NCBI GenBank assembly: GCA_001768195.1
Contig: MENI01000005.1
Span: 34,999 to 98,998, forward strand
Reading direction: 5' to 3'
Origin: Bacteroidetes bacterium GWA2_40_15
GTDB taxonomy: Bacteria > Bacteroidota > Bacteroidia > Bacteroidales > VadinHA17
Length of the DNA: 64,000 bases
Shown: positions 1 to 64,000 of the stretch, one piece after another
How the letters are laid out: each line of letters starts with the position of its first letter
Position numbering within the stretch: the stretch's first letter is position 1
The notes under the pieces: generated by a model
What the model was told of the DNA's origin: nothing
Seen by the model: the letters and a program-made list of their open reading frames with translations, nothing else
The model's database searches: none
Made by a program: the position numbers and the translations under genes

Positions 1-114
1 CTTAACTTCCATCGGTTTGGAACGCATAACGTTTTTTCCAAACTGCTTTGAAAATACAGCAGTACCGAATTTCTTTTTGGTTCTGCCGGTGATTGGATTC
101 TGTACAATTGCCAT
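1..114 (-). CDS. N-terminal 38 residues of a DUF6266-like protein (cut by window edge)
   Basis: The minus strand opens with ATG at 112-114 and reads 38 codons (begins MAIVQNPITGR) to the window edge without a stop. The short basic N-terminus with a GT-V-F pattern followed by V-MRSKP resembles the start of DUF6266-type proteins, which are common and uncharacterised in Bacteroidota. This is family resemblance from memory, and only the first part is visible. A ribosomal or phage-structural protein cannot be excluded. No function is proposed. Confidence 0.4.
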   Translation of the reverse strand, partial: MAIVQNPITGRTKKKFGTAVFSKQFGKNVMRSKPMEVK

Positions 115-508
115 TTTAATAATTTTTAAGTGAAACAATCCTGTTAATTAAGTGGACTTGATACGGATTTAGTAAGGCTTTTATACACATCTGCTCTAAT
201 CCATTTCAAAGATAAACCGAAAATGGTCATTATTTCACTAACATATTGATATTGTGACTGTAATGAATGTTTCTGCATCCATTTGCGTCAATTTACCAAA
301 ATTGATATTTATTTATAACTATTATGTTAAATAGCTTAGGGTTGATTTTTTTCTGGCACAAGCGGAATCCCTCGATGCCTCGGGACAGGCTCTGGTGGTG
401 GTTGGAGTGAAGCAACTTTTTGCTTTTGTGAGTCGGCGAGGGGCGGGGATTTTGCAGCACGGAGGATTGGGATAAAATATTATCTTATAACTTAGCTTGA
501 ATATGCCT
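115..508. other. Intergenic stretch, no gene recognised
   Basis: About 390 bases lie between the first partial gene and the GDCCVxC gene. Positions 115-340 are very AT-rich, as expected of a promoter region. Positions 350-470 are markedly GC-richer than the flanks and look like a decayed or imported piece. An 86-residue open frame across it is Pro/Arg/Thr-rich with no recognisable domain. I see no RNA gene, repeat copy or transposase here. Confidence 0.5.
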
Positions 509-721
509 TTAACAACAACTTTTGTCCAATTGTATTGATGGGCAAGGAACTGATCCAAAGGAACAGTATACGCAACAATCACCAGTTAATGGTTTTAGAG
601 GAGCTTTACATTTTGTGCATTCATAAAAGAATTGGCATGAATCAGTCGGCATGGTCTCCTGTTTTTCAAATCCACAAACAGGACAAGTTATCGTTGAGTT
701 TAATTGAACCTTTTTAGTCAT
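509..721 (-). CDS. GDCCVxC-motif small zinc-ribbon-like protein
   Basis: A 70-residue protein. It has a CPVCG knuckle near residues 13-17, an ECTKCKA pair near 34-40, and the diagnostic GDCCVYC block near residues 47-53 followed by SFGSVPCP. This is the signature of the GDCCVxC (seleno)protein family. Family members are small, often sit near metal-resistance genes, and in some genomes carry selenocysteine in the motif; here ordinary Cys codons are used. The many paired Cys suggest metal binding. The role is unknown. It stands alone, with AT-rich gaps on both sides. Confidence 0.8.
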   Translation of the reverse strand: MTKKVQLNSTITCPVCGFEKQETMPTDSCQFFYECTKCKAPLKPLTGDCCVYCSFGSVPCPSIQLDKSCC

Positions 722-808
722 GTTAAAGGGACTTTTTCAATCATGTAAATGTTTGATTTATATCCTATAAGCCATAATGTTCATTAGAAAAATTATGTCT
801 TGATGCCA

Positions 809-1477
809 TTACAGGTTGTTTTTAGTCACTTTTAACCATATCCCAATCATCTGAAATATTAATATAATGACAAAAAGTGGTAGATATAACAAGTAAATAA
901 GATTTTGATCTTCTTTACCTATAATGTAGTAGTAACAATGAATAATAATAAGAATAAACATTATGTAAGATGATCGCTGAATATTTTTCCATCTGGAGGG
1001 ATGCAGTTTTTTCAATAAGTAATCATTTGAAGTTATGAGTAGAAGTATGATTATCAGGGCTGATAATAATCCAGTATAATTTGCTAATCCAAAATTATCA
1101 AGACGGACATGATAGCCATCTTCAGTTTTATTCAGGAAGTATAGCCAAGTTTTGCCTCTGAGATGTACAAATAGTCCCGCTACTGAATGGATAATAGCCA
1201 AAGTACCGCCAATTATACTTATGTCACGTCTAAGATATGTTGAAACCGGATTTATATTTTTAAGCAACAAACTAATTGATCCAATAATTAGTGAAATTGA
1301 AAGTATTATTATTGAGATATATCCTGATGCTTGAGTGATAAAAGCAATGAAGTTTCTATTGCCCCTGTTGAAATAAAAAATTAATCCAGCTAATAAAACC
1401 AAAGCTAACAGTGGAAAATAATGTTTTTTTAATCTTAAGATGATCTTATCCATAATCCATTGATTTTTTAAACGCAA
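809..1477 (-). CDS. Ferric reductase-like transmembrane (heme b) protein
   Basis: A 222-residue integral membrane protein with about six hydrophobic segments. The core has RRDISIIGG followed by IIHSVAGLFVH, then LHPSRWKNIQRSSY and an IIIHCYYY segment. The spaced His residues in transmembrane helices and the LHPxxWKxLQR-like loop are typical of the ferric-reductase/MsrQ (YedZ) fold, which binds heme b and passes electrons across the inner membrane. No flavin or NAD domain is attached and no MsrP-type partner is adjacent, so the redox partner is unknown. Translation may begin at the internal Met at 1453 (MDKIILRL). Confidence 0.7.
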   Translation of the reverse strand: MRLKNQWIMDKIILRLKKHYFPLLALVLLAGLIFYFNRGNRNFIAFITQASGYISIIILSISLIIGSISLLLKNINPVSTYLRRDISIIGGTLAIIHSVAGLFVHLRGKTWLYFLNKTEDGYHVRLDNFGLANYTGLLSALIIILLLITSNDYLLKKLHPSRWKNIQRSSYIMFILIIIHCYYYIIGKEDQNLIYLLYLPLFVIILIFQMIGIWLKVTKNNL

Positions 1478-1539
1478 ATCAGTAAAATATTAAAATAGCT
1501 TTTTACTCAGGCAAATGTGAAGGCCAGGTCAATTTTCAT

Positions 1540-2202
1540 TTAAAACCTTCCAAATTTTAGCGATATATTGACATTAAAGCTATTCATAAGATTACTATTG
1601 GTCTTTGGCAAATCAAGTCCTGTGGTAAATCTGTAGCTGATACCTGTATCCAGCCGCATAAACTTAAATAGGTTAACTCCCACCACAACTCCGGGTTCAA
1701 TGATAAAAAAACTATCCCATGCATAGGCGTAGTCAGAATCTTCATAATGATTGCCATGTATGTAATCCATTCCCCATGTACTGTAGGCCAATCCGTCACC
1801 TCCAATAAGAAGCGGAAAGGCTACATTAATCTTTTTTAAAGGATTGATGCGATATTCCAGCTTTAATCCGCCATATCCTCCATAAAGATAAACATCAGCC
1901 GTATCATTGATCCCGCTGTATTTCAGGTTTTGAGAGTTCATTATTCCATAACCCGCAAGACCGATTGAAAAGGAATGATTAATAATTATTCCACCGCTCA
2001 TGCCCCCGAGGAATGCATCCCTGCCATCGAATTTAGTCCATGCAAAATCAGCGGAGACCCACCAGCCAATATGACCTGTTTTGTCGAAAAGTGTTTGTAT
2101 CTCATCTGATCCTTTCCTGGTTGTATCGGTTTTTGTTTCCTTTTGGGCCTGAATCGTGACAGACGTTACGAGAGTAAGAAATAAAAAAAGGATCTTTTTC
2201 AT
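1540..2202 (-). CDS. Secreted outer-membrane beta-barrel-like protein
   Basis: A 220-residue protein with a clear Sec signal peptide (KKILFLFLTL, cleaved after about residue 20 at IQAQ). The body alternates Gly/aromatic-rich strands such as GGYGGLKLEYRI and ends in NVNISLKFGRF, a terminal aromatic residue typical of Bacteroidota outer-membrane barrels. The size fits an 8-10-stranded porin-like or OmpA-barrel fold. No OmpA peptidoglycan-binding domain is present. Function unknown. It is separated from the MoeB-like gene upstream by about 30 bases, so the two may be co-transcribed. Confidence 0.65.
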   Translation of the reverse strand: MKKILFLFLTLVTSVTIQAQKETKTDTTRKGSDEIQTLFDKTGHIGWWVSADFAWTKFDGRDAFLGGMSGGIIINHSFSIGLAGYGIMNSQNLKYSGINDTADVYLYGGYGGLKLEYRINPLKKINVAFPLLIGGDGLAYSTWGMDYIHGNHYEDSDYAYAWDSFFIIEPGVVVGVNLFKFMRLDTGISYRFTTGLDLPKTNSNLMNSFNVNISLKFGRF

Positions 2203-2230
2203 ATGATATATTTTAAGTTCAACATACGTA

Positions 2231-3301
2231 CTAAATTACAAGGCTGTAAAGATTCTCAAGTTTATATAATTTCTGAAGATAGTTTATAACACTGGTGGAT
2301 CTGCTCCCAGACCTGCAATAGAAAGCAACTGCATCACAACCAGAAAATAGATTGATCTTACGACTGACATCATAATGGGGTATTGAGATTGTCTGAAAAC
2401 CAATGTCTTCATTATCCTCCTTGTCTCTGAGATCGATAACCAGAACTTTTGAGTTTTTTTCAAGCATTTTATTGAGTGCATCAGCGGATATTTCTTTGAC
2501 TGAATTATTCCTGCACGGACCATTATCTTCATATTCTCCCAATTCTGTAATCGGAGAAAATTCAAGATTTCTTTCAAATGAAGAAATCCAAGTATTAAAA
2601 TTGAGAGTGTCAATCATAAAGATCTTCCCTGAAAGGATTCCACCAAGTCCCAATATGATTTTGAAGACCTCTGTAGCCTGCATTGAACCTATTAAACCCG
2701 GAACAGATCCAATAACACCAAACTCTTCACAGGAAGGAACCTCAAGCGGATGAGGAGGTTCCGGATAAAGGCATCTAAGCGTTGGTCCATTATGGTAATT
2801 AAGCACCATAACCTGTCCTGAAAACTTATGTATTGCCCCGTAAACTAATGGCTTATTAAGTATTACGCAAGCATCATTTATTAAATATCGTGAAGCGAAA
2901 TTATCAGTACAATCAACAACTACATCATATTGTGAAATTAGTTTCAGAGCACATTCTTTATTTAACCTGATAAAATGAACATTAAAAATAACCTCCGGGT
3001 TCAGGATTTTCAGTCTCTCCCTTGCTACCAGAGGTTTAGGTTTTCCAATGTCTTTATGTGTATAAAGAACCTGCCTGTTTAGATTTGATTCATCGACCCA
3101 ATCATTATCTACAATACCAAGTGTCCCCACTCCAGCTGCTGTCAGATATTGAAGTACCGGGCATCCCAATGCACCTGCACCTACGACAAGAACGGAAGAT
3201 GCCTTTATCTTCATCTGCCCTTCTTTCCCTATTTCTGCCAGCCTTATCTGTCTGCTATATCTCGCAATCTCATCTTTCGTTAAAGTAGTATTACAGCGCA
3301 T
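2231..3301 (-). CDS. MoeB/ThiF-type adenylyltransferase with C-terminal rhodanese domain
   Basis: A 356-residue two-domain protein. Residues 1-250 form the E1-like adenylation domain: RYSRQIRL, nucleotide loop VVGAGALGCP, Asp/Arg region NLNRQVLY, and catalytic Cys in VPSCEEFGVIG. Residues about 265-356 are a rhodanese domain with active-site loop CRSGSRS. Enzymes of this build adenylate the Gly-Gly tail of ThiS/MoaD-type carriers, and the rhodanese Cys delivers sulfur, as in MoeBR/MoeZ. The first Cys of the usual CxxC zinc pair is replaced (GPTLRCLYPE) and the second pair is absent, so zinc is probably not bound. A second ThiF-like enzyme at 22025-22822 has the full zinc set. Its carrier partner is not adjacent. 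Confidence 0.85.
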   Translation of the reverse strand: MRCNTTLTKDEIARYSRQIRLAEIGKEGQMKIKASSVLVVGAGALGCPVLQYLTAAGVGTLGIVDNDWVDESNLNRQVLYTHKDIGKPKPLVARERLKILNPEVIFNVHFIRLNKECALKLISQYDVVVDCTDNFASRYLINDACVILNKPLVYGAIHKFSGQVMVLNYHNGPTLRCLYPEPPHPLEVPSCEEFGVIGSVPGLIGSMQATEVFKIILGLGGILSGKIFMIDTLNFNTWISSFERNLEFSPITELGEYEDNGPCRNNSVKEISADALNKMLEKNSKVLVIDLRDKEDNEDIGFQTISIPHYDVSRKINLFSGCDAVAFYCRSGSRSTSVINYLQKLYKLENLYSLVI

Positions 3302-3322
3302 AAATGAGATGGTTTTTTAAAG

Positions 3323-3940
3323 TTATTCTTCAGTTTTTTTCTGATGACACTGCTTATCCAGATCAGACAGGACTTCATTCATTGAGCCGGTTCTGTATCC
3401 GGTTAAATCAATCGTGATGTAGATGAACCCTGATTTCTTACATATATCTGTAAGTTGCCTCTTTAATTCCCATGCTTTGTTCATTTCCTCAGGAATAAAT
3501 TCAAATCGGGCAAGGTTTTCGTGACTTCTGATCCTGAACTGAGTGAATCCAAGGTTCCTTACTTCAAATTCTGCCATTGCCAATCGATCGAGTTTAACTT
3601 TTGTTATCTTTTCACCATAAGGGAAACGTGATGCAAGGCAGGCATAAGATTGTTTTGTAGCTGTCGGAAGCTGAAGTTTTGTAGACAAGTCTCTTATGTC
3701 GGTTTTGGAGAATCCAGATTCTGCAAGTGATGTTGCTTCCTCAAGTTCGTAAAATGGATATGTGCTTGATGTGGCAGTAATCAACAACAGATTATCTCCA
3801 TAAATATCTTTTGCGATTCTTGAAAGAAATGTGCTGTCAACTCCACCGGAAAAAGCTATGACTGCACTTTTATAAATATTAAGCCTGGCTTTCAGATTTT
3901 CTAATTTTTTTTCCATTTTTATATTATTATCATTCCCCAT
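3323..3940 (-). CDS. larE: LarE-like sulfur transferase with internal deletion
   Basis: The 205-residue frame keeps both ends of LarE, the ATP-dependent sacrificial sulfur transferase that builds the nickel-pincer cofactor. The N-terminal PP-loop SGGVDST sits near residues 31-37. The C-terminal half has KTDIRDLS, the Cys-bearing ACLASRFPYG block, and TIDLTGYRTGSMN. LarE proteins are normally about 270 residues. The roughly 70-75 residues that should follow TSLAE, including the conserved aromatic/Cys segment and the DG-NxDD region, are missing, with the frame preserved. It is therefore probably inactive. No larB, larC or nickel-dependent racemase is nearby. The start could also be the Met at codon 9. 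Confidence 0.7.
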   Translation of the reverse strand: MGNDNNIKMEKKLENLKARLNIYKSAVIAFSGGVDSTFLSRIAKDIYGDNLLLITATSSTYPFYELEEATSLAESGFSKTDIRDLSTKLQLPTATKQSYACLASRFPYGEKITKVKLDRLAMAEFEVRNLGFTQFRIRSHENLARFEFIPEEMNKAWELKRQLTDICKKSGFIYITIDLTGYRTGSMNEVLSDLDKQCHQKKTEE

Positions 3941-3975
3941 CCATTATGTAATCTGTTCACCTTAATTATAAGTAT

Positions 3976-4149
3976 TTAATTATTCACTTTTAATAAACTT
4001 GCATTGATAGTAACAACAACTGTACTTGCCGACATTAAAACAGCACCGGCAGCAGGACTTAACAATATACCCAGTTTATATAGTACCCCTGCCGCCAAAG
4101 GTAATGCTATTATATTATACCCTGTTGCCCAGATGCTTGATATTATTAG
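3976..4149 (-). pseudogene. C-terminal stub of a heavy-metal P-type ATPase
   Basis: In one minus-strand frame the translation reads [17 protein letters not shown], then [17 protein letters not shown] and [12 protein letters not shown] before a stop at 3976-3978. This is the last transmembrane hairpin of Cu/Zn-type P1B ATPases. Everything upstream (A, P and N domains) is absent, and the frame breaks at the inverted repeat at 4153-4197. It is a remnant left after deletion or insertion, not a functional gene. Confidence 0.75.
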
Positions 4150-4152
4150 TTA

Positions 4153-4197
4153 TTTGGTGGACTGTGGTCGGGCTACGCCCTCCCTTCGTCCACCAAA
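4153..4197. repeat. 10-bp perfect inverted repeat abutting the ATPase stub
   Basis: TTTGGTGGAC at 4153-4162 is matched by GTCCACCAAA at 4188-4197, with a GC-rich loop. It lies exactly where homology to the P-type ATPase ends, so it may mark the end of an inserted repeat. The following 4198-4484 is AT-rich with no recognisable gene. Confidence 0.45.
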
Positions 4198-4484
4198 CAG
4201 TTAAAGGTACATCAATCTTAAAATCTTCAATATATGTCAAAGAACTTACCCCAATCCGATAGTTGTCATGTGGCACAAATAAAGGGGGCAGTATTAAAAA
4301 ATGTAAACGAACTCTTGACACAGTATTTTCCTTAGAAAGTGTAACGAACTTATGACATATTACAATTAAGGTCTTAAAAAAAAGTTTAAAAAACTATCTC
4401 TATTTTTCATGTTCCCGGAAACATTGGCAATTAAAAATTAGAATTAATGGAACATACTCATAACAAAAGAATTAGCATGTTACT

Positions 4485-5082
4485 TCATACTAATCTGTGG
4501 GTTGGATTTGGGAATCCCGGTTTAAAATAAGAAAGGAATTTTTCATTAATTTTTACACCGTCATGGGATTTCAATTGATTTAGATTATCAAAAAGAATTT
4601 TTCGTAACTCATCAGGTGATGTTTGTATGCGGGCATTAACCAGAAGGTCAACAGAACCGCACTTTTCAAAAACTAACGGTTCCTGAATAGATTTATCTAA
4701 AATTGTTGTATAGCTTAATTTTAAGAATTGATTATTAAATGATAAGAAATATTTTAAATGCCCTATTGGTAAACCTTTCTGCATAATGTCGGATGTCAAC
4801 TTTTTAATAAAATCGTATGCAAGCTCAACCGATGAATTATTAGTACTGATAATTTCAATTTCCTCATCAAGCCAGGCAAGATTAGCCTCCCCTTTGCCAT
4901 ATTTAGCATAATCAACTTCAATTACCTTGTGTTCCTGTATTTTCTGTTGTTTACTGATAATTGCCTTGATCATTTGTAATAACTGAGGTTGTACTACCTT
5001 TATCAGATAGGATTTTACAGGCATTTGCAATTGCAGTGGTTTTGCCACTACCCAGAAAACCTCCAACTAAATGAATTTTCAT
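4485..5082 (-). pseudogene. CobW-like GTPase, frameshifted and internally deleted
   Basis: The true start is the ATG at 5080-5082, giving MKIHLVGGFLGSGKTTAIA, a textbook CobW/P47K Walker A. That frame reads on to ITNDQGNYQ and stops. The rest of the open frame (down to 4485) is in another phase and matches the C-terminal part of such proteins (YGKGEANLAWLDEE). The whole central GTPase body, including the Walker B and NKxD regions, is missing. The gene has thus suffered a deletion that also changed frame. Family members are metal-insertion or metal-binding GTPases; this one's target is unknown. It follows the cyclase-like fragment by about 20 bases, as in an operon. Confidence 0.7.
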
Positions 5083-5911
5083 ATTTTAGGTATTTGACAT
5101 CATTCATACAGAAACCTCCGCAAAGCCTCCAAATAGTATTCCCATCCGAATTTTGCTGCGATAGCAAATATTTTTTGGCTGAAGTAACCATGGTTATCAG
5201 TTTTTCTTTTATTTCATTTCGGGCAAATCTTTTTAACAGGCAATCTTCCAAATAAATGCAAACCTTGGCGGTGCCATATACCGGGTTCTTCTTATCATCC
5301 GTTAGTTGATTGCCAAACCATAACGGAAGCCAATGGCCATCGTTTGCCTGGTGTTTTTGTAAATAACCGACGGCTTTTATTGCACTTCTATAAATTCTGC
5401 GGTGTAAATGAAAAGGAATGCTATTCCCCAGTTTTTCTAAGGAGCTAAGTAAAGCCAGCAAAGCATGGCCCGTTAAATCGGCACAACTGCTGTCGAATGG
5501 TAAATGTCCCCATCCTATGCAAAAAGTGGGAAAACCTCCATCGGAATTTTGTAAACCAACCAGCCATTTACATCCGTTTACAATAGCATCGATATCTTCC
5601 TGGTTTCCTTCATACATTTCCAGTAAAGCCAATATAGCTCCCGGGGTATCATCGGCATCTGGTACGGAACCCGGATAGTTTGTCCATCCCCAACCTCCGG
5701 GTTTTGCTTCGTTAAACGGATGTTTCTCCTTATATTGAATGGTAAGAAGGTGTTTTTTTAATTGTAGAATATTTTCACGGGGTAAAACTGATTGCAGTTG
5801 AGTTCCCAGCGCTTTTATGCTGAGGGTTGCTACCCAGGTGGATAAGTCGGTATCGATACTATCGGGAGTACCTACATACAAAAGGAGAACTGCTGTTTTT
5901 GATTTTATGAC
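5048..5911 (-). pseudogene. Terpene-cyclase/prenyltransferase-repeat fragment joined to a ferrochelatase-like N-terminus
   Basis: From residue about 15 onward the 277-residue frame is a squalene-hopene-cyclase/prenyltransferase alpha-alpha barrel. It has VPDADDTPGAILAL (class II DxDD-like acid motif), repeated QNSDGGF and a final QQNSDG motif. The family is usually much longer, so the N-terminal barrel is missing. The first codons read KTAVLLLYVGTPDS (5869-5911), which resembles the start of HemH ferrochelatase (K-AVLLVNLGTPDS) rather than a cyclase. Near 5145 the frame also slips: another phase gives GWEYYLEALRRFLYE and a stop at 5104-5106, a more natural end ahead of the GTPase gene. I read this as a deletion chimera, probably nonfunctional. 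Confidence 0.6.
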
Positions 5912-5912
5912 G

Positions 5913-6350
5913 CTACCGGTAAATAAAATAAAATGTCACGGAAACTATGGTAATTAATGTGGCTACACCATAATAAAATGAAGCATATGCAAAACGGTTT
6001 TTATCGACGGTGGTTTTACGGATAAATATTCCTCCGATCTGTGAGAGGATCAGGGCGAACGTCATGAAATAAAAATGTTCTACCACCCAAAACCTCAACG
6101 ATACCTGCTTTATGGCATGCTGAATACCCAATGTCGATTTAGACGAGGGGTTGATAAAGAAATACATTATAATCCCATGCACAAGAGTAAGGTATAACAG
6201 TGCCATAAACAGATATGCCATGTATCTATCTGTTTTCGTATACTTCAGGTTTTTCGACAATCCTACTATAGATCTTGCAGTTACTGCTATGGCCATAAGG
6301 AGAAAAACAGAACTTGTGATAATGTGTAATACGAGCAAAAACTTGTACAT
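5913..6350 (-). CDS. Four-helix membrane protein in the heme gene cluster
   Basis: A 145-residue protein with four predicted transmembrane segments: LLVLHIITSSVFLLMAIAV, MALLYLTLVHGIIMYFF, FYFMTFALILSQIGGIF and YGVATLITIVSVTFYFI. Conserved-looking His residues occur in helices 1 and 2 and in WVVEHFYF, which would suit heme or quinone contact. It lies between the broken hemG and the ferrochelatase-like fragment, so a role in late heme synthesis (HemJ-like) is conceivable. I do not recognise a definite HemJ signature. Its stop sits immediately before the ferrochelatase-like fragment. Confidence 0.6.
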   Translation of the reverse strand: MYKFLLVLHIITSSVFLLMAIAVTARSIVGLSKNLKYTKTDRYMAYLFMALLYLTLVHGIIMYFFINPSSKSTLGIQHAIKQVSLRFWVVEHFYFMTFALILSQIGGIFIRKTTVDKNRFAYASFYYGVATLITIVSVTFYFIYR

Positions 6351-6368
6351 AAAGTATAAAATTACAAA

Positions 6369-7090
6369 TCAAATTATATCAGCCAAATTTTTTCCTTGCT
6401 TTATACGGTCGTCCATACCTATACCGTCACGAAGATTTCCGCCGAATCCATCGAGTTCCTTGAGGGTAGCTTTTTTTTCACGTTCGTCTTTTTTTCAAAC
6501 ATCTTTTTTATTGAACCACCAATAAAACTGCCATAGTTTTGTTCAAGATTATAAAGTTTTTGGTATGCATATTTAGTGATCAACAGTGATGGATCACCGG
6601 AGTAAACACCAAGAATAAAGGGGTCTATGGCATAATCGAGAAAGCTTTGCCCCATCCGGCGTTTAACCATCTCACTGAGAGGTTCGTCGGGATTTGTCCC
6701 GCTGCTTCGGAATGGTTCTCCCAACAACCGGAATTTATCCTTTAGAGTGAAAAGAGGTGTGTTCACAGCCTGAATTGGTCCCATTGGCATTGGTTCCCAT
6801 ACTCCTTCCTTCAGGATGTAACGCTTATTTACTTTCTCACTGGCAATTTCACATTTGCATAGGCCGTTGAGGTCTTCGAAAAGTTCTGGTACTTCAGGGT
6901 TTCCAACTACTCCTGTATTTGGTCCCTCTTCGTAAGTAAAACCGTTCTCATGCCTGGTTTGAATTACTTCACCAGGTTTATCTTTTTCCTCAAGAAGAAT
7001 AAAATCCTTATTTTTCTTTTTCAGGTAAAAAGCAGTGGTCAACCCGGTGAGTCCGGCGCCTATAACAGCTACTTCAACAGTTTTTTCCAT
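6369..7090 (-). pseudogene. hemG: Protoporphyrinogen oxidase (HemG/HemY type), frameshifted and truncated
   Basis: The N-terminal half is clear: FAD loop VIGAGLTGLTTAFYLKK, then YEEGPNTGVVG and YAIDPFILGVYSGDP, the oxygen-dependent-type protoporphyrinogen/coproporphyrinogen oxidase family (normally about 450 residues). After FEKK the frame slips at an A-run near 6490-6496. One extra A would restore DEREKKAT and carry the reading to a stop at 6369-6371. Even so, the C-terminal half of the FAD enzyme is missing. The open frame is 223 residues. The gene starts 7 bases downstream of hemN in the heme operon. The homopolymer slip could be a sequencing error; the missing half could not. Confidence 0.75.
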
Positions 7091-7096
7091 GAGAAA

Positions 7097-8467
7097 TTAA
7101 ATCGTTTTTGAATACATACCTTGTTTAACTTCCAGTTGGGGATCAAAAGCCATTGCTATGTTGCGAACGATAAGCATTCCCTGCTGACTTACCCTGATGG
7201 ACTTGTTGTCCAGTGTAACCAATCCATCGTTCACAAATTCCGATAATTTACCGGCAGAATATTGTAGCGTGTTTTTCAGTTCATCTTCAGAAATACCGAA
7301 CTTATTGGCTATTTCATCAAAATTCAGATACCCGTTACACATCACCGAGTTAATAGCCTCGCGGCTGATTATTTCTCTTTTTGTAAGCCGATACCCTCTT
7401 TCAACAGCAAAATCGTTATTTTCGATAGCTTCAATATATTGCTGATAATCTTTGATATTCTGACTGTAAGAGTTCCACAGCTGGCTTATTCCACTTGAAC
7501 CGAAGACATACACCTGTCCGGTAGTTTCGCGTGTACAATATCCCTGGAAGTTCCGGTGCAGCTTTTTTTCTCTAAGAGCGATGGATAGATCATCCGAGGG
7601 TTTTGCATAATGGTCAAGTCCAACAGGAACATATCCGTTTAATGTGAGCATTTCATATGCCAGCCCGAACAACCTGAATTTTTCTTCAGTTGTTGGCAAC
7701 CCTATTTTCTCGAGCTTTTCCATTGATTTGTTAAACCACGGAACATGTGCATACGAGAAAGTTACCAGCCTGTCGGGCGATAATGCAAGTACCTGATTAA
7801 TTGAATCAGCAAACAATTCAGGTGTTTGCTTCGGCAAACCGTAAATAAGGTCGAGATTAATGCTTTTGAATCCTTTCTCCCGGATATGATGAAACAGTAC
7901 ATCCATCGGAAGCAGTGAAGGCAGTCTGTTTACAGCATCGAGTACCTCCCGGTGAAGATCCTGTACCCCAAGGCTGATACGATTAAACCCGGTTTCTGAC
8001 AGGGTATCGATGTTTTCGAGAGTGAGATACGCCGGACTACATTCCATAGCAATTTCTGCTCCGTTCTTAAATTCGAGGTTGGTTTTAAGGGTGTCCATAA
8101 TCTCTGCAACATATTCATAGGGAATGGAATTTGGAGTTCCTCCTCCCCAGTGGACCTGTGTCACTGTGCGTTTTTTATCGATCAGGGCCGAAACAGTATT
8201 AATCTCTTTGATCAGTGCCCTGACATACCTCTCTATATGGTTCTTTTCTTTTGCGATCCCTGTATTGCATCCACAAAAATGACATAATCGGGGGCAGAAA
8301 GGGATATGGATGTATATGGAAATATTCTCCGGCTTCTCATGATTTGAATCTATTACCGATTGTTTATAATCCTCTGCTGAATAACCGGTATGAAAAAATG
8401 TGGCCGGAGGATAACTTGTATATCTGGGTCCGGGCCTGTTATATTTTAATAGTATATTATCAACCAT
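7097..8467 (-). CDS. hemN: Oxygen-independent coproporphyrinogen III dehydrogenase
   Basis: 456 residues from the ATG at 8465-8467, chosen because MVDNILLKYNRPGPRYTSYP is the classic HemN N-terminus and its ATG overlaps the hemE stop (TAATG). The radical-SAM cluster motif is in IPFCPRLCHFCGCN (C-x3-C-x2-C), followed by VHWGGGTPN. The C-terminal HemN domain (YVFGSSGISQLW, then RGYRLTKREI) is complete. It converts coproporphyrinogen III to protoporphyrinogen IX without oxygen using SAM, which suits an anaerobe. It is the last intact step of the operon before the damaged hemG. Confidence 0.93.
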   Translation of the reverse strand: MVDNILLKYNRPGPRYTSYPPATFFHTGYSAEDYKQSVIDSNHEKPENISIYIHIPFCPRLCHFCGCNTGIAKEKNHIERYVRALIKEINTVSALIDKKRTVTQVHWGGGTPNSIPYEYVAEIMDTLKTNLEFKNGAEIAMECSPAYLTLENIDTLSETGFNRISLGVQDLHREVLDAVNRLPSLLPMDVLFHHIREKGFKSINLDLIYGLPKQTPELFADSINQVLALSPDRLVTFSYAHVPWFNKSMEKLEKIGLPTTEEKFRLFGLAYEMLTLNGYVPVGLDHYAKPSDDLSIALREKKLHRNFQGYCTRETTGQVYVFGSSGISQLWNSYSQNIKDYQQYIEAIENNDFAVERGYRLTKREIISREAINSVMCNGYLNFDEIANKFGISEDELKNTLQYSAGKLSEFVNDGLVTLDNKSIRVSQQGMLIVRNIAMAFDPQLEVKQGMYSKTI

Positions 8468-9498
8468 TATCTGTTCCAGTTTGTTGTTTTTACCCAATCA
8501 GCAATATATTTAGCATTTTCAAACGGGATTCCAGGTATGAAACCATGGCCGAGATTGAAAATCCATTTATATTCTTTTTGACCAAATTCAATGTATTTCG
8601 CCAGTTCTTTTTCTATTACTGCCTGATCAGCAAAAAGAAGACGCGGATCGAGATTCCCTTGCAGACCAACATCGGGGTGAACCAATTTTCTGGCTTCGGT
8701 GACAGGTGTTTGCCAGTCGACACTCACAAAATCGCAGATATCGGGTGTTATATGTCTGAATCCTGTTCCTATATCCTTTGGGAAATAGATAAAAGGTATG
8801 CTCTTATTGCGCACAACCCTCGATATTTTTTTGATAGAAGGGAAAAACATCGATTTATAGAAATCGAAGGGGAGAAGTCCTCCGTGGGTTTCGAATAGCT
8901 GAAAGGAGTCTATTCCATGGGCAATTTGCTGCATAGCATATTCAATGGTAAGGTCTGTAATTGCTTCAATCAGTTTTTCAGTGATGCTTTTATTCTTATA
9001 GATAAACGAAATGGCATCAGGGAAACCCGATTTATTGCTTAATCCTTCGAGCATATAACAGAGAACCGTGAGCGGGGCGCCTGCAAAACCAATAAGAGGA
9101 GTGTTTTCAGGACGGGTTGTTACAATTTCATCGATTGCCCTGTAAATATATTGAAGCTTATCCGGGTCTGGATGCAGTTCAGTCATCGGATTTTTGAAAT
9201 TCTTCAGGGGTCTGTCAAATTTTGGTCCATGATCGGTAAAATCAAGCCCCATACCCATGGCATATGGAATTACCAGAATATCGGAAAACAGAATAGCAGC
9301 ATCTACCCCAAGATCATATACCGGCAAAAGGGTCACCTTAGCGGCAAGACCGGGATCACTCATCATCTGCCAGAACGAATGCTTAGCGCGAAGTTCGAGA
9401 TATGAGGGTAGCACCCTGCCTGCCTGCCGCATAAACCATACGGGAGGGCGTGAAGTTTTCTCCCCTTTCAGTGTATCGAGAAATATTGAATTTTGCAT
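8467..9498 (-). CDS. hemE: Uroporphyrinogen decarboxylase
   Basis: 343 residues, full family length. The substrate-binding motif PPVWFMRQAGR lies near residues 18-28, followed by LFSDILVIPYAMG, GFAGAPLTVLCYMLEG and the C-terminal NLGHGFIPGIPFENA. It decarboxylates the four acetate chains of uroporphyrinogen III to give coproporphyrinogen III, the HemN substrate. It overlaps hemN by one base and follows hemL by about 57 bases. Nothing unusual is seen. Confidence 0.95.
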   Translation of the reverse strand: MQNSIFLDTLKGEKTSRPPVWFMRQAGRVLPSYLELRAKHSFWQMMSDPGLAAKVTLLPVYDLGVDAAILFSDILVIPYAMGMGLDFTDHGPKFDRPLKNFKNPMTELHPDPDKLQYIYRAIDEIVTTRPENTPLIGFAGAPLTVLCYMLEGLSNKSGFPDAISFIYKNKSITEKLIEAITDLTIEYAMQQIAHGIDSFQLFETHGGLLPFDFYKSMFFPSIKKISRVVRNKSIPFIYFPKDIGTGFRHITPDICDFVSVDWQTPVTEARKLVHPDVGLQGNLDPRLLFADQAVIEKELAKYIEFGQKEYKWIFNLGHGFIPGIPFENAKYIADWVKTTNWNR

Positions 9499-9554
9499 GA
9501 ATAAATGTTCAGTCTGTTTAATCTTAAGAACAGGTCTTTCTTTCCTGTACCCTG

Positions 9555-10853
9555 TTATTGAGTTTTTAACATTTTCATGGCAGCAAGACTGGCCAGCTGA
9601 GCCTTTTTAATATCCTCATTGGTATGCGCATAAGAAACAAAAGCTGCTTCAAATTGAGACGGTGCAAGATAAATGCCATTCTCAAGAGCCAGTTTGAAAT
9701 AGCGCGCATACCTTGTAGTATCTGATTTTATAGCAGTATTATAAGAATCGACTTTCTTTTCTCCGGTAAAAAACAGTGTCATTAAAGAACCAATACGATT
9801 AATGATCCCGGGTATTCCGGTATTTTGAAGATTCTGTCGGAGTCCATTTTCCAATAAGGCTCCTTTTCGATCGAGCTCATTGTAAAAACCGGGTGTTTCG
9901 TCAATGATTTTAAGGGTTTCCAGGCCGGCGCTCATGGCAAGAGGATTTCCTGCAAGCGTTCCGGCCTGGTAAACCGGTCCTGTCGGTGCCAGTCTGTTCA
10001 TTATTTCCCTCTTTCCTCCGTATGCACCGACAGGCAGTCCCCCCCCAATGATTTTACCAAGTGTGGTTATGTCGGGAATTACACCATAATACTCCTGCGC
10101 TCCGCCTTTTGCAAGGCGAAAGCCGGAAATTACTTCATCAAATATCAGCAAGGCTCCATATTTAATAGTGATTTTTCGTAATCCTTCAAGAAAACCTGAT
10201 TCGGGAAGAAATACTCCCATGTTGGCAGGCACAGGCTCAACAATTATTGCAGCTACCTGATCGCCTTTCTGTTTAAAGATTTCTTCAACTGAAGACAAAT
10301 CGTTGTATTGAGCAATTAACGTATCTTTTGCGGTTCCCTGTGTAACACCGGGACTATCCGGATAGCCGAAAGTAAGCACTCCCGATCCGGCTTTAATCAG
10401 AAAACTGTCGGCATGACCATGATAGCAGCCCTGGAATTTGATTACCACGTCTCTTCCTGTATAGCCACGGGCCAGGCGCAAAGCGCTCATTGTAGCTTCA
10501 GTACCGGAATTTACCATACGAACAAGTTCCATAGAGGGTACCATTCTTTTTATCAGTTCAGCCAGCTCAGTTTCGGCAATAGTGGGCGCTCCATAGCTTG
10601 TTCCATGAACAGCAGCCATTTGAATGGCGTTTATGACTCTTTCATCAGCATGACCTAAGATCATTGGTCCCCATGAACTTACAAAGTCTATATATTCGTT
10701 ACCGTCAATATCAGTTATCCGGGCTCCTTTTGCCTGTTTTATAAAAATCGGATCGCCATGTACACTCTTAAATGCCCGTACAGGTGAGTTTACGCCGCCC
10801 GGAATGCTTTCCTGTGCGCGTTTGAATTCGTTTATGCTGTTTTGGATGTTCAT
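9555..10853 (-). CDS. hemL: Glutamate-1-semialdehyde 2,1-aminomutase
   Basis: 432 residues from the ATG at 10851-10853. The open frame extends 24 codons further, but [20 protein letters not shown] is the conserved start. Features seen are [41 protein letters not shown] and the PLP lysine in [21 protein letters not shown]. It isomerises glutamate-1-semialdehyde to 5-aminolevulinate, second step of the C5 pathway started by HemA. It sits between hemB and hemE. Confidence 0.95.
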
Positions 10854-10896
10854 GAGAAATTCTATGAAATAAAAAGTTATTGAAGTTTCAATAGTT

Positions 10897-11865
10897 TTAC
10901 AACCACTCTGCCATATCCCTGGCATGATAAGTAAGGATAATATCGGAACCGGCTCTTTTTATTGATGTAAGAATCTCGCGGACAATACGTTTCTCGTCGA
11001 TCCAGCCTTTCTCGGCAGCGGCTTTCACCATCGAAAATTCACCGCTCACATTGTAAGCAGCAATAGGGATATTAAATTCGTCTTTGGCACGGCGTATTAC
11101 ATCAAGATAACTTAACGCCGGTTTTACCATAATAATATCAGCCCCTTCTTCGATATCGAGAGCAATTTCGCGCATAGCTTCATCAGAGTTTGCCGGATTC
11201 ATCTGATATGAAGAGCGGTTGCCAAACTTTGGAGCGCTTTCTGCGGCCTCGCGAAAAGGGCCGTAAAAGGCCGATGCATATTTGGCAGAATAAGACATGA
11301 TGGGCAGATATGAAAATCCATGATCATCGAGCGCCAGGCGTATCCGGCCTACACGACCGTCCATCATATCGCTGGGAGCAACCATATCCACACCTGCACG
11401 TGCAAACGATAATGCCTGCAGTGCAAGTGTTTCGAGCGTTAAATCATTATCGACATCGCCATTCACAATGGTACCGCAATGCCCATGGGTGGTGTACTCG
11501 CAATTACATATATCAGCGATAAGAAATATATCGCTGATCTCTTTTTTTACGGCTTTGATGGCCTGTTGAACTATGGCATCGTCGCTGGTTGCCACCATCC
11601 CTGTTTCATCTTTATGAGCGGGTATTCCGAACAGCAAAACAGCTTTAATGCCTTTATCAACCAGTTGCTTACATTCATCCACAATATTGTCGACAGACAT
11701 CTGGTAATTACCTGGCATGGAACCAATCGGTTTTTTCACCTTAGAGCCTGAACAAACAAACAACGGCATAATTAAATCGTCAAGGGAAATGGTGGTTTCC
11801 GTAACCATTTTTTGTAAAATGGGATTTTTCCTGAGCCTTCTTAGGCGTGTTTTTGGAAAAGACAT
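10897..11865 (-). CDS. hemB: Porphobilinogen synthase (delta-aminolevulinic acid dehydratase)
   Basis: 322 residues, full length. It has the N-terminal RLRRLRKNP, the LIMPLFV strand, VMV-type Schiff-base lysine regions ([18 protein letters not shown] and [14 protein letters not shown]), and the metal-binding segment [12 protein letters not shown]. The Cys residues in that segment indicate a zinc-type active site. It condenses two 5-aminolevulinate molecules to porphobilinogen. It lies 4 bases downstream of hemD. Confidence 0.95.
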
Positions 11866-11869
11866 AATT

Positions 11870-12640
11870 TTATTTATTAATGGTATAGTAGTTTACAATT
11901 TCATCTGCCAGACCCTCGTATGTCGATTTTGCAGAAGTTACAAGGCAGGTTAACCCATGTTGTTCGACGGCACAGGCGGTTACTTTCCCGATGCTGGCAA
12001 CCCGTAGTTCGGGGTTTATATTTTCATGGCCAATAGCATCTGCAAAGTTATCGACACCAGAGGGGCTGGTAAATAAGACCAAATCGTAGCGGTTATTTTT
12101 AATACGTTCAATGGTATCGTTGGCCGCAACCTGAGCTTTTATAGCCTTATACACATCGATACGAGTGACGTTGGCGATTTTTGAAAGCCGTGTATGCAGG
12201 GTATCCGGGGCAAGATTCCCCAACGGAAGCAAAATGTTGCAGTTTTGCAGGGACTCTTTTTCTAACAGTTCATCTACAAGGTTTTCGGCTGTATTCTTAG
12301 TACCGGAATAATCTGCTTTTCTACCGTTATTTTCCAACTCCAACGCAGTTTTAACTCCTACTGCAGCTATTTTTACCCCTGATGGAATTTTGGAGACTTT
12401 ACCAATTTCTTTTAATAAACGATGGAAATATCTTACCCCGTTTGCACTGGTAAAAATAATCCATTGAAATTTTTCAATTTGCCATATAGCTTTTTGAATG
12501 GCAGGAGTTTGCTCCACTGCCAACAATTCTGTCATGGGAAAATCAACCACTGTTGCACCCAATTGTTCAAAAATATTCCTTATTTCAACTGATTTATGAA
12601 TGCTGACTGTTGATATAAAAACTTTTCCCTGAAGTATCAT
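11870..12640 (-). CDS. hemD: Uroporphyrinogen-III synthase
   Basis: 256 residues with the two-lobed HemD fold. Recognisable segments are FTSANGVRYFHRLL in lobe 1, VGVKTALELENNG, and FTSPSGVDNFADAI in lobe 2. It closes and inverts ring D of hydroxymethylbilane to uroporphyrinogen III, the branch point to heme and siroheme, both served by genes in this window. It overlaps hemC by 4 bases. HemD sequences are poorly conserved, so the operon position adds much of the confidence. Confidence 0.9.
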   Translation of the reverse strand: MILQGKVFISTVSIHKSVEIRNIFEQLGATVVDFPMTELLAVEQTPAIQKAIWQIEKFQWIIFTSANGVRYFHRLLKEIGKVSKIPSGVKIAAVGVKTALELENNGRKADYSGTKNTAENLVDELLEKESLQNCNILLPLGNLAPDTLHTRLSKIANVTRIDVYKAIKAQVAANDTIERIKNNRYDLVLFTSPSGVDNFADAIGHENINPELRVASIGKVTACAVEQHGLTCLVTSAKSTYEGLADEIVNYYTINK

Positions 12641-13575
12641 ATATTGTTTAAGAGTCTGATTTTCTGTATCAATTCCTTCGCTCCTTTATCAAGAAATTTT
12701 TTTGCAAGCACAAGAGCTGTTTTTTCGGCCGTTCTGATTTCTCCTTCCACAGATTCTCTAATCATTCCCGAACCGTCAGTATCAGAAACAACTCCGGATA
12801 TTTTAAAATTCTTATCGTCTGATTCTGAAAAGCATCCAATCGGAACCTGACATCCTCCTTCAAGAGCGCTTAGAAAAACTCTTTCAGCCTTCACCGCAAT
12901 TAAAGAGGGAATGTGATTAATTTCTAATACCATGGATTCTGTTTCATGATCATCATCCTTTATTTCTATGGCAATAGCTCCCTGACTGATAGCGGGAGTC
13001 ATGATAGAAGGATCAAGAATTTCAGAAATTTTATCCTGATATCCTAAACGCTGTAAACCTGCAGCAGCCATTATCATAGCAGTGCAATATCCTTCATCCA
13101 TTTTCTGAAGACGTGTATCAACATTACCACGGATATCCACAACCCTTAACTTACTGTTAAAATGAAGAAGCTGAGCCTTACGTCGCAGACTTGAAGTTGC
13201 AACAATATCATTCTCATCAAGCTCAGCTAGTTTTTTACCATTTATGCTTACCAGAGCATCGCGAACGTCACCACGCTTCAGTACTCCGGCAATTATTAAT
13301 CCTTCAGGCAATTCAGTGGGCATATCTTTTAAGCTGTGAACAGCCATATCGGCTTCGTTCTGAAGAAGTGAATTTTCAAGTTCCCTGGTAAAAAGACCCT
13401 TATCGCCTATTTTTGAGAGAGCAACATCCAGTATCTTATCTCCTCTGGTTTTAATGATCTGTATTTCGAAGACATTGCCCGGAAAGTGCTTTTCAAGTTG
13501 CTCTTTTACCAGATTTGCCTGGCAGAGAGCTAATTTGCTTCCACGAGTAGCAATTTTTACAGAGCAATTAGTCAT
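12637..13575 (-). CDS. hemC: Hydroxymethylbilane synthase (porphobilinogen deaminase)
   Basis: 312 residues, normal length. It has KIATRGSKLAL at the start, DKGLFTRELE, the catalytic HSLKDMPTELPEG, SSLRRKAQLL and the dipyrromethane-cofactor Cys in ALEGGCQVPIG. It polymerises four porphobilinogens. It overlaps hemA by 8 bases and hemD by 4, so translation is probably coupled. A second, degenerate HemC-like lobe is fused to CobA at 16898-18040. Confidence 0.95.
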   Translation of the reverse strand: MTNCSVKIATRGSKLALCQANLVKEQLEKHFPGNVFEIQIIKTRGDKILDVALSKIGDKGLFTRELENSLLQNEADMAVHSLKDMPTELPEGLIIAGVLKRGDVRDALVSINGKKLAELDENDIVATSSLRRKAQLLHFNSKLRVVDIRGNVDTRLQKMDEGYCTAMIMAAAGLQRLGYQDKISEILDPSIMTPAISQGAIAIEIKDDDHETESMVLEINHIPSLIAVKAERVFLSALEGGCQVPIGCFSESDDKNFKISGVVSDTDGSGMIRESVEGEIRTAEKTALVLAKKFLDKGAKELIQKIRLLNNI

Positions 13576-14830
13576 TTACAATGGGTTCAAATAAATCATT
13601 TATTACCTTAATGTATTCCGATTTTTTACCGTTTTTAGTAACCTCTTTAAGTTTTTTGATAAATATCCGGGCATACTTTTCTGAGATGTGCTCAGAGTAT
13701 TGTTCAATCAATTCATGTTCCTTAATTTTCCTTATCTTAAGAAAATCCTCAAGTTCAGCTTGCTGGATATTTTTCATATTTTCTTTGATGGAAATAATTG
13801 TTGGTGTAAGGTTCTGAATATCCATCCATTCCATAAATTCATCCTTAACCTCAGAAATTATAGCTGTACTATGATCAATAGCAGATTTTCTTCTTTCAAC
13901 ATTTTTGATAACTACAGCCTTCAAATCATCAACGCCATAATAATGTACATTTTCTATCTCATTTACACTTTTGGCAATATTTGATGGGACTGAAAGATCG
14001 ATATAAGCCTGGGTTTTATATTCTCTTCTAATCATGGCCTTTTCAGCCATATCCCTGTTAATGAGATGATTCTTAGATGATGTGGCTGTAATTACAAGAT
14101 CGCATTCAGGAATGTACGATTCGATTGCTGATAATTCTATCGCACTTCCCGTATATTTTTCAGCCAATTCTGCAGCCCTTGAGAATGTACGGTTCGCAAT
14201 GAAAAGCGCAGGATGATTTTTTTTCATTAAACATTGCAGAATAAGATCTCCGGTTTGGCCTGCTCCAATTAACATAATCGTTCGATTCTGAAGATCGGGA
14301 AATATCTCATTACAGAGTTCCACAGCAGCATAACTGACAGATGCTGCTCCCCTGTTAATATGTGTTTCTGTACGTATCCTCTTGCCTGCTTCAATAGCTT
14401 TTATAAATAATCTTGAAATAATACAATCTGTTAATTTATTGTTCTGTGCATAACGAAAAGCTTCTTTTACCTGGCCGAGAATCTGTTCTTCACCCAATAC
14501 CATAGATTCGAGCCCCGATGTAACTTTAAAAAGCTGTTCAACAGCCATCCCCATTGTGCAGAAATAAAATTCGCGAAGATTATAGTTGATGATTTTTTTG
14601 AATTTCATTAACTCATCTGTTATAAGACGATAAACTTCACTCTCCTTATCCATCCGGGTATTAAAATAAATTTCAGTACGGTTGCATGTCGATAAAATGA
14701 CTATGCCTTCGAGCTGAAGTATAAATTTGATATGATCTGCAAAAATTATTTTTTCGCGCTCATCAAACGCGTATAACTCCCTTACACTCACCGGAGCAGA
14801 TTTATGACTAATTCCCAGAATAGCTATCAT
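13568..14830 (-). CDS. hemA: Glutamyl-tRNA reductase
   Basis: 420 residues, full length and first gene of the tetrapyrrole operon. It shows GISHKSAPVSVRE, the catalytic Cys in ILSTCNRTEIY, LGEEQILGQVKEA, the NADPH loop MLIGAGQTGDL and VITATSSKNH, and the C-terminal dimerisation helix. It reduces glutamyl-tRNA to glutamate-1-semialdehyde, the committed C5-pathway step. The preceding 95 bases separate it from a histidine-kinase gene on the same strand and probably hold the operon promoter. Confidence 0.95.
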   Translation of the reverse strand: MIAILGISHKSAPVSVRELYAFDEREKIIFADHIKFILQLEGIVILSTCNRTEIYFNTRMDKESEVYRLITDELMKFKKIINYNLREFYFCTMGMAVEQLFKVTSGLESMVLGEEQILGQVKEAFRYAQNNKLTDCIISRLFIKAIEAGKRIRTETHINRGAASVSYAAVELCNEIFPDLQNRTIMLIGAGQTGDLILQCLMKKNHPALFIANRTFSRAAELAEKYTGSAIELSAIESYIPECDLVITATSSKNHLINRDMAEKAMIRREYKTQAYIDLSVPSNIAKSVNEIENVHYYGVDDLKAVVIKNVERRKSAIDHSTAIISEVKDEFMEWMDIQNLTPTIISIKENMKNIQQAELEDFLKIRKIKEHELIEQYSEHISEKYARIFIKKLKEVTKNGKKSEYIKVINDLFEPIVND

Positions 14831-14925
14831 AGAAAATTAAGATTGGGCGCTAATATATAATCCCGATTTTGAATTAATTTGGAATTTTTATAGGAGAGCC
14901 GATAAGCTAGCGATAAAAAATCCAG

Positions 14926-16194
14926 TCAATTAAAGATAATTGTGATGGTGTGAAAATTGTCCTGACAGAAATATTGAATGCTGCAATGATAATAATCGCA
15001 GATTTTTTTTACAATAGCCAGACCCAACCCAAGAGATTCCGGCTTATTGGAAGATTTTGTGAATCGTTTAAACAAATCTTCCTTATTGATATCCAGTTCC
15101 TTGCCGGAATTTCTGATGATCAGTTTGTTTACTTCTGTTATAATTTCAATATTGCCGGAAGGAACATTGTGATAAATTGAATTTTTCAAAAGGTTTAGCA
15201 GCATTATACTTATCAGATTGGAATCAGCCAATATAGTAATCTGATTATTATAATCTTTATGAAGTGTAATATTTTTTGATTGTATAATATCTTCAAAATT
15301 ATCGAGATGGTAATTAATATTTTCAACAATACTAACCTCTTCTTTATCAGGGAACTGGTTATTATCAATCTTAGAAAGTAAAATCAATGATCTGTTAAGA
15401 TTGGATAGCCTGATAGTACTGTTTTGAATGGATTGTATCAGATCAGTCTGCGATTTATTCAGGTCTTCATCTTGCAGAAGCAAATCTACTCTTGATTTGA
15501 TAATGGCCAGCGGGTTTTGTATTTCATGCGATATATTCTCTATAAACTCTTTAAGATTCTGGTAGTCTTGCTTTATGCGTTCATGCATCTGTTCAAATAC
15601 CTGGTTTAACAGGTTAAACTCGGTAATTTCCGATTCGGGAAAGGTTATTTCTTTCTTATCGGAAATATTGTAATCTTTAATCACATCTATGGTTTTGAAA
15701 AATTTTCCCCAGATACGCGAAAAAAAGTAATTGTTAAAAGCAATAATGAATAATAATAAAATGAGAGAAAGAAGTAATATTACAAATGCCACATATTCAA
15801 TAAGCTCGTCAGACATCAGCAGCGATTTGGAAATGGAAATACGAACAGGCTTTCCATCTAAGTTGGTCTCGTAACTGAGCATGCGGTAAGGTTGGTAACG
15901 TCCCATAATATTATCAAACAACAATGTATCCCTGAAAACAAACGTTGGATTATGAATGTCTTTAACTGGTAAAATCTGGTAATGAACCGGTAAATTGAAA
16001 ACTACCGAATCGATGCCAATGATATTGCCCTGGGGAGGATGTAGAATAACCTGGTGCATTTCTGTGACCAATTCCCTTTTCACTTCGTGGTTCATTATAT
16101 ACCGGAACGAGAAATAGAATACTATTCCTCCCCCAAAAAGGACAAACAGTGCGATGGTAAGAAAAAATAAAGTGGTTTTTGTAAGTAATTTCAA
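14926..16194 (-). CDS. Membrane sensor histidine kinase
   Basis: 422 residues. There is an N-terminal transmembrane helix (about 7-29), an extracytoplasmic loop of about 110 residues, and a second helix (about 134-156, very Leu/Ile-rich). The HisKA H-box is ENISHEIQNPLAI, followed by N-box LLNLLKNSIYHN and G2 box GLGLAIVKKI. The G1 box is weak (IIRNSGK), which is not rare in Bacteroidota kinases. It overlaps the response-regulator gene by 4 bases, so the pair is translationally coupled. The signal is unknown. Its position between the heme and siroheme/sulfite operons suggests, but does not show, a link to tetrapyrrole or sulfur demand. Confidence 0.9.
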   Translation of the reverse strand: MKLLTKTTLFFLTIALFVLFGGGIVFYFSFRYIMNHEVKRELVTEMHQVILHPPQGNIIGIDSVVFNLPVHYQILPVKDIHNPTFVFRDTLLFDNIMGRYQPYRMLSYETNLDGKPVRISISKSLLMSDELIEYVAFVILLLSLILLLFIIAFNNYFFSRIWGKFFKTIDVIKDYNISDKKEITFPESEITEFNLLNQVFEQMHERIKQDYQNLKEFIENISHEIQNPLAIIKSRVDLLLQDEDLNKSQTDLIQSIQNSTIRLSNLNRSLILLSKIDNNQFPDKEEVSIVENINYHLDNFEDIIQSKNITLHKDYNNQITILADSNLISIMLLNLLKNSIYHNVPSGNIEIITEVNKLIIRNSGKELDINKEDLFKRFTKSSNKPESLGLGLAIVKKICDYYHCSIQYFCQDNFHTITIIFN

Positions 16195-16868
16195 TTTTCA
16201 ATAAATTTATATCCGACACCATAAACCGTCTGCAAATATTTACCAACCCCTTTGTTTGTGAGTTTTTTCCTTAAATTTTTTATGTGAGCATACACAAAAT
16301 CGAAAGAGTCGGCCGAATCGATATAGTCGCCCCAAAGATGCTCGGCAATAGATTCCTTTGAAAGTACCCTGTCTTTATTGGTCACCAGGAAAAGCAGCAA
16401 ATCGAATTCTTTTCTGGTTAAATCCATTAACTTCCCTTTTATGTAAACTTCGTGCGCATCGGGTTTAATTTTTATTTCGTTCAGGGTAATGGTATTGCCG
16501 CCTTTGAAAAGTACACGCCGTGTAAGAGATTTTATTCGTGCATTCAGTTCAGCCAGGTGAAAAGGTTTGATCAGATAATCGTCAGCGCCGCTGTTAAGCC
16601 CTGAAATGCGATCGTCGAGAGTTTCGCGTGCTGAGGTTATAATAATCCCCCCTTTAAAATCCGATTCTTTCAGCTTTCTGATGATTTGAATTCCGTTACC
16701 GTCGGGTAAATTGAGATCGACCAGGATAATATCGTATGCATACAGGGAAATCTTATCGATTGCCGAATCGTAGGTAAGCGCATATTCGCACAAATAACCC
16801 TCGCTCTTCAGGTACGATACAATCGACTCCGACAGTTCTATTTCGTCTTCAACGATGAGAATCTTCAT
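16191..16868 (-). CDS. OmpR/PhoB-family response regulator
   Basis: 225 residues. The receiver domain (1-115) has acidic pair VEDE, phospho-acceptor in IILVDLNLPDGNG, Thr/Ser in IIITSARE and Lys in YLIKPF. The C-terminal winged helix (about 130-225) has LTRKEFDLLLFLV and VYGVGYKFIEN. It is the partner of the kinase at 14926-16194 and begins about 30 bases downstream of the CobA-fusion gene. Confidence 0.93.
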   Translation of the reverse strand: MKILIVEDEIELSESIVSYLKSEGYLCEYALTYDSAIDKISLYAYDIILVDLNLPDGNGIQIIRKLKESDFKGGIIITSARETLDDRISGLNSGADDYLIKPFHLAELNARIKSLTRRVLFKGGNTITLNEIKIKPDAHEVYIKGKLMDLTRKEFDLLLFLVTNKDRVLSKESIAEHLWGDYIDSADSFDFVYAHIKNLRKKLTNKGVGKYLQTVYGVGYKFIEN

Positions 16869-16897
16869 GAATGACGTCTTTTTTATGCAAACTTAGT

Positions 16898-18040
16898 CTA
16901 TTTTATTATAGAATGATTTACCATTACGGTATTACCGGCAATTACGAGTAAAGGGCTTTGAAATATATTTGTTCCTTTCAGGATTTCATATAACCTTCCG
17001 GTAATTATTCGTTGTCCGGGTAATGAAATGTTTTCAATAAGGGCAATGGGTATATTCGTTGGTCTTCCTGCTGCGATCAGTTTATTCAGAATGATGTGTA
17101 AAGTCGATGCCGGCATATAAAATACGATAGTATCTGTATCGGGGATGTGTATACTGCTTTCAGGATGCCCGGTGCAAAAGGACACTGATGAAGAGATACC
17201 TCGTTGGGTAAGAGGAATGCCGGCAATGGCAGCAGCTGCCAAAGCGGAAGTGATGCCGGGAATGATCTCCACATCGATCAGTCGTTGTTTCAGATAACAG
17301 AACTCCTCACCGCCACGGCCAAAGATCATGGGGTCGCCGCCTTTGATCCGCACTACCTTTTTACCGCTGATAGCCGCTCTGTATAACAGTTCATTGATCT
17401 CATCCTGTTCTTTCATGTGCAGATCTTTTCGTTTACCTGCTTTGATCTTTTTACCTTTAAAGTTTTCGAGGTAGGTATCATCCAACAAACTGTCATAAAA
17501 AATAATATCTGCCTGTTGTAATGCCTTCTGTGCTTTTATTGTGAGTAATTCCGGGTCACCCGGCCCAAAGCCGGCAATATAAACTTTCCCGTATTTTTTT
17601 CGGCAATCAATAGGGGAAAAGAGATTTTTAAGAAATAAATTTTCTTTTTTAGCAATTACAACCAGTTGTTCTTGTAAGGATTTAGTTTTAACCTGTGATG
17701 CCGGTTCATTAAGTTTTCTATTGTTATTGCTGATCATGCAGTCGGTCTTATCAGACGAATCAGTTAAAGCAATGACATCAAGACCTGCCGGTAAAGGATA
17801 CGGCAGATTTTTGGCTGAATGAATGGCTATGTCTCCTTCGTCTGATAGGATCGCTTCATCAAGTTTGCGGGTAAAAAAATCTGTTGGTGTATTGGCATAC
17901 AAAGATATCTCTTTGTGTTTATCGACATGACTTTGAATTTTTAATATCTCGTATGTAACATTTGGAAGAAGCATCATTAATTCCTCAACCTGTTTGATTA
18001 CAAGGCTACCCGAACGAGTTACTATTTTAAGTCTGTTCAT
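16898..18040 (-). CDS. cobA: Uroporphyrinogen-III C-methyltransferase with N-terminal degenerate HemC lobe
   Basis: 380 residues from ATG 18038-18040 (MNRLKIVTRSGSL). Residues about 1-110 resemble HemC domain 1 (FFTRKLDEAIL, IAIHSAKNLPYPLPAGLD), but the catalytic Asp of HSLKDMP is Asn. Residues about 125-150 (KKENLFLKNLFS) resemble the HemC C-terminal lobe, so the middle lobe seems missing. Residues about 150-380 are a complete SAM methyltransferase: VYIAGFGPGDPELLT, VVRIKGGDPMIFGRGGEE, PGITSALAAAAIAGIPLTQRG. It makes precorrin-2 from uroporphyrinogen III. It is the last gene of the sulfur operon and supplies siroheme to the sulfite reductase. Confidence 0.88.
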   Translation of the reverse strand: MNRLKIVTRSGSLVIKQVEELMMLLPNVTYEILKIQSHVDKHKEISLYANTPTDFFTRKLDEAILSDEGDIAIHSAKNLPYPLPAGLDVIALTDSSDKTDCMISNNNRKLNEPASQVKTKSLQEQLVVIAKKENLFLKNLFSPIDCRKKYGKVYIAGFGPGDPELLTIKAQKALQQADIIFYDSLLDDTYLENFKGKKIKAGKRKDLHMKEQDEINELLYRAAISGKKVVRIKGGDPMIFGRGGEEFCYLKQRLIDVEIIPGITSALAAAAIAGIPLTQRGISSSVSFCTGHPESSIHIPDTDTIVFYMPASTLHIILNKLIAAGRPTNIPIALIENISLPGQRIITGRLYEILKGTNIFQSPLLVIAGNTVMVNHSIIK

Positions 18041-18512
18041 GTTCAGTTTTTTCAGATGTATCATTCGCAATCAAACGTTTTATTTTATTTCTCCATTCGA
18101 TGGCTTTTTTAACATTTATGCCGTTTGAACTCACGGCAATTGTCAGGTAATCTTTTTTAAAGACAGCAGGAGTAATGAAATCACATAACCCCGGATCATC
18201 CACCACGTTTACTAATATCCCTAATTTAACAGCGTCTGATTTTATTTGTGCGTTCACTGTCCTGTTGCTAGTGCAGGCATATACAATCGAATAATGATGC
18301 AAATCATAAAAATGATATTCTTTGGTTATCTGCTTAAAACCGGTTTGTCGGATATCTTCACATATTTCTATCGCCAAAATGGTTATTTTATCAGTAAACA
18401 TTGAAAGGGCCGACAGTTTCCGTGCTGCAATCCTGCCACCACCTATGATCAAAATATGTTTGTTTGAGATATCTAACCAAACAGGTAAATAAATATTCTG
18501 TTTAGATTTCAT
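18027..18512 (-). CDS. Precorrin-2 dehydrogenase / sirohydrochlorin ferrochelatase-type (CysG N-domain)
   Basis: 161 residues. It begins YLPVWLDISNKHILIIGGGRIAARKL, the NAD-binding site of Met8/CysG-N enzymes. It continues with YACTSNRTVN and VNVVDDPGLCDFITPAVF, whose Asp is the general base for dehydrogenation and chelation. It ends soon after the AVSSNGINVKKA segment, so only the first domain of the ~200-residue family is complete. It oxidises precorrin-2 to sirohydrochlorin and may insert iron. It overlaps the CobA fusion by about 14 bases and follows the sulfite reductase by about 20, so siroheme is made where it is used. Confidence 0.88.
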   Translation of the reverse strand: MKSKQNIYLPVWLDISNKHILIIGGGRIAARKLSALSMFTDKITILAIEICEDIRQTGFKQITKEYHFYDLHHYSIVYACTSNRTVNAQIKSDAVKLGILVNVVDDPGLCDFITPAVFKKDYLTIAVSSNGINVKKAIEWRNKIKRLIANDTSEKTEHEQT

Positions 18513-18532
18513 ATTCTTTGGTACATATCGGG

Positions 18533-20857
18533 TTAGTTTTTTTGTATCAAAACCGACCAGTAGTTATCTATCCTGTCCTGTTTTATAATGTTGTGTCCTT
18601 CACTTTTAACTGAACCCGGTACATTCTCTATGGGTTCACCATCATCAAGCAGTATTTCTAACAGATCGCCTGATTTCAAGGCTGAAAGTTCTATTTTTGT
18701 TTTAACAAAATTCAGCGGACATTTTATTCCTCTAAAATCCTTGATTTTAACAACTTCTGCCTTTTTATCAACTGTAACGGGTTTTGCTGCTTCTGTTTTG
18801 AAATGGAGTGAATCGTCCATGTTCTCGTATAATTCGATTACCGCATCTGATAATAAATAAATATTGTCCTTGTCAGGAATTAAATTATCGTTAGGATTTT
18901 GTTTAGTTTTTTTGACCAGGTATTTATATTCCTGATTGATCAAACCTTCATCAATGAAATTATTTATAAAAGCATCAAATAATTCCTGATCATTCTTAGG
19001 TTCAATGCCTTTTGTAATGAGCAGCATGCGTGATGATGAGTATATTATAGCATACAGATATTCATTAATCGCGGCTCTGTCTGATGTCTGCAAAATCTTT
19101 TCTTTGTTATTTATGATCGAATTCATGTCCAGGTCGATCAGGTCGAAAAGACCTGCGGAACATTCACCTAATCCACGTCCCACCAATGAGAAAATGTTCT
19201 CGCTGCCCCAATCGAAATAATAATTTTTATCTTCTTCGAAATCGGGGATATTATTGAATTTGCTGCATAAATCAGTTATGTTTTTCTTGCCTTCCGATGC
19301 GATATATGATGAGAAGTTTTTATAATTGATTTTTTTACTTAGATATTTCTCCAGGAGTTTAACAGTAAACTCAGGCAGATCACGAGCACTGATTTTGCCA
19401 ACTTGCTCAGCAAGTTTTGCGTTATATTCAGATTGAACGGCCCCTGCAACAATCTCATATGCCGGGTACATACGATCATTACGACCAACTATGCCATAAA
19501 AACCAAGATCAGCAGAAGCCTGCTGTCCGCATGAATTAGGGCACCCGGAAATATTAATCTTTATATCTCCCAGTTCGTCCAGGGCCAGCTTGCTTTTGGC
19601 AAGTTCTTTTCTTAGTCCGTTTAAAGCCCCCCTTGATAGACATATACCCAGACGGCAGGTATCAGCTCCTGTGCAGGATGCCATTGTATTTAAGAGTAAA
19701 GGCTCCCCTGTATTTATACCTGTTTTTAACAGAAAATTGTAAATATTACCCAGATATTGTTCAGGGATATTACGCAAATGGATATTCTGACGCATTGAGA
19801 ATCTGATTACGTCATTGCCAAATTGCCTGAGATATTCACCTAAACTATGCGCAATATCAGCCGGAACATTTCCAAAAATAAAAGGCACGATGATGCTGTA
19901 AAACCCGTCCTGCTTTTGGGTTTTTACATATCGTTTTCTCCACAGGTCAAACTCGGAACCGATGACATCCTGGGGTTTCAGATCAGGTAAATTTGTTGTG
20001 CTTTTAATATCGGGAATGATGATCTGGTTGTTTCCGGCATTTTTGAGTTCATTATAAATTTGTTGATATAAATTAAATACATTTCCTTTCCCGAGTTTAT
20101 AGAACACGTAACGTAGGCGGGCTTTATGTTTGTTTTTTCGGTTACCATAACGTGAGAATAACTTTTTTGCAGCATCGGCCACAAGACCAATCTCACCCGA
20201 CGGAATAAATTCGAACAACACCGGGCTTACCATGGGTTTAAGGCCAAGCGAACCACCAATGAATACCTTGAATCCTTTTACGCCGTCCTTTTCTTTAGCA
20301 ATGAATCCCAAATCGTTGAAAGTTGAATATGCCGTATCTTCTTCTGTATTTGAAAAGGCAATCTTGAATTTTCGCGGGAGGGTCCAGGAATCGGCCTCGG
20401 CAATCAACTTATTAGTTAAAGCAACCGTATAAGGAAAAACATCAAATGTTTCATTCGGGTCAATACCCGAATCAACAGATGCCATTATATTTCTCACGGT
20501 ATTACCACCGCCGCCCCTGGATGCCAGACCGATCTGATACAGGTCTTTCAGGATATTGACCGTCCTCTGTAATGTAATATTCTGAATCTGAATTTCCTGC
20601 CTTGTTGTAATATGCAACAATTCAGAGCCATACTTTTTAGCAATAGAAGCCACCTGTTCCAGTTGAGAAGGACTTATATAACCACCGGCGCAGCGAACAC
20701 GAACCATGAATGTGCCGTCTTTGCGTTGTTCGTATATCCCCATTGGCACGCGTGTTGCCTTAAATTTGGCCGGCTCAATTTTCTTATCCAGGAAATCGGA
20801 AATAAGAGCTTCGTAATTTTCAATCTCTTCTGTCAGGTTATCTGGTAATGAATACAT
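18533..20857 (-). CDS. Siroheme sulfite (nitrite/sulfite) reductase with C-terminal TusA domain
   Basis: 774 residues. Residues 1-500 form a siroheme/[4Fe-4S] reductase: TTRQEIQIQNI, RGGGGNTVRNIMASV, and cluster Cys in CTGADTCRLGI and GCPNSCGQ. Residues about 510-690 are helical and HEPN-like without a clear family. Residues about 700-774 are a TusA-like domain (FRGIKCPLNFVKTKIEL, with the persulfide Cys). Sulfite is preferred over nitrite as substrate because every neighbour handles sulfur: siroheme genes follow, and a JAMM protease, TusA, DsrE, HesA/ThiF, PLP enzyme and CysK precede. The fused TusA domain could receive the sulfide as persulfide. Confidence 0.9.
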   Translation of the reverse strand: MYSLPDNLTEEIENYEALISDFLDKKIEPAKFKATRVPMGIYEQRKDGTFMVRVRCAGGYISPSQLEQVASIAKKYGSELLHITTRQEIQIQNITLQRTVNILKDLYQIGLASRGGGGNTVRNIMASVDSGIDPNETFDVFPYTVALTNKLIAEADSWTLPRKFKIAFSNTEEDTAYSTFNDLGFIAKEKDGVKGFKVFIGGSLGLKPMVSPVLFEFIPSGEIGLVADAAKKLFSRYGNRKNKHKARLRYVFYKLGKGNVFNLYQQIYNELKNAGNNQIIIPDIKSTTNLPDLKPQDVIGSEFDLWRKRYVKTQKQDGFYSIIVPFIFGNVPADIAHSLGEYLRQFGNDVIRFSMRQNIHLRNIPEQYLGNIYNFLLKTGINTGEPLLLNTMASCTGADTCRLGICLSRGALNGLRKELAKSKLALDELGDIKINISGCPNSCGQQASADLGFYGIVGRNDRMYPAYEIVAGAVQSEYNAKLAEQVGKISARDLPEFTVKLLEKYLSKKINYKNFSSYIASEGKKNITDLCSKFNNIPDFEEDKNYYFDWGSENIFSLVGRGLGECSAGLFDLIDLDMNSIINNKEKILQTSDRAAINEYLYAIIYSSSRMLLITKGIEPKNDQELFDAFINNFIDEGLINQEYKYLVKKTKQNPNDNLIPDKDNIYLLSDAVIELYENMDDSLHFKTEAAKPVTVDKKAEVVKIKDFRGIKCPLNFVKTKIELSALKSGDLLEILLDDGEPIENVPGSVKSEGHNIIKQDRIDNYWSVLIQKN

Positions 20858-20869
20858 AATCAGGCATAT

Positions 20870-21268
20870 TTAATTTATTATTTGTATGGTTTCTTCTTCT
20901 ACTTTTGATTTTTGAATATTATATGCTTTAATATGTGGAGTTTTATCAGCTAATGATATTATGAAATACAATATATCCGGATCATAAGCCATCCGGATAT
21001 CTTCTTCCGACGGGCGTGCCGGGGATTTGGGATGACTGTGATAATTGGCCATGATACCTATTCCTGCTTCCCTGACCTTTCTCACAACTGTGAATTGCTC
21101 CTCAGGATCAAATGAAAAGTGTTCTTCGCTATTATCCACGTTTCTTATTTCATAACTTTGAGTTATCGTATCGCTATTGCCGGCTAAGTAGCCGCATGCT
21201 TCAATGGGGTAAACTTTTTGCGCATGCAAAATAATTTGATCTACTATTTTTTGCCTGATTTTTATCAT
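20870..21268 (-). CDS. JAMM/MPN+ metalloprotease (HcyD/Mec+-like)
   Basis: 132 residues. It has the zinc-isopeptidase signature: Glu in IEACGYLAG, then NYHSHPKSPARPSEEDI (HxHP-x6-S-x2-D). Bacterial relatives either trim C-terminal residues after the Gly-Gly of ThiS-like sulfur carriers or release the amino acid from a carrier adduct (Mec+ in Mycobacterium, HcyD in Wolinella). The carrier at 24148-24360 in the same operon ends GGGEK, so trimming is needed before adenylation. It overlaps the tusA-like gene by 4 bases and precedes the sulfite reductase by 12. Confidence 0.9.
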   Translation of the reverse strand: MIKIRQKIVDQIILHAQKVYPIEACGYLAGNSDTITQSYEIRNVDNSEEHFSFDPEEQFTVVRKVREAGIGIMANYHSHPKSPARPSEEDIRMAYDPDILYFIISLADKTPHIKAYNIQKSKVEEETIQIIN

Positions 21269-21489
21269 TTCTTAATGCGTATTTTATAAATATTATCATG
21301 CAAATTTTCAATACCTAAAATCTCAAAACCTTGTTCGGTAGAGCTCTTGGGGATGTTTTCCAAAGGTTCGCCTTCTGTCACCAACACTTCAAGTATATCA
21401 TCCTTCGCGATCTTTGCCAGTTGTATTTTGGTTTTTACAAAGGTCATCGGGCAATGTTCCTTAGTTATATCTAAATTGAATGTTGCCAT
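21265..21489 (-). CDS. TusA-family sulfurtransferase
   Basis: 74 residues with the single-domain TusA fold. The persulfide-carrying Cys is in EHCPMTFVKTKIQL near residue 13, followed by EVLVTEGEPLENIPKS and the usual C-terminal strand. TusA proteins relay sulfane sulfur between partners, often DsrE-type proteins. The next gene upstream is DsrE-like, 11 bases away. A second TusA domain is fused to the adjacent sulfite reductase. Confidence 0.9.
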   Translation of the reverse strand: MATFNLDITKEHCPMTFVKTKIQLAKIAKDDILEVLVTEGEPLENIPKSSTEQGFEILGIENLHDNIYKIRIKK

Positions 21490-21500
21490 ATTTAAAATTA

Positions 21501-21983
21501 TTAAATGAATATTCTGTCCCCGCCTTGTGAAATCTCCATGAATTTAGCCACTCCCAGAACTTCTTTATTTACCTCGGGAATAAAATCATTGATAGTAAGA
21601 CCCAGGATTTGCATTGACATTTCGCAGGTGTAAAGTTTAACCCCAACTGCAATAGATGCATCAATCAGTTCTTTTAAAGATGCTACATTCCTTTTTCTCA
21701 TCATATAGTTCATCAATTTCGGACTGATATTGCAGAAATTCAACCTGCTGAGCGGAACATTATCAATACCACCCATCAGAAATCCGAAGAAGCGCGCAAG
21801 AAATCCTTTACCCGTGAATACCCTTCCTTTTTTCTTTTTAATGGCATTTAAGCCCCAAAATGTAAAGAAGATATTTACTTCGTAATTGACAGCAGCCGAG
21901 CCACTTGCAAGCGTAAACGCTGCAACCAGTTTATCGAAATCGCCACTAAAGCAGATAATTGATAGTTTTTTCCTGGGTTCCAT
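21501..21983 (-). CDS. DsrE/DsrF/DrsH-like family protein
   Basis: 160 residues of the longer DsrE-like type (DrsE_2). It has SIICFSGDFDKLVAAFTLA, IFFTFWGLNAIKKKK, an FLMGGIDNVPLSRLN loop and the active-site Cys in GVKLYTCEMSMQILGL. Such proteins bind sulfane sulfur and pair with TusA and rhodaneses. It sits between the HesA-like and tusA genes, consistent with feeding sulfur into the thiocarboxylate carrier. Confidence 0.88.
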   Translation of the reverse strand: MEPRKKLSIICFSGDFDKLVAAFTLASGSAAVNYEVNIFFTFWGLNAIKKKKGRVFTGKGFLARFFGFLMGGIDNVPLSRLNFCNISPKLMNYMMRKRNVASLKELIDASIAVGVKLYTCEMSMQILGLTINDFIPEVNKEVLGVAKFMEISQGGDRIFI

Positions 21984-22024
21984 GATTTTTTATGATTTTT
22001 AGATTATGCAATTTTTTAATTTTG

Positions 22025-22822
22025 TTACAGGTCGCATACCGGCATTTCTTCCAGTTTCAATTCGGTGATCGTGGGGTTTATACCGCACACCGGGCAATTT
22101 TCATTACGGTTGAAATGGACTGAACGGAAACTCATGGACAATGCATTAAATATTAAAAACCGGTTTGTGAGCAGTTCACCAATACCTGTTAAATATTTCA
22201 ATGCTTCGGTAGCCTGTATGGTACCCAATATTCCGGCGACTGATCCTAATACCCCTGCTTGCGAACAGCTTGGAACCAGTCCTTTAGGGGGCGGACTATT
22301 AAAAACGCAACGATAACATGTATTCCCGGGGGTATAGGTCATCGTTTGACCATCGAATTTTATAATGCCTCCATGTGAAAAGGACTTACCTGATAAAACG
22401 CATGCATCATTTATCAGGAATTTAGTTGGAAAATTGTCTGTACCATCCAGGATAAAATCGTATTCCGAAAAGATATCGTTGATATTATCGGTTGTAAGAA
22501 GCTCGTGGTAAGTCTTAACTTTAACATCCGGATTGATTTTTTCAATTTTTTCTTTGGCAGAAATAACTTTTGGCCGGTTGATGTCGGGCGTTGTATGAAT
22601 AATCTGACGCTGAAGGTTAGTAATGTCAACCACATCATTATCGATTATGCCTATAGTACCTACACCGGCAGCTGCCAGATATAAAGCTGCAGGTGATCCA
22701 AGTCCTCCTGCCCCTACAACAAGTACTTTCCCTTCAAGCAGCTTTATTTGCCCTTCAACACCTACATCTTTTAAAATGATATGACGGCTGTACCTTTCAA
22801 TTTGGATATCTGTAAAATTCAT
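22025..22822 (-). CDS. HesA/MoeB/ThiF-family adenylyltransferase (HcyF-like)
   Basis: 265 residues. It begins RYSRHIILKDVGVEGQ and has nucleotide loop VVGAGGLGSPAALYLAAAGVG, NLQRQIIHTTPDI, catalytic Cys in VPSCSQAGVLG, and both zinc pairs (CYRC and CPVCG). It adenylates the C-terminal Gly of a ubiquitin-like sulfur carrier so that it can be thiocarboxylated; the obvious partner is the carrier gene at 24148-24360. It lies 26 bases downstream of the PLP enzyme. It differs from the MoeB-rhodanese at 2231-3301 by having zinc ligands and no rhodanese domain. Confidence 0.9.
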   Translation of the reverse strand: MNFTDIQIERYSRHIILKDVGVEGQIKLLEGKVLVVGAGGLGSPAALYLAAAGVGTIGIIDNDVVDITNLQRQIIHTTPDINRPKVISAKEKIEKINPDVKVKTYHELLTTDNINDIFSEYDFILDGTDNFPTKFLINDACVLSGKSFSHGGIIKFDGQTMTYTPGNTCYRCVFNSPPPKGLVPSCSQAGVLGSVAGILGTIQATEALKYLTGIGELLTNRFLIFNALSMSFRSVHFNRNENCPVCGINPTITELKLEEMPVCDL

Positions 22823-22848
22823 CGCTGTTTTTGATTGATTCTAATTTC

Positions 22849-24093
22849 CTACTTAATGTTTTTTGCCAATGATTTTAACGATTGTGAAATATCTTCGATC
22901 AGATCTTCCGGTTCTTCAATACCAACAGCCATCCGTATCATCGTATCGCTTACACCAAGCTCTTGCCGGATTTCTGGCGTGTATTCGCAGTAGATGGTTG
23001 ACGCGGGATGAATAGCCAGTGTTTTATTGTCATTCAGGTTTGTAGCTCTTCGTATGATTTTAAGATTGTTTAAAAATTCAAAACAGTGTTCTTTTTTTAC
23101 CAGATCGAAAGTTAGCAATGCGCCGTGGAGTTTACCAAACTGTTTCTTACTTATTTGATGAAACTCAGAAGTAGCCAATCCCGGGTAATTAACACTGGTG
23201 ATCAGCTTTTGTTTTTCGAGCCATTCAGCTAATACCTGTGTATTATGGCACGACTTATTTATTCTTAAATGAAACGTTTCCAGTCCCAATGTTTGCAAAT
23301 AGGCATTATGTGCCGATAAGCAAGCGCCTATGTTTCTGAATACTTCTTTCCTCAGCTTGGCAATGAAGGTGAATTTGCCAAACTTCTTAGCATCAGGTGA
23401 AAACTTCGGAATACTGTTCCAATCAAATGTACCATGATCAATAATAATTCCACCCATCGAGGTAGCTCCACCTGAGATGTATTTTGTTGAAGAAATAACC
23501 TCAATATCGATACCTGTTTCTTTGGCATTGAAAAAGCATAGCGGAGTAATGGTTGAATCAGCGATCAAAACCAGATGGTGATTCTTTCCTATTGTCGCGA
23601 TTTTTTTTATGTCGGTTACTTCAAGCTGAGGATTGGTGATGGTTTCAAGAAAAATACCACGGGTATTTGCATCGGTCAGTTTTTCTATACACTCCGGCCG
23701 GGTCAAATCAGCGTATTTAAATGATACACCAAAGGGTTTTAGGGTGTGTTCGAAAAATGAATAGGTGTTTCCGAATAAATTTTTTGATGTAATAAAATTA
23801 TCACCTGCTTGTGCAATACAAAAAAATACATTGGAAATGGCTGCCATACCTGATGATAAAGCAATAACACCCGACGAATCGGTCAGATTTTTAATTACGT
23901 TTTCAAAATGCTCTACGGTCGGATTAGACAAACGGGCATAAACATGTAATGGTTTAGTGCCCCTGAATGCGTCTTCAAGTGCCTCTGCATTTTTTGTTTC
24001 AAATGCAACATTATCGTAGACAGGCATACGTAAAGCGCCATGTGTATCCTGTTTACTGAAAGGTGTGTGTATGGCTTTTGTGGCAAATTTCAT
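22849..24093 (-). CDS. MetY-type O-acetylhomoserine sulfhydrylase (Cys/Met PLP enzyme)
   Basis: 414 residues of the trans-sulfuration PLP family. It has YARLSNPTVEHFE, ALSSGMAAISNVF, VLIADSTITPL and the PLP-binding Lys in EVISSTKYISGGATSMGG. The length and the insertion after the PLP lysine fit O-acetylhomoserine sulfhydrylases better than cystathionine synthases or lyases. In the thiocarboxylate pathway MetY uses carrier-bound sulfur to form carrier-homocysteine, later released by the JAMM protease. It is flanked by the carrier gene and the HcyF-like gene. Confidence 0.88.
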   Translation of the reverse strand: MKFATKAIHTPFSKQDTHGALRMPVYDNVAFETKNAEALEDAFRGTKPLHVYARLSNPTVEHFENVIKNLTDSSGVIALSSGMAAISNVFFCIAQAGDNFITSKNLFGNTYSFFEHTLKPFGVSFKYADLTRPECIEKLTDANTRGIFLETITNPQLEVTDIKKIATIGKNHHLVLIADSTITPLCFFNAKETGIDIEVISSTKYISGGATSMGGIIIDHGTFDWNSIPKFSPDAKKFGKFTFIAKLRKEVFRNIGACLSAHNAYLQTLGLETFHLRINKSCHNTQVLAEWLEKQKLITSVNYPGLATSEFHQISKKQFGKLHGALLTFDLVKKEHCFEFLNNLKIIRRATNLNDNKTLAIHPASTIYCEYTPEIRQELGVSDTMIRMAVGIEEPEDLIEDISQSLKSLAKNIK

Positions 24094-24147
24094 TTTTATT
24101 GTTATATATTTAAAACTTAGTACAGGATAATTCTTAATTCCGGATCT

Positions 24148-24360
24148 TTATTTTTCTCCGCCTCCCATAAAATATAGAAAATCTAATTCGTCATTTTCTT
24201 TCAATGAAATTTTATCAAAAATTTTTTTATCAATGAAATTTCCGTTTAATTGAACCGAAACCATTTCTATTGACTCAACTTTATTCAATTTTAGTAAATC
24301 CGAGATGGAAACTGCATTTTTTTGAATTGATTGGTCTTTACCATTTACCTTTATTTTCAT
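24148..24360 (-). CDS. ThiS/MoaD-like sulfur carrier with capped Gly-Gly tail (HcyS-like)
   Basis: 70 residues with a ubiquitin-like beta-grasp pattern: MKIKVNGKDQSI, a helix with SDLLKLNKV, then VSVQLNGNFI and ENDELDFLYFMGGGEK. The tail ends in three Gly followed by Glu-Lys, not in a free Gly-Gly. Carriers of this kind must be trimmed before the terminal Gly can be adenylated and turned into a thiocarboxylate, and a JAMM protease is in the operon. It lies between cysK (20 bases upstream) and the MetY gene. A role in thiamine synthesis is less likely, as no thi genes are near. Confidence 0.88.
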   Translation of the reverse strand: MKIKVNGKDQSIQKNAVSISDLLKLNKVESIEMVSVQLNGNFIDKKIFDKISLKENDELDFLYFMGGGEK

Positions 24361-24380
24361 TATGATATGATTTTAACTGT

Positions 24381-25370
24381 TTAATTTATGTGTTGTCCAT
24401 GTTTTTCTGAAAAGACTGATAAAGAGTTTTCTATCATATCGGGGTTATAAAGTGGTGTTGATAAATACCGTTCACCCGAGTCAGGTAAAATGACAACGAT
24501 TTTTTTACCTTTGTTTTCAGGACGTTTAGCCACTTGCAAGGCAGCATAAACAGCGGCACCCGATGATATTCCTGCCAGCAGACCCTCGGTACGCGCTAAC
24601 AGACGACTAATCCGAAAAGCATCTTCATTTTCTACCTTTATTATTTCATCAATAACCGATTTGTTCAAAACATCAGGCACAAAGCCTGCACCAATACCCT
24701 GGATTTTATGAGGGCCAGGGTTACCCCCTGACAATACAGGGGAGTCAGCAGGTTCAATACCTATAATTTTGATTTGAGGTCTGCGCTTTTTAAGGATCTC
24801 TCCAACACCTGTGATTGTTCCACCGGTGCCAATGCCGGCAATAAAAATATCAACATTACCTTTTGTGTCTCTCCAAATTTCTTCAGCTGTAGTTCTCTTG
24901 TGTATTTCAGGATTAGCAGGATTTTTAAATTGCTGCGGCATGAATGAATGAGCTATGTTTTCTGTAAGTTCTGCCGCCTTATTTAATGCGCCGGTCATTC
25001 CCTTTTCCCCCGGAGTCAAAACAATCTCAGCGCCTAATGCTTTTAATAAATTTCTTCTTTCAACACTCATTGTTTCGGGCATCGTCAGAATTAGTTTGTA
25101 TCCTTTAGCAGCTGCGATAAATGCAAGAGCTATCCCTGTGTTGCCGCTTGTGGGCTCTATGATAATTGTATCTTTGTTTATCAGCCCTTTTTCTTCGGCA
25201 TCTTTAATCATTGAATAGCCGATTCTGTCTTTAACACTGCTGCCTGGATTGAAAAATTCAAGCTTGGCTATTATGGTTGCCAGAGTATTATTTACCTGAT
25301 TAAAATTTGATAACTCCAGTAAAGGCGTATTGCCTATAAGTTCTGTTAAATTTTTTGCAACTTTTGCCAT
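24381..25370 (-). CDS. cysK: Cysteine synthase (O-acetylserine sulfhydrylase)
   Basis: 329 residues. It has the PLP Lys in [14 protein letters not shown], substrate loop [12 protein letters not shown], phosphate-binding [12 protein letters not shown] and C-terminal [10 protein letters not shown]. It makes cysteine from O-acetylserine and sulfide, or possibly from carrier thiocarboxylate as in CysM-type enzymes. It is the first gene of the operon that runs to cobA, with tandem inverted repeats in its promoter region. Confidence 0.93.
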
Positions 25371-25426
25371 AATTTGTAATGATTAAATTTTACAATACAA
25401 AGGTCGGGCAATAAGAAAGGCATTAC

Positions 25427-25468
25427 AATACCTCGTTTTGGGTATTTCATATACCTAAATACAGGTAT
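25427..25468 (-). promoter_or_regulatory. Tandem inverted repeats upstream of the cysK operon
   Basis: Two adjacent dyads occupy the gap between the LuxR-type regulator gene and cysK. The first is AATACC (25427-25432) with GGTATT (25441-25446); the second is ATACCT (25451-25456) with AGGTAT (25463-25468). Repeated half-sites of AGGTAT character at this spacing look like a dimeric operator. The adjacent regulator at 25478-26137 is an obvious candidate ligand, by inference only. Confidence 0.45.
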
Positions 25469-25477
25469 TAAATTAAT

Positions 25478-26137
25478 TCAGATATAATATTCGGTAGTGT
25501 CAACGATGCCTGTTTTAACGGCATACATGATAAGCTCGGAGGTGTTGTTAATGCCAAGCTTTTTGAAAATGTTCTTTCGATGTGTATTGACAGTATGAAC
25601 ACTTAAAAAATCTTTAGCTGCTATTTTTTTTGTTGAAAGACCTTGCGCTATGAGACGGATGATCTCAAATTCTTTTTTAGTTAAATGGATATTAGTACTC
25701 TTATTCTTACTAATAGTGAGGTTCTCTTTCAGCAAAGCTTCAACCACTTCCTTACATAAAAAATTTTCATTCTTTTCGAGAGATGTAAGCGCATTTAGCA
25801 GCTCATCTTTAGTGCAGTACTTTAATAAAATATGGGTAATTCCGAATTCTAATATTTTAATTATATTTTCATTAACAGAATCTCCGGTCAGAACGAGGAT
25901 GCTGGAAGAAGGGAATATCCCGGTTAGTTTTGCTAAATAAGATATTAAAAAATCATTCAACCGGTATGGATCAATAATCAAAATAGAAGGAGTATTATTT
26001 TCCAAAAAATCAAATAACTCATTATTAGATTCAATTGAGCCAATAATATCGTAATTACCGGTATTTTTCAAAACCGTTGTAATTCCTTCCCGGGTAAGTA
26101 CCTGTGAGTCGGCTATAAGTATTTTAGTTAATCCCAT
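25478..26137 (-). CDS. NarL/LuxR-type response regulator
   Basis: 219 residues. The receiver domain (1-125) has an Asp-Ser near residue 10 (LIADSQVLTREG), the likely phospho-acceptor in ILIIDPYR, and Lys in ILLKYC. The surroundings of the acceptor are atypical, so phosphorylation may be altered. The C-terminal LuxR helix-turn-helix (about 148-210) has LTKKEFEIIRLIAQGLSTKK and SVHTVNTHRKNIFKKLG. No kinase is adjacent. Its stop lies about 10 bases from the tandem dyads ahead of cysK, so it may control the sulfur operon. Confidence 0.85.
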   Translation of the reverse strand: MGLTKILIADSQVLTREGITTVLKNTGNYDIIGSIESNNELFDFLENNTPSILIIDPYRLNDFLISYLAKLTGIFPSSSILVLTGDSVNENIIKILEFGITHILLKYCTKDELLNALTSLEKNENFLCKEVVEALLKENLTISKNKSTNIHLTKKEFEIIRLIAQGLSTKKIAAKDFLSVHTVNTHRKNIFKKLGINNTSELIMYAVKTGIVDTTEYYI

Positions 26138-26180
26138 TAAAATTGAATTATCGGATTACAATCCAAAATTAAAAAATAAA

Positions 26181-26198
26181 GAATAGTTTATACTATTC
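26181..26198. promoter_or_regulatory. Short perfect dyad upstream of the LuxR-type regulator
   Basis: GAATAGT (26181-26187) and ACTATTC (26192-26198) are separated by 4 bases, 44 bases upstream of the regulator start. There is no T-run, so it is not a typical terminator. It could be an autoregulatory site. The rest of the 26138-26358 gap shows nothing recognisable. Confidence 0.25.
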
Positions 26199-26358
26199 CC
26201 ATTAAACTCTTCTAACCTTTATTATACTTAAAACCAATAAAATATATGTATCCTAAATGCCTAAGGCTGTAATTAAAAGAAGAAGTCATATTTTGTCGGT
26301 TGATTAATACATTACAACCTCAACTAAAAATGACTTATTTTTCCACCCCATTTCAACT

Positions 26359-28395
26359 TTATTTGTTATAATCCAAATCCACCACAACACCCCCTCTGAA
26401 CCATATGCCGGGTTGGATTATACCTCCAAAATCGTAATAGTGGGCATTATAAATATTGGAGGCTTCGGTATAGACGGTATAATGTTTATCTTTCCAATAT
26501 AACTTTGCATCGGTTAACAAGAATGACTTATAAGACACTACCTGTCCTTTAGCATCCTGATAAACACTATTGCGGTCATGATAGGTTAACCGGCATGAGA
26601 TATTTAGTTTCCATGCAACCCTGACATCAATACTTGAAGTAATCTGGTGCCTCAGATAGTCGAGCGCGTATTTTGAGAGCATATTGTTGACATTCGAATC
26701 TGCTTGTAAAAAAGCATAGGATATCCTGATAGCCTGGATTCTTTCAAATGTACTTTCTTTCGGAGGTGATAATGTCAATGAGCATTCCATCCCTGTAAAA
26801 TTTATTTGTGTATGATTCATACTTCGCCAGATGATACTATCAGGTGAAGGATTTTTTACCCAGTCAATCATGTTGTAACCCCAACGCCGGAATGCACTGA
26901 TATAGCCTTTGAGAAATGAATTATTGTATTTCATACCTCCTTCAAGTGTAATGGCTTCTTCGGGCTTTAAACCGGGATTACCTTGCTGGGTGGGGCTTTT
27001 ATAAAACATATCAGTAAATGTGGGCATACGCAACGTTTTATTAGCAGACGAATATAATTTGAAATGATCGTTCAACCTGTAACTCACATCAATACCGGGA
27101 TAAATTCTGAATCCTGGGAGGTTTGAGTTATGATGAGCCATGGCGCCTGCAGTAACCGTGAGCATTTTCCACGAAACAGAATGTTCGGCATATATACTGG
27201 TGTTCATCCGGTTGTAATATTTTGTATAAAAAACGCTGTCGGAACCGGGTACTTCTATTGGTACATTCAGTGTATTCCCTAACACATTGCTTACAATATG
27301 TTCGTTGCGGAAATCAATTCCAAGACTGGTTTTTCCGAAACGGTGTGTTGTCCAGACATTCAGGTTCAGTCCTGCAGTATTGGTTTGATGGTGATTAAAA
27401 GGTATGGAATCATTGTTTCGTTTCAGTTCGAAACGATCGAGATGGCGGCGCAGGTAAATGGTTGGTGCGAATTTTATTAAAGTATTGCTTTGGTATTTCA
27501 AATTCACAAATTCTGTCTTTGTTGCTTCATACTGATCCGGATATTTTAATGAATAAAAACTATTTGCTCCGAAATCTTTTTTATTGTACCCTGTTTGAAA
27601 GTCAATTGCACCGGCTTTGGATGTGTACCCGGCCTGGTAAAAGATATTGGTGCCCGAAAAATCGGTATTTTTAATATATCCATCGGACGACATCCGGTTA
27701 AGACTGACAAAATGTTTGAAATTACCAATGGTGTTTGAAATATTGCCGGCTGCTTTATACATCCCGTATTGCCCGAACATTCCTGATAAGCGGATATGAT
27801 TTGGTTTGCTGTTACCGGTAATAATATTTATGGCCCCATTGAAGGCATTTGGGCCAAATGATTTAGCTGCAGGACCTTGCAAAATTTCAATACGTTCTAT
27901 GCTTTCAACGTCTATCGGCAGGTCCAGATTATGGTGTCCGGTTTGTGGGTCGGTGATGTTAACACCATTGAGGAGGATTAAAGTCTGATCGAAGGTTCCA
28001 CCGCGGATGCTTATGTCGGCTTGTACTCCAAGAGGTCCTCGCTGGCGGATATCCACTCCGGCAATATATCGGAGCAGATCATTAAGGTTCTGAGCAGGCG
28101 CCCGCTCAATTTCAGATTTGGTAATAACTGTAACGATACGCGCAGCCTGTTGTGCTTCAATCGGCGTACGCCCGGCTGTGACCACCACTTCGTCCAGCTC
28201 ATAGCTTTTGATCTGCAAGCTGTCGCTACCTCGCTGTGCCTGTGTTTTTTCGGGGATTGATATAATATTGTATGCAATACATAATGTGCAAATTTTTATT
28301 ACTTTATGCAAGGTTTTAAATACCGCATAGTTTTTCCGGCTCCACCGGTGAAAAGCTACTATTGAAATATCTGTTCTTTTTTTTTGTTTCATCAT
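26359..28395 (-). CDS. TonB-dependent outer-membrane receptor
   Basis: 678 residues from the ATG at 28393-28395. A longer in-frame start exists, but its first 29 codons look non-coding. There is a long signal region ending near KTQAQ, a TonB-box-like LDEVVVTAGR, a plug domain (LLRYIAGVDIRQRG, DISIRGGTFDQTLILLNGV, QGPAAKSFGPNAFNGAINII) and a beta-barrel ending in FRGGVVVDLDYNK. It is BtuB-like in size and layout, lacking the CarboxypepD-like domain of SusC-type receptors. The substrate cannot be told. I found no cobalamin riboswitch upstream. Confidence 0.88.
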   Translation of the reverse strand: MMKQKKRTDISIVAFHRWSRKNYAVFKTLHKVIKICTLCIAYNIISIPEKTQAQRGSDSLQIKSYELDEVVVTAGRTPIEAQQAARIVTVITKSEIERAPAQNLNDLLRYIAGVDIRQRGPLGVQADISIRGGTFDQTLILLNGVNITDPQTGHHNLDLPIDVESIERIEILQGPAAKSFGPNAFNGAINIITGNSKPNHIRLSGMFGQYGMYKAAGNISNTIGNFKHFVSLNRMSSDGYIKNTDFSGTNIFYQAGYTSKAGAIDFQTGYNKKDFGANSFYSLKYPDQYEATKTEFVNLKYQSNTLIKFAPTIYLRRHLDRFELKRNNDSIPFNHHQTNTAGLNLNVWTTHRFGKTSLGIDFRNEHIVSNVLGNTLNVPIEVPGSDSVFYTKYYNRMNTSIYAEHSVSWKMLTVTAGAMAHHNSNLPGFRIYPGIDVSYRLNDHFKLYSSANKTLRMPTFTDMFYKSPTQQGNPGLKPEEAITLEGGMKYNNSFLKGYISAFRRWGYNMIDWVKNPSPDSIIWRSMNHTQINFTGMECSLTLSPPKESTFERIQAIRISYAFLQADSNVNNMLSKYALDYLRHQITSSIDVRVAWKLNISCRLTYHDRNSVYQDAKGQVVSYKSFLLTDAKLYWKDKHYTVYTEASNIYNAHYYDFGGIIQPGIWFRGGVVVDLDYNK

Positions 28396-28524
28396 AATGA
28401 ATAATTTAATTGGTAAACCCGGCAAATATAGCCTTATTATAAACACTCCGGAATATCCGGGATAAATAGCTGCAAGCCTCAATCTGTAAGTTAAAGGAGA
28501 ATTCAGAAGATGGAAGTCAGAAGA

Positions 28525-28845
28525 CTAAAATGTTAAAACCCGGTCAGCCCAAACAACCAAATTAACACAGTCAATCATTGTTGAAATTGGACACGCTTCT
28601 GTACTATCAAGTTGACGTGACTTCAAGCATGTTCCACAAGCAAGAATCTCTCCGCCTTCATTTACAAAGTTTCTGAGTTGTTCGTTAACGTTGAATTTTT
28701 CGTGTGTTAAGCCTTCGCATTCAACGGCTTCACCCATTAAAAATACTTTTACTTCATGCCCCTGCTTTTTGGCGGTTACCGCAAAACGAAAAGCATTCCA
28801 GGCTTTCTCGTATTCTTTGGTTTCGATAATAATTCCGATTTTCAT
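28525..28845 (-). CDS. DsrE-family sulfur-relay protein
   Basis: 106 residues. It begins MKIGIIIETKEYEKAWNAFR and has KVFLMGEAVECEGL and the conserved active-site Cys pair in ILACGTCLKSRQ. The fold and motif match small DsrE/YchN-like proteins that carry persulfides. Two close relatives occur at 39057-39413 and 39481-39906, the second with the same CGTC-xSR motif. Confidence 0.85.
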   Translation of the reverse strand: MKIGIIIETKEYEKAWNAFRFAVTAKKQGHEVKVFLMGEAVECEGLTHEKFNVNEQLRNFVNEGGEILACGTCLKSRQLDSTEACPISTMIDCVNLVVWADRVLTF

Positions 28846-28855
28846 CCTGTTCGAA

Positions 28856-28930
28856 TTAAAGCAGCACTAACATCACTACCATCATAACTCCCATCATAAC
28901 TCCCATCACTGTCCCCATCGCTATAATCAT
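28856..28930 (-). CDS. Possible 24-residue Met-rich hydrophobic peptide
   Basis: An ATG at 28928-28930 opens a frame of 24 residues (MIIAMGTVMGVMMGV and onward) to a stop 10 bases before the DsrE gene. It is one continuous hydrophobic, Met/Val-rich segment made of near-repeats of ATGATGGGAGTT. It could be a membrane micropeptide coupled to the DsrE gene, or merely a short repeat-expanded sequence. The upstream frame stays open but looks non-coding. Confidence 0.25.
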   Translation of the reverse strand: MIIAMGTVMGVMMGVMMVVMLVLL

Positions 28931-29465
28931 TTTGTTTGCGTGTGTTTTTGTTTTGTGTGATGGGGTGAAACGGCTGGGCAGGCTGAAAATATCGAACAAA
29001 CCAGGATCAGCGCAAAGCAGCAAGCTGCAAAACCACTTTAATAAAATAATTAGTGGTGAAATGAACGGAACTGTAATGAAATGAAGCGTTGGTGTAGCGC
29101 AGCGGAACCGGAAGCGGAATGGAATGAAAGTGAAGTGAATGAACCTCTAATATAAATACAACTCTAGCTGCTAGCTGCTTTGCATCTTGGAGGCTTTGTT
29201 CTGATATTTTGCAGTGATGGCGGCCGTTTCACAATGACAGGCACAAAAGCCATCGCTCTTTGCAACCGCTATGGAGCGTAGCGCAATGAGTATTGCAATG
29301 TGCTACTGCGCAAGGGCATCGCAAAAAGTGTGACCCCGATAGGGGCAAGCCCCAACGGGGAGCAGCAGAAAAAAACAACAGAAGGGCAGGGGTGATGAAA
29401 TGGAAAAAGGGGAGTTGATCAAGAATGAAACACCCAGATTTTCTACCAGTTGATTTTGAAATATA
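28931..29465. other. Intergenic stretch without a gene
   Basis: About 530 bases. Positions 29080-29400 are GC-richer than their neighbours and rich in short direct and inverted motifs (GTGGTGAAATGAAC, CCCCGATAGGGGCAAGCCCCAACGGGG, CTAGCTGCTAGCTGC). It resembles repeat-derived or decayed DNA. No reading frame with a domain was found on either strand. Confidence 0.45.
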
Positions 29466-29864
29466 TTACCCTTCAATCAACAACTCGCTCATTTCATTAA
29501 ATTCAGAAATTGTTATTTCGCCTTTTGCAAGTCTGATCTTTAGCTTTTCAATATAATCCTTGCCAGAGTCCTGGTTAAGTATAAAAAGGATGTCTGCGTA
29601 TGTGTTTTTATTGATCTCTCCATTCGCAAACCGGCTTTTAATAATACCTATTGCATCACTACATTCTTCAGGATTAATACCAGTTGAAGACCTAGATACA
29701 AATTTGTAAAGAATAATTCCTGTAGTTATTACCAGGATAATCAGGAACAGCCAGAGAAGTGGTGAAAAACCGTCACTACTCATACTATGATTACCATGCT
29801 GCATCCCAAATGATTGGAGGAACAATGCAAGAATCATTAACAGAAATAGATTAATCCTTTTCAT
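29466..29864 (-). CDS. Membrane-anchored protein with two SHOCT motifs
   Basis: 132 residues from the ATG at 29862-29864; the longer frame adds 8 doubtful residues. There is an N-terminal hydrophobic signal (LFLLMILALFLQSFG), a His/Met-rich loop (MQHGNHSM), and a second transmembrane helix (LLWLFLIILVITTGIILYKFV). Two short C-terminal SHOCT-type motifs follow (IIKSRFANGEINKNTYADI and IRLAKGEITISEFNEM). SHOCT modules are small oligomerisation units. The His/Met cluster hints at metal contact. The role is unknown. Confidence 0.75.
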   Translation of the reverse strand: MKRINLFLLMILALFLQSFGMQHGNHSMSSDGFSPLLWLFLIILVITTGIILYKFVSRSSTGINPEECSDAIGIIKSRFANGEINKNTYADILFILNQDSGKDYIEKLKIRLAKGEITISEFNEMSELLIEG

Positions 29865-29911
29865 TTTAATATGATTTTGTAAATACATAGATTCCAGTTT
29901 ATTGTTTTTTT

Positions 29912-30429
29912 CTATGGTTGTCTTATTTCGAATTGCTTATGCTTCAGGTACCATTCCATAAGGTATCCGATGAATATAAAAACAGGTATTGATATCAATG
30001 ACCTAAGCAGGGAAAACTTTAAACCAAGGAAACCGATCTCAAAAGTTATCATTGGGATCTTTAATGTTGAGAAAGCTCCCGGATAGATAAATATATTCTT
30101 AATACTGCAATTGTTGTATATGCAACACCGCTTTTAACTAATATCCCACACAACGGGTAAGCAATAAAACCGGGTATTAGTGCAACAGATCCAAGTGATG
30201 CAGCAATTAGCCAGCCTTTTAAGCCTGAACCCTCACCCATGTATTTGATAAGCATTTTATCCGGGATAAGAAATAATACTATACTTACTAAAGCAAGCAT
30301 TAATAATAAGGCAGGCAGAAGGTTTAAAAACATTTTTAATCCCTTTTTGATACCGTTCAATGTTTTTCCGGGATCAAACAGGAGGGAGACTAACAAACAC
30401 CCTATTGTAAATATAGACAGAATAAGCAT
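29912..30429 (-). pseudogene. Permease, frameshifted
   Basis: The 122-residue open frame matches the N-terminal part of a small multi-helix permease (YraQ/DUF318-like): NLLPALLLMLALVSIVLFLI, GSVALIPGFIAYPLCG and SGVAYTTIAV. At about 30090 the phase changes; the downstream frame continues with YPGAFSTLKIPMITFEIGFLG and a helix before a stop at 29912-29914. A single missing base would restore about 170 residues, the normal length. It is either a real frameshift or a sequencing error. Confidence 0.65.
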
Positions 30430-30468
30430 CTTTGAATCTCAATAAGTGTGTGTTTAAAGAATTTTTAA

Positions 30469-31692
30469 TTATTCATTTCTTAATGCTTCAATAGGATCAA
30501 GCAATGATGCTTTCCTTGCCGGATAGACACCAAAAAACATCCCGACTATCAATGAAAAAATAAAAGAGTAAATTATTGATGGGATTGAAATACTTAAACT
30601 CCAACTAGTTGCCAGACTCATAACTACTGAAATAATAATCCCGATAATAATCCCGATTATTCCTCCGCTGATACTTAGTATGGAGGCTTCAATAACAAAC
30701 TGGATCAAGATATCTTTTTTACTTGCTCCAACGGCCATCCTTAAACCAATTTCATTGACCCTTTCCCGTATTGCAATCAGCATAATTGCCAGAATTCCAA
30801 TACCTCCAACCAGCAATGATATGCTCGCGATACTTACAATGAGTGTTGTGAAAGTATCTGTTGTCTCCTTCTGGGTTTCTAAAAGCTCGACCTGGGTTTG
30901 AATTGTAAAATCATCAGGTTTGTTTAATCTGTTAAGTCTGTGCCTGTCGCGTAAGAATTCAGATATTTGGATAACAGCAGTTTCCATTTTGTCGGAAGAG
31001 TGAGGCTGAACGTTGATTGTATTTATGTAAGTCAGATTAAAGACTCTGCGTAAGGCGGTCTGTAGCGGAATGAAAATCTGGTCATCCTGATCGATCCCGT
31101 TAAGATCGACTCCTTTTGATTCCATTACTCCGACTACGTTAAAAGTAACCCGTCCTATCAGAATTTTTTCACCAACCGGATCACTGCTTCCGAACAGGTT
31201 CTTAACCACTGTCTGCCCCAATACAGCATTGCGAACGGAAGCTTTATCATCCTCTTCAGTAAAAAAATCACCATTCTCTGAGTAAAAATTTCTTACTTTC
31301 TGATAGTCTGGGGTAGTCCCGGTAATAGTTGTATTTGAACTGAGGTTACCCCATTTAACCTGCATCTTCTTTGTCTGAACAGGAACAGCAATTTTTACAT
31401 CCGGACATTCGGTAGCTATTATATTTGCATCCTGCAGGGTTAATGTAGTAACTGTTCCGGAAATCTGCTGCCTGCCGGTGCTTCTCTGAACCTGACCGGC
31501 ATTTATTATTATCAAATCGGTGCCCATTGATTCTATTTGAGACAGTACCTCCTTCTGTGCACCATTTCCAACGGCAACCATTACGATTACCGCGGATACA
31601 CCTATTACAATCCCAAGCAGTGCCAGAGCCGTCCTGAGTTTATGCGATAATAACTGACTTCGTGAGATCCTTATGCTCTTTGTTATTTTCAT
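30469..31692 (-). CDS. MacB-like ABC transporter permease (1)
   Basis: 407 residues. It has a cytoplasmic start and first helix (LALLGIVIGVSAVIVMVAVG), a long periplasmic MacB_PCD domain (about 45-250), then an FtsX domain with three helices near 285-400 (VNEIGLRMAVGASKKDIL, FGVYPARKASLLDPIEALR). It works as half of a mechanotransmission-type efflux or lipoprotein pump. Together with the second permease, ATPase, MacA-like adaptor and TolC it forms one export system at 30.5-36.3 kb. Confidence 0.92.
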   Translation of the reverse strand: MKITKSIRISRSQLLSHKLRTALALLGIVIGVSAVIVMVAVGNGAQKEVLSQIESMGTDLIIINAGQVQRSTGRQQISGTVTTLTLQDANIIATECPDVKIAVPVQTKKMQVKWGNLSSNTTITGTTPDYQKVRNFYSENGDFFTEEDDKASVRNAVLGQTVVKNLFGSSDPVGEKILIGRVTFNVVGVMESKGVDLNGIDQDDQIFIPLQTALRRVFNLTYINTINVQPHSSDKMETAVIQISEFLRDRHRLNRLNKPDDFTIQTQVELLETQKETTDTFTTLIVSIASISLLVGGIGILAIMLIAIRERVNEIGLRMAVGASKKDILIQFVIEASILSISGGIIGIIIGIIISVVMSLATSWSLSISIPSIIYSFIFSLIVGMFFGVYPARKASLLDPIEALRNE

Positions 31693-31736
31693 TAACAGAT
31701 TAATAACAATAAATATTATTTGTTCTTAATATCGGT

Positions 31737-32954
31737 TTATCTTAGGGTCTCAATAGGTTGAAGTTTTGCAGCTCTGCGTGCCGGTTGCATTCCTGCAATG
31801 ACACCAATTATAGTTGAAGATATAACACCTATCAGGATACTTCCCCATGATATTGAAATTGGCATTTGCATAATGAGGTTAAGAATTTTTGCACCAACAG
31901 CGCCTAAAATTATTCCAACTAATCCTCCCATAAGTGTTACAGCAGATGACTCAAACAGAAACTGATTCATGATATCTTTTGTATTGGCGCCAACTGCTTT
32001 TCTTAGTCCTATTTCCTTTTTTCTTTCATTAACAGAAATAAACATAATATTAGCCACAACAACTCCACCTGTTATTAACGATATTCCTGCCAATAGTACC
32101 AGAAACAGGTTAAATGTACCTGCTATTTTCTCAGCCATTTTAGTAACCTCGGTAGGTGTGATTACTGCAAAATCATCCGGAATTCCATCGGCCAGTTTAT
32201 GCCTCTCTCTCAGAAGTGAATTGATCTCTTCAGATGTTTTATTAATACCAGCGGAGCTGTTTAAAAGAATCTTAATTCCTGCCAGGTAATCAACATTTGC
32301 GACACGCCGCATAAATGTTGAAAGCGGGATCATTATCCTGTTATCCATATCTCCCCCCCCCGGGCTGCTTCCTTTGGATACCAGAATTCCCTTTATTTCA
32401 AATTGTACATTCCCAATCTGAATCTGTTCGCCAATCGGATTATTTTCTCCAAAAAGTTCTTTTCGTACTGTTGGTCCTATTAAACATATACGATTGAGGG
32501 AAGTCATATCTTCATCGGTAATGAATTCGCCATCAGAAACATCCCAGTTCCATACGTATGCCCATGAAGGTGTAGCACCAAGAAGAAGCGCAGTTGTGGA
32601 TTTCTCAAAATAACTAATATTTGAATTTCCCTTAGAGTTAAAAGGTGCAATCTCTTTTATGGAACCTATTTCGTGTTTTAAATATTCAGCATCTTCCAAA
32701 GTTAAAGTTGTTATCTGTTGGCCGGGTGAAGACTGTTGTCCCATCAATGAGCCGGCACCGGCTCGTACCATCAGACTTTCAAGACCAAATTTTTTAACAC
32801 GTTCCATCACGAGATTTTTGGCTCCAAGTCCGACAGATATAACCATTGTAAGGGCAACTATACCGATAACTATACCTATCATCATTAGGAATGAGCGAAG
32901 TTTATATTTTGCAAGGTTTTTAAGTGCATTGAGGATTATTCTCTTAGTTTTCAT
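31737..32954 (-). CDS. MacB-like ABC transporter permease (2)
   Basis: 405 residues with the same layout as its neighbour: first helix LMMIGIVIGIVALTMVISVG, periplasmic MacB_PCD domain with LTLEDAEYLKHEI, then the FtsX domain with KEIGLRKAVGANTKDIM and GMQPARRAAKLQPIETLR. Two related permeases encoded side by side suggest a heterodimer. It overlaps the ATPase gene by 11 bases. Confidence 0.92.
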   Translation of the reverse strand: MKTKRIILNALKNLAKYKLRSFLMMIGIVIGIVALTMVISVGLGAKNLVMERVKKFGLESLMVRAGAGSLMGQQSSPGQQITTLTLEDAEYLKHEIGSIKEIAPFNSKGNSNISYFEKSTTALLLGATPSWAYVWNWDVSDGEFITDEDMTSLNRICLIGPTVRKELFGENNPIGEQIQIGNVQFEIKGILVSKGSSPGGGDMDNRIMIPLSTFMRRVANVDYLAGIKILLNSSAGINKTSEEINSLLRERHKLADGIPDDFAVITPTEVTKMAEKIAGTFNLFLVLLAGISLITGGVVVANIMFISVNERKKEIGLRKAVGANTKDIMNQFLFESSAVTLMGGLVGIILGAVGAKILNLIMQMPISISWGSILIGVISSTIIGVIAGMQPARRAAKLQPIETLR

Positions 32955-33690
32955 TTTGTACCTCCTTTAATATTTTATTGAGTTCACTTTCGGCATTTTT
33001 AGGTGAATTATTTAATTCATCACTAACTATTCTTCCATCTGAAATTTTAATGATTCTTTTAGTATGTTCGGCGATATCCTGTTCGTGAGTGACCAATACG
33101 ATGGTTCTGCCTTCTTCATTTAATTTTTGAAAAAGTGTAATTATTTCATAGCTCGATTTTGTGTCAAGATTCCCGGTTGGTTCATCGGCAAAAATTATGT
33201 CAGGATCGTTCACAAGAGCTCGCGCAATTGCAACTCGTTGTTGCTGCCCACCGGATAATTCACCAGGGTGATGATGTATTCTGTCTGCCAGCCCAACTGC
33301 ATCTAAAGCATCTTTAGCAAGTTTACTTATATTTACTTTGTCTGAATAGATCAGAGGCAGCTCAACGTTCTCCAGGGCACTGGTTCTTGCAAGGAGGTTG
33401 TACGACTGAAACACAAATCCAATCTTTTTATTCCTTAACAAAGCAAGTTCCCGGTCTCCCAGCTTACTAACTTCAACATCATCAAAAAGCAAAGTCCCTG
33501 CAGAAGGTTTATCCAGACAGCCAAGGAGGTTCATTAATGTTGATTTCCCGGAACCGGAGGCCCCCATAATTGCAATCAGTTCTCCCTTGCGGATATCAAG
33601 TGATACATTGCGCAATGCAGCAACTTCACCATTTGCATCTTTGTTGTAAATCTTACTAAGCCCATTAGCTTTAATAATTAAATTTTCCAT
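32944..33690 (-). CDS. MacB/LolD-type ABC transporter ATPase
   Basis: 248 residues, a single nucleotide-binding domain. It has Walker [11 protein letters not shown]-loop VFQSYNLLA, signature [15 protein letters not shown], Walker [14 protein letters not shown] and the switch His in [10 protein letters not shown]. It belongs to the LolD/MacB/FtsE group and energises the two adjacent permeases. A short acidic tail follows the core. It starts about 60 bases downstream of the adaptor gene. Confidence 0.94.
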
Positions 33691-33751
33691 ATTTGTGTCT
33701 CCTTATAAAAGGTTAAATAATACTATATTCTTTTTCTATTTGTTTTTCTGA

Positions 33752-34804
33752 TTATTCAGGTAACAATACAGTTTCCCCCTCATTGAGTCCTTCAACTACT
33801 TCAGTATAATTACTGTCGTACCAGCCTGTTCTTATTTTTTTAGATACCCGGGATGCACCTTCAATTACCGTAACAAATCTCTCACCTTTATCTCTTAATA
33901 TTGCTTTTGAGGGGACAGTAATAACATTCTTCCTGGTCTCAAGACGAATTGTAACAGTCGTCGTCATCTCGGGACGTAGTATTTTTTCGTGAAAGTCACT
34001 TATTTCCACCACAACAATGTAGTTAACTACATTATCCTGGATTACTGCTTTGGGATATATGGCAGTGACTATGCCTTTAAAATCGGTATCGGAATAAGTA
34101 TCAACAGTGAATGAAGCTTCCTGTCCTGTCTGTATTTTGCCAATGTCAGTTTCATCCACATATACCTGTACTTCAAGACGTGTGAGATCAATGATATTTA
34201 CAAAAGTAGGTGCAGATAGACTTGCCATAACAGTTTCACCCTCCTGTGTAGATACTGAAGCGATTACACCAGATGTCAAAGCGTAGATAGAAGTATAGGA
34301 TAACTGAACTTTTGCTACCTCTGCATTGGCTTCTGCTTGTTTTAGCTGAGCATCTGCAATTTTAAATGAGTTTTCAGACAGATCATAAGTCTGCTGGGAG
34401 ATATAATTTTGCCCAAGCAGCGATTTTTGCCTATCCATATTAAGCTTTGCATAATCATATTCAGCTTTTGCTTTATTAACTGCTGCGATATTCTGATTTA
34501 GTTTTGCCCTTAGCTCCTGGTCGTCAATTTCAGCAATAACCTGCCCGGCTTTAACCATGTCGCCGATATTGGCACGAAGTTTTTTTACGACACCTGATAT
34601 TCTCGATCCGACCTTTATTTCGGCACCTACTTTGGGTTTTATTATCCCGGTAGCAAGTACCGTTGAACCAATGTCTCGTCTTGTAACAACGGCAATATTT
34701 AGTTGTGAGTCATCTTTTTTATCTGGTTTAAAAACAAATAGCCATAACAAAATTGAGGAAGCTATTATTAAAAAGATGCCAATTATTAAGGAAGATTTTT
34801 TCAT
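33752..34804 (-). CDS. MacA-like periplasmic adaptor (membrane fusion protein)
   Basis: 350 residues. An N-terminal signal anchor (SLIIGIFLIIASSILLWLFVF) is followed by a lipoyl/barrel-sandwich half-motif (VGSRISGVVKKLRANIGDMV), a coiled-coil hairpin (about 90-170), the second lipoyl half (IYALTSGVIASVSTQEGETV) and beta-barrel/membrane-proximal domains to the C-terminus. It bridges the inner-membrane ABC pump and the TolC channel. The TolC gene follows upstream on the same strand, but a 195-bp repeat separates them. Confidence 0.92.
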   Translation of the reverse strand: MKKSSLIIGIFLIIASSILLWLFVFKPDKKDDSQLNIAVVTRRDIGSTVLATGIIKPKVGAEIKVGSRISGVVKKLRANIGDMVKAGQVIAEIDDQELRAKLNQNIAAVNKAKAEYDYAKLNMDRQKSLLGQNYISQQTYDLSENSFKIADAQLKQAEANAEVAKVQLSYTSIYALTSGVIASVSTQEGETVMASLSAPTFVNIIDLTRLEVQVYVDETDIGKIQTGQEASFTVDTYSDTDFKGIVTAIYPKAVIQDNVVNYIVVVEISDFHEKILRPEMTTTVTIRLETRKNVITVPSKAILRDKGERFVTVIEGASRVSKKIRTGWYDSNYTEVVEGLNEGETVLLPE

Positions 34805-34824
34805 TATTATTTGTTTTACATTAA

Positions 34825-35019
34825 ATGAGTATCAGGAATCATACATATAACTTCAATGATTTTCTTCGTTTACCCCGACCCCAAGGGGAGCGAAGAACCG
34901 ACGACGCGAAGCGGAGGAGCTCGACGAAGTCAAAATCAATTTACTCCCCTCGGGGCTGGGGTAAATAAATTGATTTTCAAGCGTTTTTGGATTTTGTATG
35001 TATCATTACCGATAGTCAT
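34825..35019 (+). repeat. 195-bp MITE-like element, copy 1
   Basis: The ends are imperfect inverted repeats: ATGAGTATCAGGAATCAT at the left and ATCATTACCGATAGTCAT at the right. The core (about 34857-34981) holds two stem-loops flanking a GC-rich centre: TTCTTCGTTTACCCC with GGGGAGCGAAGAA, and AATCAATTTACTCCCC with GGGGTAAATAAATTGATT. The core is nearly identical to the reverse complement of 43205-43399, also exactly 195 bp. No coding capacity. It separates the adaptor gene from tolC. Confidence 0.85.
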
Positions 35020-35030
35020 ATTACATTATT

Positions 35031-36296
35031 CTATTTTCCAACAGTTCTTTCAAGTTCAGCATATGAAATCTTATAATCTGAAAGAGACTGAATATAGTTC
35101 TGTTCAGCCGTTACAAAAGTTGTCTGGGCATCGGTCAACTGAATAATAGATCCAATACCTTCTTTATACTCGCCCTCTGCAATCGAAAGATTTTCCCTTG
35201 CACTTTCTACTGCTTTGGATGAAGTTGAGATTTTTTCAATTGATTCTTTTACTGAAAGCCAGGCATTCCAAACTTCCTGACTTACCTGTTGTTTTAACTG
35301 CTCAAAATCTTTTTCAAGACTTTTAAATGCAAATTCTTCCTGATGAACACGTGATTTATTTGAGAATCCTTTAAAAACAGGTATCGAAAGTGTCATTCCC
35401 AACCACCAATTCTGCTGAAGTGATGAAATTTCAGGGCCTGCATAATTATAATTTGCATTTGCACTTAAAGAGGGATAATAGCCACTTTTTGCAACTTGAA
35501 TATATTTTTGCTGCGCATCTAAAAGTGATTGATATTTCTTTACCTCGGAACGTGAAATAACAGCCTCATTCAGAAGTGAATCGTAGGATTGAATAACAAT
35601 CTCATCTATAATTGAAAGATCATCGACTATCTCGATTTTGTAATCCGATTGTAAGCCCAGCAACTGATTCAGGTTCCCTCTGGCTTCAAGAAGTGTGTTT
35701 ATCGCTTTAATTTTATTTAATTCCGCATTCGAAAGTTCAACCTCAGATTTAAGGATGTCCGAGCGGGTTGCCATTCCGGCTTTTTGCTTGGCATTGGCAA
35801 ACTCAAGATGTAAAGCAGAATTTTTTACAGCTTCTTCAGCACTGTTCAGAATCCGTTCTGATTGCAGTGTTTTATAATATGCTTGTATGATATAGAATAC
35901 CAAGTCCTGTTTATTGGTTTCATGCTGGTAAAGATTCGCCTGGTAATTATCTTGTGACGCACCATAGGTTGATCTTGTTTTATATCCCTGAAATAAATTG
36001 TAAGATAAGTTCACCCCCGTGCTGAAATTATCATATCTCTGGCTTCCATTGTTCTTGGAATAAGCATCAGCAACAGAATTAATATTCACTGCAGGATAAT
36101 ACCCTGAAAATGCTTCTTGAACTTTTGCCTTTGTCTCATCGACAAGAAACTGGGATGACTGAAATCTGGGATTGTTCTGAAGCCCAATTTCAATACATGC
36201 ATTTAGACCTAATTTGCCTGATATTTCAACCTGTGCTGCTACCGGAAAGCCAGGGAATAACAAGATTAATAAGAATATTATAAAGATAGAATTCAT
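35031..36296 (-). CDS. TolC-family outer-membrane efflux protein
   Basis: 421 residues from the ATG at 36294-36296 (MNSIFIIFLLILLFPG, signal peptide ending near PVAAQ); the frame could extend 14 codons further. Two repeated helical hairpins are seen, with LNACIEIGLQNNPRF, AKVQEAFSGYYPAVNI, SGYYPSLSANANYNYAG and AEGEYKEGIGSIIQLTDAQ, typical of TolC. It forms the outer-membrane channel of the MacAB-like pump whose other genes lie just beyond the 195-bp repeat. Confidence 0.92.
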   Translation of the reverse strand: MNSIFIIFLLILLFPGFPVAAQVEISGKLGLNACIEIGLQNNPRFQSSQFLVDETKAKVQEAFSGYYPAVNINSVADAYSKNNGSQRYDNFSTGVNLSYNLFQGYKTRSTYGASQDNYQANLYQHETNKQDLVFYIIQAYYKTLQSERILNSAEEAVKNSALHLEFANAKQKAGMATRSDILKSEVELSNAELNKIKAINTLLEARGNLNQLLGLQSDYKIEIVDDLSIIDEIVIQSYDSLLNEAVISRSEVKKYQSLLDAQQKYIQVAKSGYYPSLSANANYNYAGPEISSLQQNWWLGMTLSIPVFKGFSNKSRVHQEEFAFKSLEKDFEQLKQQVSQEVWNAWLSVKESIEKISTSSKAVESARENLSIAEGEYKEGIGSIIQLTDAQTTFVTAEQNYIQSLSDYKISYAELERTVGK

Positions 36297-36441
36297 AGTT
36301 TTGATCTTCGAATATCTTTTTTTAAACAATTGATGCATACCATTCTATTTTGAATAGCAAATTTTAAGTGATTTTCTATTCTGAACAAGTGATTCAGAAC
36401 CGAAACGGACAAAATAGAGGGTGAAGCGTAACGGACTTTAC

Positions 36442-37203
36442 TTACTTTCCGGAAAGCCAATCCAGGAATAAAGTAACTTTTTCCTTGCTTATTGTTATTT
36501 TCTCACTAAATGGGATAGTTAAAGAAACATTTAGTTTCCTGGCAAAATACTGAGAGGCATCTTTTATAGCATTACGGTTTATGAGAAATTGCCTGTTTGC
36601 CCTGAAGAAATTATCACCGGCAATTGGTTCCAGTTCTTCTATAGTCTTGTTAATTGTATGGTGTTTGCGAGTAAAAGTAATAAGATGTGTTACTTCATTT
36701 TCGATGTAAAAAATCGCAATATCCTCAGCTTTGACAGGAATTATGTTCTCCCTTTGATAAACTAAAATAGTGTTTTTCTTAATATTTGTTCTGTTCTCAA
36801 ATAATTCGAGGATTTTTGAGAATGATGTATCAGTTTTTAAAAAGTTGTTTTTCAGTGTTTTGTATCGTTGTAAAGCATCCTGGATCGTCTGTTTGGAGAA
36901 AGGCTTCAGGATGTAATCAATCCCATTTGTTTTGAATGCCTTTAATGCATATTCATCGAACGCGGTGCAAAATATTACCGGGACAGTAATAGAACATTTC
37001 TGAAAAATTTCAAAGCTAAGGCCGTCGCCTAATTGGATGTCGCAAAATATAAGATCAGGATCTCTGTTCTCCTTGAAATATGAAATGGACTCTTTAACTG
37101 AATTGAGAATAGCTGTTATCTGAACTGTTTTATCAACTTTCAGAATGGTAACAGCAAGGTCATTTGCTGTCAGTTCTTCATCCTCTATAATTACTATTTT
37201 CAT
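36442..37203 (-). CDS. LytTR-family response regulator
   Basis: 253 residues. The receiver domain (1-120) has IIEDEELTANDLA, phospho-acceptor Asp in LIFCDIQLGDG, and KPF in DYILKPFSKQ. The C-terminal LytTR DNA-binding domain (about 145-250) has VKAEDIAIFYIENEVTHL and FFRANRQFLINRNAIKD. It overlaps its kinase by 26 bases. Such pairs often govern the neighbouring export genes in Bacteroidota. Confidence 0.93.
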   Translation of the reverse strand: MKIVIIEDEELTANDLAVTILKVDKTVQITAILNSVKESISYFKENRDPDLIFCDIQLGDGLSFEIFQKCSITVPVIFCTAFDEYALKAFKTNGIDYILKPFSKQTIQDALQRYKTLKNNFLKTDTSFSKILELFENRTNIKKNTILVYQRENIIPVKAEDIAIFYIENEVTHLITFTRKHHTINKTIEELEPIAGDNFFRANRQFLINRNAIKDASQYFARKLNVSLTIPFSEKITISKEKVTLFLDWLSGK

Positions 37204-38230
37204 CGGTAAGAATTTTTATACTTACTGAAAATTGATCCTCTGAGTTTCTAATGATAATTTCATCGCCTGATAAAATATTGTAACGTTCTGCAAGATTAAT
37301 TAATCCCAATCCGGGGGATGACTCTGATATTAATTTCTTTCGGATGTTATTACTTACAATAATACGACCATCTTCATATCGGATTTTAATCTTCAAAGGG
37401 GTTTCATTGGTCAGGGCATTATGCTTTATCGCATTTTCAGCTAATAATTGCAGTGAAAATACGGGAATAAATCCTGATCCCAGTTGTTCATCAGGAATAT
37501 CTATGCTGAATTGCAAAGCTCCGGCATACCTTATCTTTTGCATCTCCAGGTAATCAAGACACAATTTCAGCTCACCACTTCCCCTAACAACATTCTCTTC
37601 TCCTGCCGATATGGAAATTCGTAGAAAATCTGACAGTTTTACAAGATAATCTTCAGCAGCCTCTGGCGATTTATTAATAAGCGATTTTAATGTATTAAGT
37701 GAATTGAAAAGAAAATGAGGATGTATCTGCTGCTTCAATTGCTGATTCAATGCCTCAGTATTTTTTAATTTTAACCGGGCATTTTCGATTTCAATTTCGG
37801 TCTGCTTACCTCTTATTAAAATCAAATCCTGAATGATTAGAATGACAGTATTAATTGATAAGCCAAGAACAGAAGGAGCAAATGGAGCATGTCTGAAATT
37901 CATAGCCGGAATATCAAGCTGGCTGTAAAAGCATAATCTGAGCATTCTCATTGCAGCTATAATTATGATTACTGAAATAACATAACTCAAAATATATCTT
38001 AGAACTCTGCTATATTTAAATGCTTTAATATTTTCAGACACATAAAACAGAAATATGTTTAACCACCAGACTGATAAAGTTGCCAAAGTAATGATCAGCA
38101 CAGCTTTGGGAAAGATACTAACCGATACCGCTTTATGGATGAAAATGGGAGTAATGGCTAAGATGCCAATTAACGGTGATGTATAAATTGCAATCTTAAA
38201 AAGTCTGTTAATATTTGAATCCGGCTTCAT
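37178..38230 (-). CDS. LytS/YehU-type sensor histidine kinase
   Basis: 350 residues from the ATG at 38228-38230. Four hydrophobic helices (about 15-140) precede the His_kinase domain with QLKQQIHPHFLFNSLNTLK. A HATPase follows (LLAENAIKHNAL, PGLGLINLAERY). It lacks a large sensor domain, so it probably senses within the membrane. It is translationally coupled to the LytTR regulator. Confidence 0.92.
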   Translation of the reverse strand: MKPDSNINRLFKIAIYTSPLIGILAITPIFIHKAVSVSIFPKAVLIITLATLSVWWLNIFLFYVSENIKAFKYSRVLRYILSYVISVIIIIAAMRMLRLCFYSQLDIPAMNFRHAPFAPSVLGLSINTVILIIQDLILIRGKQTEIEIENARLKLKNTEALNQQLKQQIHPHFLFNSLNTLKSLINKSPEAAEDYLVKLSDFLRISISAGEENVVRGSGELKLCLDYLEMQKIRYAGALQFSIDIPDEQLGSGFIPVFSLQLLAENAIKHNALTNETPLKIKIRYEDGRIIVSNNIRKKLISESSPGLGLINLAERYNILSGDEIIIRNSEDQFSVSIKILTDENSNYRG

Positions 38231-38433
38231 AGTGACACAAAGGTAAAGCCTGAAGTTGATAAAATACACAAAATTCGACTAAAGCGGACATTTATTTGCC
38301 TGAAACGGACAATTTAAGGTAGTGCAACTCGTATATGCCTAACTAACGAAAATTTGTTTTGATGCAGAATTGAAGTGTCTGGGAGTATTCCATAAATTGA
38401 AGAGATGGGTGCTTTGACTCATTAAATCTGCAT

Positions 38434-39054
38434 TTATTTTACCCCTTTAATTACAACAAAACTTCCTTTCCCAAATCCCTGTACTGGCTGTTCAATTTCA
38501 GTGTTGCCCGGGTTTTTCAGTGTTTGATAAATATCGGTTACATTAAAATGCTTTGATTCTACAAGATTAATAATCTCAGAAGCAGCGAAAAAATTTGCAT
38601 GCTTATAAAATTTGCTTTTTTCTTTGCCTTTTTCAAGGAACTTCCCAAACGTAGTGGCTTTGTCGATTATTGCAATAATAATTTCTCCCTTCGGTTTTAA
38701 TATACGATGGGCTTCCATTATTGCCTTTCCGGGATTATCAATAAAACATATCGATGTAATAAAGGTAGCGTAATCAAAAGAGGCATTAGGATAAGGCAAA
38801 TTTTCAGCTACCCCCTTCACAACATTTCTTCCTCTTTTGCGTGCGATAGCTAACATTTTTTCTGAGGGATCAATACCAGATTGAATACCCAGTTTTTCGG
38901 CAAAGATTCCACTGCCAATTCCTATTTCAACACCTTTTTTCCCAACCGGAACTACCTGCTTTAACGCAAGTAATTCAGACTGGAAGAGATTTCCATTTTC
39001 AATAAACCATTTTTCATATTCTAAAGTAAGGCTATCGAAAGGGTTGTGTGCCAT
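38434..39054 (-). CDS. Class I SAM-dependent methyltransferase
   Basis: 206 residues. SAM loop GVEIGIGSGIFAEKLG, then GIDPSEKMLAIARKRG, VKGVAENLPYPNASFDYATF and AHRILKPKGEIIIAIID, all typical of Methyltransf_11. The substrate is unknown. It ends a run of sulfur genes and starts 2 bases after the DsrE gene stop, so a sulfur or metalloid substrate is possible but unproven. Confidence 0.85.
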   Translation of the reverse strand: MAHNPFDSLTLEYEKWFIENGNLFQSELLALKQVVPVGKKGVEIGIGSGIFAEKLGIQSGIDPSEKMLAIARKRGRNVVKGVAENLPYPNASFDYATFITSICFIDNPGKAIMEAHRILKPKGEIIIAIIDKATTFGKFLEKGKEKSKFYKHANFFAASEIINLVESKHFNVTDIYQTLKNPGNTEIEQPVQGFGKGSFVVIKGVK

Positions 39055-39056
39055 TT

Positions 39057-39413
39057 CTAAAATGTTATAACCTTATCACTTTCAATTGTCCACTGTGTTA
39101 GTTCTTTCATTGTACTCATCTCTGCTCCTTCGACAAGTTTCATTTCTTTAATTCCACGGGCATCAGCACATGACCCGCATAGTTTTACTTTGCCTTTCTT
39201 CATTAAAACTGCTTTCAACATCCTTTCAATATTGTAATACCCGTTTGGCGTATTCTGATTTGGTAATGCACATGTAACAGCATCAGCCATAAGGAATACA
39301 CACAAATCGGTGACTTCATAATCTTTTTGAATTTGCATAGCCAGACGTAAACCGTTATACGCTTTTTCCGTCCCATAAGGAGCATCATTGATTAGGATTA
39401 AAACTTTTTTCAT
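39057..39413 (-). CDS. DsrE-family protein
   Basis: 118 residues. MKKVLILINDAPYGTEKAYNG, VCVFLMADAV-like strand (LCVFLMADAVTCAL) and the Cys pair in KLCGSCADARGIK. It resembles DsrE/YchN-type persulfide carriers and lies in an apparent operon with a second DsrE protein, a cysteine desulfurase and an SQR-like enzyme. Confidence 0.87.
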   Translation of the reverse strand: MKKVLILINDAPYGTEKAYNGLRLAMQIQKDYEVTDLCVFLMADAVTCALPNQNTPNGYYNIERMLKAVLMKKGKVKLCGSCADARGIKEMKLVEGAEMSTMKELTQWTIESDKVITF

Positions 39414-39480
39414 TTTTTTTGGGTTTAGAAATTTATATTAAATATTATTTCCCAGATCGATGGAAAGTGAATTCATTAAT

Positions 39481-39906
39481 TTAAAATGTTAAAACAATCG
39501 TATTTTCACGAATGAGTTCGTACAAATCTTTAAGTGAAGAGAATTTGCATACCTCTGGTTCATTATTGTTTCTGCTTTGTAAGCAGGTACCACAACCAAG
39601 TATTGTTCCTCCCTTTTCCAAAAAAGTGTCTACCTGTTCATTTAAATCTTTGTTTTCTTTAACCAAATTATCTACTTCCACTCCTTTTCCCAATAGAAAT
39701 ATACGAACAGTATCGCCCTGGGTTTTTGAATAGTTAGCAAGCCTTAAGGCATTCCATACAGTTTCAACATCATTGGAATAAATTACCATGCCGATTGAAG
39801 TTGATAGTTGCTTCTTATTTTCCACTGGAGAGGAATCATTTGAGCAACTATTTAACGAAAGAAAAAGAGAAAGAAAAAGTGTCAGGAAAATGATTGATTT
39901 ATTCAT
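39481..39906 (-). CDS. DsrE-family lipoprotein
   Basis: 141 residues from ATG 39904-39906. A signal with a lipobox ends LSLNSCSNDSS, so it should be lipidated and face the periplasm. The mature part is DsrE-like (GMVIYSNDVETVWNALRLA, VRIFLLGKGVEV) with ILGCGTCLQSRN. A lipid-anchored DsrE is unusual because these proteins normally act in the cytoplasm. It could bind extracytoplasmic sulfane sulfur made by the SQR-like enzyme. Confidence 0.85.
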   Translation of the reverse strand: MNKSIIFLTLFLSLFLSLNSCSNDSSPVENKKQLSTSIGMVIYSNDVETVWNALRLANYSKTQGDTVRIFLLGKGVEVDNLVKENKDLNEQVDTFLEKGGTILGCGTCLQSRNNNEPEVCKFSSLKDLYELIRENTIVLTF

Positions 39907-39931
39907 AATTATCATAATTAAAGATTGATTT

Positions 39932-41074
39932 TCAGTTAGTAAGTTTCAGGACTTTATCTGAAATTGCCCCAATAGCCATGTCAATTTCTTTATCGGTTGT
40001 GTATTTACCTGTTGAAATTCGAACAGTGCATGTCGCAATTTTGATATCAATGTTCATGGCCTTTAAAACAGATGATATTTCAACTGAATCAGCATGACAA
40101 GCCGAGCCGGTTGAAATAAATACTTCATTTCCGATCAGTGATGTAAGGGCATGAGCATCGACTTTCTCGAATGCGATACTCAGGGTATTTGGCAGACAGT
40201 TTTTTAAATCGGCATTAAGTTTAACTATTGAACCTAATTTTTGTCGCAATCCTGATATAAGCCTTTCCCGCATCCGATACATATGTGCGTTATTTATTTC
40301 AAGATCTCTCTGTGCTATTTCACATGCTTTTCCCAGGGCAACGATGTAAGGTACATTTTCAGTTCCGGGTCTGATTCCTTTTTCCTGTCCGGCCCCATAC
40401 ATCAGGTTTTCAATTTTGGTGCCCTGTTTGATGTAGATTGCGCCAATACCTTTTGGAGCATATAATTTATGACCGGCTATAGAGAGTAAATCAACACCAA
40501 GCGTATTAACATCAACTTTAATCTTTCCAACGGATTGAGCCGCATCTGTATGAAAAACTATTTTTTTTTGTTTTGCAATAGCGGCAATTTCCTGAATTGG
40601 TTGAATTGTACCTACTTCGTTATTAGCTTGCATTATGGTAATCAGCACAGTATCCGATCGAATAGCATTTTCAACATCCTCAGGATTTACTGTTCCTTTC
40701 ATATCAACCGGGAGCCATGTAATTTCATATCCCATTGAATTGAGATGCTTGCAAACTTCTGTTACTGCCGGGTGTTCAATTGATGAAGTTATAATATGCT
40801 TTCCTTTTTCTTTATTTGCTAGTGAGACACCTTGTATGGCATGATTGTTTGACTCAGTACCGCCGCTGGTAAAAATGATTTCTTCAGGATTGGCATTTAT
40901 TAAGTCAGCTACCTGCTTTCTTGCCCTGTTAACAGCTTCCTTGTTGTCTCTTCCAATTGAATATGAACTGGAAGGATTGCCAAAGAAGGTTTGAATATAC
41001 GGAATCATTTCTTTTGCAACCTCCGGATCAACCGGGGTGGTGGCGTTATAGTCGAGATAAACCGGTTTTTTCAT
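39932..41074 (-). CDS. Cysteine desulfurase (NifS/IscS type)
   Basis: 380 residues from ATG 41072-41074, chosen because KKPVYLDYNATTPVDPEV is the canonical start. It has TSGGTESNNHAIQG, FHTDAAQSVGK, the PLP Lys in LSIAGHKLYAPKGIGA and the catalytic Cys in STGSACHAD. It releases sulfur from cysteine as an enzyme persulfide. No iscU or nifU scaffold is adjacent, and the neighbours are DsrE proteins and an SQR, so it may feed sulfur relay rather than Fe-S assembly. Confidence 0.9.
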   Translation of the reverse strand: MKKPVYLDYNATTPVDPEVAKEMIPYIQTFFGNPSSSYSIGRDNKEAVNRARKQVADLINANPEEIIFTSGGTESNNHAIQGVSLANKEKGKHIITSSIEHPAVTEVCKHLNSMGYEITWLPVDMKGTVNPEDVENAIRSDTVLITIMQANNEVGTIQPIQEIAAIAKQKKIVFHTDAAQSVGKIKVDVNTLGVDLLSIAGHKLYAPKGIGAIYIKQGTKIENLMYGAGQEKGIRPGTENVPYIVALGKACEIAQRDLEINNAHMYRMRERLISGLRQKLGSIVKLNADLKNCLPNTLSIAFEKVDAHALTSLIGNEVFISTGSACHADSVEISSVLKAMNIDIKIATCTVRISTGKYTTDKEIDMAIGAISDKVLKLTN

Positions 41075-41138
41075 CTTAATCTGTTTTTGTTGGTTTAGAA
41101 CCATTTGGATCAAAACCATTTTTTCAAAAAGTATTTCA

Positions 41139-42374
41139 CTAAAGTTTAATTGGAATACCGGTTAACTTGCCGCCAGATTGAAGAAAAATTTTATAGAATA
41201 CTTTTTTAAAACCAAACGGACTAAGCCACCATTTTTCAAAAAGTACTTTTCCGATATGCCATTTCTTGCCAATTTTTTTAAGACTGACTTTTGGATGCGG
41301 AACTCCAAAAAAATCGCCATAAGCAAATCCTGCCAAATCTTCACCTGCTTCCAGCATACAATATCCATCGGCACAGAATTTTTCATCAGCATTTTCACCT
41401 CTGATTTTCTTAACAATATTTTTTGCAACAACATCAGCCTGCAAATGAGAAAAAACCCCGGCTTTGGGCAGCATCATCGGTTTATCCGGGATCCATCTGC
41501 CGGGCAAAGGTATAGATGTAATATCCCCAATGGCAAAAACGTTTTCATACTTTGTTTGAAGGGATGCCGGATTCACATCTACCCAGCCGTTTGCATTCGC
41601 CAAATCTGATGTGCGAATAACCCCGGGAGCCTGGTGAGGTGGAATAACGATGAGCAGATCATATTCATAAGTATCTTTCCCATTGAAAAACAGTTGTTTT
41701 AATTTTGTGTCAACCGAATTAAGCTGCATCGACGGATGGAAACGGATTCCTTTCTTGTCGAGTATGCTTTTGACCGCATTACCAAGTTCCGGTCCTGCAA
41801 CAGGCAAAGGTTGTGGCTCAGGGGTAAAAAGGTTGATTTCAACTTTCTCCCGAATTCCTTTTGATTTGAGAAAATCTTCAATAAGCATTGCCCCTTCGTG
41901 CGGGGCACCGGGGCATTTGTATGGCATTGATGAAATTACCAGTGCAACCTTACCGCCCGAAAAGTTTTTCAGCGTTTCATGTAATTTTGCCGCACCTTCA
42001 AATGTATAGAAGGTATGAGCGCTTTCATCCCAACCCTGAATTTTTTCAAACGCTAAATCGGCGCCAAGCGCTATTACGAGAAAATCATAATGGTATTCTT
42101 TCTCATCCGCTTTTATTTTCTGTTCAGCCGGGACAATTTCATTAACAATGGCATTTACTACTTCAATATTCTTCTTCAGAAGCGATTTGAGAGGGACACT
42201 TATTTGTTTTTTCTTACGGTCGCCGTTCATTAGCCATAAATAGGAAGGAGCGAACGTGTGTTCTTTATTCTTTTCGATCAGGATAATTTTGTGCTCCCTG
42301 TTTAGGCAGTTGCTAAGTTCATTAGCGGTTACAATTCCGCCAACCCCGCCTCCAATAATTATAATTGTTTTCAT
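41139..42374 (-). CDS. SQR-like FAD-dependent pyridine nucleotide-disulfide oxidoreductase
   Basis: 411 residues. FAD loop IIGGGVGGIVTANEL, LIEKNKEHTFAPSYLW, then the first redox Cys in MPYKCPGAPHEGAM, a second FAD contact FAIGDITSIPLP and Cys in FCADGYCMLEAGEDL. Two conserved Cys spaced like this are the hallmark of sulfide:quinone oxidoreductases and flavocytochrome-c-like enzymes, which turn sulfide into sulfane sulfur at the membrane. The C-terminus is amphipathic. The gene sits 5 bases from the ArsR-rhodanese gene. Confidence 0.88.
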   Translation of the reverse strand: MKTIIIIGGGVGGIVTANELSNCLNREHKIILIEKNKEHTFAPSYLWLMNGDRKKKQISVPLKSLLKKNIEVVNAIVNEIVPAEQKIKADEKEYHYDFLVIALGADLAFEKIQGWDESAHTFYTFEGAAKLHETLKNFSGGKVALVISSMPYKCPGAPHEGAMLIEDFLKSKGIREKVEINLFTPEPQPLPVAGPELGNAVKSILDKKGIRFHPSMQLNSVDTKLKQLFFNGKDTYEYDLLIVIPPHQAPGVIRTSDLANANGWVDVNPASLQTKYENVFAIGDITSIPLPGRWIPDKPMMLPKAGVFSHLQADVVAKNIVKKIRGENADEKFCADGYCMLEAGEDLAGFAYGDFFGVPHPKVSLKKIGKKWHIGKVLFEKWWLSPFGFKKVFYKIFLQSGGKLTGIPIKL

Positions 42375-42378
42375 ACGC

Positions 42379-43044
42379 TTAATTTATTTGATTGCTTTCT
42401 AATTGTTTCATTTTCCACTCCGGATAACCTTCGTCCAATCGGCGGACCTGGTATCCCTGTTCTTTCAGGAGTTTTACAGCTTCGTCGGCCAGAACGCAAA
42501 ATGGCCCGCGGCAATAGGCAATAATCGCTTTGTCTATGGCTATGCTTTTCAGGCTGGCCATCAGTTCACTCATGGGGATTGAGACAGCTCCGGTGATATG
42601 CCCGAATTCAAATTCAATTGATGGGCGAACATCCAGCAGTAATATATTTTCGGCTTCAATCATTTGTTCCAGTTCACCAAGCCTAACAGCATTCTGCGAG
42701 TTATTGTCTTCCCGCTGACGGTTCATTATCTTCTCAAGTTCAGCGATTTCTTTTACCGCATACTTAATTACATGTTGATATAATGAAAGGAAATCATCGC
42801 TGATCAGGGAATAGTAAACATAGTGCCCTTCTTTCCGGGATTTAACGATATTGTTGTTTTTCAATACTTGTAAGTGTTGAGATGCATTAGCTATTGAGAG
42901 GTTTGTAGTTTGTACTATACCTTCCACACTTTTTTCACCCTGCGAAAGCATTTCAATTATTTCTAAGCGAAATGGATTAGAAAGTGCTTTAAGCACTTTT
43001 GAAAGCCCATCGTACATTGCATCCTTGAATTCTCTGCCTTCCAT
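42379..43044 (-). CDS. ArsR-family regulator fused to a rhodanese domain
   Basis: 221 residues. The N-terminal winged helix (about 10-95) has LSNPFRLEIIEML and ANASQHLQVLKNNNIV. The C-terminal rhodanese domain (about 125-215) has LLLDVRPSIEFEFGHI and active-site loop CRGPFC. There is no Cys in the DNA-binding half, unlike the sulfide sensors BigR and SqrR, so any persulfide sensing would fall to the rhodanese loop. It is the first gene of the SQR/desulfurase/DsrE block and probably controls it. Confidence 0.9.
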   Translation of the reverse strand: MEGREFKDAMYDGLSKVLKALSNPFRLEIIEMLSQGEKSVEGIVQTTNLSIANASQHLQVLKNNNIVKSRKEGHYVYYSLISDDFLSLYQHVIKYAVKEIAELEKIMNRQREDNNSQNAVRLGELEQMIEAENILLLDVRPSIEFEFGHITGAVSIPMSELMASLKSIAIDKAIIAYCRGPFCVLADEAVKLLKEQGYQVRRLDEGYPEWKMKQLESNQIN

Positions 43045-43204
43045 TGTATTTAAACTTTGTTGAAGTGCAAAGATAAAAAGAATTATTCAATTATTCAATA
43101 GAATTATTGAATAATTGAGATTTATATATAAAATAATTTTCAAAAGGAGGTGAAAACATACTCTATATAGTCAATAGACAAACATCTGCACATTTTTTAT
43201 TTAA

Positions 43205-43399
43205 ATGACTATCGGTAATCATGAACAAATTATACCAAATCACTTGAAAATCAATTTATTTACCCCATCCCCAAGGGGAGTAAATTGATTTTGACTTCGT
43301 CGAGCTCCTCCGCTTCGCGTCGTCGGTTCTTCGCTCCCCATGGGGTGGGGGTAAACGAAGAAAATCAATAGGTATATATGCAAGATTCCCGATACTCAT
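43205..43399 (-). repeat. 195-bp MITE-like element, copy 2 (inverted)
   Basis: It begins ATGACTATCGGTAATCAT and ends GATTCCCGATACTCAT, the mirror image of copy 1 at 34825-35019. The central GC-rich part (around 43300-43340) is identical over most of its length. It lies in the 710-base gap between the ArsR-rhodanese gene and the response-regulator remnant. The orientation is opposite to copy 1, so the two bracket about 8.2 kb as an inverted repeat. Confidence 0.85.
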
Positions 43400-43562
43400 A
43401 AAATATAATATTACAAATAATTTGTGAAGTGCTTGAAAAAGAAGCTACATAAGAGAGGTAAGAGTATTTTGTACTTTAGGAGTTTCCATAAAGTTACAAT
43501 ATTTTATTTATACTAATATTTCATATATTTGAATATAATTAATCGAAGCGTTAGCTGTTTTC

Positions 43563-43704
43563 CTGTTACAGAAAACTGGTAATTTTCAATACTCACAGGT
43601 AAATAAGCGAAACGTTCACGTCAAAGGCGTGGGCTTTCCTTATTTGTGAGTGTGGGTATACCAGTACCTCTGTAACAGATATTGGTTAAAGACCCACGCT
43701 GACG
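43563..43704 (+). ncRNA. Candidate structured RNA or attenuator
   Basis: Nested complementarity is visible. CTGTTACAG (43563-43571) pairs with CTGTAACAG (43670-43678). ACTGGTA (43575-43581) pairs with TACCAGT (43659-43665). CTCACA plus AAATAAG (43592-43607) pairs with CTTATTTGTGAG (43639-43650). The innermost loop (CGTCA..GCGTGGGCTTT, 43619-43637) is also complementary to AAAGACCCACGCTGACG (43688-43704), which is followed by TTTTT. The last pairing would be a terminator or pseudoknot. It is upstream of the regulator gene at 43756. No known family is recognised. Confidence 0.45.
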
Positions 43705-43755
43705 TTTTTATAATTGACTTAATTGGGTCCGGTGAGGTATTAAATATTATAAAAA

Positions 43756-44397
43756 ATGAGAAGACAAACAACTTTGTCGAGACAGGATATTGATAAAATA
43801 AGAAAATCGGATGAGTTAATCATTGCTGATAAAGAACTTTCTTTTCAAAACGACGAGAAAGAAAAACAGGCAGCAGAGTTAATTAAAGCCAAAAAACACG
43901 CCGAAGAAAGCGAAGAAGGGAAATGCTCAATATCTTCTTTTACTATTCCTTACAATGGTGAACCAAAAGAAAAAAATAGCACTAAAAATGTTGTTTCGGC
44001 TGATGGAACAGAGAACCAGATTAAAAACCTCAAAATATTAATTGCCGAAGACGACGAAATATCGAGTCTGCTCATTACAAGGTTCGTTAAAATATTTGGT
44101 CAGGAAGTTTTAAAAGCAAGAACAGGAGTTGAAGCTGTTGAAGCTTGCCGCAATAACCCTGATATCGATTTGGTTATGATGGATATTCGAATGCCTGAAA
44201 TGGACGGATATGAAGCCACCAGGCAAATACGACAATTTAACAAAGACGTGGTCATTATTGCACAAACAGCTTTAGCACTAACTGGTGACAGAGAAAAGGC
44301 AATAGAGGCCGGATGTAATGATTATATTTCAAAACCATTCCGTCCGGCCTTATTGACTGAGTTAATAGTAAAACAATTTATAAAAAAAGACAAGTGA
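43756..44397 (+). CDS. Receiver-domain protein, remnant of a hybrid histidine kinase
   Basis: 213 residues. The N-terminal 1-55 is a kinase linker coiled coil (ADKELSFQNDEKEKQAAELI, then KAKKHAEESE) that in hybrid kinases runs into the HisKA domain. Here it jumps to SISSFTIPYNGEPKEKN, the segment that normally closes the HATPase domain. Residues about 93-213 are an intact receiver: IAEDDEISS, phospho-acceptor in VMMDIRMPEMDGYEA, AQTALALTGD and ISKPF. The catalytic kinase core is thus deleted in frame. It may still act as a phosphate sink. Confidence 0.8.
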   Translation: MRRQTTLSRQDIDKIRKSDELIIADKELSFQNDEKEKQAAELIKAKKHAEESEEGKCSISSFTIPYNGEPKEKNSTKNVVSADGTENQIKNLKILIAEDDEISSLLITRFVKIFGQEVLKARTGVEAVEACRNNPDIDLVMMDIRMPEMDGYEATRQIRQFNKDVVIIAQTALALTGDREKAIEAGCNDYISKPFRPALLTELIVKQFIKKDK

Positions 44398-44527
44398 TTG
44401 CGGCAGAAAAATTCTAACCACAGTAAGCAGTGTGATTTTATAGGATTTTTAAGAAGTTTATAAGAGAGAGATTTTTATTTAAAATTTGAATTAACCCGGG
44501 ACATTGCTTTTCATAGCATTGTCCGCT

Positions 44528-44823
44528 TTATGTCATATTTAATGTTCTCCGCAACTTTTCACCCACTGTTTGCCCTTTAAGATTATCAACCACTAACATC
44601 CTGACAAATCGGAATTTGGTAGGTTTATTGAACTTTTTGGTTTTCTCAAATTCGTGTACTGTTGATGCCATCACCATAACCGTACTTTGCTTTTGGCTTC
44701 CTCGTTCCCTCTTTTTTGGAGTAGATTTTGCCTCATCATATTTCTCTGTATCAACACTTTCAAAAATGCTTCGTCCAATTCAACATTCTTATCCAATTGA
44801 TATTTACTGTCCCTGTATCTCAT
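44528..44823 (-). pseudogene. IS1595-family transposase remnant
   Basis: From ATG 44821-44823 the minus strand reads RYRDSKYQLDKNVELDEAFF; after one frameshift it continues KKRERGSQKQSTVMVMA, then KPTKFRFVRMLVVDNLKGQT, to a stop at 44528-44530. The ELDE(A/G)FF acidic motif and the RGS-K--V-VM segment are characteristic of IS1595/ISXO2-like DDE transposases. Both the N-terminal zinc ribbon and the C-terminal catalytic part are gone, so it is a dead fragment. Confidence 0.75.
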
Positions 44824-44836
44824 GGTATCCGTATTA

Positions 44837-46246
44837 TTAAAACCATCGCCAGGCGATAATCATGGATAAAAAGATGCTCCCGTAAATAACAGGTATAAGA
44901 TACAACGGGCTTTTTGAAGCAGTTTTCCTTTCTTTCATGTTCATCCGCTTTATAACCTTTATACTTAGCCAGATACCTGCGACCATCACCAAAGTTAACA
45001 GCACGGATACCATTATATTCAGCCAAACCGGGTTGTCATACAGTTTGATTTTGCCGTCAATAATCTGTTGGGCTGTGGTTATCCCGGTAACATCGAAAAA
45101 GAGATGTTCGAAATATGGCAACCTGGAAGTGGTTTTCAGGATGGCTTTATCGAGGTGTGCTGCTGCAATGATTGGAATAAATGCTATACCATAAGTCAGT
45201 AAATATTCCTTTAATGCTATAGTTGCCCCTGATAGTTTGGAGACCAGAAAAGGAATTAACCAGATGAACAAGGGTATTATGAAGAAAATTATAACTGCTT
45301 TTACAAATCCAAATAACATTGAGTTCTCAACATGAATCGCGGATTTTACCAATCCGGGAAGATAACCGAGATATCCATCCGTAACCGGCCATTCCGACCA
45401 GATCTCTGATATGACAAATCCTGAAACGATAAGCATAAAAAACATTTCTGCCAGTTTTAATGGTTTCAGGTTAAATAGATCATTAGCAAAGCCGATGTAT
45501 GTTAATTGTGGATTTGGCCTATTGGCGTTGGGCTCCGACTGGTATTTGCTGCATGTTTTCAAACAACCTGCACAAAGGATGCAATTTGCATTATCTTCAA
45601 TTTTAGCCGGGTATAAATCAACCCCGCAACTTTTATAGTTCAGGCTATAACGATAGTTTTTATGAATGCAGGATTTGTCTTTGCAGCTTTCGCATGTTTG
45701 CCTGTCCTTCACCCGCCAGCCAAGGAATGAGAGCTTTGAATACATGCCAAGTAAATAACCTACCGGACAAACATAGCGGCAAAAGGTGTTTTTCTCGTAA
45801 ATACTTCCAATGATAACCGAGACTCCAACAATAGTGAGCAGGTAAACAGCCATGAAGAAGGGGTTTCGATGGATAGCAAACCCCTGAATCCCGACAAAAA
45901 GAATGAGTATATAAAATACCGTAATTGCCCAACCTGATAAGAGCCAGGCAGGACGTTTCCTTTTCAGTCCGATTTTAGCAAAAAATGTGGTAATAATTTC
46001 TACGGGGCAAATCATGCACCAGATACGGCCGAAAAAGATTGCCAGAAAGACAATGGCCGGCCACCAGTACGACCATACAATAAGGTTTCCAAGATTTGTA
46101 TTCCGCAACTCTTTTAAAAAAGCAGCATCGGTTGAATAAGCTGCAAGCCCTGTAATTATTAATATTATATAAGCCACTAATGAAACGTATTTCAGGGATA
46201 CAGGCATGTATGCCCGGCTAAATGCCCGGTTTACCAGTTTAAGCAT
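44837..46246 (-). CDS. Membrane 4Fe-4S polyferredoxin-type protein (NapH/NosR-like)
   Basis: 469 residues. Several transmembrane helices carry the paired CxxxCP-type motifs (GRIWCMICPVEI and TFCRYVCPVGYLLG), followed by a cytoplasmic cluster region (CESCKDKSC and CILCAGCLKTCSKY) and four further C-terminal helices. The layout resembles NapH/NosR/RdxA-like electron-transfer proteins that move electrons from quinol or ferredoxin across the membrane. Its neighbours (sulfur exporter, decaheme system) suggest respiration-linked use. The partner is unknown. The IS1595 remnant lies just past its end. Confidence 0.85.
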   Translation of the reverse strand: MLKLVNRAFSRAYMPVSLKYVSLVAYIILIITGLAAYSTDAAFLKELRNTNLGNLIVWSYWWPAIVFLAIFFGRIWCMICPVEIITTFFAKIGLKRKRPAWLLSGWAITVFYILILFVGIQGFAIHRNPFFMAVYLLTIVGVSVIIGSIYEKNTFCRYVCPVGYLLGMYSKLSFLGWRVKDRQTCESCKDKSCIHKNYRYSLNYKSCGVDLYPAKIEDNANCILCAGCLKTCSKYQSEPNANRPNPQLTYIGFANDLFNLKPLKLAEMFFMLIVSGFVISEIWSEWPVTDGYLGYLPGLVKSAIHVENSMLFGFVKAVIIFFIIPLFIWLIPFLVSKLSGATIALKEYLLTYGIAFIPIIAAAHLDKAILKTTSRLPYFEHLFFDVTGITTAQQIIDGKIKLYDNPVWLNIMVSVLLTLVMVAGIWLSIKVIKRMNMKERKTASKSPLYLIPVIYGSIFLSMIIAWRWF

Positions 46247-46345
46247 AATGGTTCAATGATATTGTGATAGATGTTTATAGTTTAGGTGTAAATTGAAGAG
46301 GGCAACAGTCATTATGGATTTCTAAAGGTATTCATAATCAGATTT

Positions 46346-47122
46346 TTAAATTATTCCAAAACCTAAAGCAAACGAAATAAGCATAAGCATTATCGCAACC
46401 AACACCTGAATAAACCTCAATGTTATTTTTTTAAGCAATCTGCTACCAATGAATGCGCCTGTAACTGCCGCTAAGGTTGCCGAAATTAGTAATGTAAGGT
46501 TTTCGTGCAGATTCGATGCAGTAAATCTTGAAGCATAAACCGAAAGTCTTGTAAAATCAACCAAACAGGCAATTACAACGCCCGTTGCAATATAGGCTTC
46601 TTTTGACAATCCGCTTTTTATAAGAAATGCACTCCGGATGGCTCCTTGTATCCCGGTCAAACCGCCAAAAAAGCCACTTAAGATGCCACCGAATACAAGT
46701 TTATTTCTGCCAAACTGAATTTTTTGAAAAGATGGTGCAATTTCAAGAATCGAAAAAACAATTAATAGTATTGCAATGATTAGTTTCACAGGTGTTATCT
46801 CAAATTCCTTACCCCACATTTGATATTGAAGAATCGAGGGCAAAACTGTTATTTTGAGAAGCAGCCATGCTCCGAAGAATGACGCTAAAATTGCAGGGAT
46901 ACCAAACCTTATCAAAACTGATTTATCTGTGTTTTTGCCAACCAAAACGATTTTAAAAAGGTTGTTTGAAAAATGAACCACACCCGTTAAGGCTATTGCT
47001 ATCTCAACCGGGAAAAAGATAGCAAAAACAGGAAGTAATATTGTCCCAAGTCCAAAACCGGAAAAAAAAGTGAGAATGGCAGTTAAAAAGGCTGCCAAAC
47101 AAATAATTACAATTTCCACCAT
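46346..47122 (-). CDS. TauE/SafE-family sulfite/sulfur anion exporter
   Basis: 258 residues from ATG 47120-47122. About eight hydrophobic helices are seen. The family's two repeated Gly-rich segments are present: FFSGFGLGTILLPVFAIFF near the start and LVFGGILSGFFGGLTGIQGA in the second half. TauE/SafE members export sulfite, sulfoacetate or related organosulfur compounds. It sits about 100 bases upstream of the 4Fe-4S membrane protein on the same strand. Confidence 0.9.
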   Translation of the reverse strand: MVEIVIICLAAFLTAILTFFSGFGLGTILLPVFAIFFPVEIAIALTGVVHFSNNLFKIVLVGKNTDKSVLIRFGIPAILASFFGAWLLLKITVLPSILQYQMWGKEFEITPVKLIIAILLIVFSILEIAPSFQKIQFGRNKLVFGGILSGFFGGLTGIQGAIRSAFLIKSGLSKEAYIATGVVIACLVDFTRLSVYASRFTASNLHENLTLLISATLAAVTGAFIGSRLLKKITLRFIQVLVAIMLMLISFALGFGII

Positions 47123-47196
47123 GCTGCATTTTATAGAATACAAAAATATATAGCATTAAGATGATGGTTATGGTAAGAATGAATGTAAATTTGGTA

Positions 47197-48027
47197 TTAT
47201 TGAAAATACTTTTGTCTGAACATAACAGGCGTTAATCCTTCTGCTTTTTTAAAGAATTTGACAAAATAAGAAGCATCATTAAATGAAAGAATGTCTGCTA
47301 TTTCGTTAATGGTATTATCAGTATGCAGAATATATCGTTTTGCTTCAAGTAAAACTTGGGCTGTAATCAATTCACTTGCACTTTTACCAGCGTGTTTACG
47401 ACAAATTGTATTCAGATTTTGAGGTGTTGTATTTAGTAAATCCGCATAGTCATTTACTTTATGAAGTCGGGGACACTCCTTTACTAAAAGATGCTGAAAA
47501 TTGTTAAAAAGAGATAGAGGTAAGTTCGATTTGTGAGGATTATTTTTTGATAATTGCAAGAGTTTTCCAAACAACGCTTTAAGCAATCCATGAATAATTT
47601 GTTCTGAATAGTCAGTGTTCTGGCTATATTCACCTAGGATTTCAGTTAAAATATGCTCTGAATATATTTCCTTTTGAATTTTGATTCTCGTGTTTTCGCT
47701 TAATTGTCTGTAAAGGTCAATCAAATCACTTTCTTTTACACCATCGAATTGAGAATCTTTGAAAAGAATAACAAAACCTTTTGGGATTGAAGTAAACTGC
47801 CAGAAGTGCAACTGTCCCGGTTTAAGAAAATAAAACTCTGGGGTTGAGACCATATATTTTTCCGATTCGATGCAATGAAAACCTTCGCCTTCGCTAAGGA
47901 ATATCAGTTCGTAATATTCGTCGTGCTTGTGCGGTTTGGTTTTCTTGATCTGTTCTTTGAATCGGGAAATCTTAAATGTCAACCCATAATCAAGTTTATT
48001 CTTCGTATCAATGTGTTTGTTATCCAT
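47197..48027 (-). CDS. AraC-family transcriptional regulator
   Basis: 276 residues from ATG 48025-48027; a longer 300-codon frame begins at 48099 but its extra N-terminus looks non-coding. The N-terminal cupin sensor (about 15-130) has KPHKHDEYYELIFLSEGEGF and YFLKPGQLHFWQF. The C-terminal double helix-turn-helix has TTPQNLNTICRKHAG and SFNDASYFVKFFKKAEGLTP. It is divergent from the decaheme cytochrome gene, a natural place for its operator. Confidence 0.9.
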   Translation of the reverse strand: MDNKHIDTKNKLDYGLTFKISRFKEQIKKTKPHKHDEYYELIFLSEGEGFHCIESEKYMVSTPEFYFLKPGQLHFWQFTSIPKGFVILFKDSQFDGVKESDLIDLYRQLSENTRIKIQKEIYSEHILTEILGEYSQNTDYSEQIIHGLLKALFGKLLQLSKNNPHKSNLPLSLFNNFQHLLVKECPRLHKVNDYADLLNTTPQNLNTICRKHAGKSASELITAQVLLEAKRYILHTDNTINEIADILSFNDASYFVKFFKKAEGLTPVMFRQKYFQ

Positions 48028-48126
48028 ATACTTTATATCAAGTCTAAAATTAATAAAGTAGTAAAATTTGTTAACTTTTTTACTTTTTACGTTATGCAAA
48101 TAAATGAATAAATAAAAATAAGAAGT

Positions 48127-48134
48127 TATCTTTA
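48127..48134 (+). promoter_or_regulatory. Probable -7 promoter box of the decaheme operon
   Basis: TATCTTTA, one mismatch from the Bacteroidota -7 consensus (TAnnTTTG), lies 42 bases before the cytochrome start in the gap divergent to the AraC gene. A clear -33 element was not found. Confidence 0.35.
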
Positions 48135-48176
48135 TTGCACAAATATGATTAATTCGTGTAACAAATTATACCACAT

Positions 48177-49103
48177 ATGAAGCGTAAATCCAGTTACATC
48201 ATCATTTTAAGCCTTTTATTTATATCGATGCTTTTAAGCATTCCCTCACGAGGGCAAGTGAAATCCGATCACGGCGAACTTGATTGGGCAAAACTGAATG
48301 CCGCTTTTAAAGGTGCGACTTTCGTCAGGAACACGATATCATGTTTAGAATGCCATGATGATATTCATGGAAAATACATGGAAACAGCACATGGGCGCAT
48401 ATTTGAGCAAAACCCCAAAGGTTCGTTGGAAGTTGCCAATTGCGAAGCATGTCATGGCCCGCGTAGCAAACATGCAGAGGAACCCGACCAAAGCCTGAAA
48501 TTTTCGGTGGAACAATTCTCCGCTGTTTGTATGCAATGCCATCAGGGAGGCGAGCGTATGCATTGGAAAACCAGTTTGCATAAAACTGCCGAAGTAGGTT
48601 GTGTATCCTGCCATAAAGTAATGGAAAAACGGTCTGAGTCTGCATTGTTATCAGGAGCTAATCAATTAGAGCTTTGTTCCAGTTGCCATAAAGATGTTGC
48701 AGCAAAAATGAGCAGAAATTCGCGCCATCCTGTGAAGGAAGGTAAAGTTGATTGCTCTTCCTGCCATAATCCACACGGCGCTCCCGGAAGCGGAATGTTG
48801 GTGAAAGGTAACGTGAACGAGACTTGCTACAGTTGCCATCAGGAAAAACGCGGACCTTTCCTTTGGGAGCATGCACCAGCGCGGGAAAACTGTATGACTT
48901 GTCATGATCCTCATGGTACAAATAATAAAAATTTGCTCGTTACACAAAGCGCTACCTTGTGTGTAAGTTGCCACCAGTATGGCGGGCATATCAATCAGTA
49001 CCGCTATAACAGGGTAAGTACGCCATACGGGAATGGCTGCGTTAATTGCCATGTGAGCGTACATGGTTCTAATCACCCCTCAGGAACAAAATTAACCAGA
49101 TAA
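48177..49103 (+). CDS. DmsE/MtrA-type decaheme c-type cytochrome
   Basis: 308 residues with a signal peptide (IIILSLLFISMLLSIPSRGQ) and exactly ten CxxCH heme-binding motifs: CLECH, CEACH, CMQCH, CVSCH, CSSCH, CSSCH, CYSCH, CMTCH, CVSCH and CVNCH. Size and heme number match DmsE/MtrA periplasmic decahemes that thread through an outer-membrane barrel. The next gene, 15 bases on, is that barrel. The pair would carry electrons across the outer membrane to an extracellular acceptor, or inward from a donor. Ten hemes per protein demand ample heme supply. Confidence 0.92.
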   Translation: MKRKSSYIIILSLLFISMLLSIPSRGQVKSDHGELDWAKLNAAFKGATFVRNTISCLECHDDIHGKYMETAHGRIFEQNPKGSLEVANCEACHGPRSKHAEEPDQSLKFSVEQFSAVCMQCHQGGERMHWKTSLHKTAEVGCVSCHKVMEKRSESALLSGANQLELCSSCHKDVAAKMSRNSRHPVKEGKVDCSSCHNPHGAPGSGMLVKGNVNETCYSCHQEKRGPFLWEHAPARENCMTCHDPHGTNNKNLLVTQSATLCVSCHQYGGHINQYRYNRVSTPYGNGCVNCHVSVHGSNHPSGTKLTR

Positions 49104-49118
49104 TAATGAGGAGTCAAA

Positions 49119-51662
49119 ATGAAAAAATCAAAATACTTAGCGCCAGTTTTATTTTTTATCACATTTAGCATTAATGCATTCGCTCAGGATTCAATCCGGG
49201 TATCCGCAGGAATTACACCAGGTTTCAGTATAATCAATATAGATAACAATTCAAGTAAATTCAACGAATATCGTGATCTACGGGATGGATTCTATTTACA
49301 TAACTTATATTTCAACCTTTTTAATCAAAAAAACGGTTTGTTTTTAGATGCCGAAGGAAATAAAGTTTTTCGAAAGGATCAGGATATTCTCTTTCGTATT
49401 GGCAATGTAAAAAGTCGCTGGAATTTGGTGGTCAACTACAGCGGTACTCCGCATCACCTAAGTAATAAGGCGATGACACCTTACATGGATGGTGGCAACG
49501 GTCTTTACGCCTTACCGGCTCTTTCAGGTATAACAAAGGACGGTGATGATGCTACCGGTACACCCTCGCTTGTACCTACTGTCGGACAAATGGCCATAAA
49601 CGATAATCTCTTGTCCAAATACATGAGTTCACCATTGTTGTTGCCGGTAAAACTTGGAACCCAACGTGACCGGACATCGGTAGCTTTAAATCTGCCAAGT
49701 TTCAAGGGATTAAAAATTGGTGTCAATTTTATGAATGAACAAAGAGCAGGAACCCGCTATACGAATGGCACGTTAGGAGACAGGCCGCCTCGCACGCTCA
49801 ACGTTCAACTACCTGATCCAATGAAATACAATGTCAGCGAAATTCATGCGAGTGCTAATTTTAACAAGAAATTCTTCCAGCTTAAGTTGGATTACATCTT
49901 TTCTAATTTCACAAACAAAATACCGACATTACGATGGGAAAATCTCTTTTTTGCTCCGGATGCTGGTAAAGATTATATTGCTTCGGTAGCAGGAACGCCA
50001 CGGAATATTTCGAACTTTGGTCAACGTGCACTTGGTCCCGACAATTTTTCAAACAGCATTTCGTTTTATGCGGGAATTGATTTACCACTCGATAGTCGTT
50101 TTAATGCTAATGTTGCTTTGGGAAGCATGAAACAAAATCAGGAATTATTGCCATATAGTTACAGTACTCTTGGCGGCGACTTGTTAGCTGGTGTTGGAGA
50201 TGGTAAGAACTGGAACGATGTGAGTAAACTGCCCCGTCTCCGGGCTGAAGCAGAAATGCGCACTATCAGGTTCGACATGGAATACACCATAAATCCCATC
50301 GAAAGGCTTAATATCCGGGCCTACATGCGCTATTACAAACTCGAGAACAATACGCCTACCGACCAATGGAGGTATGTGACTCAGGATGCCGCTAATACAA
50401 ATGGTACTGTGAGCGACTTAAATAAGAGATATAACCTGGCATACGCTTATGGGAAACAGAAATATGGGATTGACTTAAGGCACTATCTGCGTTTCTGGCA
50501 CACTAACCTTGGATTACAAATTGCTAAAGAAGTTATCTCCAGGGATTTCCGTGAAGCTGATACGGATGAAAATATTTTGAATGCAACCCTTCGTTCAAGG
50601 CCAACCCAACGGCTTTCTTTAACAGCCAGCTATTTGTATGGCGACCGAAATGGGAAGGATTACAACTACAATATCACCAGCCAAAGCTATTGGTATGATT
50701 TCAACGATATGATTGCTCATCCTGACAATCCTCAATTCCTGTTTGCAAACCATCCTGATCTCCGCAAATTCGACGTTTCGGACCGGAAACGTAATGAATT
50801 TAAGTTTTCTGCCGCTTATATAGCCTTTGATAAACTGGATTTTAGCGCTTCCTATCGTTTTAACAATACCGATTACGATTCAAACGTTGAAAAGACTGCG
50901 CCAATGGCAAACACCATTGTGACATTGCCAAACCCAGGCGATGCCAATACACTTACACCAGGTGAACAATTAGGTCTGCTCGATGATAAAAGGCAAAATG
51001 TGACGGTAAATATTCAATTTATGCCAAATGAAAAATGGACCCTGTCACTGTTTGCCGACCGCGAACTTGCCAATTATGACCATCGCGGACTGGTTTTTAA
51101 CGAAAATGCACGTAATCAGCCAAGCAGTCCGGCAATTCAAGCCCCCAATCAGCTAGGGCCATGGTCTGATCCCAATCGTATTTACAATACAAGTACCGAT
51201 GAGGTCAACAACACTTTTGGTATGGGATTAAATCATGAATTTATTCCGGACAAACTGCGGATGGAGATGGATTTTAGTGTGTCCCTGGCCACAGTGGAAA
51301 TGGATTATAGTGGTTATGGCTCTGATGCTGCATTTATTGGTCAGGCATGGGAAACCTTCGCGTTCGGATTTAATGACCCCGAGGAGTCAAAGTATAACCA
51401 GTACATATTTAATATATCTTTAGAATACAATGTTTTGAAAAATCTGATTGTTGGTCTGCAGTATAGCTACGATCAATATTCTATTCAGGATTGGGTTCAA
51501 GGAGCAAATGGTCCCTGGGTAGAGCAAGTTGGCAGCGAGTATTTCCTTCGCGATACTTCGAGAGACAACCGCTGGGGTAACCGTTTGGTTAGTATGGGCA
51601 GTTATCTTGCTCCGGGCTACAATGCCCATATGGGATTGCTAACCTTAGCTTATCGGTTTTAA
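49119..51662 (+). CDS. MtrB/PioB-type outer-membrane beta-barrel
   Basis: 847 residues with a signal peptide ending INAFAQ. A long run of amphipathic strands is seen (GKPFSLxYxF-like patterns, e.g. RFDMEYTINPIERLNIRAYM and NKRYNLAYAYGKQKYGID), and the C-terminus is TLAYRF with a terminal Phe. It follows a DmsE/MtrA-type decaheme gene by 15 bases, as in known MtrAB/PioAB conduits, and has the expected size. It lacks the N-terminal CxxC of Shewanella MtrB. It should sheath the cytochrome in the outer membrane. An intrinsic terminator follows. Confidence 0.85.
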   Translation: MKKSKYLAPVLFFITFSINAFAQDSIRVSAGITPGFSIINIDNNSSKFNEYRDLRDGFYLHNLYFNLFNQKNGLFLDAEGNKVFRKDQDILFRIGNVKSRWNLVVNYSGTPHHLSNKAMTPYMDGGNGLYALPALSGITKDGDDATGTPSLVPTVGQMAINDNLLSKYMSSPLLLPVKLGTQRDRTSVALNLPSFKGLKIGVNFMNEQRAGTRYTNGTLGDRPPRTLNVQLPDPMKYNVSEIHASANFNKKFFQLKLDYIFSNFTNKIPTLRWENLFFAPDAGKDYIASVAGTPRNISNFGQRALGPDNFSNSISFYAGIDLPLDSRFNANVALGSMKQNQELLPYSYSTLGGDLLAGVGDGKNWNDVSKLPRLRAEAEMRTIRFDMEYTINPIERLNIRAYMRYYKLENNTPTDQWRYVTQDAANTNGTVSDLNKRYNLAYAYGKQKYGIDLRHYLRFWHTNLGLQIAKEVISRDFREADTDENILNATLRSRPTQRLSLTASYLYGDRNGKDYNYNITSQSYWYDFNDMIAHPDNPQFLFANHPDLRKFDVSDRKRNEFKFSAAYIAFDKLDFSASYRFNNTDYDSNVEKTAPMANTIVTLPNPGDANTLTPGEQLGLLDDKRQNVTVNIQFMPNEKWTLSLFADRELANYDHRGLVFNENARNQPSSPAIQAPNQLGPWSDPNRIYNTSTDEVNNTFGMGLNHEFIPDKLRMEMDFSVSLATVEMDYSGYGSDAAFIGQAWETFAFGFNDPEESKYNQYIFNISLEYNVLKNLIVGLQYSYDQYSIQDWVQGANGPWVEQVGSEYFLRDTSRDNRWGNRLVSMGSYLAPGYNAHMGLLTLAYRF

Positions 51663-51687
51663 CCGTTCCGATATTTTGATAGCTGAT

Positions 51688-51727
51688 AAAGGCTGAACAG
51701 AATTAATTGTTCAGCCTTTATTTTTTA
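51688..51727 (+). terminator. Intrinsic terminator of the decaheme operon
   Basis: A 12-bp perfect stem, AAAGGCTGAACA (51688-51699) with TGTTCAGCCTTT (51708-51719), is followed by ATTTTTT. It sits 26 bases after the barrel-gene stop. Confidence 0.85.
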
Positions 51728-51749
51728 TCGTTTTACAAATCAGACCAAT

Positions 51750-51973
51750 TATTTCCAGATCATTCATCTCACTTTCCGTCAGCCAGCTCCTTGAACAACG
51801 AATTGGCCGTATTTACAGGATTGGGCAAAAACGTAATGTTTCGATCATTAACATGGTTTCAACAGGCACCATTGAACATAAAGATGCTTGGTGTTCTGAG
51901 TTTTAAAAAGGGGCTATCCGAAGGCATTCTCGACCTGGGAGAAGATGCAATTCAAGAGTTTTTCAATGAGTAA
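51750..51973 (+). pseudogene. C-terminal fragment of a SNF2-family helicase
   Basis: One frame reads LEQRIGRIYRIGQKRNVSII and VSTGTIEH (about 51788-51865), SNF2 motif VI and its sequel. After a frameshift another frame continues LGVLSFKKGLSEGILDLGEDAI, the usual downstream region. No upstream helicase domains exist, so this is a leftover of a lost restriction- or defence-associated helicase. Confidence 0.7.
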
Positions 51974-52010
51974 GCTTATTAATGATTCATTGATATTAGT
52001 TTTGGAGCAG

Positions 52011-53414
52011 TTACTTTCCGATGCAAAAATTTTTGAAGATGTTGCCCAGAATTTCATCAGTGGTTATTATCCCTGTAATCTCTCCCAGATAATGTATTGC
52101 CTGCCTTATATCTGTGGCAATAAGGTCATCAGGTATTCCTTCATCCAATCCTTCAAGCACTCTGCCGAGACTTGAGGAGACCTTGGCCAGAGCTTCATAA
52201 TGTCTTATATTAGTGACTATTACGCTATCCGAATTGATCTTATTCTTTATGGCACGGTCACTAAGTTCTTTCCGGAGGATTTCAAGTCCCAGTTTCTCCC
52301 GTGCGGAAATAAACAGCATCGTCTCTGATGATGAAATATCAATCTTTCCCCTTAACTCATCCTCCTGTCCGGGTAACGCTTCATCAGTTTTGTTTATAAG
52401 AACGATCAGCCTTTTTTCTGTCTCCCCGATCTTTTCCCTGATGGCATTTATTCTCTTGTTTATCTGCCCGGCCGAATCGGATATTTCATCAATAAGCAGT
52501 ATGACCGAAGCCTGATCTATCTTTTCTAAGGTTTTTTTAATACCCATTGATTCAATTACATCAGTTGTCTCACGTAAACCGGCGGTATCAATAAATCTGA
52601 ACTCTAATCCCTCTATTACAATTGTATCTTCTATTGTATCACGGGTGGTTCCAGGAATATCGGAAACTATTGCCTTATCCTCCATAAGGAGAGAGTTCAG
52701 AAGGGTAGACTTGCCGGAATTTGGCTTACCAACAATAGCAACTGGGATACCATTCTTAACAGCATTACCGATCCTGAATGATTCTGAAAGGCTGTCAGCC
52801 AGATTCTTAACACGGACAACAATATCCTTTAAATCCTTTCTGTCAGCAAATTCCACATCCTCTTCACCAAAATCCAGTTCAAGCTCAATGAGTGACGCAA
52901 AATTAAGAAGCTCAGACCTGAGCTTTGCTATCTCAGCCGAGAATCCTCCTCTCATTTGATTCATGGCAATCCTGTGAGCACTGCCTGTAGAAGATGCAAT
53001 AACATCAGCAACTGCTTCTGCCTGTGACAGATCAAGCCTTCCATTCATAAATGCCCGCAGGGTGAACTCACCGGGCAATGCCAGGATGGCTCCGCTACTG
53101 ATAAGAAGTTCCAGTATCGTTTTGATAATATATGTTGACGCATGACAGGATATTTCAACTGAGTCTTCCCCTGTGTAGGAGTGAGGTGATCTGAAAATGC
53201 TTACCAGTACCTCATCAATTACTTCATCTCCGGAACGAATATCTCCGTAAACAATTGTAAATCCTTTATTATTCAGAATGTTAACAGCTTTATCTGAAGG
53301 AAAGAATATCTTGCTGACAATGCCCAGGCTTTCCAGCCCGCTTACCCTGATTACAGAAATTGCACCACTGATGCCTGTCGCCGGTGCACATATTGTCTCT
53401 TCAGATCTGATCAT
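52011..53414 (-). CDS. mnmE: tRNA uridine-5-carboxymethylaminomethyl modification GTPase
   Basis: 467 residues, full length. N-terminal folate-binding domain (ICAPATGISGAISVIRVSG), central helices, G domain with GKPNSGKSTLLNSL, IPGTTRDTIED and FIDTAGLRET, NKTD, and the diagnostic C-terminal CIGK. It acts with MnmG on wobble U34 of several tRNAs. The partner mnmG is not in this window. Nothing unusual. Confidence 0.96.
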   Translation of the reverse strand: MIRSEETICAPATGISGAISVIRVSGLESLGIVSKIFFPSDKAVNILNNKGFTIVYGDIRSGDEVIDEVLVSIFRSPHSYTGEDSVEISCHASTYIIKTILELLISSGAILALPGEFTLRAFMNGRLDLSQAEAVADVIASSTGSAHRIAMNQMRGGFSAEIAKLRSELLNFASLIELELDFGEEDVEFADRKDLKDIVVRVKNLADSLSESFRIGNAVKNGIPVAIVGKPNSGKSTLLNSLLMEDKAIVSDIPGTTRDTIEDTIVIEGLEFRFIDTAGLRETTDVIESMGIKKTLEKIDQASVILLIDEISDSAGQINKRINAIREKIGETEKRLIVLINKTDEALPGQEDELRGKIDISSSETMLFISAREKLGLEILRKELSDRAIKNKINSDSVIVTNIRHYEALAKVSSSLGRVLEGLDEGIPDDLIATDIRQAIHYLGEITGIITTDEILGNIFKNFCIGK

Positions 53415-53502
53415 AAGTTTTCAATGAAACACAACAAATGTATGAAACTTAATTGAGGTGCAGAAAATGAAATATGTAAGAATCCGTTAACATCCCTAAA
53501 AC

Positions 53503-54003
53503 AAGGCCGTCAACCCAGGAGTCTGAAAAAGGATTTTCAGGAAGATCAATAAAAGCAAACGGATTTAAATATTGAGATGCAGTTAGGATATTGAAGTTTC
53601 CCCCCGCCGAAGCGGGGCAGGCTCTCCTTTTCAAGGAGGGGTGGCCGCAACACAATGATAATCTATATATTGCAAAGGTTCATAGCGGCCGGGGTGGTTG
53701 ATTTGAAGGACAACAGAAGTCAACAAAGTAACTGCTAACACTGTATTGTCTTCTGGATTTTCTTCCTTCAAGTTTCTTTGATTCTAACATCTCCCACAAG
53801 GTTTTAAAGTACTTACTGTTGAAGATGTTTTGTTATTAATAGATATAATAGTAAAAAGAACTAATTAAATCAACCACCCCGGCCGGGAAATAAACTTTGT
53901 AAACATCAGATAATCAGGCATCCCGGCCACCCCTCCTTGAAAAGGAGGGGAAACTTATACTACTCCTTTTAGAAACAACAGTCTTAGGTTGACGGCTATG
54001 CCC
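53503..54003. mobile_element. Palindrome-armed repeat element carrying a DUF559 fragment, copy A
   Basis: Bounded by GCCGTCAACC (53505-53514) and GGTTGACGGC (53988-53997), an inverted pair. Inside are two complementary arms: 53593-53704 (AAGTTTCCCCCCGCCGAAGC through GCGGCCGGGGTGGTTGATTT) and 53867-53956 (AAATCAACCACCCCGGCCGG through AAGGAGGGGAAACTT). Between the arms is part of an endonuclease gene. Copy B at 60821-61409 shares termini and arms. Confidence 0.7.
53703..53808 (-). pseudogene. N-terminal half of a DUF559-type endonuclease
   Basis: Inside element A, the minus strand reads TLWEMLESKKLEGRKSRRQ, then YSVSSYFVDFCCP, before running into the palindromic arm. The LW--L---L-G-KFRRQ---YIVDFYCP pattern is the start of DUF559 (very-short-patch-repair-like, PD-(D/E)xK) nucleases. 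The catalytic Asp and the rest are missing here; the complementary half lies in element B. Confidence 0.65.
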
Positions 54004-54056
54004 CTTACCCCTCCAGAGGTACCTCCTTACATTACTTTGTCTTTAACCTATTGTAT

Positions 54057-54827
54057 TCATCTCTCCAGATTCTGCAGGGTAAAAACAGAATCGTCAACCT
54101 TAGCGCTTTCACTTATATTAGTCATTTTGATTTCTGATTTCCTATTGGTTAAAAGGTTAGTGGCAAGCATATTGCTGATGGTATATCTTCCTTCTGCAAA
54201 CACATGAATACCTTTTATTTCTATTATTTTAAACAACTCATTATCGAAATTATAGAACTCCATCCTTGATATCTGATAACTGTCCATTACTATATAGCTG
54301 ATTTTCCTTGTGTACCCATATTCATCAGCTTTGTCTTCATCTGCCGGAATACTTTCGATAATGTATTGATTATTCTTCCCGGATTCGGGAGTATGTTTAT
54401 AAACATAATCGGAGAGAGGAGGAGATGCCATATCTGAATTCGAGAACTCGGAATTCATGAAGCTTTTACCTTTCTCCGTGCTTACAATGCGTCTGGTCTT
54501 TTTCAAAGCCGGCAGATAGATCCACATCTCATCGGCAGCAACCTTATTATCGACAATAAGCATTGAAGTTCCCCTGACATCAGGAGGATCAAGGAATTTT
54601 AGGAACCTTTTCTCAACACCTTCCTGATAACTTTTGGTTGACATGGAAATTGTTCTTAACCTGTTGCTGCCATTTTTTTCTGTTATCGTGAGCGTAATAT
54701 TAGCGCTCAATGCACCCACCAGGCTTAATTCCCTGGATTTATTCATTATTTCTTCCGGATCAGGCAACTGAGCCGCTGCCTTAATAACCGGCAGAATTAT
54801 TAATAATAGAATTACTGCTTTTTTCAT
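54057..54827 (-). CDS. LolA-like outer-membrane lipoprotein-sorting protein
   Basis: 256 residues from ATG 54825-54827 (signal MKKAVILLLIILPVIKAAAQ). The mature protein has ADEMWIYLPALKKTRRI and KGKSFMNSEFSNSDMA, typical of the 'outer membrane lipoprotein-sorting protein' family with an incomplete-barrel LolA fold that binds acyl chains in the periplasm. It is paired with the RND transporter immediately upstream, which supports lipid or hydrophobic-cargo transport. Confidence 0.85.
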   Translation of the reverse strand: MKKAVILLLIILPVIKAAAQLPDPEEIMNKSRELSLVGALSANITLTITEKNGSNRLRTISMSTKSYQEGVEKRFLKFLDPPDVRGTSMLIVDNKVAADEMWIYLPALKKTRRIVSTEKGKSFMNSEFSNSDMASPPLSDYVYKHTPESGKNNQYIIESIPADEDKADEYGYTRKISYIVMDSYQISRMEFYNFDNELFKIIEIKGIHVFAEGRYTISNMLATNLLTNRKSEIKMTNISESAKVDDSVFTLQNLER

Positions 54828-54847
54828 ATTCGTTTTGTTTAATAGGT

Positions 54848-57133
54848 TCAATATGATTTTTCGATAAATGATGGTTTAAATCTCATTATAATAGCTGGTA
54901 TTATAAGTATTGCACCTATAAGACATGCTCCAATGGAAATAAAAACCAGGTAACCAAAGAATCTTATAGAAGTGAAGGCTGAAAACATCAGGGCTGAAAA
55001 TCCTGCCATAACACTGATCGCATTTATAATTATGCTCCGTCCGATTGTTTTGATTGCTTTTGTTGTGGCTTCAGCGCAGCCCAAACTCTTTTTGCGGAAT
55101 ATTTTATAGCACCATATGTATTGAATTGTAAAATCCACTCCAACACCTATCATTATTGAAGATAATAAGGCAGTTGCAGCGTCAAGGGCAATGCCTGTAA
55201 TGCCCATGAAGCCAAACGCAATCACTATTGAGACAGCCAGAGGAATTGAACCGGTCAACCCGCCTTTAAACGATCTGAAGATTATGGAGAGAAGGATAAA
55301 AACAGTAACCAGTGCCAGTATCAGGGAGGAGGCCTGTCCTCTCATTATAGATCCTGCAAAGTCGTCCATAATTATGGCATAACCTCCTGTTATTATTGAG
55401 GCCGGAACAGATTCCGATACCTTTGAAATCTCTTCCTTTACTTCTCTGATTGTTTTATTGCTTGCATCTGAAAGTTTAATTAGTATGTGAGCCTTTGTAT
55501 TTTCGGGATTGATGAGTTGTTTAAAATCATCAGGCTCTCCGCTCATATTGTAAAGCTCAAACATTTGTGCAATTGCTTCCCGCGATTCAGGAATAGAATT
55601 ATACCCATCTTCTTCTTCAGTATAAATTGCTTTGCTCATCTCACGTACAGCTACGGAGATTGAAAATACCCGTCCGACACCTTCTTTATTTTCGATATTG
55701 TTTGTTAACCTGTCAATTCCATTCATTACATGTGGATCCAGGATATCTCCTGATATCATTACTGATATTGTCTGGGAACCTCCGAATTTTTTGTTTATCA
55801 GGTCAGAGGCGAGCTTTAACGGATGCTTAGCAGGAAAATAGTTCTCCTGGTTAGTATCAATCCTGAGAATAAAAATACCCGATGAAATCAGAATAGTAGC
55901 TATAGCCGATATTACGAGTATCCTTCCCGGATAGTTTACTATCAAATGTGACAATCTTTTCAGGATACCATCCATGAAAGCATTTTTTACACCTGAGGAG
56001 ACTGAGTTGCCAGCGCCTGTTCCAAACTGACAGATCAGTGCCGGAATGAGTAAGAGGCTCATCGCAAGAGCTATCGCTACACCTGTAGCTGCAAGGATAC
56101 CAACATATTTTGCCGGTACGATCGAATGAGTCAACAGACCAAGGATTCCTGCAATTGTGGTAAGTCCGCTGAAAAGTATTGGTTTATTCAAAGATCTGAA
56201 TAATCTGACAAGAATTTCACGCTTTGTCAGATCCGGTTCAGCTTTCATTATTTCCTGGTGCCTGGCAGTCAGGTATATACCGTAGTTATTTGCCACGGCT
56301 ATCAATATTACCGGGACCAGTAATGTCATTATAGACATTTTCCAGCCAAGCAATGGCATCATTCCCATACTAATCAAAACGGATATAACAACCACCGAAA
56401 ATGGCATTATAACACTCCGCCATCTCCCGAGTGTCAGTTTAAGCAGGGTAAGTATGATAATCAGCGCCAGTGGAACCAGTAGGAATGCATCTTTGCGGAC
56501 ATCTTCCATTATATATTTCCTTATATATGGAAGACCTCCTGTCCTTATTCCCATGGTGCTCTGACAGGACATGAGCACTGAATCAATCCTTGCAAGAGTT
56601 TCTGTCTCAGGAATGCTGTTATCAATGAAGGCGGTGATGGATGCTGAGGTCATATCAAAAGAGATAACTATATCTTCGGCAAACCTGTTTCCTGAAATAG
56701 ATTCCCGTAATTTTCTCATTCCCAAACTATCAGCAGGAATTTTCCCGATCAATCTCTCAGCTGCCATCATACCCTCATCACTTTTAATGCTTCGTACGGT
56801 AAATGGGGAAGTGCGGTTGGAAATACCTGACATCCTCGATAAAGCTCTGTCAATATTTCGTATTTGCTCGAGGTTTTCTTTTACCAGAATACAACTGTCT
56901 GTGAATAATATAATTATCATATCCTGGACGCCAAACTCACTCTCAATCTTATCTGTTTCAATCCTTGATTGCATTGAGGAAGGAACATAATTCCTGATCT
57001 CAGGATCGGTTTCCGAAAAAGGGATTAGAATTCCAAATCCGGCCCCCAGGATGAGACATACAGTTATTATTACCCTGCGACGCCGGATAACAAAGTCAGT
57101 AATTCTGTCAGAAATCGATCCTGATAGCTGCAT
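54848..57133 (-). CDS. RND/MMPL-family transporter
   Basis: 761 residues, two homologous halves. Each has a transmembrane helix, a periplasmic porter loop and a five-helix bundle. It has LLVPLALIIILTLLKLTLG, IAVANNYGIYLT and, in the second half, ATALLSSIMIGVGVDFTIQYIW, whose Asp lies in helix 10. The MMPL/HpnN type exports lipids or hydrophobic molecules. It sits between a LolA-like gene and an outer-membrane porin-like gene (26-base overlap), making a complete envelope-spanning set. Confidence 0.92.
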   Translation of the reverse strand: MQLSGSISDRITDFVIRRRRVIITVCLILGAGFGILIPFSETDPEIRNYVPSSMQSRIETDKIESEFGVQDMIIILFTDSCILVKENLEQIRNIDRALSRMSGISNRTSPFTVRSIKSDEGMMAAERLIGKIPADSLGMRKLRESISGNRFAEDIVISFDMTSASITAFIDNSIPETETLARIDSVLMSCQSTMGIRTGGLPYIRKYIMEDVRKDAFLLVPLALIIILTLLKLTLGRWRSVIMPFSVVVISVLISMGMMPLLGWKMSIMTLLVPVILIAVANNYGIYLTARHQEIMKAEPDLTKREILVRLFRSLNKPILFSGLTTIAGILGLLTHSIVPAKYVGILAATGVAIALAMSLLLIPALICQFGTGAGNSVSSGVKNAFMDGILKRLSHLIVNYPGRILVISAIATILISSGIFILRIDTNQENYFPAKHPLKLASDLINKKFGGSQTISVMISGDILDPHVMNGIDRLTNNIENKEGVGRVFSISVAVREMSKAIYTEEEDGYNSIPESREAIAQMFELYNMSGEPDDFKQLINPENTKAHILIKLSDASNKTIREVKEEISKVSESVPASIITGGYAIIMDDFAGSIMRGQASSLILALVTVFILLSIIFRSFKGGLTGSIPLAVSIVIAFGFMGITGIALDAATALLSSIMIGVGVDFTIQYIWCYKIFRKKSLGCAEATTKAIKTIGRSIIINAISVMAGFSALMFSAFTSIRFFGYLVFISIGACLIGAILIIPAIIMRFKPSFIEKSY

Positions 57134-58511
57134 AAAAACTGTTCATAAAATCATCAACAAGTTCATAAAGGGAACCGTCAATACCCCTGTAATACTCAAA
57201 TCCGGCAACAATTGATAACCTGTCAGATGGTTTTATTTTTATCTCAGGTAGCAGTATAAAATCACGTGATGTGAAATTATACATTGCATTTATTGAAGGA
57301 GCCAGCTTACCGTACAAAAGATCAGCTTCAATTCTCATGCCTGCTGAATGATAATATCTCTCGAGCTGATAATTGTATAGCCTGTTGAAGGCACTTACCT
57401 GCTGCCTGACATAACCTGCCGGATCGAGGCCGGGATCTGCAAAGAGCCGGATATGAGCTGCAAAATCAGGTTCTGCTCCTATAACCGGTTCTACTTCAGC
57501 TGGTATATAATCCAGGATACTCTTTCCGTTGTATTCAACTGAAAACCTCCAGTTTCCCGTTGCATAATCTCCGCCTGCCACCCACGCAATTTCCGGCAAA
57601 GGCACATACTCATATTCCAGATATGACAAAGAAGGATCAGACCATGCCGCTTCACCTCTGATACCAAAAGACGAGACTGATGATTCGATGGCGAAGCCCA
57701 GCACCCTTGTTTTATATGGTCTGAAGGTGAGTTCCATCAGAGGTGCAGGTATTTCTCCTGACATATCGATGCTGAAATTTGTCAGCTCTGCGCCTGGCAT
57801 CGGATCATACCCGTCAAACCATGAAACGATCGCGTCAAGATCTCGCAGGTGCAAATCGGATTTTAAACCATAACTGAACATCTCCTTGTCCGTTATAAGC
57901 GAGCTTATCCCATTTATTGTCACATATTCAGGTACAGGAATTGGGCCGATTATCAGCACCGAGGAGCTGTAAAAAGGGATCAGGGCGGCTTCAATGCTGA
58001 AAATATCAGAGGGATGTACTTTTATATCGGCAAGAAGATTACCCATATCCATATCCTCGCGGTCAGGCGATCTGACAATGTAATTCCGGGGACTTAATCG
58101 TGATACAGGATTTGTGAAATCGGCTTTTCCCCACTTGATTATCTGCTGGCCGGCAGTAAGATCCCAACGCTTTCCATAAATCCTGGCGTATCCTTCGCGT
58201 ATATTTATTGAATTTGCAGGTTCCTGAAATTCAACCCCATATCTGAATCTCAGATCAGCAAAAGCCCTGAAATTCAAATTGTTTTCTGTATTGATCTTAA
58301 GAGCCAGGTCAGAGAAGGCGCTTGAAATATATGGCTTGTTATCATCATCCTTATCAAGTCCTGAATAGAAACCACCTCTCACAAATCCAAAAATCTCAGT
58401 TTTACCTGACACATCTTCTGCGAAAAAATTAACTGTGTCTGTCTGACAATATATCGACCTGAAAAAACAGAAGAAAGCTATTAACAGGAGTAACTTTTTC
58501 CCTGAAAACAT
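57108..58511 (-). CDS. Outer-membrane porin-like protein of the RND cluster
   Basis: 467 residues with a signal peptide (LLLLIAFFCFFRSIYCQ). Antiparallel-strand character throughout, with GFVRGGFYSGLDKD, GYARIYGKRWDLTAGQQIIKW and SVEYNGKSILDYI, and a C-terminus AAIRIDF ending in Phe. The 'GQQIIKWGKAD-NPV' segment recalls DUF1302-like outer-membrane proteins that travel with MMPL transporters and LolA-like partners. It overlaps the RND gene by 26 bases and is first in the operon. Confidence 0.75.
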   Translation of the reverse strand: MFSGKKLLLLIAFFCFFRSIYCQTDTVNFFAEDVSGKTEIFGFVRGGFYSGLDKDDDNKPYISSAFSDLALKINTENNLNFRAFADLRFRYGVEFQEPANSINIREGYARIYGKRWDLTAGQQIIKWGKADFTNPVSRLSPRNYIVRSPDREDMDMGNLLADIKVHPSDIFSIEAALIPFYSSSVLIIGPIPVPEYVTINGISSLITDKEMFSYGLKSDLHLRDLDAIVSWFDGYDPMPGAELTNFSIDMSGEIPAPLMELTFRPYKTRVLGFAIESSVSSFGIRGEAAWSDPSLSYLEYEYVPLPEIAWVAGGDYATGNWRFSVEYNGKSILDYIPAEVEPVIGAEPDFAAHIRLFADPGLDPAGYVRQQVSAFNRLYNYQLERYYHSAGMRIEADLLYGKLAPSINAMYNFTSRDFILLPEIKIKPSDRLSIVAGFEYYRGIDGSLYELVDDFMNSFYAAIRIDF

Positions 58512-58622
58512 AATTGCTTTTTATTGTAAAGTAATCAAACAATAAAAAGTGCGTCGTCTGAGCCGTCTGTCGCGTACCTTTAAAGTGGGAGGATATTGTC
58601 CGTTACGAGCGGGATGAACTTT

Positions 58623-59774
58623 TTATCCGGAAATACCGGTAAGTTTTTGCCTGTACTTGCCTGGAGTCAACCCTGTCAGCGATTTGAATATCGAATTGAA
58701 AGTCGTTTTTGAATTGAAGCCTGAATCATAAGCTATGGCAAGAATAGTGAAATTATTGTTTTTCGGATCTTTAAACAGGGAAATCACCTCCTTAACCCTG
58801 TATTCGTTGATAAAAGCAAAAAAGCTTTTTCCATGCAGCTCATTGAGTATCTGGGTTATATAGTGGCGCGGAATCCCTGTCAGCTGTGACAGGTCATGTA
58901 TGCTGAGATCCCTGTTTAGATAAGGCTTTTCTGCTTCAACAAATGTTATCAGTTTTTCAAGATATGCCCTGGCCTGCTGCTCTTTTAGTCCGCTTCTGAC
59001 ATACTTTTCTGTCCCTTTCTTTTCCTCCTCATTTTGCAAAATCTTCCCGCCGAATATAACAGGTTGCTTTATTCCATAGAAACTATATACGAATGTAAAT
59101 AGAGTAATAAATCCGAAAATCACGAAATATGGATCAAAGGGAATATAATTACCGATCATATTCAATCCCCCCAGAATGAACATGATTAAATATGCCAGAT
59201 AGAAACTTATGGAAATTATTTTAAGCCAGTTTAAAGTTAAAACACCCGATGTGTAGGAGACGAAGTTTTTAAGGTTATCCTGATGACGTTTTATTTCAAT
59301 AAAGGATAGTACACTATAGCCGGTTATCGACAGGAAGAAACATATTCCATACACTATCCTTAATGATATAAGCTTATCAGGAACAAAAAAGCTTCTGAGG
59401 TCACGTACAAGAGGTTCTGTTCTGAATATTACAGATACGGTAAAGAAGACTGCAAAAGGGATAAAGTGGAGCAGTGAATACCGGTTGAATTTTTTATCTG
59501 GCTTTGTCATATAAATAACATACAGATAAAGCAGAGGTCCGTAGGTGAATGTAGTGAAATAGAATGAATACATTTCAATTACATTGCTGTTAACGAGAGC
59601 GAATACAAGCTCAAAACATATCAGAAAAAGCCAGGAGGCCATCAGCCTCTTGGCTGTAGACTGCGGTTTACTTGTAGCAATCAGCAATCCTGCAAAAAAC
59701 GATTGGGAAATTCCAATGTATAATATAGGATCTATATTAACCACCTTACATACAGGCTTAGGGATAATTATCAC
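58623..59774 (-). CDS. Membrane-bound AraC-family regulator (7TM sensor)
   Basis: 383 residues. Seven hydrophobic helices (about 18-240) are followed by an AraC DNA-binding domain (about 270-380) with LSIHDLSQLTGIPRHYITQIL and AIAYDSGFNSKTTFNSIFKSL. The sensor helices replace the usual cupin, so the regulator senses in the membrane. It is encoded about 110 bases upstream of the porin/RND/LolA-like operon on the same strand, the likely target. Confidence 0.88.
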   Translation of the reverse strand: MIIIPKPVCKVVNIDPILYIGISQSFFAGLLIATSKPQSTAKRLMASWLFLICFELVFALVNSNVIEMYSFYFTTFTYGPLLYLYVIYMTKPDKKFNRYSLLHFIPFAVFFTVSVIFRTEPLVRDLRSFFVPDKLISLRIVYGICFFLSITGYSVLSFIEIKRHQDNLKNFVSYTSGVLTLNWLKIISISFYLAYLIMFILGGLNMIGNYIPFDPYFVIFGFITLFTFVYSFYGIKQPVIFGGKILQNEEEKKGTEKYVRSGLKEQQARAYLEKLITFVEAEKPYLNRDLSIHDLSQLTGIPRHYITQILNELHGKSFFAFINEYRVKEVISLFKDPKNNNFTILAIAYDSGFNSKTTFNSIFKSLTGLTPGKYRQKLTGISG

Positions 59775-59887
59775 TCAAATATAGCTAAAAGCCAATAATT
59801 ATTTGGTATTTTTGAAGAAGCAATCATTGTAAATCTTATATTGCACAACCTGGTATTTAATTGTATAAATAACTAACTATCTTATAT

Positions 59888-60763
59888 ATGAGCGTTCTGT
59901 TAAATAAGGATTCCAAAGTTATAGTTCAGGGATTTACAGGGAGTGAAGGGACATTCCATGCTACACAGATGATTGAGTACGGAACCAGAGTTGTCGGAGG
60001 AGTTACTCCCGGTAAAGGTGGCCAGAAACATCTTGATCTTCCGGTTTTCAATACAGTAAGGGATGCAGTGACTGAAACAGGGGCCGATGTATCAGTGATT
60101 TTTGTACCACCTGCATATGCCGCTGATGCCATTCTTGAGGCAGCTGACGCCGGAATAAAGCTTATTGTAACTATTACTGAAGGAATACCAGTTTCTGATA
60201 TGATTCTTGTAAAGGATCACATAAAATCAATGGGTTGCAGGCTTGTCGGACCAAATTGCCCTGGTGTTATTACTCCGGGGGAGGCCAAGGTTGGAATAAT
60301 GCCCGGATTCATTCACAAGAAAGGATCTGTTGGCATAATATCCCGCTCCGGTACCTTAACATACGAAGCTGTTGACCAGGTCACCAAGATGGGATTGGGT
60401 CAGTCAACATGCATTGGGATAGGCGGGGATCCGATCGTAGGCACTACCACACTTGATGCTGTTAAGCTGATGATGGAGGACAGGGAAACCAAAGCCATAG
60501 TTGTAATCGGTGAGATAGGTGGTAACATGGAGACAGAAGCTGCAGAATGGATAAAGGAAAACGGGACAAAACCGATAATCGGATTTATTGCAGGGCAGAC
60601 AGCACCCAAAGGACGAAAAATGGGACACGCCGGCGCAATAATAGGAGGGAAGACCGATACTGCCGCTGCCAAGATGGAGATTATGAAAAAGTGCGGCATA
60701 CATGTGGTTCAGTCACCGGCAGATATAGGTGCAACAGTGTATAAGGTTCTGAACAGTAAATAG
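59888..60763 (+). CDS. sucD: Succinate-CoA ligase, alpha subunit
   Basis: 291 residues, full length. N-terminal CoA-binding fold ([38 protein letters not shown]), [31 protein letters not shown] and the phospho-His in [10 protein letters not shown]. It makes succinate or succinyl-CoA in the citric-acid or propionate branch. No sucC beta-subunit gene is adjacent, so it must be elsewhere. The next DNA is repeat element B. Confidence 0.95.
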
Positions 60764-60820
60764 ATTTCATATTCCGGTTCTGTAAGTCTGAAATAATGCT
60801 CTGAAGAATCCCCCTTTGAA

Positions 60821-61409
60821 GGCATAGCCGTCAACTTAAGGAGTCTGAGAAAGGAATTATGTGATAGATCAATAAAGGCAAACGGAATAAAATATTGAGA
60901 TGCAGTTTGGTCATTAAAGTTTCCCCCCGCCGAAGCGGGGCAGGCTCTCCTTTTGAAGGAGGGGTGGCCGCAGCACACATATAATTAATATGTTACAATG
61001 ATTATTTGCGGCCGGGGTGGTTGATTTAATTGTATTTTATTGTTACATTGCTGACTTCTGATGTCCTTCAGAAAAACTAATAAATACTTGATGGTAATCG
61101 GCTAGTGGAATATCATAAGATACAGAAAGATGAACTCATGGATAAATACCTGGCGAGCTTTGGATTCACTGTACTGAGATTTGAAAACAGATTCGTATTC
61201 CGGGATCCTGAATATTTGAAAAGTGAGATACGGAACGTTTTAAATAAAAGAAATGAATCGACCAAAAAGACAAATCAACCACCCCGGCCGGGAAATGAGC
61301 TTTGTAAACATCAGATAATCAATCATCCCGGCCACCCCTCCTTTAAAAGGAGGGGAAACTTCTTCTATTCTATCCTGCAAAAAACTATGCTTAAGTTAAC
61401 GCCTATGCC
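60821..61409. mobile_element. Palindrome-armed repeat element carrying a DUF559 fragment, copy B
   Basis: Starts GGCATAGCCGTCAACTTAAG (60821-60840) and ends with its imperfect reverse complement (61390-61409). A second partial right end follows near 61456-61474. It has the same palindromic arms as copy A (about 60917-61028 and 61273-61362), nearly identical in sequence. The interior between the arms differs from copy A and encodes the other half of a DUF559 nuclease. Confidence 0.7.
61084..61266 (+). pseudogene. C-terminal half of a DUF559-type endonuclease
   Basis: Within element B the plus strand reads ILDGNRLVEYHKIQKDELMD, then KYLASFGFTVLRFENRFVF and RDPEYLKSEIRNVL. The ILDG Asp, the K-D--RD-YL helix and the VLRFEN strand are the second half of DUF559 nucleases. 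Stop codons precede ILDG. The frame runs on through the palindromic arm (to 61431), which is not real protein. Confidence 0.65.
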
Positions 61410-61514
61410 CTGCGGGGGGAAACTTTTGTAACACATTCCTCTAAAAAAACAATTCTTAGCTTGAAGGCTATGCCATTGAAGGGGGCAGAGGGATGTCGTA
61501 CAAAAAAAATATTC

Positions 61515-61522
61515 TATCTTTG
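61515..61522 (+). promoter_or_regulatory. Bacteroidota -7 promoter box of fabG
   Basis: TATCTTTG, a perfect TAnnTTTG match, lies 24 bases before the fabG start. The -33 region is weak. Confidence 0.6.
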
Positions 61523-61545
61523 CCGCAATTCAAAAATAAAATACC

Positions 61546-62292
61546 ATGAAACTACTGCAAGGAAAAACAGCCCTTATAACCGGAGCATCGCGCGGTATAG
61601 GAAAAGCGATTGCTCACAGATTTGCTATTGAAGGCGCTGATATAGCCATTACAAATATTGCGGATGATGAAGATTTTCAATCCACAATTAAAGAGCTTGG
61701 CAGCCTGGGCATAAAAGCCAAAGGATATGTATCGAATGCCGCCAGCTTTGATGATTCACAGCGGGTAATCAACGAAGTGGTAAAAGATTTCAGCAGGATA
61801 GATATTCTTGTAAATAATGCTGGTATTACCAGAGACACTCTTCTTATGAGGATGACGGAGGATCAGTGGGATGCAGTTATTGCAGTCAACCTCAAGTCGG
61901 TCTTTAATCTTACAAAAGCTGTATTGAACACCATGCTCAAGCAGAAAAGCGGATCAATCATTAATATGAGTTCTGTTGTAGGTGTATCAGGAAATGCCGG
62001 GCAGAGCAACTATTCGGCCTCGAAAGCAGGTATCCTCGGGTTTACAAAAAGCGTGGCAAAAGAAGTAGGCTCAAGGAATATACGGTGCAATGCCATCGCT
62101 CCCGGCTTTATTATCACCGAAATGACGGAAAAGCTTCCTGAAGATGTAAAAACAGAATGGACAAACAAGATACCTCTAAGAAGAGGCGGAACCCCTGAGG
62201 ATGTGGCAAATACGGCATTATACCTTGCCTCAGATCTCTCATCTTATGTCAGCGGACAAACAATTCATGTGTGCGGAGGTATGTTAACTTAA
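61546..62292 (+). CDS. fabG: 3-oxoacyl-ACP reductase
   Basis: 248 residues, a classical short-chain dehydrogenase: cofactor loop GASRGIGKAIAHRFA, NNAGITRDTLLMRM, catalytic Ser in INMSSVVGVSGNAG and Tyr-Lys in SNYSASKAGILGF, with a C-terminal GQTIHVCGGM. The TRDTLLMRM segment is typical of FabG. It reduces 3-oxoacyl-ACP in fatty-acid elongation. It is not linked to other fab genes here. Confidence 0.92.
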   Translation: MKLLQGKTALITGASRGIGKAIAHRFAIEGADIAITNIADDEDFQSTIKELGSLGIKAKGYVSNAASFDDSQRVINEVVKDFSRIDILVNNAGITRDTLLMRMTEDQWDAVIAVNLKSVFNLTKAVLNTMLKQKSGSIINMSSVVGVSGNAGQSNYSASKAGILGFTKSVAKEVGSRNIRCNAIAPGFIITEMTEKLPEDVKTEWTNKIPLRRGGTPEDVANTALYLASDLSSYVSGQTIHVCGGMLT

Positions 62293-62317
62293 AATATTTT
62301 TATTATCTTTACAAAAC

Positions 62318-62407
62318 CGCAGGGCGCCTATCCTTTTAGCACGAGGAAATGCAGCGAGACATATTTATTCCACACTATTTTAAAAAGGCGCCCTGCTTCT
62401 TTTTTTA
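62318..62407 (+). ncRNA. Candidate small RNA with closing stem and terminator
   Basis: GCAGGGCGCC (62319-62328) is perfectly complementary to GGCGCCCTGC (62387-62396), which is followed by TTCTTTTTTTA. A TATCTTTA box (62304-62311) lies 7 bases ahead, like a dedicated Bacteroidota promoter. The result would be a roughly 90-base RNA whose 58-base loop is enclosed by a 10-bp stem that also ends transcription. It may instead serve simply as the fabG terminator. No known RNA family recognised. Confidence 0.5.
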
Positions 62408-62418
62408 TCAGCTGATCA

Positions 62419-63648
62419 ATGAATAATTTTATCTTCTACCTTATTATTGTAATTCCGGTTACAGGATTTATTGTTGAGAGATACCTCGACTACCTCAACT
62501 CAAGGATGTGGTCTGATTCCCTGCCTGAAAAACTTGTCGGAATCTGTGATAATGAAGCTTACAAAAAATCCCAGTTGTATGAAAAGGATAACAGGCGGCT
62601 TTCATTATGGTCCTCTTCTTTTAATCTTCTGGTTATACTGATAATGATTCTTTTCGGTGGTTTCGCTGTTGTAGACATACTTGCCAGGGAACTGAGTACA
62701 AACCTCATATTTATATCGCTTATATTCTTTGGGATCATTGGATTTGCTTCTGACGTTATAAATATTCCATTCAACTTCTATGACAATTTTGTTATTGAAA
62801 AAAGGTATGGGTTTAATACAATGAAAATAAGGACATTCATAACAGATCATATAAAGTCGTGGTTCATTGCTCTCATTGTAGGAGCTCCGGTAATCGGGCT
62901 TATTACGTGGTTCTACTATAAAACAGGTAAAAGTTTCTGGCCATATGCCTGGGGACTGATAACTGCTTTTTCACTCTTCATAAACCTTTTCTATTCTGAA
63001 CTTATCGTACCTCTGTTTAATAAACAGGTTCCTCTCCAGGATGGTGCTCTCAGAACAAAAATTGAAGCATTTACTTCAAAAACAGGCTTCAGGCTGAAGA
63101 ACATCTACATAATCGACGGATCAAAAAGAAGCACAAAAGCAAATGCTTACTTTTCAGGTTTCGGTCCTAAGAAACGAATAGTACTGTTTGACACTCTTCA
63201 GCAGGAGCTGTCAGATGATGAGATTGTTGCAGTTCTGGCACACGAAATAGGTCATTATAAAAAGAAACATGTCCTCAAGTCAATCGCCATCTCAGTTCTG
63301 ATCACAGGGCTTATGCTGTTTCTTTTTTCCCTTGTTGTTAACAATCCTTCTCTTGCAATAGCTCTGGGTTCAGAATTCTCCAGCTTTCATCTTGGCCTGA
63401 TAGTATTCGGGATATTATACAGCCCTCTGGCCCTCATAATAGGGCTTGGAACCAACTCCTTTTCGCGCAGGAATGAGTATGAAGCTGACAATTTTGTTAA
63501 GGAAAATTACGATCCTGACGTATTGGTATTAGCTTTAAAGAAACTTTCTGTAAAGAACCTATCAAATATGCTTCCTCATCCGACATATGTGTTTTTCCAT
63601 TATTCACATCCTCCGCTTCTGAAAAGATTGGAAAACTTAGAATCATAA
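62419..63648 (+). CDS. M48-family zinc metalloprotease (Ste24/CAAX-type)
   Basis: 409 residues. Several transmembrane helices surround a zinc site: HEIGH in LAHEIGHYKKKH near residue 275 and the third ligand Glu in RRNEYEADNFV near 350. The extended N-terminal membrane region with FYDNFVIEKRYGFN matches Ste24-like CAAX prenyl endopeptidases. In bacteria these act in inner-membrane protein quality control. Start and length are normal. Confidence 0.92.
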   Translation: MNNFIFYLIIVIPVTGFIVERYLDYLNSRMWSDSLPEKLVGICDNEAYKKSQLYEKDNRRLSLWSSSFNLLVILIMILFGGFAVVDILARELSTNLIFISLIFFGIIGFASDVINIPFNFYDNFVIEKRYGFNTMKIRTFITDHIKSWFIALIVGAPVIGLITWFYYKTGKSFWPYAWGLITAFSLFINLFYSELIVPLFNKQVPLQDGALRTKIEAFTSKTGFRLKNIYIIDGSKRSTKANAYFSGFGPKKRIVLFDTLQQELSDDEIVAVLAHEIGHYKKKHVLKSIAISVLITGLMLFLFSLVVNNPSLAIALGSEFSSFHLGLIVFGILYSPLALIIGLGTNSFSRRNEYEADNFVKENYDPDVLVLALKKLSVKNLSNMLPHPTYVFFHYSHPPLLKRLENLES

Positions 63649-63671
63649 AGTATATTTGATCCTTTTATCAT

Positions 63672-63744
63672 GCCTCCTTAGCTCAGCTGGTAGAGCAGCT
63701 CATTCGTAATGAGCAGGTCGTGGGTTCGAGTCCCATTGGAGGCT
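63672..63744 (+). tRNA. tRNA-Thr (anticodon CGT)
   Basis: 73 bases fold into a cloverleaf. Acceptor GCCTCCT pairs with GGAGGC, apart from one T-T at position 7-66. The anticodon stem GCTCA/TGAGC holds loop TTCGTAA, anticodon CGT. T-arm GTGGG/CCCAT has loop TTCGAGT. CCA is not encoded. Confidence 0.95.
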
Positions 63745-63751
63745 CAAAAAA

Positions 63752-63779
63752 GTAAAGACGTTGCATGCAACGTCTTTAC
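63752..63779. repeat. 28-bp perfect palindrome between two tRNA genes
   Basis: GTAAAGACGTTGCA followed by its exact reverse complement TGCAACGTCTTTAC. It stands 7 bases after the Thr tRNA and 7 bases before the end of the convergent Gly tRNA. It could act as a bidirectional terminator. The same core is, from memory, a dispersed palindrome in Bacteroidota genomes. Confidence 0.7.
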
Positions 63780-63786
63780 CAATAAG

Positions 63787-63858
63787 AGCGGGAAACGGGG
63801 GTCGAACCCGCGACCCTCAGCTTGGGAAGCTGATGCTCTACCACTGAGCTACTCCCGC
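63787..63858 (-). tRNA. tRNA-Gly (anticodon CCC)
   Basis: 72 bases on the minus strand. Acceptor GCGGGAG pairs with TTCCCGC, anticodon stem TCAGC/GCTGA has loop TTCCCAA (anticodon CCC, decoding GGG), and T-arm GCGGG/CCCGT has loop TTCGACC. CCA is not encoded. It is convergent with tRNA-Thr. Confidence 0.95.
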
Positions 63859-63942
63859 AATAATGCGTGCAAATTTATATCAAAAATATCCAGCAAACAA
63901 TAACAGGGGTAAATTACCAGGGTCAACGCATTTTAAATTTTA

Positions 63943-64000
63943 ATGAGTATCCGGCATAATGCACATAAACTCTTTGATTTTTTTATGCGAGGTGAGATTC
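63943..64000 (+). repeat. Left end of a third 195-bp-type element, cut by the window
   Basis: ATGAGTATCCGGCATAATGC, then ACATAAACTCTTTGATTTTT, aligns with the left end of copy 1 (34825 onward: ATGAGTATCAGGAATCATAC and further to TTCAATGATTTTC) but is more diverged and runs off the window. The preceding 63859-63942 shows nothing recognisable. Confidence 0.5.

Follow-up and report, generated by a model that had tools for sequence, protein, structure and literature searches.

A ten-gene operon of a Bacteroidetes bacterium for the probable conversion of sulfite to homocysteine, and perhaps to cysteine, through small carrier proteins

How does sulfur travel from sulfite into an amino acid at a locus that encodes a sulfite reductase together with a small sulfur carrier? 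The path that links sulfite reductase with a carrier thiocarboxylate has, to our knowledge, yet to be settled. We examined an operon of Bacteroidetes bacterium GWA2_40_15 within a window of 64,000 nucleotides (the window being the whole stretch of DNA that was analysed). The original prediction listed eight minus-strand genes here, from cysK to the siroheme sulfite reductase (SiR), and all eight are present, each above its Pfam cut-off. That list overlooked a TusA domain fused to SiR, so that there are two TusAs, and the continuation of the operon beyond position 18533 into two siroheme genes (16898-18512), which brings it to ten genes. The gaps between genes from cysK to SiR are 20, 54, 26, 41, 11, -4, and 12 bases. 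The features are as follows.

25478..26137, minus strand: response regulator of LuxR/NarL type, immediately upstream of the operon
25428..25468, no strand: tandem palindromes ATACC-N8-GGTAT (25428-25445 and 25451-25468), a putative operator
24381..25370, minus strand: cysK, encoding a cysteine synthase of type A (TIGR01139, 474 bits; cut-off, 351)
24148..24360, minus strand: HcyS-like ThiS-type sulfur carrier with the C terminus FLYFMGGG-EK, a tail following the glycines
22849..24093, minus strand: metY, O-acetylhomoserine sulfhydrylase type, carrier-linked group (nearest solved structure, 3ri6)
22025..22822, minus strand: hesA, HcyF-like E1-like adenylyltransferase (HesA/ThiF/MoeB) with two CxxC pairs and no rhodanese domain
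21501..21983, minus strand: dsrE2, DsrE2-family protein with one conserved cysteine, C120
21265..21489, minus strand: tusA, stand-alone TusA of the EHCPMTFVK type
20870..21268, minus strand: HcyD-like JAMM/Prok-JAB protease that keeps E23, H77, H79, S87, and D90
18533..20857, minus strand: SiR with an extra C-terminal domain and a fused TusA domain (CPLNFVK, Cys713)
18027..18512, minus strand: Met8/CysG N-terminal-like protein, siroheme
16898..18070, minus strand: fusion of a truncated HemC domain with CobA (uroporphyrinogen-III methyltransferase), siroheme

The order cysK-carrier-metY-hesA-dsrE2-tusA-JAMM, which the original prediction proposed to look for in other Bacteroidota, recurs in genome G188 (locus L054) and, without cysK, in G074 (L053), both of the same phylum and of another family. 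In those two loci, the genes for siroheme, SiR, and the second TusA precede the conserved run; in the window they follow it. This recurrence goes beyond chance. Our counts come from the best 80 of at least 584 HesA relatives and lean to close relatives; 47 carrier loci were compared with 36 loci without a counted carrier. Carriers were counted when a match above 40 bits lay on the same strand and no more than 3 kb away, which leaves out L097 (a short frame ending FLYFMGGGQ, 24 bits) and MoaD-like carriers, and JAMM proteases were counted above 60 bits.

What kind of operon is this? The example that has been studied is the protein-thiocarboxylate methionine pathway of Wolinella succinogenes, made up of HcyS, HcyF, HcyD, and MetY, which Krishnamoorthy and Begley reportedly described in 2011. 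The operon resembles that pathway in its ThiS-like carrier, E1-like activator, JAMM protease, and MetY nearest to 3ri6, which we take to be the Wolinella MetY enzyme; it differs in adding DsrE2, a second TusA, and cysK, and in that a canonical sulfate/methionine island lies elsewhere in the genome. The HcyS pathway of Wolinella is also mentioned in PMC6271081. Three Campylobacterota loci (L073, L081, and L102) have a carrier, HesA, JAMM, and SiR with TusA. Row 4e of Table 1 in Iyer, Burroughs, and Aravind 2006 (PMC1779556) lists a ThiS/MoaD-like protein, JAB, an E1 without rhodanese, SirA (TusA), sulfite reductase, and O-acetylhomoserine sulfhydrylase, all of which the operon has; the paper also names an actinobacterial ThiS-SiR fusion, and that entry names neither DsrE2 nor a SiR-TusA fusion. 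The operon is of this known kind; its variations are the SiR-TusA fusion, the pairing of DsrE2 with another type of TusA, and the presence of cysK.

The original prediction read the operon as an HcyS-type route to homocysteine, and this is well supported by sequence: a 3ri6-type MetY, a GGG-tailed carrier, an E1 without rhodanese, the JAMM catalytic residues, the recurring linkage, and MetA all point to it. We put at about three in four the probability that this is a sulfite-to-homocysteine operon of HcyS type with a relay through DsrE2 and the second TusA. The operon MetY scored 421 bits against 3ri6 and 276 bits against the next best solved structure. In the MetY tree (which, like the CysK tree, came from a quick search with SH-aLRT support only), it fell in the group that holds 36 of the 37 MetYs linked to a carrier, and the canonical sulfhydrylases of the genome lay outside that group. 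MetY is present near 34 of the 47 carriers. Similarity to 3ri6 was rejected as proof of carrier use because stand-alone 3ri6-type MetYs, in the same tree group, occur in two genomes without this JAMM (the search there covered JAMM, not the carrier). In L054, the MetY of the operon matches 3ri6 no more closely than 8sf5. MetA, which would supply acyl-homoserine, is present in the genome (463 bits) with the motif GAPVE, which we read as the acetyl type; a search of the genome for the homoserine acetyltransferase MetX gave no match.

The carrier belongs to the ThiS family by Pfam and scored 52 bits with TIGR01683 (cut-off, 37.45). HesA, at 265 aa, consists of a ThiF domain alone (PF00899, 281 bits) with GxGGLG, and it exceeds the MoeB subfamily cut-off (277 versus 266). 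Thus, family scores cannot separate these two proteins from thiamine and molybdopterin proteins. The carrier ends in glycines with a putatively removable tail (MGGG-EK), and a C-terminal GGG followed by at least one residue was found in all 47 carrier loci counted; the ThiS paralogue elsewhere in the genome terminates in MSGG. JAMM lies near 43 of the 47 carrier loci versus 6 of the 36 loci in which no carrier was counted; 7 of these 36 have weaker matches (45 to 58 bits). The carrier loci without JAMM are L062, L104, L079, and L112, the last two of which end soon after. The five JAMM residues listed above, presumably the metal/catalytic motif, are invariant in alignment A4 (three sequences). 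The plasmid records searched for carrier copies gave no match. A second E1, of 356 aa, lies outside the operon at 2231-3301.

From these genes we infer the chemical steps and the order of the relay. The siroheme SiR would reduce sulfite, and sulfur would leave it through the cysteine of the fused TusA, with DsrE2 and the second TusA relaying it in this version of the pathway. The JAMM protease may remove the EK tail, after which HesA would adenylate the glycine end of the carrier and the relayed sulfur would give the carrier thiocarboxylate. MetY would join this thiocarboxylate to O-acetylhomoserine, and the JAMM protease would free homocysteine. CysK would make cysteine, from the carrier or from free sulfide. 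Channelling without free sulfide, as the original prediction suggested, is an unproven option that fits the SiR-TusA fusion; that the sulfate island elsewhere in the genome has a canonical MetY counts against exclusive channelling.

The TusA domain occupies residues 707 to 773 of SiR (64.5 bits by Pfam). The fusion was found in 13 loci, the window and 12 of 80 others, each with CP[LM]NFV, which rules out a fusion unique to this genome. SiR carries K163 and K165, which we take to be active-site lysines of the sulfite type, and C395, C401, C439, and C443, presumably the cluster cysteines. Both lysines are kept in all 21 aligned SiR relatives (11 fused and 10 of the unfused ones; alignment A6 holds 11 of the 13 fused SiRs, leaving out L091 and L095). 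Nitrite reductases are the nearest solved structures (3b0h, 155 bits) and the enzymes that it resembles most overall. At the second lysine position, two nitrite reductases have Asn and a third (3vlx), which we take to be an engineered mutant, has Lys. The residues point to a siroheme sulfite, not nitrite, reductase. Cys566 was rejected as a mark of TusA-fused SiRs, since the motif count had missed unfused ones and the alignment has Cys566 in all 21. The truncated HemC-CobA fusion was dropped as a mark of the operon because the other loci compared have HemC and CobA on separate frames or CobA alone. SiR matches occurred in 159 plasmid records, all below 60% identity and at most 31.6% among the ten matches listed. 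A SiR with a built-in TusA offers a single protein for testing sulfur transfer to the carrier.

The DsrE protein matches PF13686 DrsE_2 (137.6 bits versus a cut-off of 25) and is below the cut-off of the NCBIfam DsrE2 model NF047629 (72 versus 210 bits). Stand-alone TusAs adjoining a single-domain DsrE2 have CPMTFV in 13 of 13 loci. Three of the 16 DsrE2 matches are outside this type: L094 and L112, longer fused frames with CQM for CEM, and L124 (28 bits). A DsrE2-family protein beside TusA is also described in sulfur oxidisers (PMC4175335), whereas the context here is assimilatory. In the experiments reported there, a Metallosphaera DsrE2 was inert toward every sulfur compound tried and did not accept a thiosulfate group from TusA; the DsrE2B studied in that work gave no sulfur transfer.

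Does the carrier also feed cysteine? CysK may accept the thiocarboxylated carrier in the way that mycobacterial CysM uses CysO, and one carrier would then serve both amino acids, an option that the original prediction also raised; we regard this as possible, with the odds somewhat against it. Mec+ is said to be part of the mycobacterial CysO/CysM system. In that system, the carrier thiocarboxylate is the sulfur donor (PMC12910592). The operon is alike in combining such a putative donor with an enzyme of the cysteine synthase family and unlike in its ThiS-like carrier with a tail, CysK-type synthase, and E1 that lacks the rhodanese domain of a MoeZ-like E1. We found cysK (above 250 bits) within 6 kb of 17 of the 47 carriers. 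The CysKs linked to a carrier in this phylum number nine, and eight of them, including that of the window, form one group (SH-aLRT, 95; tree without the C21 dehydratase); that of L054 falls elsewhere. L062 has the palindrome, cysK, carrier, and hesA in this order and no metY match within 9 kb on either side, and Zetaproteobacteria loci have a MoaD-like carrier beside CysK, HesA, and SiR-TusA with no MetY match. However, the operon CysK scores as cysteine synthase A, with both CysM models below cut-off (TIGR01138, 298 versus 394), and cysK also lies near 9 of the 36 loci for which no carrier was counted. Carrier-binding residues specific to CysK were rejected: the differences in its group are scattered, and none is at the active site by eye (the comparison leaves out the L066 and L070 rows). 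Furthermore, the sulfate island on contig C17 has a cysE-like gene (by eye), which would probably provide O-acetylserine for ordinary CysK chemistry.

More tentative, and on the unlikely side, is a scheme in which SiR-TusA acts like DsrAB with DsrC. Sulfite would be reduced on siroheme no further than the zero-valent level, and the cysteine of the fused TusA would take up the sulfur as a persulfide (perhaps via the invariant Cys566), to be relayed by DsrE2 and the second TusA to the adenylated carrier. The end product of assimilatory sulfite reduction would be a protein thiocarboxylate in place of free sulfide, under a Bacteroidales regulon of a LuxR-type regulator and an ATACC-N8-GGTAT operator. 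Should sulfur come off SiR as a persulfide, the textbook route of assimilation through free sulfide would not be the sole one.

Conventional sulfide assimilation, in which SiR frees sulfide for CysK, MetY, and the C17 enzymes while the carrier, E1, DsrE2, and TusA serve other thiolation and are only co-regulated, seems improbable to us. The operon holds the sole NIR_SIR gene found in the 4.77-Mb genome, yet the separate C17 island has a canonical MetY and no SiR; canonical OAH sulfhydrylases number two in the genome, which also encodes a second enzyme of the cysteine synthase type. Sulfhydrylases in an island without SiR imply that some sulfide must be free unless it is imported. However, carrier, JAMM, and MetY recur together at the frequencies given above, and the SiR-TusA fusion recurs as well. 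Improbable too is the scavenging of reduced or zero-valent sulfur (persulfide or thiosulfate) via DsrE2 and TusA with SiR as a separate module: L055 to L060 keep CysK, carrier, HesA, DsrE2, TusA, and JAMM with no SiR match in the stretch compared (L058 and L060 have a short flank), and the tusA-dsrE2 pairs of sulfur oxidisers would suit it, but SiR is in the same block in the window, L053, and L054, and the window SiR carries its own TusA.

Under the HcyS-type homocysteine reading, the operon would supply sulfite reduction for the whole genome and would share a regulator type and a putative operator with the canonical sulfate island. The LuxR-type regulator is 39% identical to a paralogue in that island. 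A literature search for such a sulfur regulon turned up, at the level of listings, no paper with the LuxR family term. There are 7 exact ATACC-N8-GGTAT sites in the genome, and a third, besides the tandem pair, lies before the metY of the C17 island. The number of palindromes alone was ruled out as evidence: with one mismatch allowed, the observed count was reached by 22 of 100 window shuffles and 15 of 200 L146 shuffles, and the backward control motif had 11 exact genome sites versus 7. The 23-base spacing of the tandem palindromes was set aside as weak, since the window pair feeds both of the two highest offsets scored. Placement alone argues for the palindrome, which occurs at 8 of the 17 related loci, in most cases directly before sulfur genes of this kind. 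Together, the palindrome and the regulator type common to both islands offer a testable candidate sulfur regulon.

The operon consists of 10 consecutive genes, in the following order:

Within 16898-25370, minus strand, genes 1 to 5: cysK, ThiS-type carrier, metY, hesA, dsrE2
Within 16898-25370, minus strand, genes 6 to 10: tusA, JAMM protease, sulfite reductase (SiR), Met8/CysG-N protein, CobA fused to a truncated HemC domain

The eight genes from cysK to SiR listed in the original prediction are correct and all lie on the minus strand, with gaps of 20, 54, 26, 41, 11, -4, and 12 bases. However, a C-terminal TusA domain of SiR (residues 707-773) had been overlooked, and the siroheme genes had been left outside the stated coordinates. 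The CobA-HemC fusion (16898-18070) was not seen in any other locus compared for it; the window also has a full-length hemC (12637-13575), assigned by eye. The same strand continues downstream of the operon with genes for a two-component pair and for heme synthesis, the latter including hemA and hemC (assigned by eye).

The operon is real and ordinary in kind, with an unusual part list. The row 4e entry of Iyer et al. (2006, PMC1779556), covering Wolinella and others, describes operons with a ThiS/MoaD-like protein, JAB, E1, SirA (TusA), sulfite reductase, and O-acetylhomoserine sulfhydrylase, and gives rhodanese as always absent from the E1. According to a passage in PMC6271081, methionine sulfur in Wolinella comes from a protein thiocarboxylate, and Price et al. 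(2018, PMC5764234) state that, as of November 2017, neither MetaCyc nor KEGG included the Wolinella-type pathway. In the open-licence literature, we found no paper on TusA together with sulfite reductase.

We compared the window with the best 80 of at least 584 HesA relatives, so locus counts lean toward close relatives. A carrier match (above 40 bits, within 3 kb, same strand) was counted in 47 loci and was absent from 36. Family scores alone do not separate the carrier from ThiS, or HesA from MoeB. All 47 carriers end in GGG plus at least one residue, and the genome's own ThiS paralogue ends in MSGG. JAMM matches above 60 bits lie near 43 of the 47 carriers versus 6 of the 36 loci without one, 7 more of which have weaker matches. 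A carrier tail that would need removal fits with the JAMM protease nearby. The window also encodes a second E1-like protein (2231-3301, 356 aa), for which Pfam gives ThiF only and whose C-terminal tail looks rhodanese-like by eye (CRSG). A LarE-like PP-loop gene (by eye; 3323-3940, 205 aa) adjoins a MoeB-type E1, and its product is shorter in the middle than a 271-aa paralogue in a sulfate island on contig C17 (L146, 13116-13931).

The window MetY has 3ri6, which we take to be the Wolinella enzyme, as its top solved structure (421 bits; runner-up, 276). A 47-row tree placed 36 of the 37 MetYs linked to carriers in a single group (SH-aLRT 96) together with two stand-alone enzymes, away from the genome's own canonical enzymes. 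The one stand-alone MetY checked was also nearest 3ri6 (394 bits versus 260), neither genome encoding the two stand-alone enzymes had a match to the window's JAMM, and the operon MetY of L054, a locus in genome G188 of the same phylum, scored 334 with 8sf5 and 332 with 3ri6. These observations count against using tree or structure placement as proof of carrier use. Few genomes of the phylum encode a MetY of the operon's type: a search at E 1e-85 matched 5 of 395, counting this one. The genome encodes MetA (463 bits) with GAPVE at the specificity site, presumably the acetyl type.

The two active-site lysines and the four cysteines of the cluster in SiR (20857-18533) are conserved in 21 of 21 aligned relatives. 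By overall score, its nearest solved structures are nitrite reductases; the second-lysine position is Asn in nitrite reductases 3b0h and 3b0l and Lys in 3vlx, which we take to be a mutant. Cys566, in a GEC motif C-terminal to the SiR core and before TusA, is invariant in all 21, TusA-fused or not. SiR-TusA fusions occur in 13 loci, the window and 12 of the best 80, labelled Campylobacterota, Planctomycetota, Bacillota, Pseudomonadota, and Bacteroidota. The fused TusA carries CP[LM]NFV (13/13), whereas stand-alone TusA next to single-domain DsrE2 carries CPMTFV (13/13 loci); therefore, there are two distinct kinds of TusA. The DsrE2 proteins of the latter 13 loci conserve one cysteine (C120 in the window), and three more matches (L094, L112, L124) differ in composition. 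DsrE2 lies near 10 of 47 carriers, 9 of them in the window's phylum. Separately, a small DsrE-family protein (28525-28845; PF02635, 54.8 bits) adjoins a TonB-dependent receptor gene (26359-28482).

The window's order, CysK-carrier-MetY-HesA-DsrE2-TusA-JAMM, recurs in L054 of G188 and, minus CysK, in L053 of G074. In both, SiR and a second TusA adjoin the run as separate genes; thus, the window unites an SiR-TusA module with a DsrE2-TusA module. At E 1e-60, relatives of SiR turned up in 59 of the 395 phylum genomes, and the match reaches the TusA end only in this genome and G188. In G188, TusA is encoded separately, so the match there reads through two stop codons. Three Bacteroidales loci (L066, L070, L072; two labelled Paludibacteraceae) have HesA-DsrE2-TusA clusters with neither carrier nor JAMM detected nearby.

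We infer each chemical step of the following scheme. Sulfite would be reduced by SiR, its sulfur would exit on the fused TusA, and DsrE2 and the second TusA would relay it to form a thiocarboxylate on the carrier adenylated by HesA. MetY would move this sulfur to O-acetylhomoserine, and the JAMM protease would free homocysteine. A TusA persulfide requires zero-valent sulfur, which fully reduced sulfide cannot give without an oxidant. The fusion thus suggests that TusA may capture a partly reduced intermediate, by analogy with DsrC, which does so for DsrAB. Against the DsrE2 step, Metallosphaera DsrE2B, in the experiments described in PMC4175335, was unreactive with six sulfur compounds and accepted no thiosulfate group from TusA.

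The proposed channelling of sulfite to amino acids without free sulfide has to be weighed against the rest of the assembly (127 contigs, 99.98% complete), in which the operon's NIR_SIR gene is the only one found. An island on C17 holds a cysteine-synthase-type gene (cysM), cysE, canonical metY (TIGR01326, 690 bits), a LuxR-type regulator, cystathionine synthase, a LarE-like gene, cysN, cysD, and cysH (cysM, cysE, cysN, cysD, cysH, and LarE named by eye), with no SiR; a second canonical O-acetylhomoserine sulfhydrylase is on C3 (620 bits). The operon must therefore supply sulfite reduction to the island as well, which argues against strictly closed channelling.

Whether CysK also accepts the thiocarboxylate, so that one carrier serves both cysteine and homocysteine, is a tentative idea that we rate at somewhat below even odds. 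It fits the linkage of cysK to 17 of 47 carriers, the grouping of 8 of 9 carrier-linked CysKs of the phylum in one tree group, and L062, which has cysK and carrier without metY nearby, but CysK residues and family scores do not favour it. Five loci from Zetaproteobacteria and allied bacteria (L085, L086, L091, L095, L108) pair CysK and HesA with a MoaD-like carrier ending in AIAGG. None of the five has a MetY match, and four have SiR-TusA; L085 ends at a contig edge. These loci suggest a role for SiR-TusA in cysteine synthesis as well, by way of a different carrier.

The regulators beside the operon and the C17 island are 39% identical. Two palindromes, ATACC-N8-GGTAT, lie between regulator and cysK in the window. 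The genome has 7 exact sites versus 11 for a backward-read control, so the motif is not enriched genome-wide, and counts at one mismatch are within the range of shuffled sequences. The case for a putative operator is thus one of placement. Besides the window pair, the sites comprise four within long open reading frames and one in the C17 regulator-metY gap, the only independent match in the genome since the motif was derived from the window. The exact motif was missing from 9 of 17 Bacteroidota loci, including L053 and L054, nearest in gene order. Across loci, we found 9 exact sites in 8 of the 17 (295,500 bases) and 0 in 67 others (982,267 bases), compared with 0 or 1 and 0 to 3, respectively, for nine permuted palindromes. 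Related regulators occur in 0 of the 67 and 7 of the 17. The sites lie 5' of cysK (L055, L059, L060, L062; L059 and L060 are near copies), 5' of the carrier (L061, L067), 5' of MetY (L052), and in a divergent regulator/MetY gap (L072), with one further site elsewhere in L060; those of L055 and L061 fall within a frame called from the first start codon, which is probably overlong.
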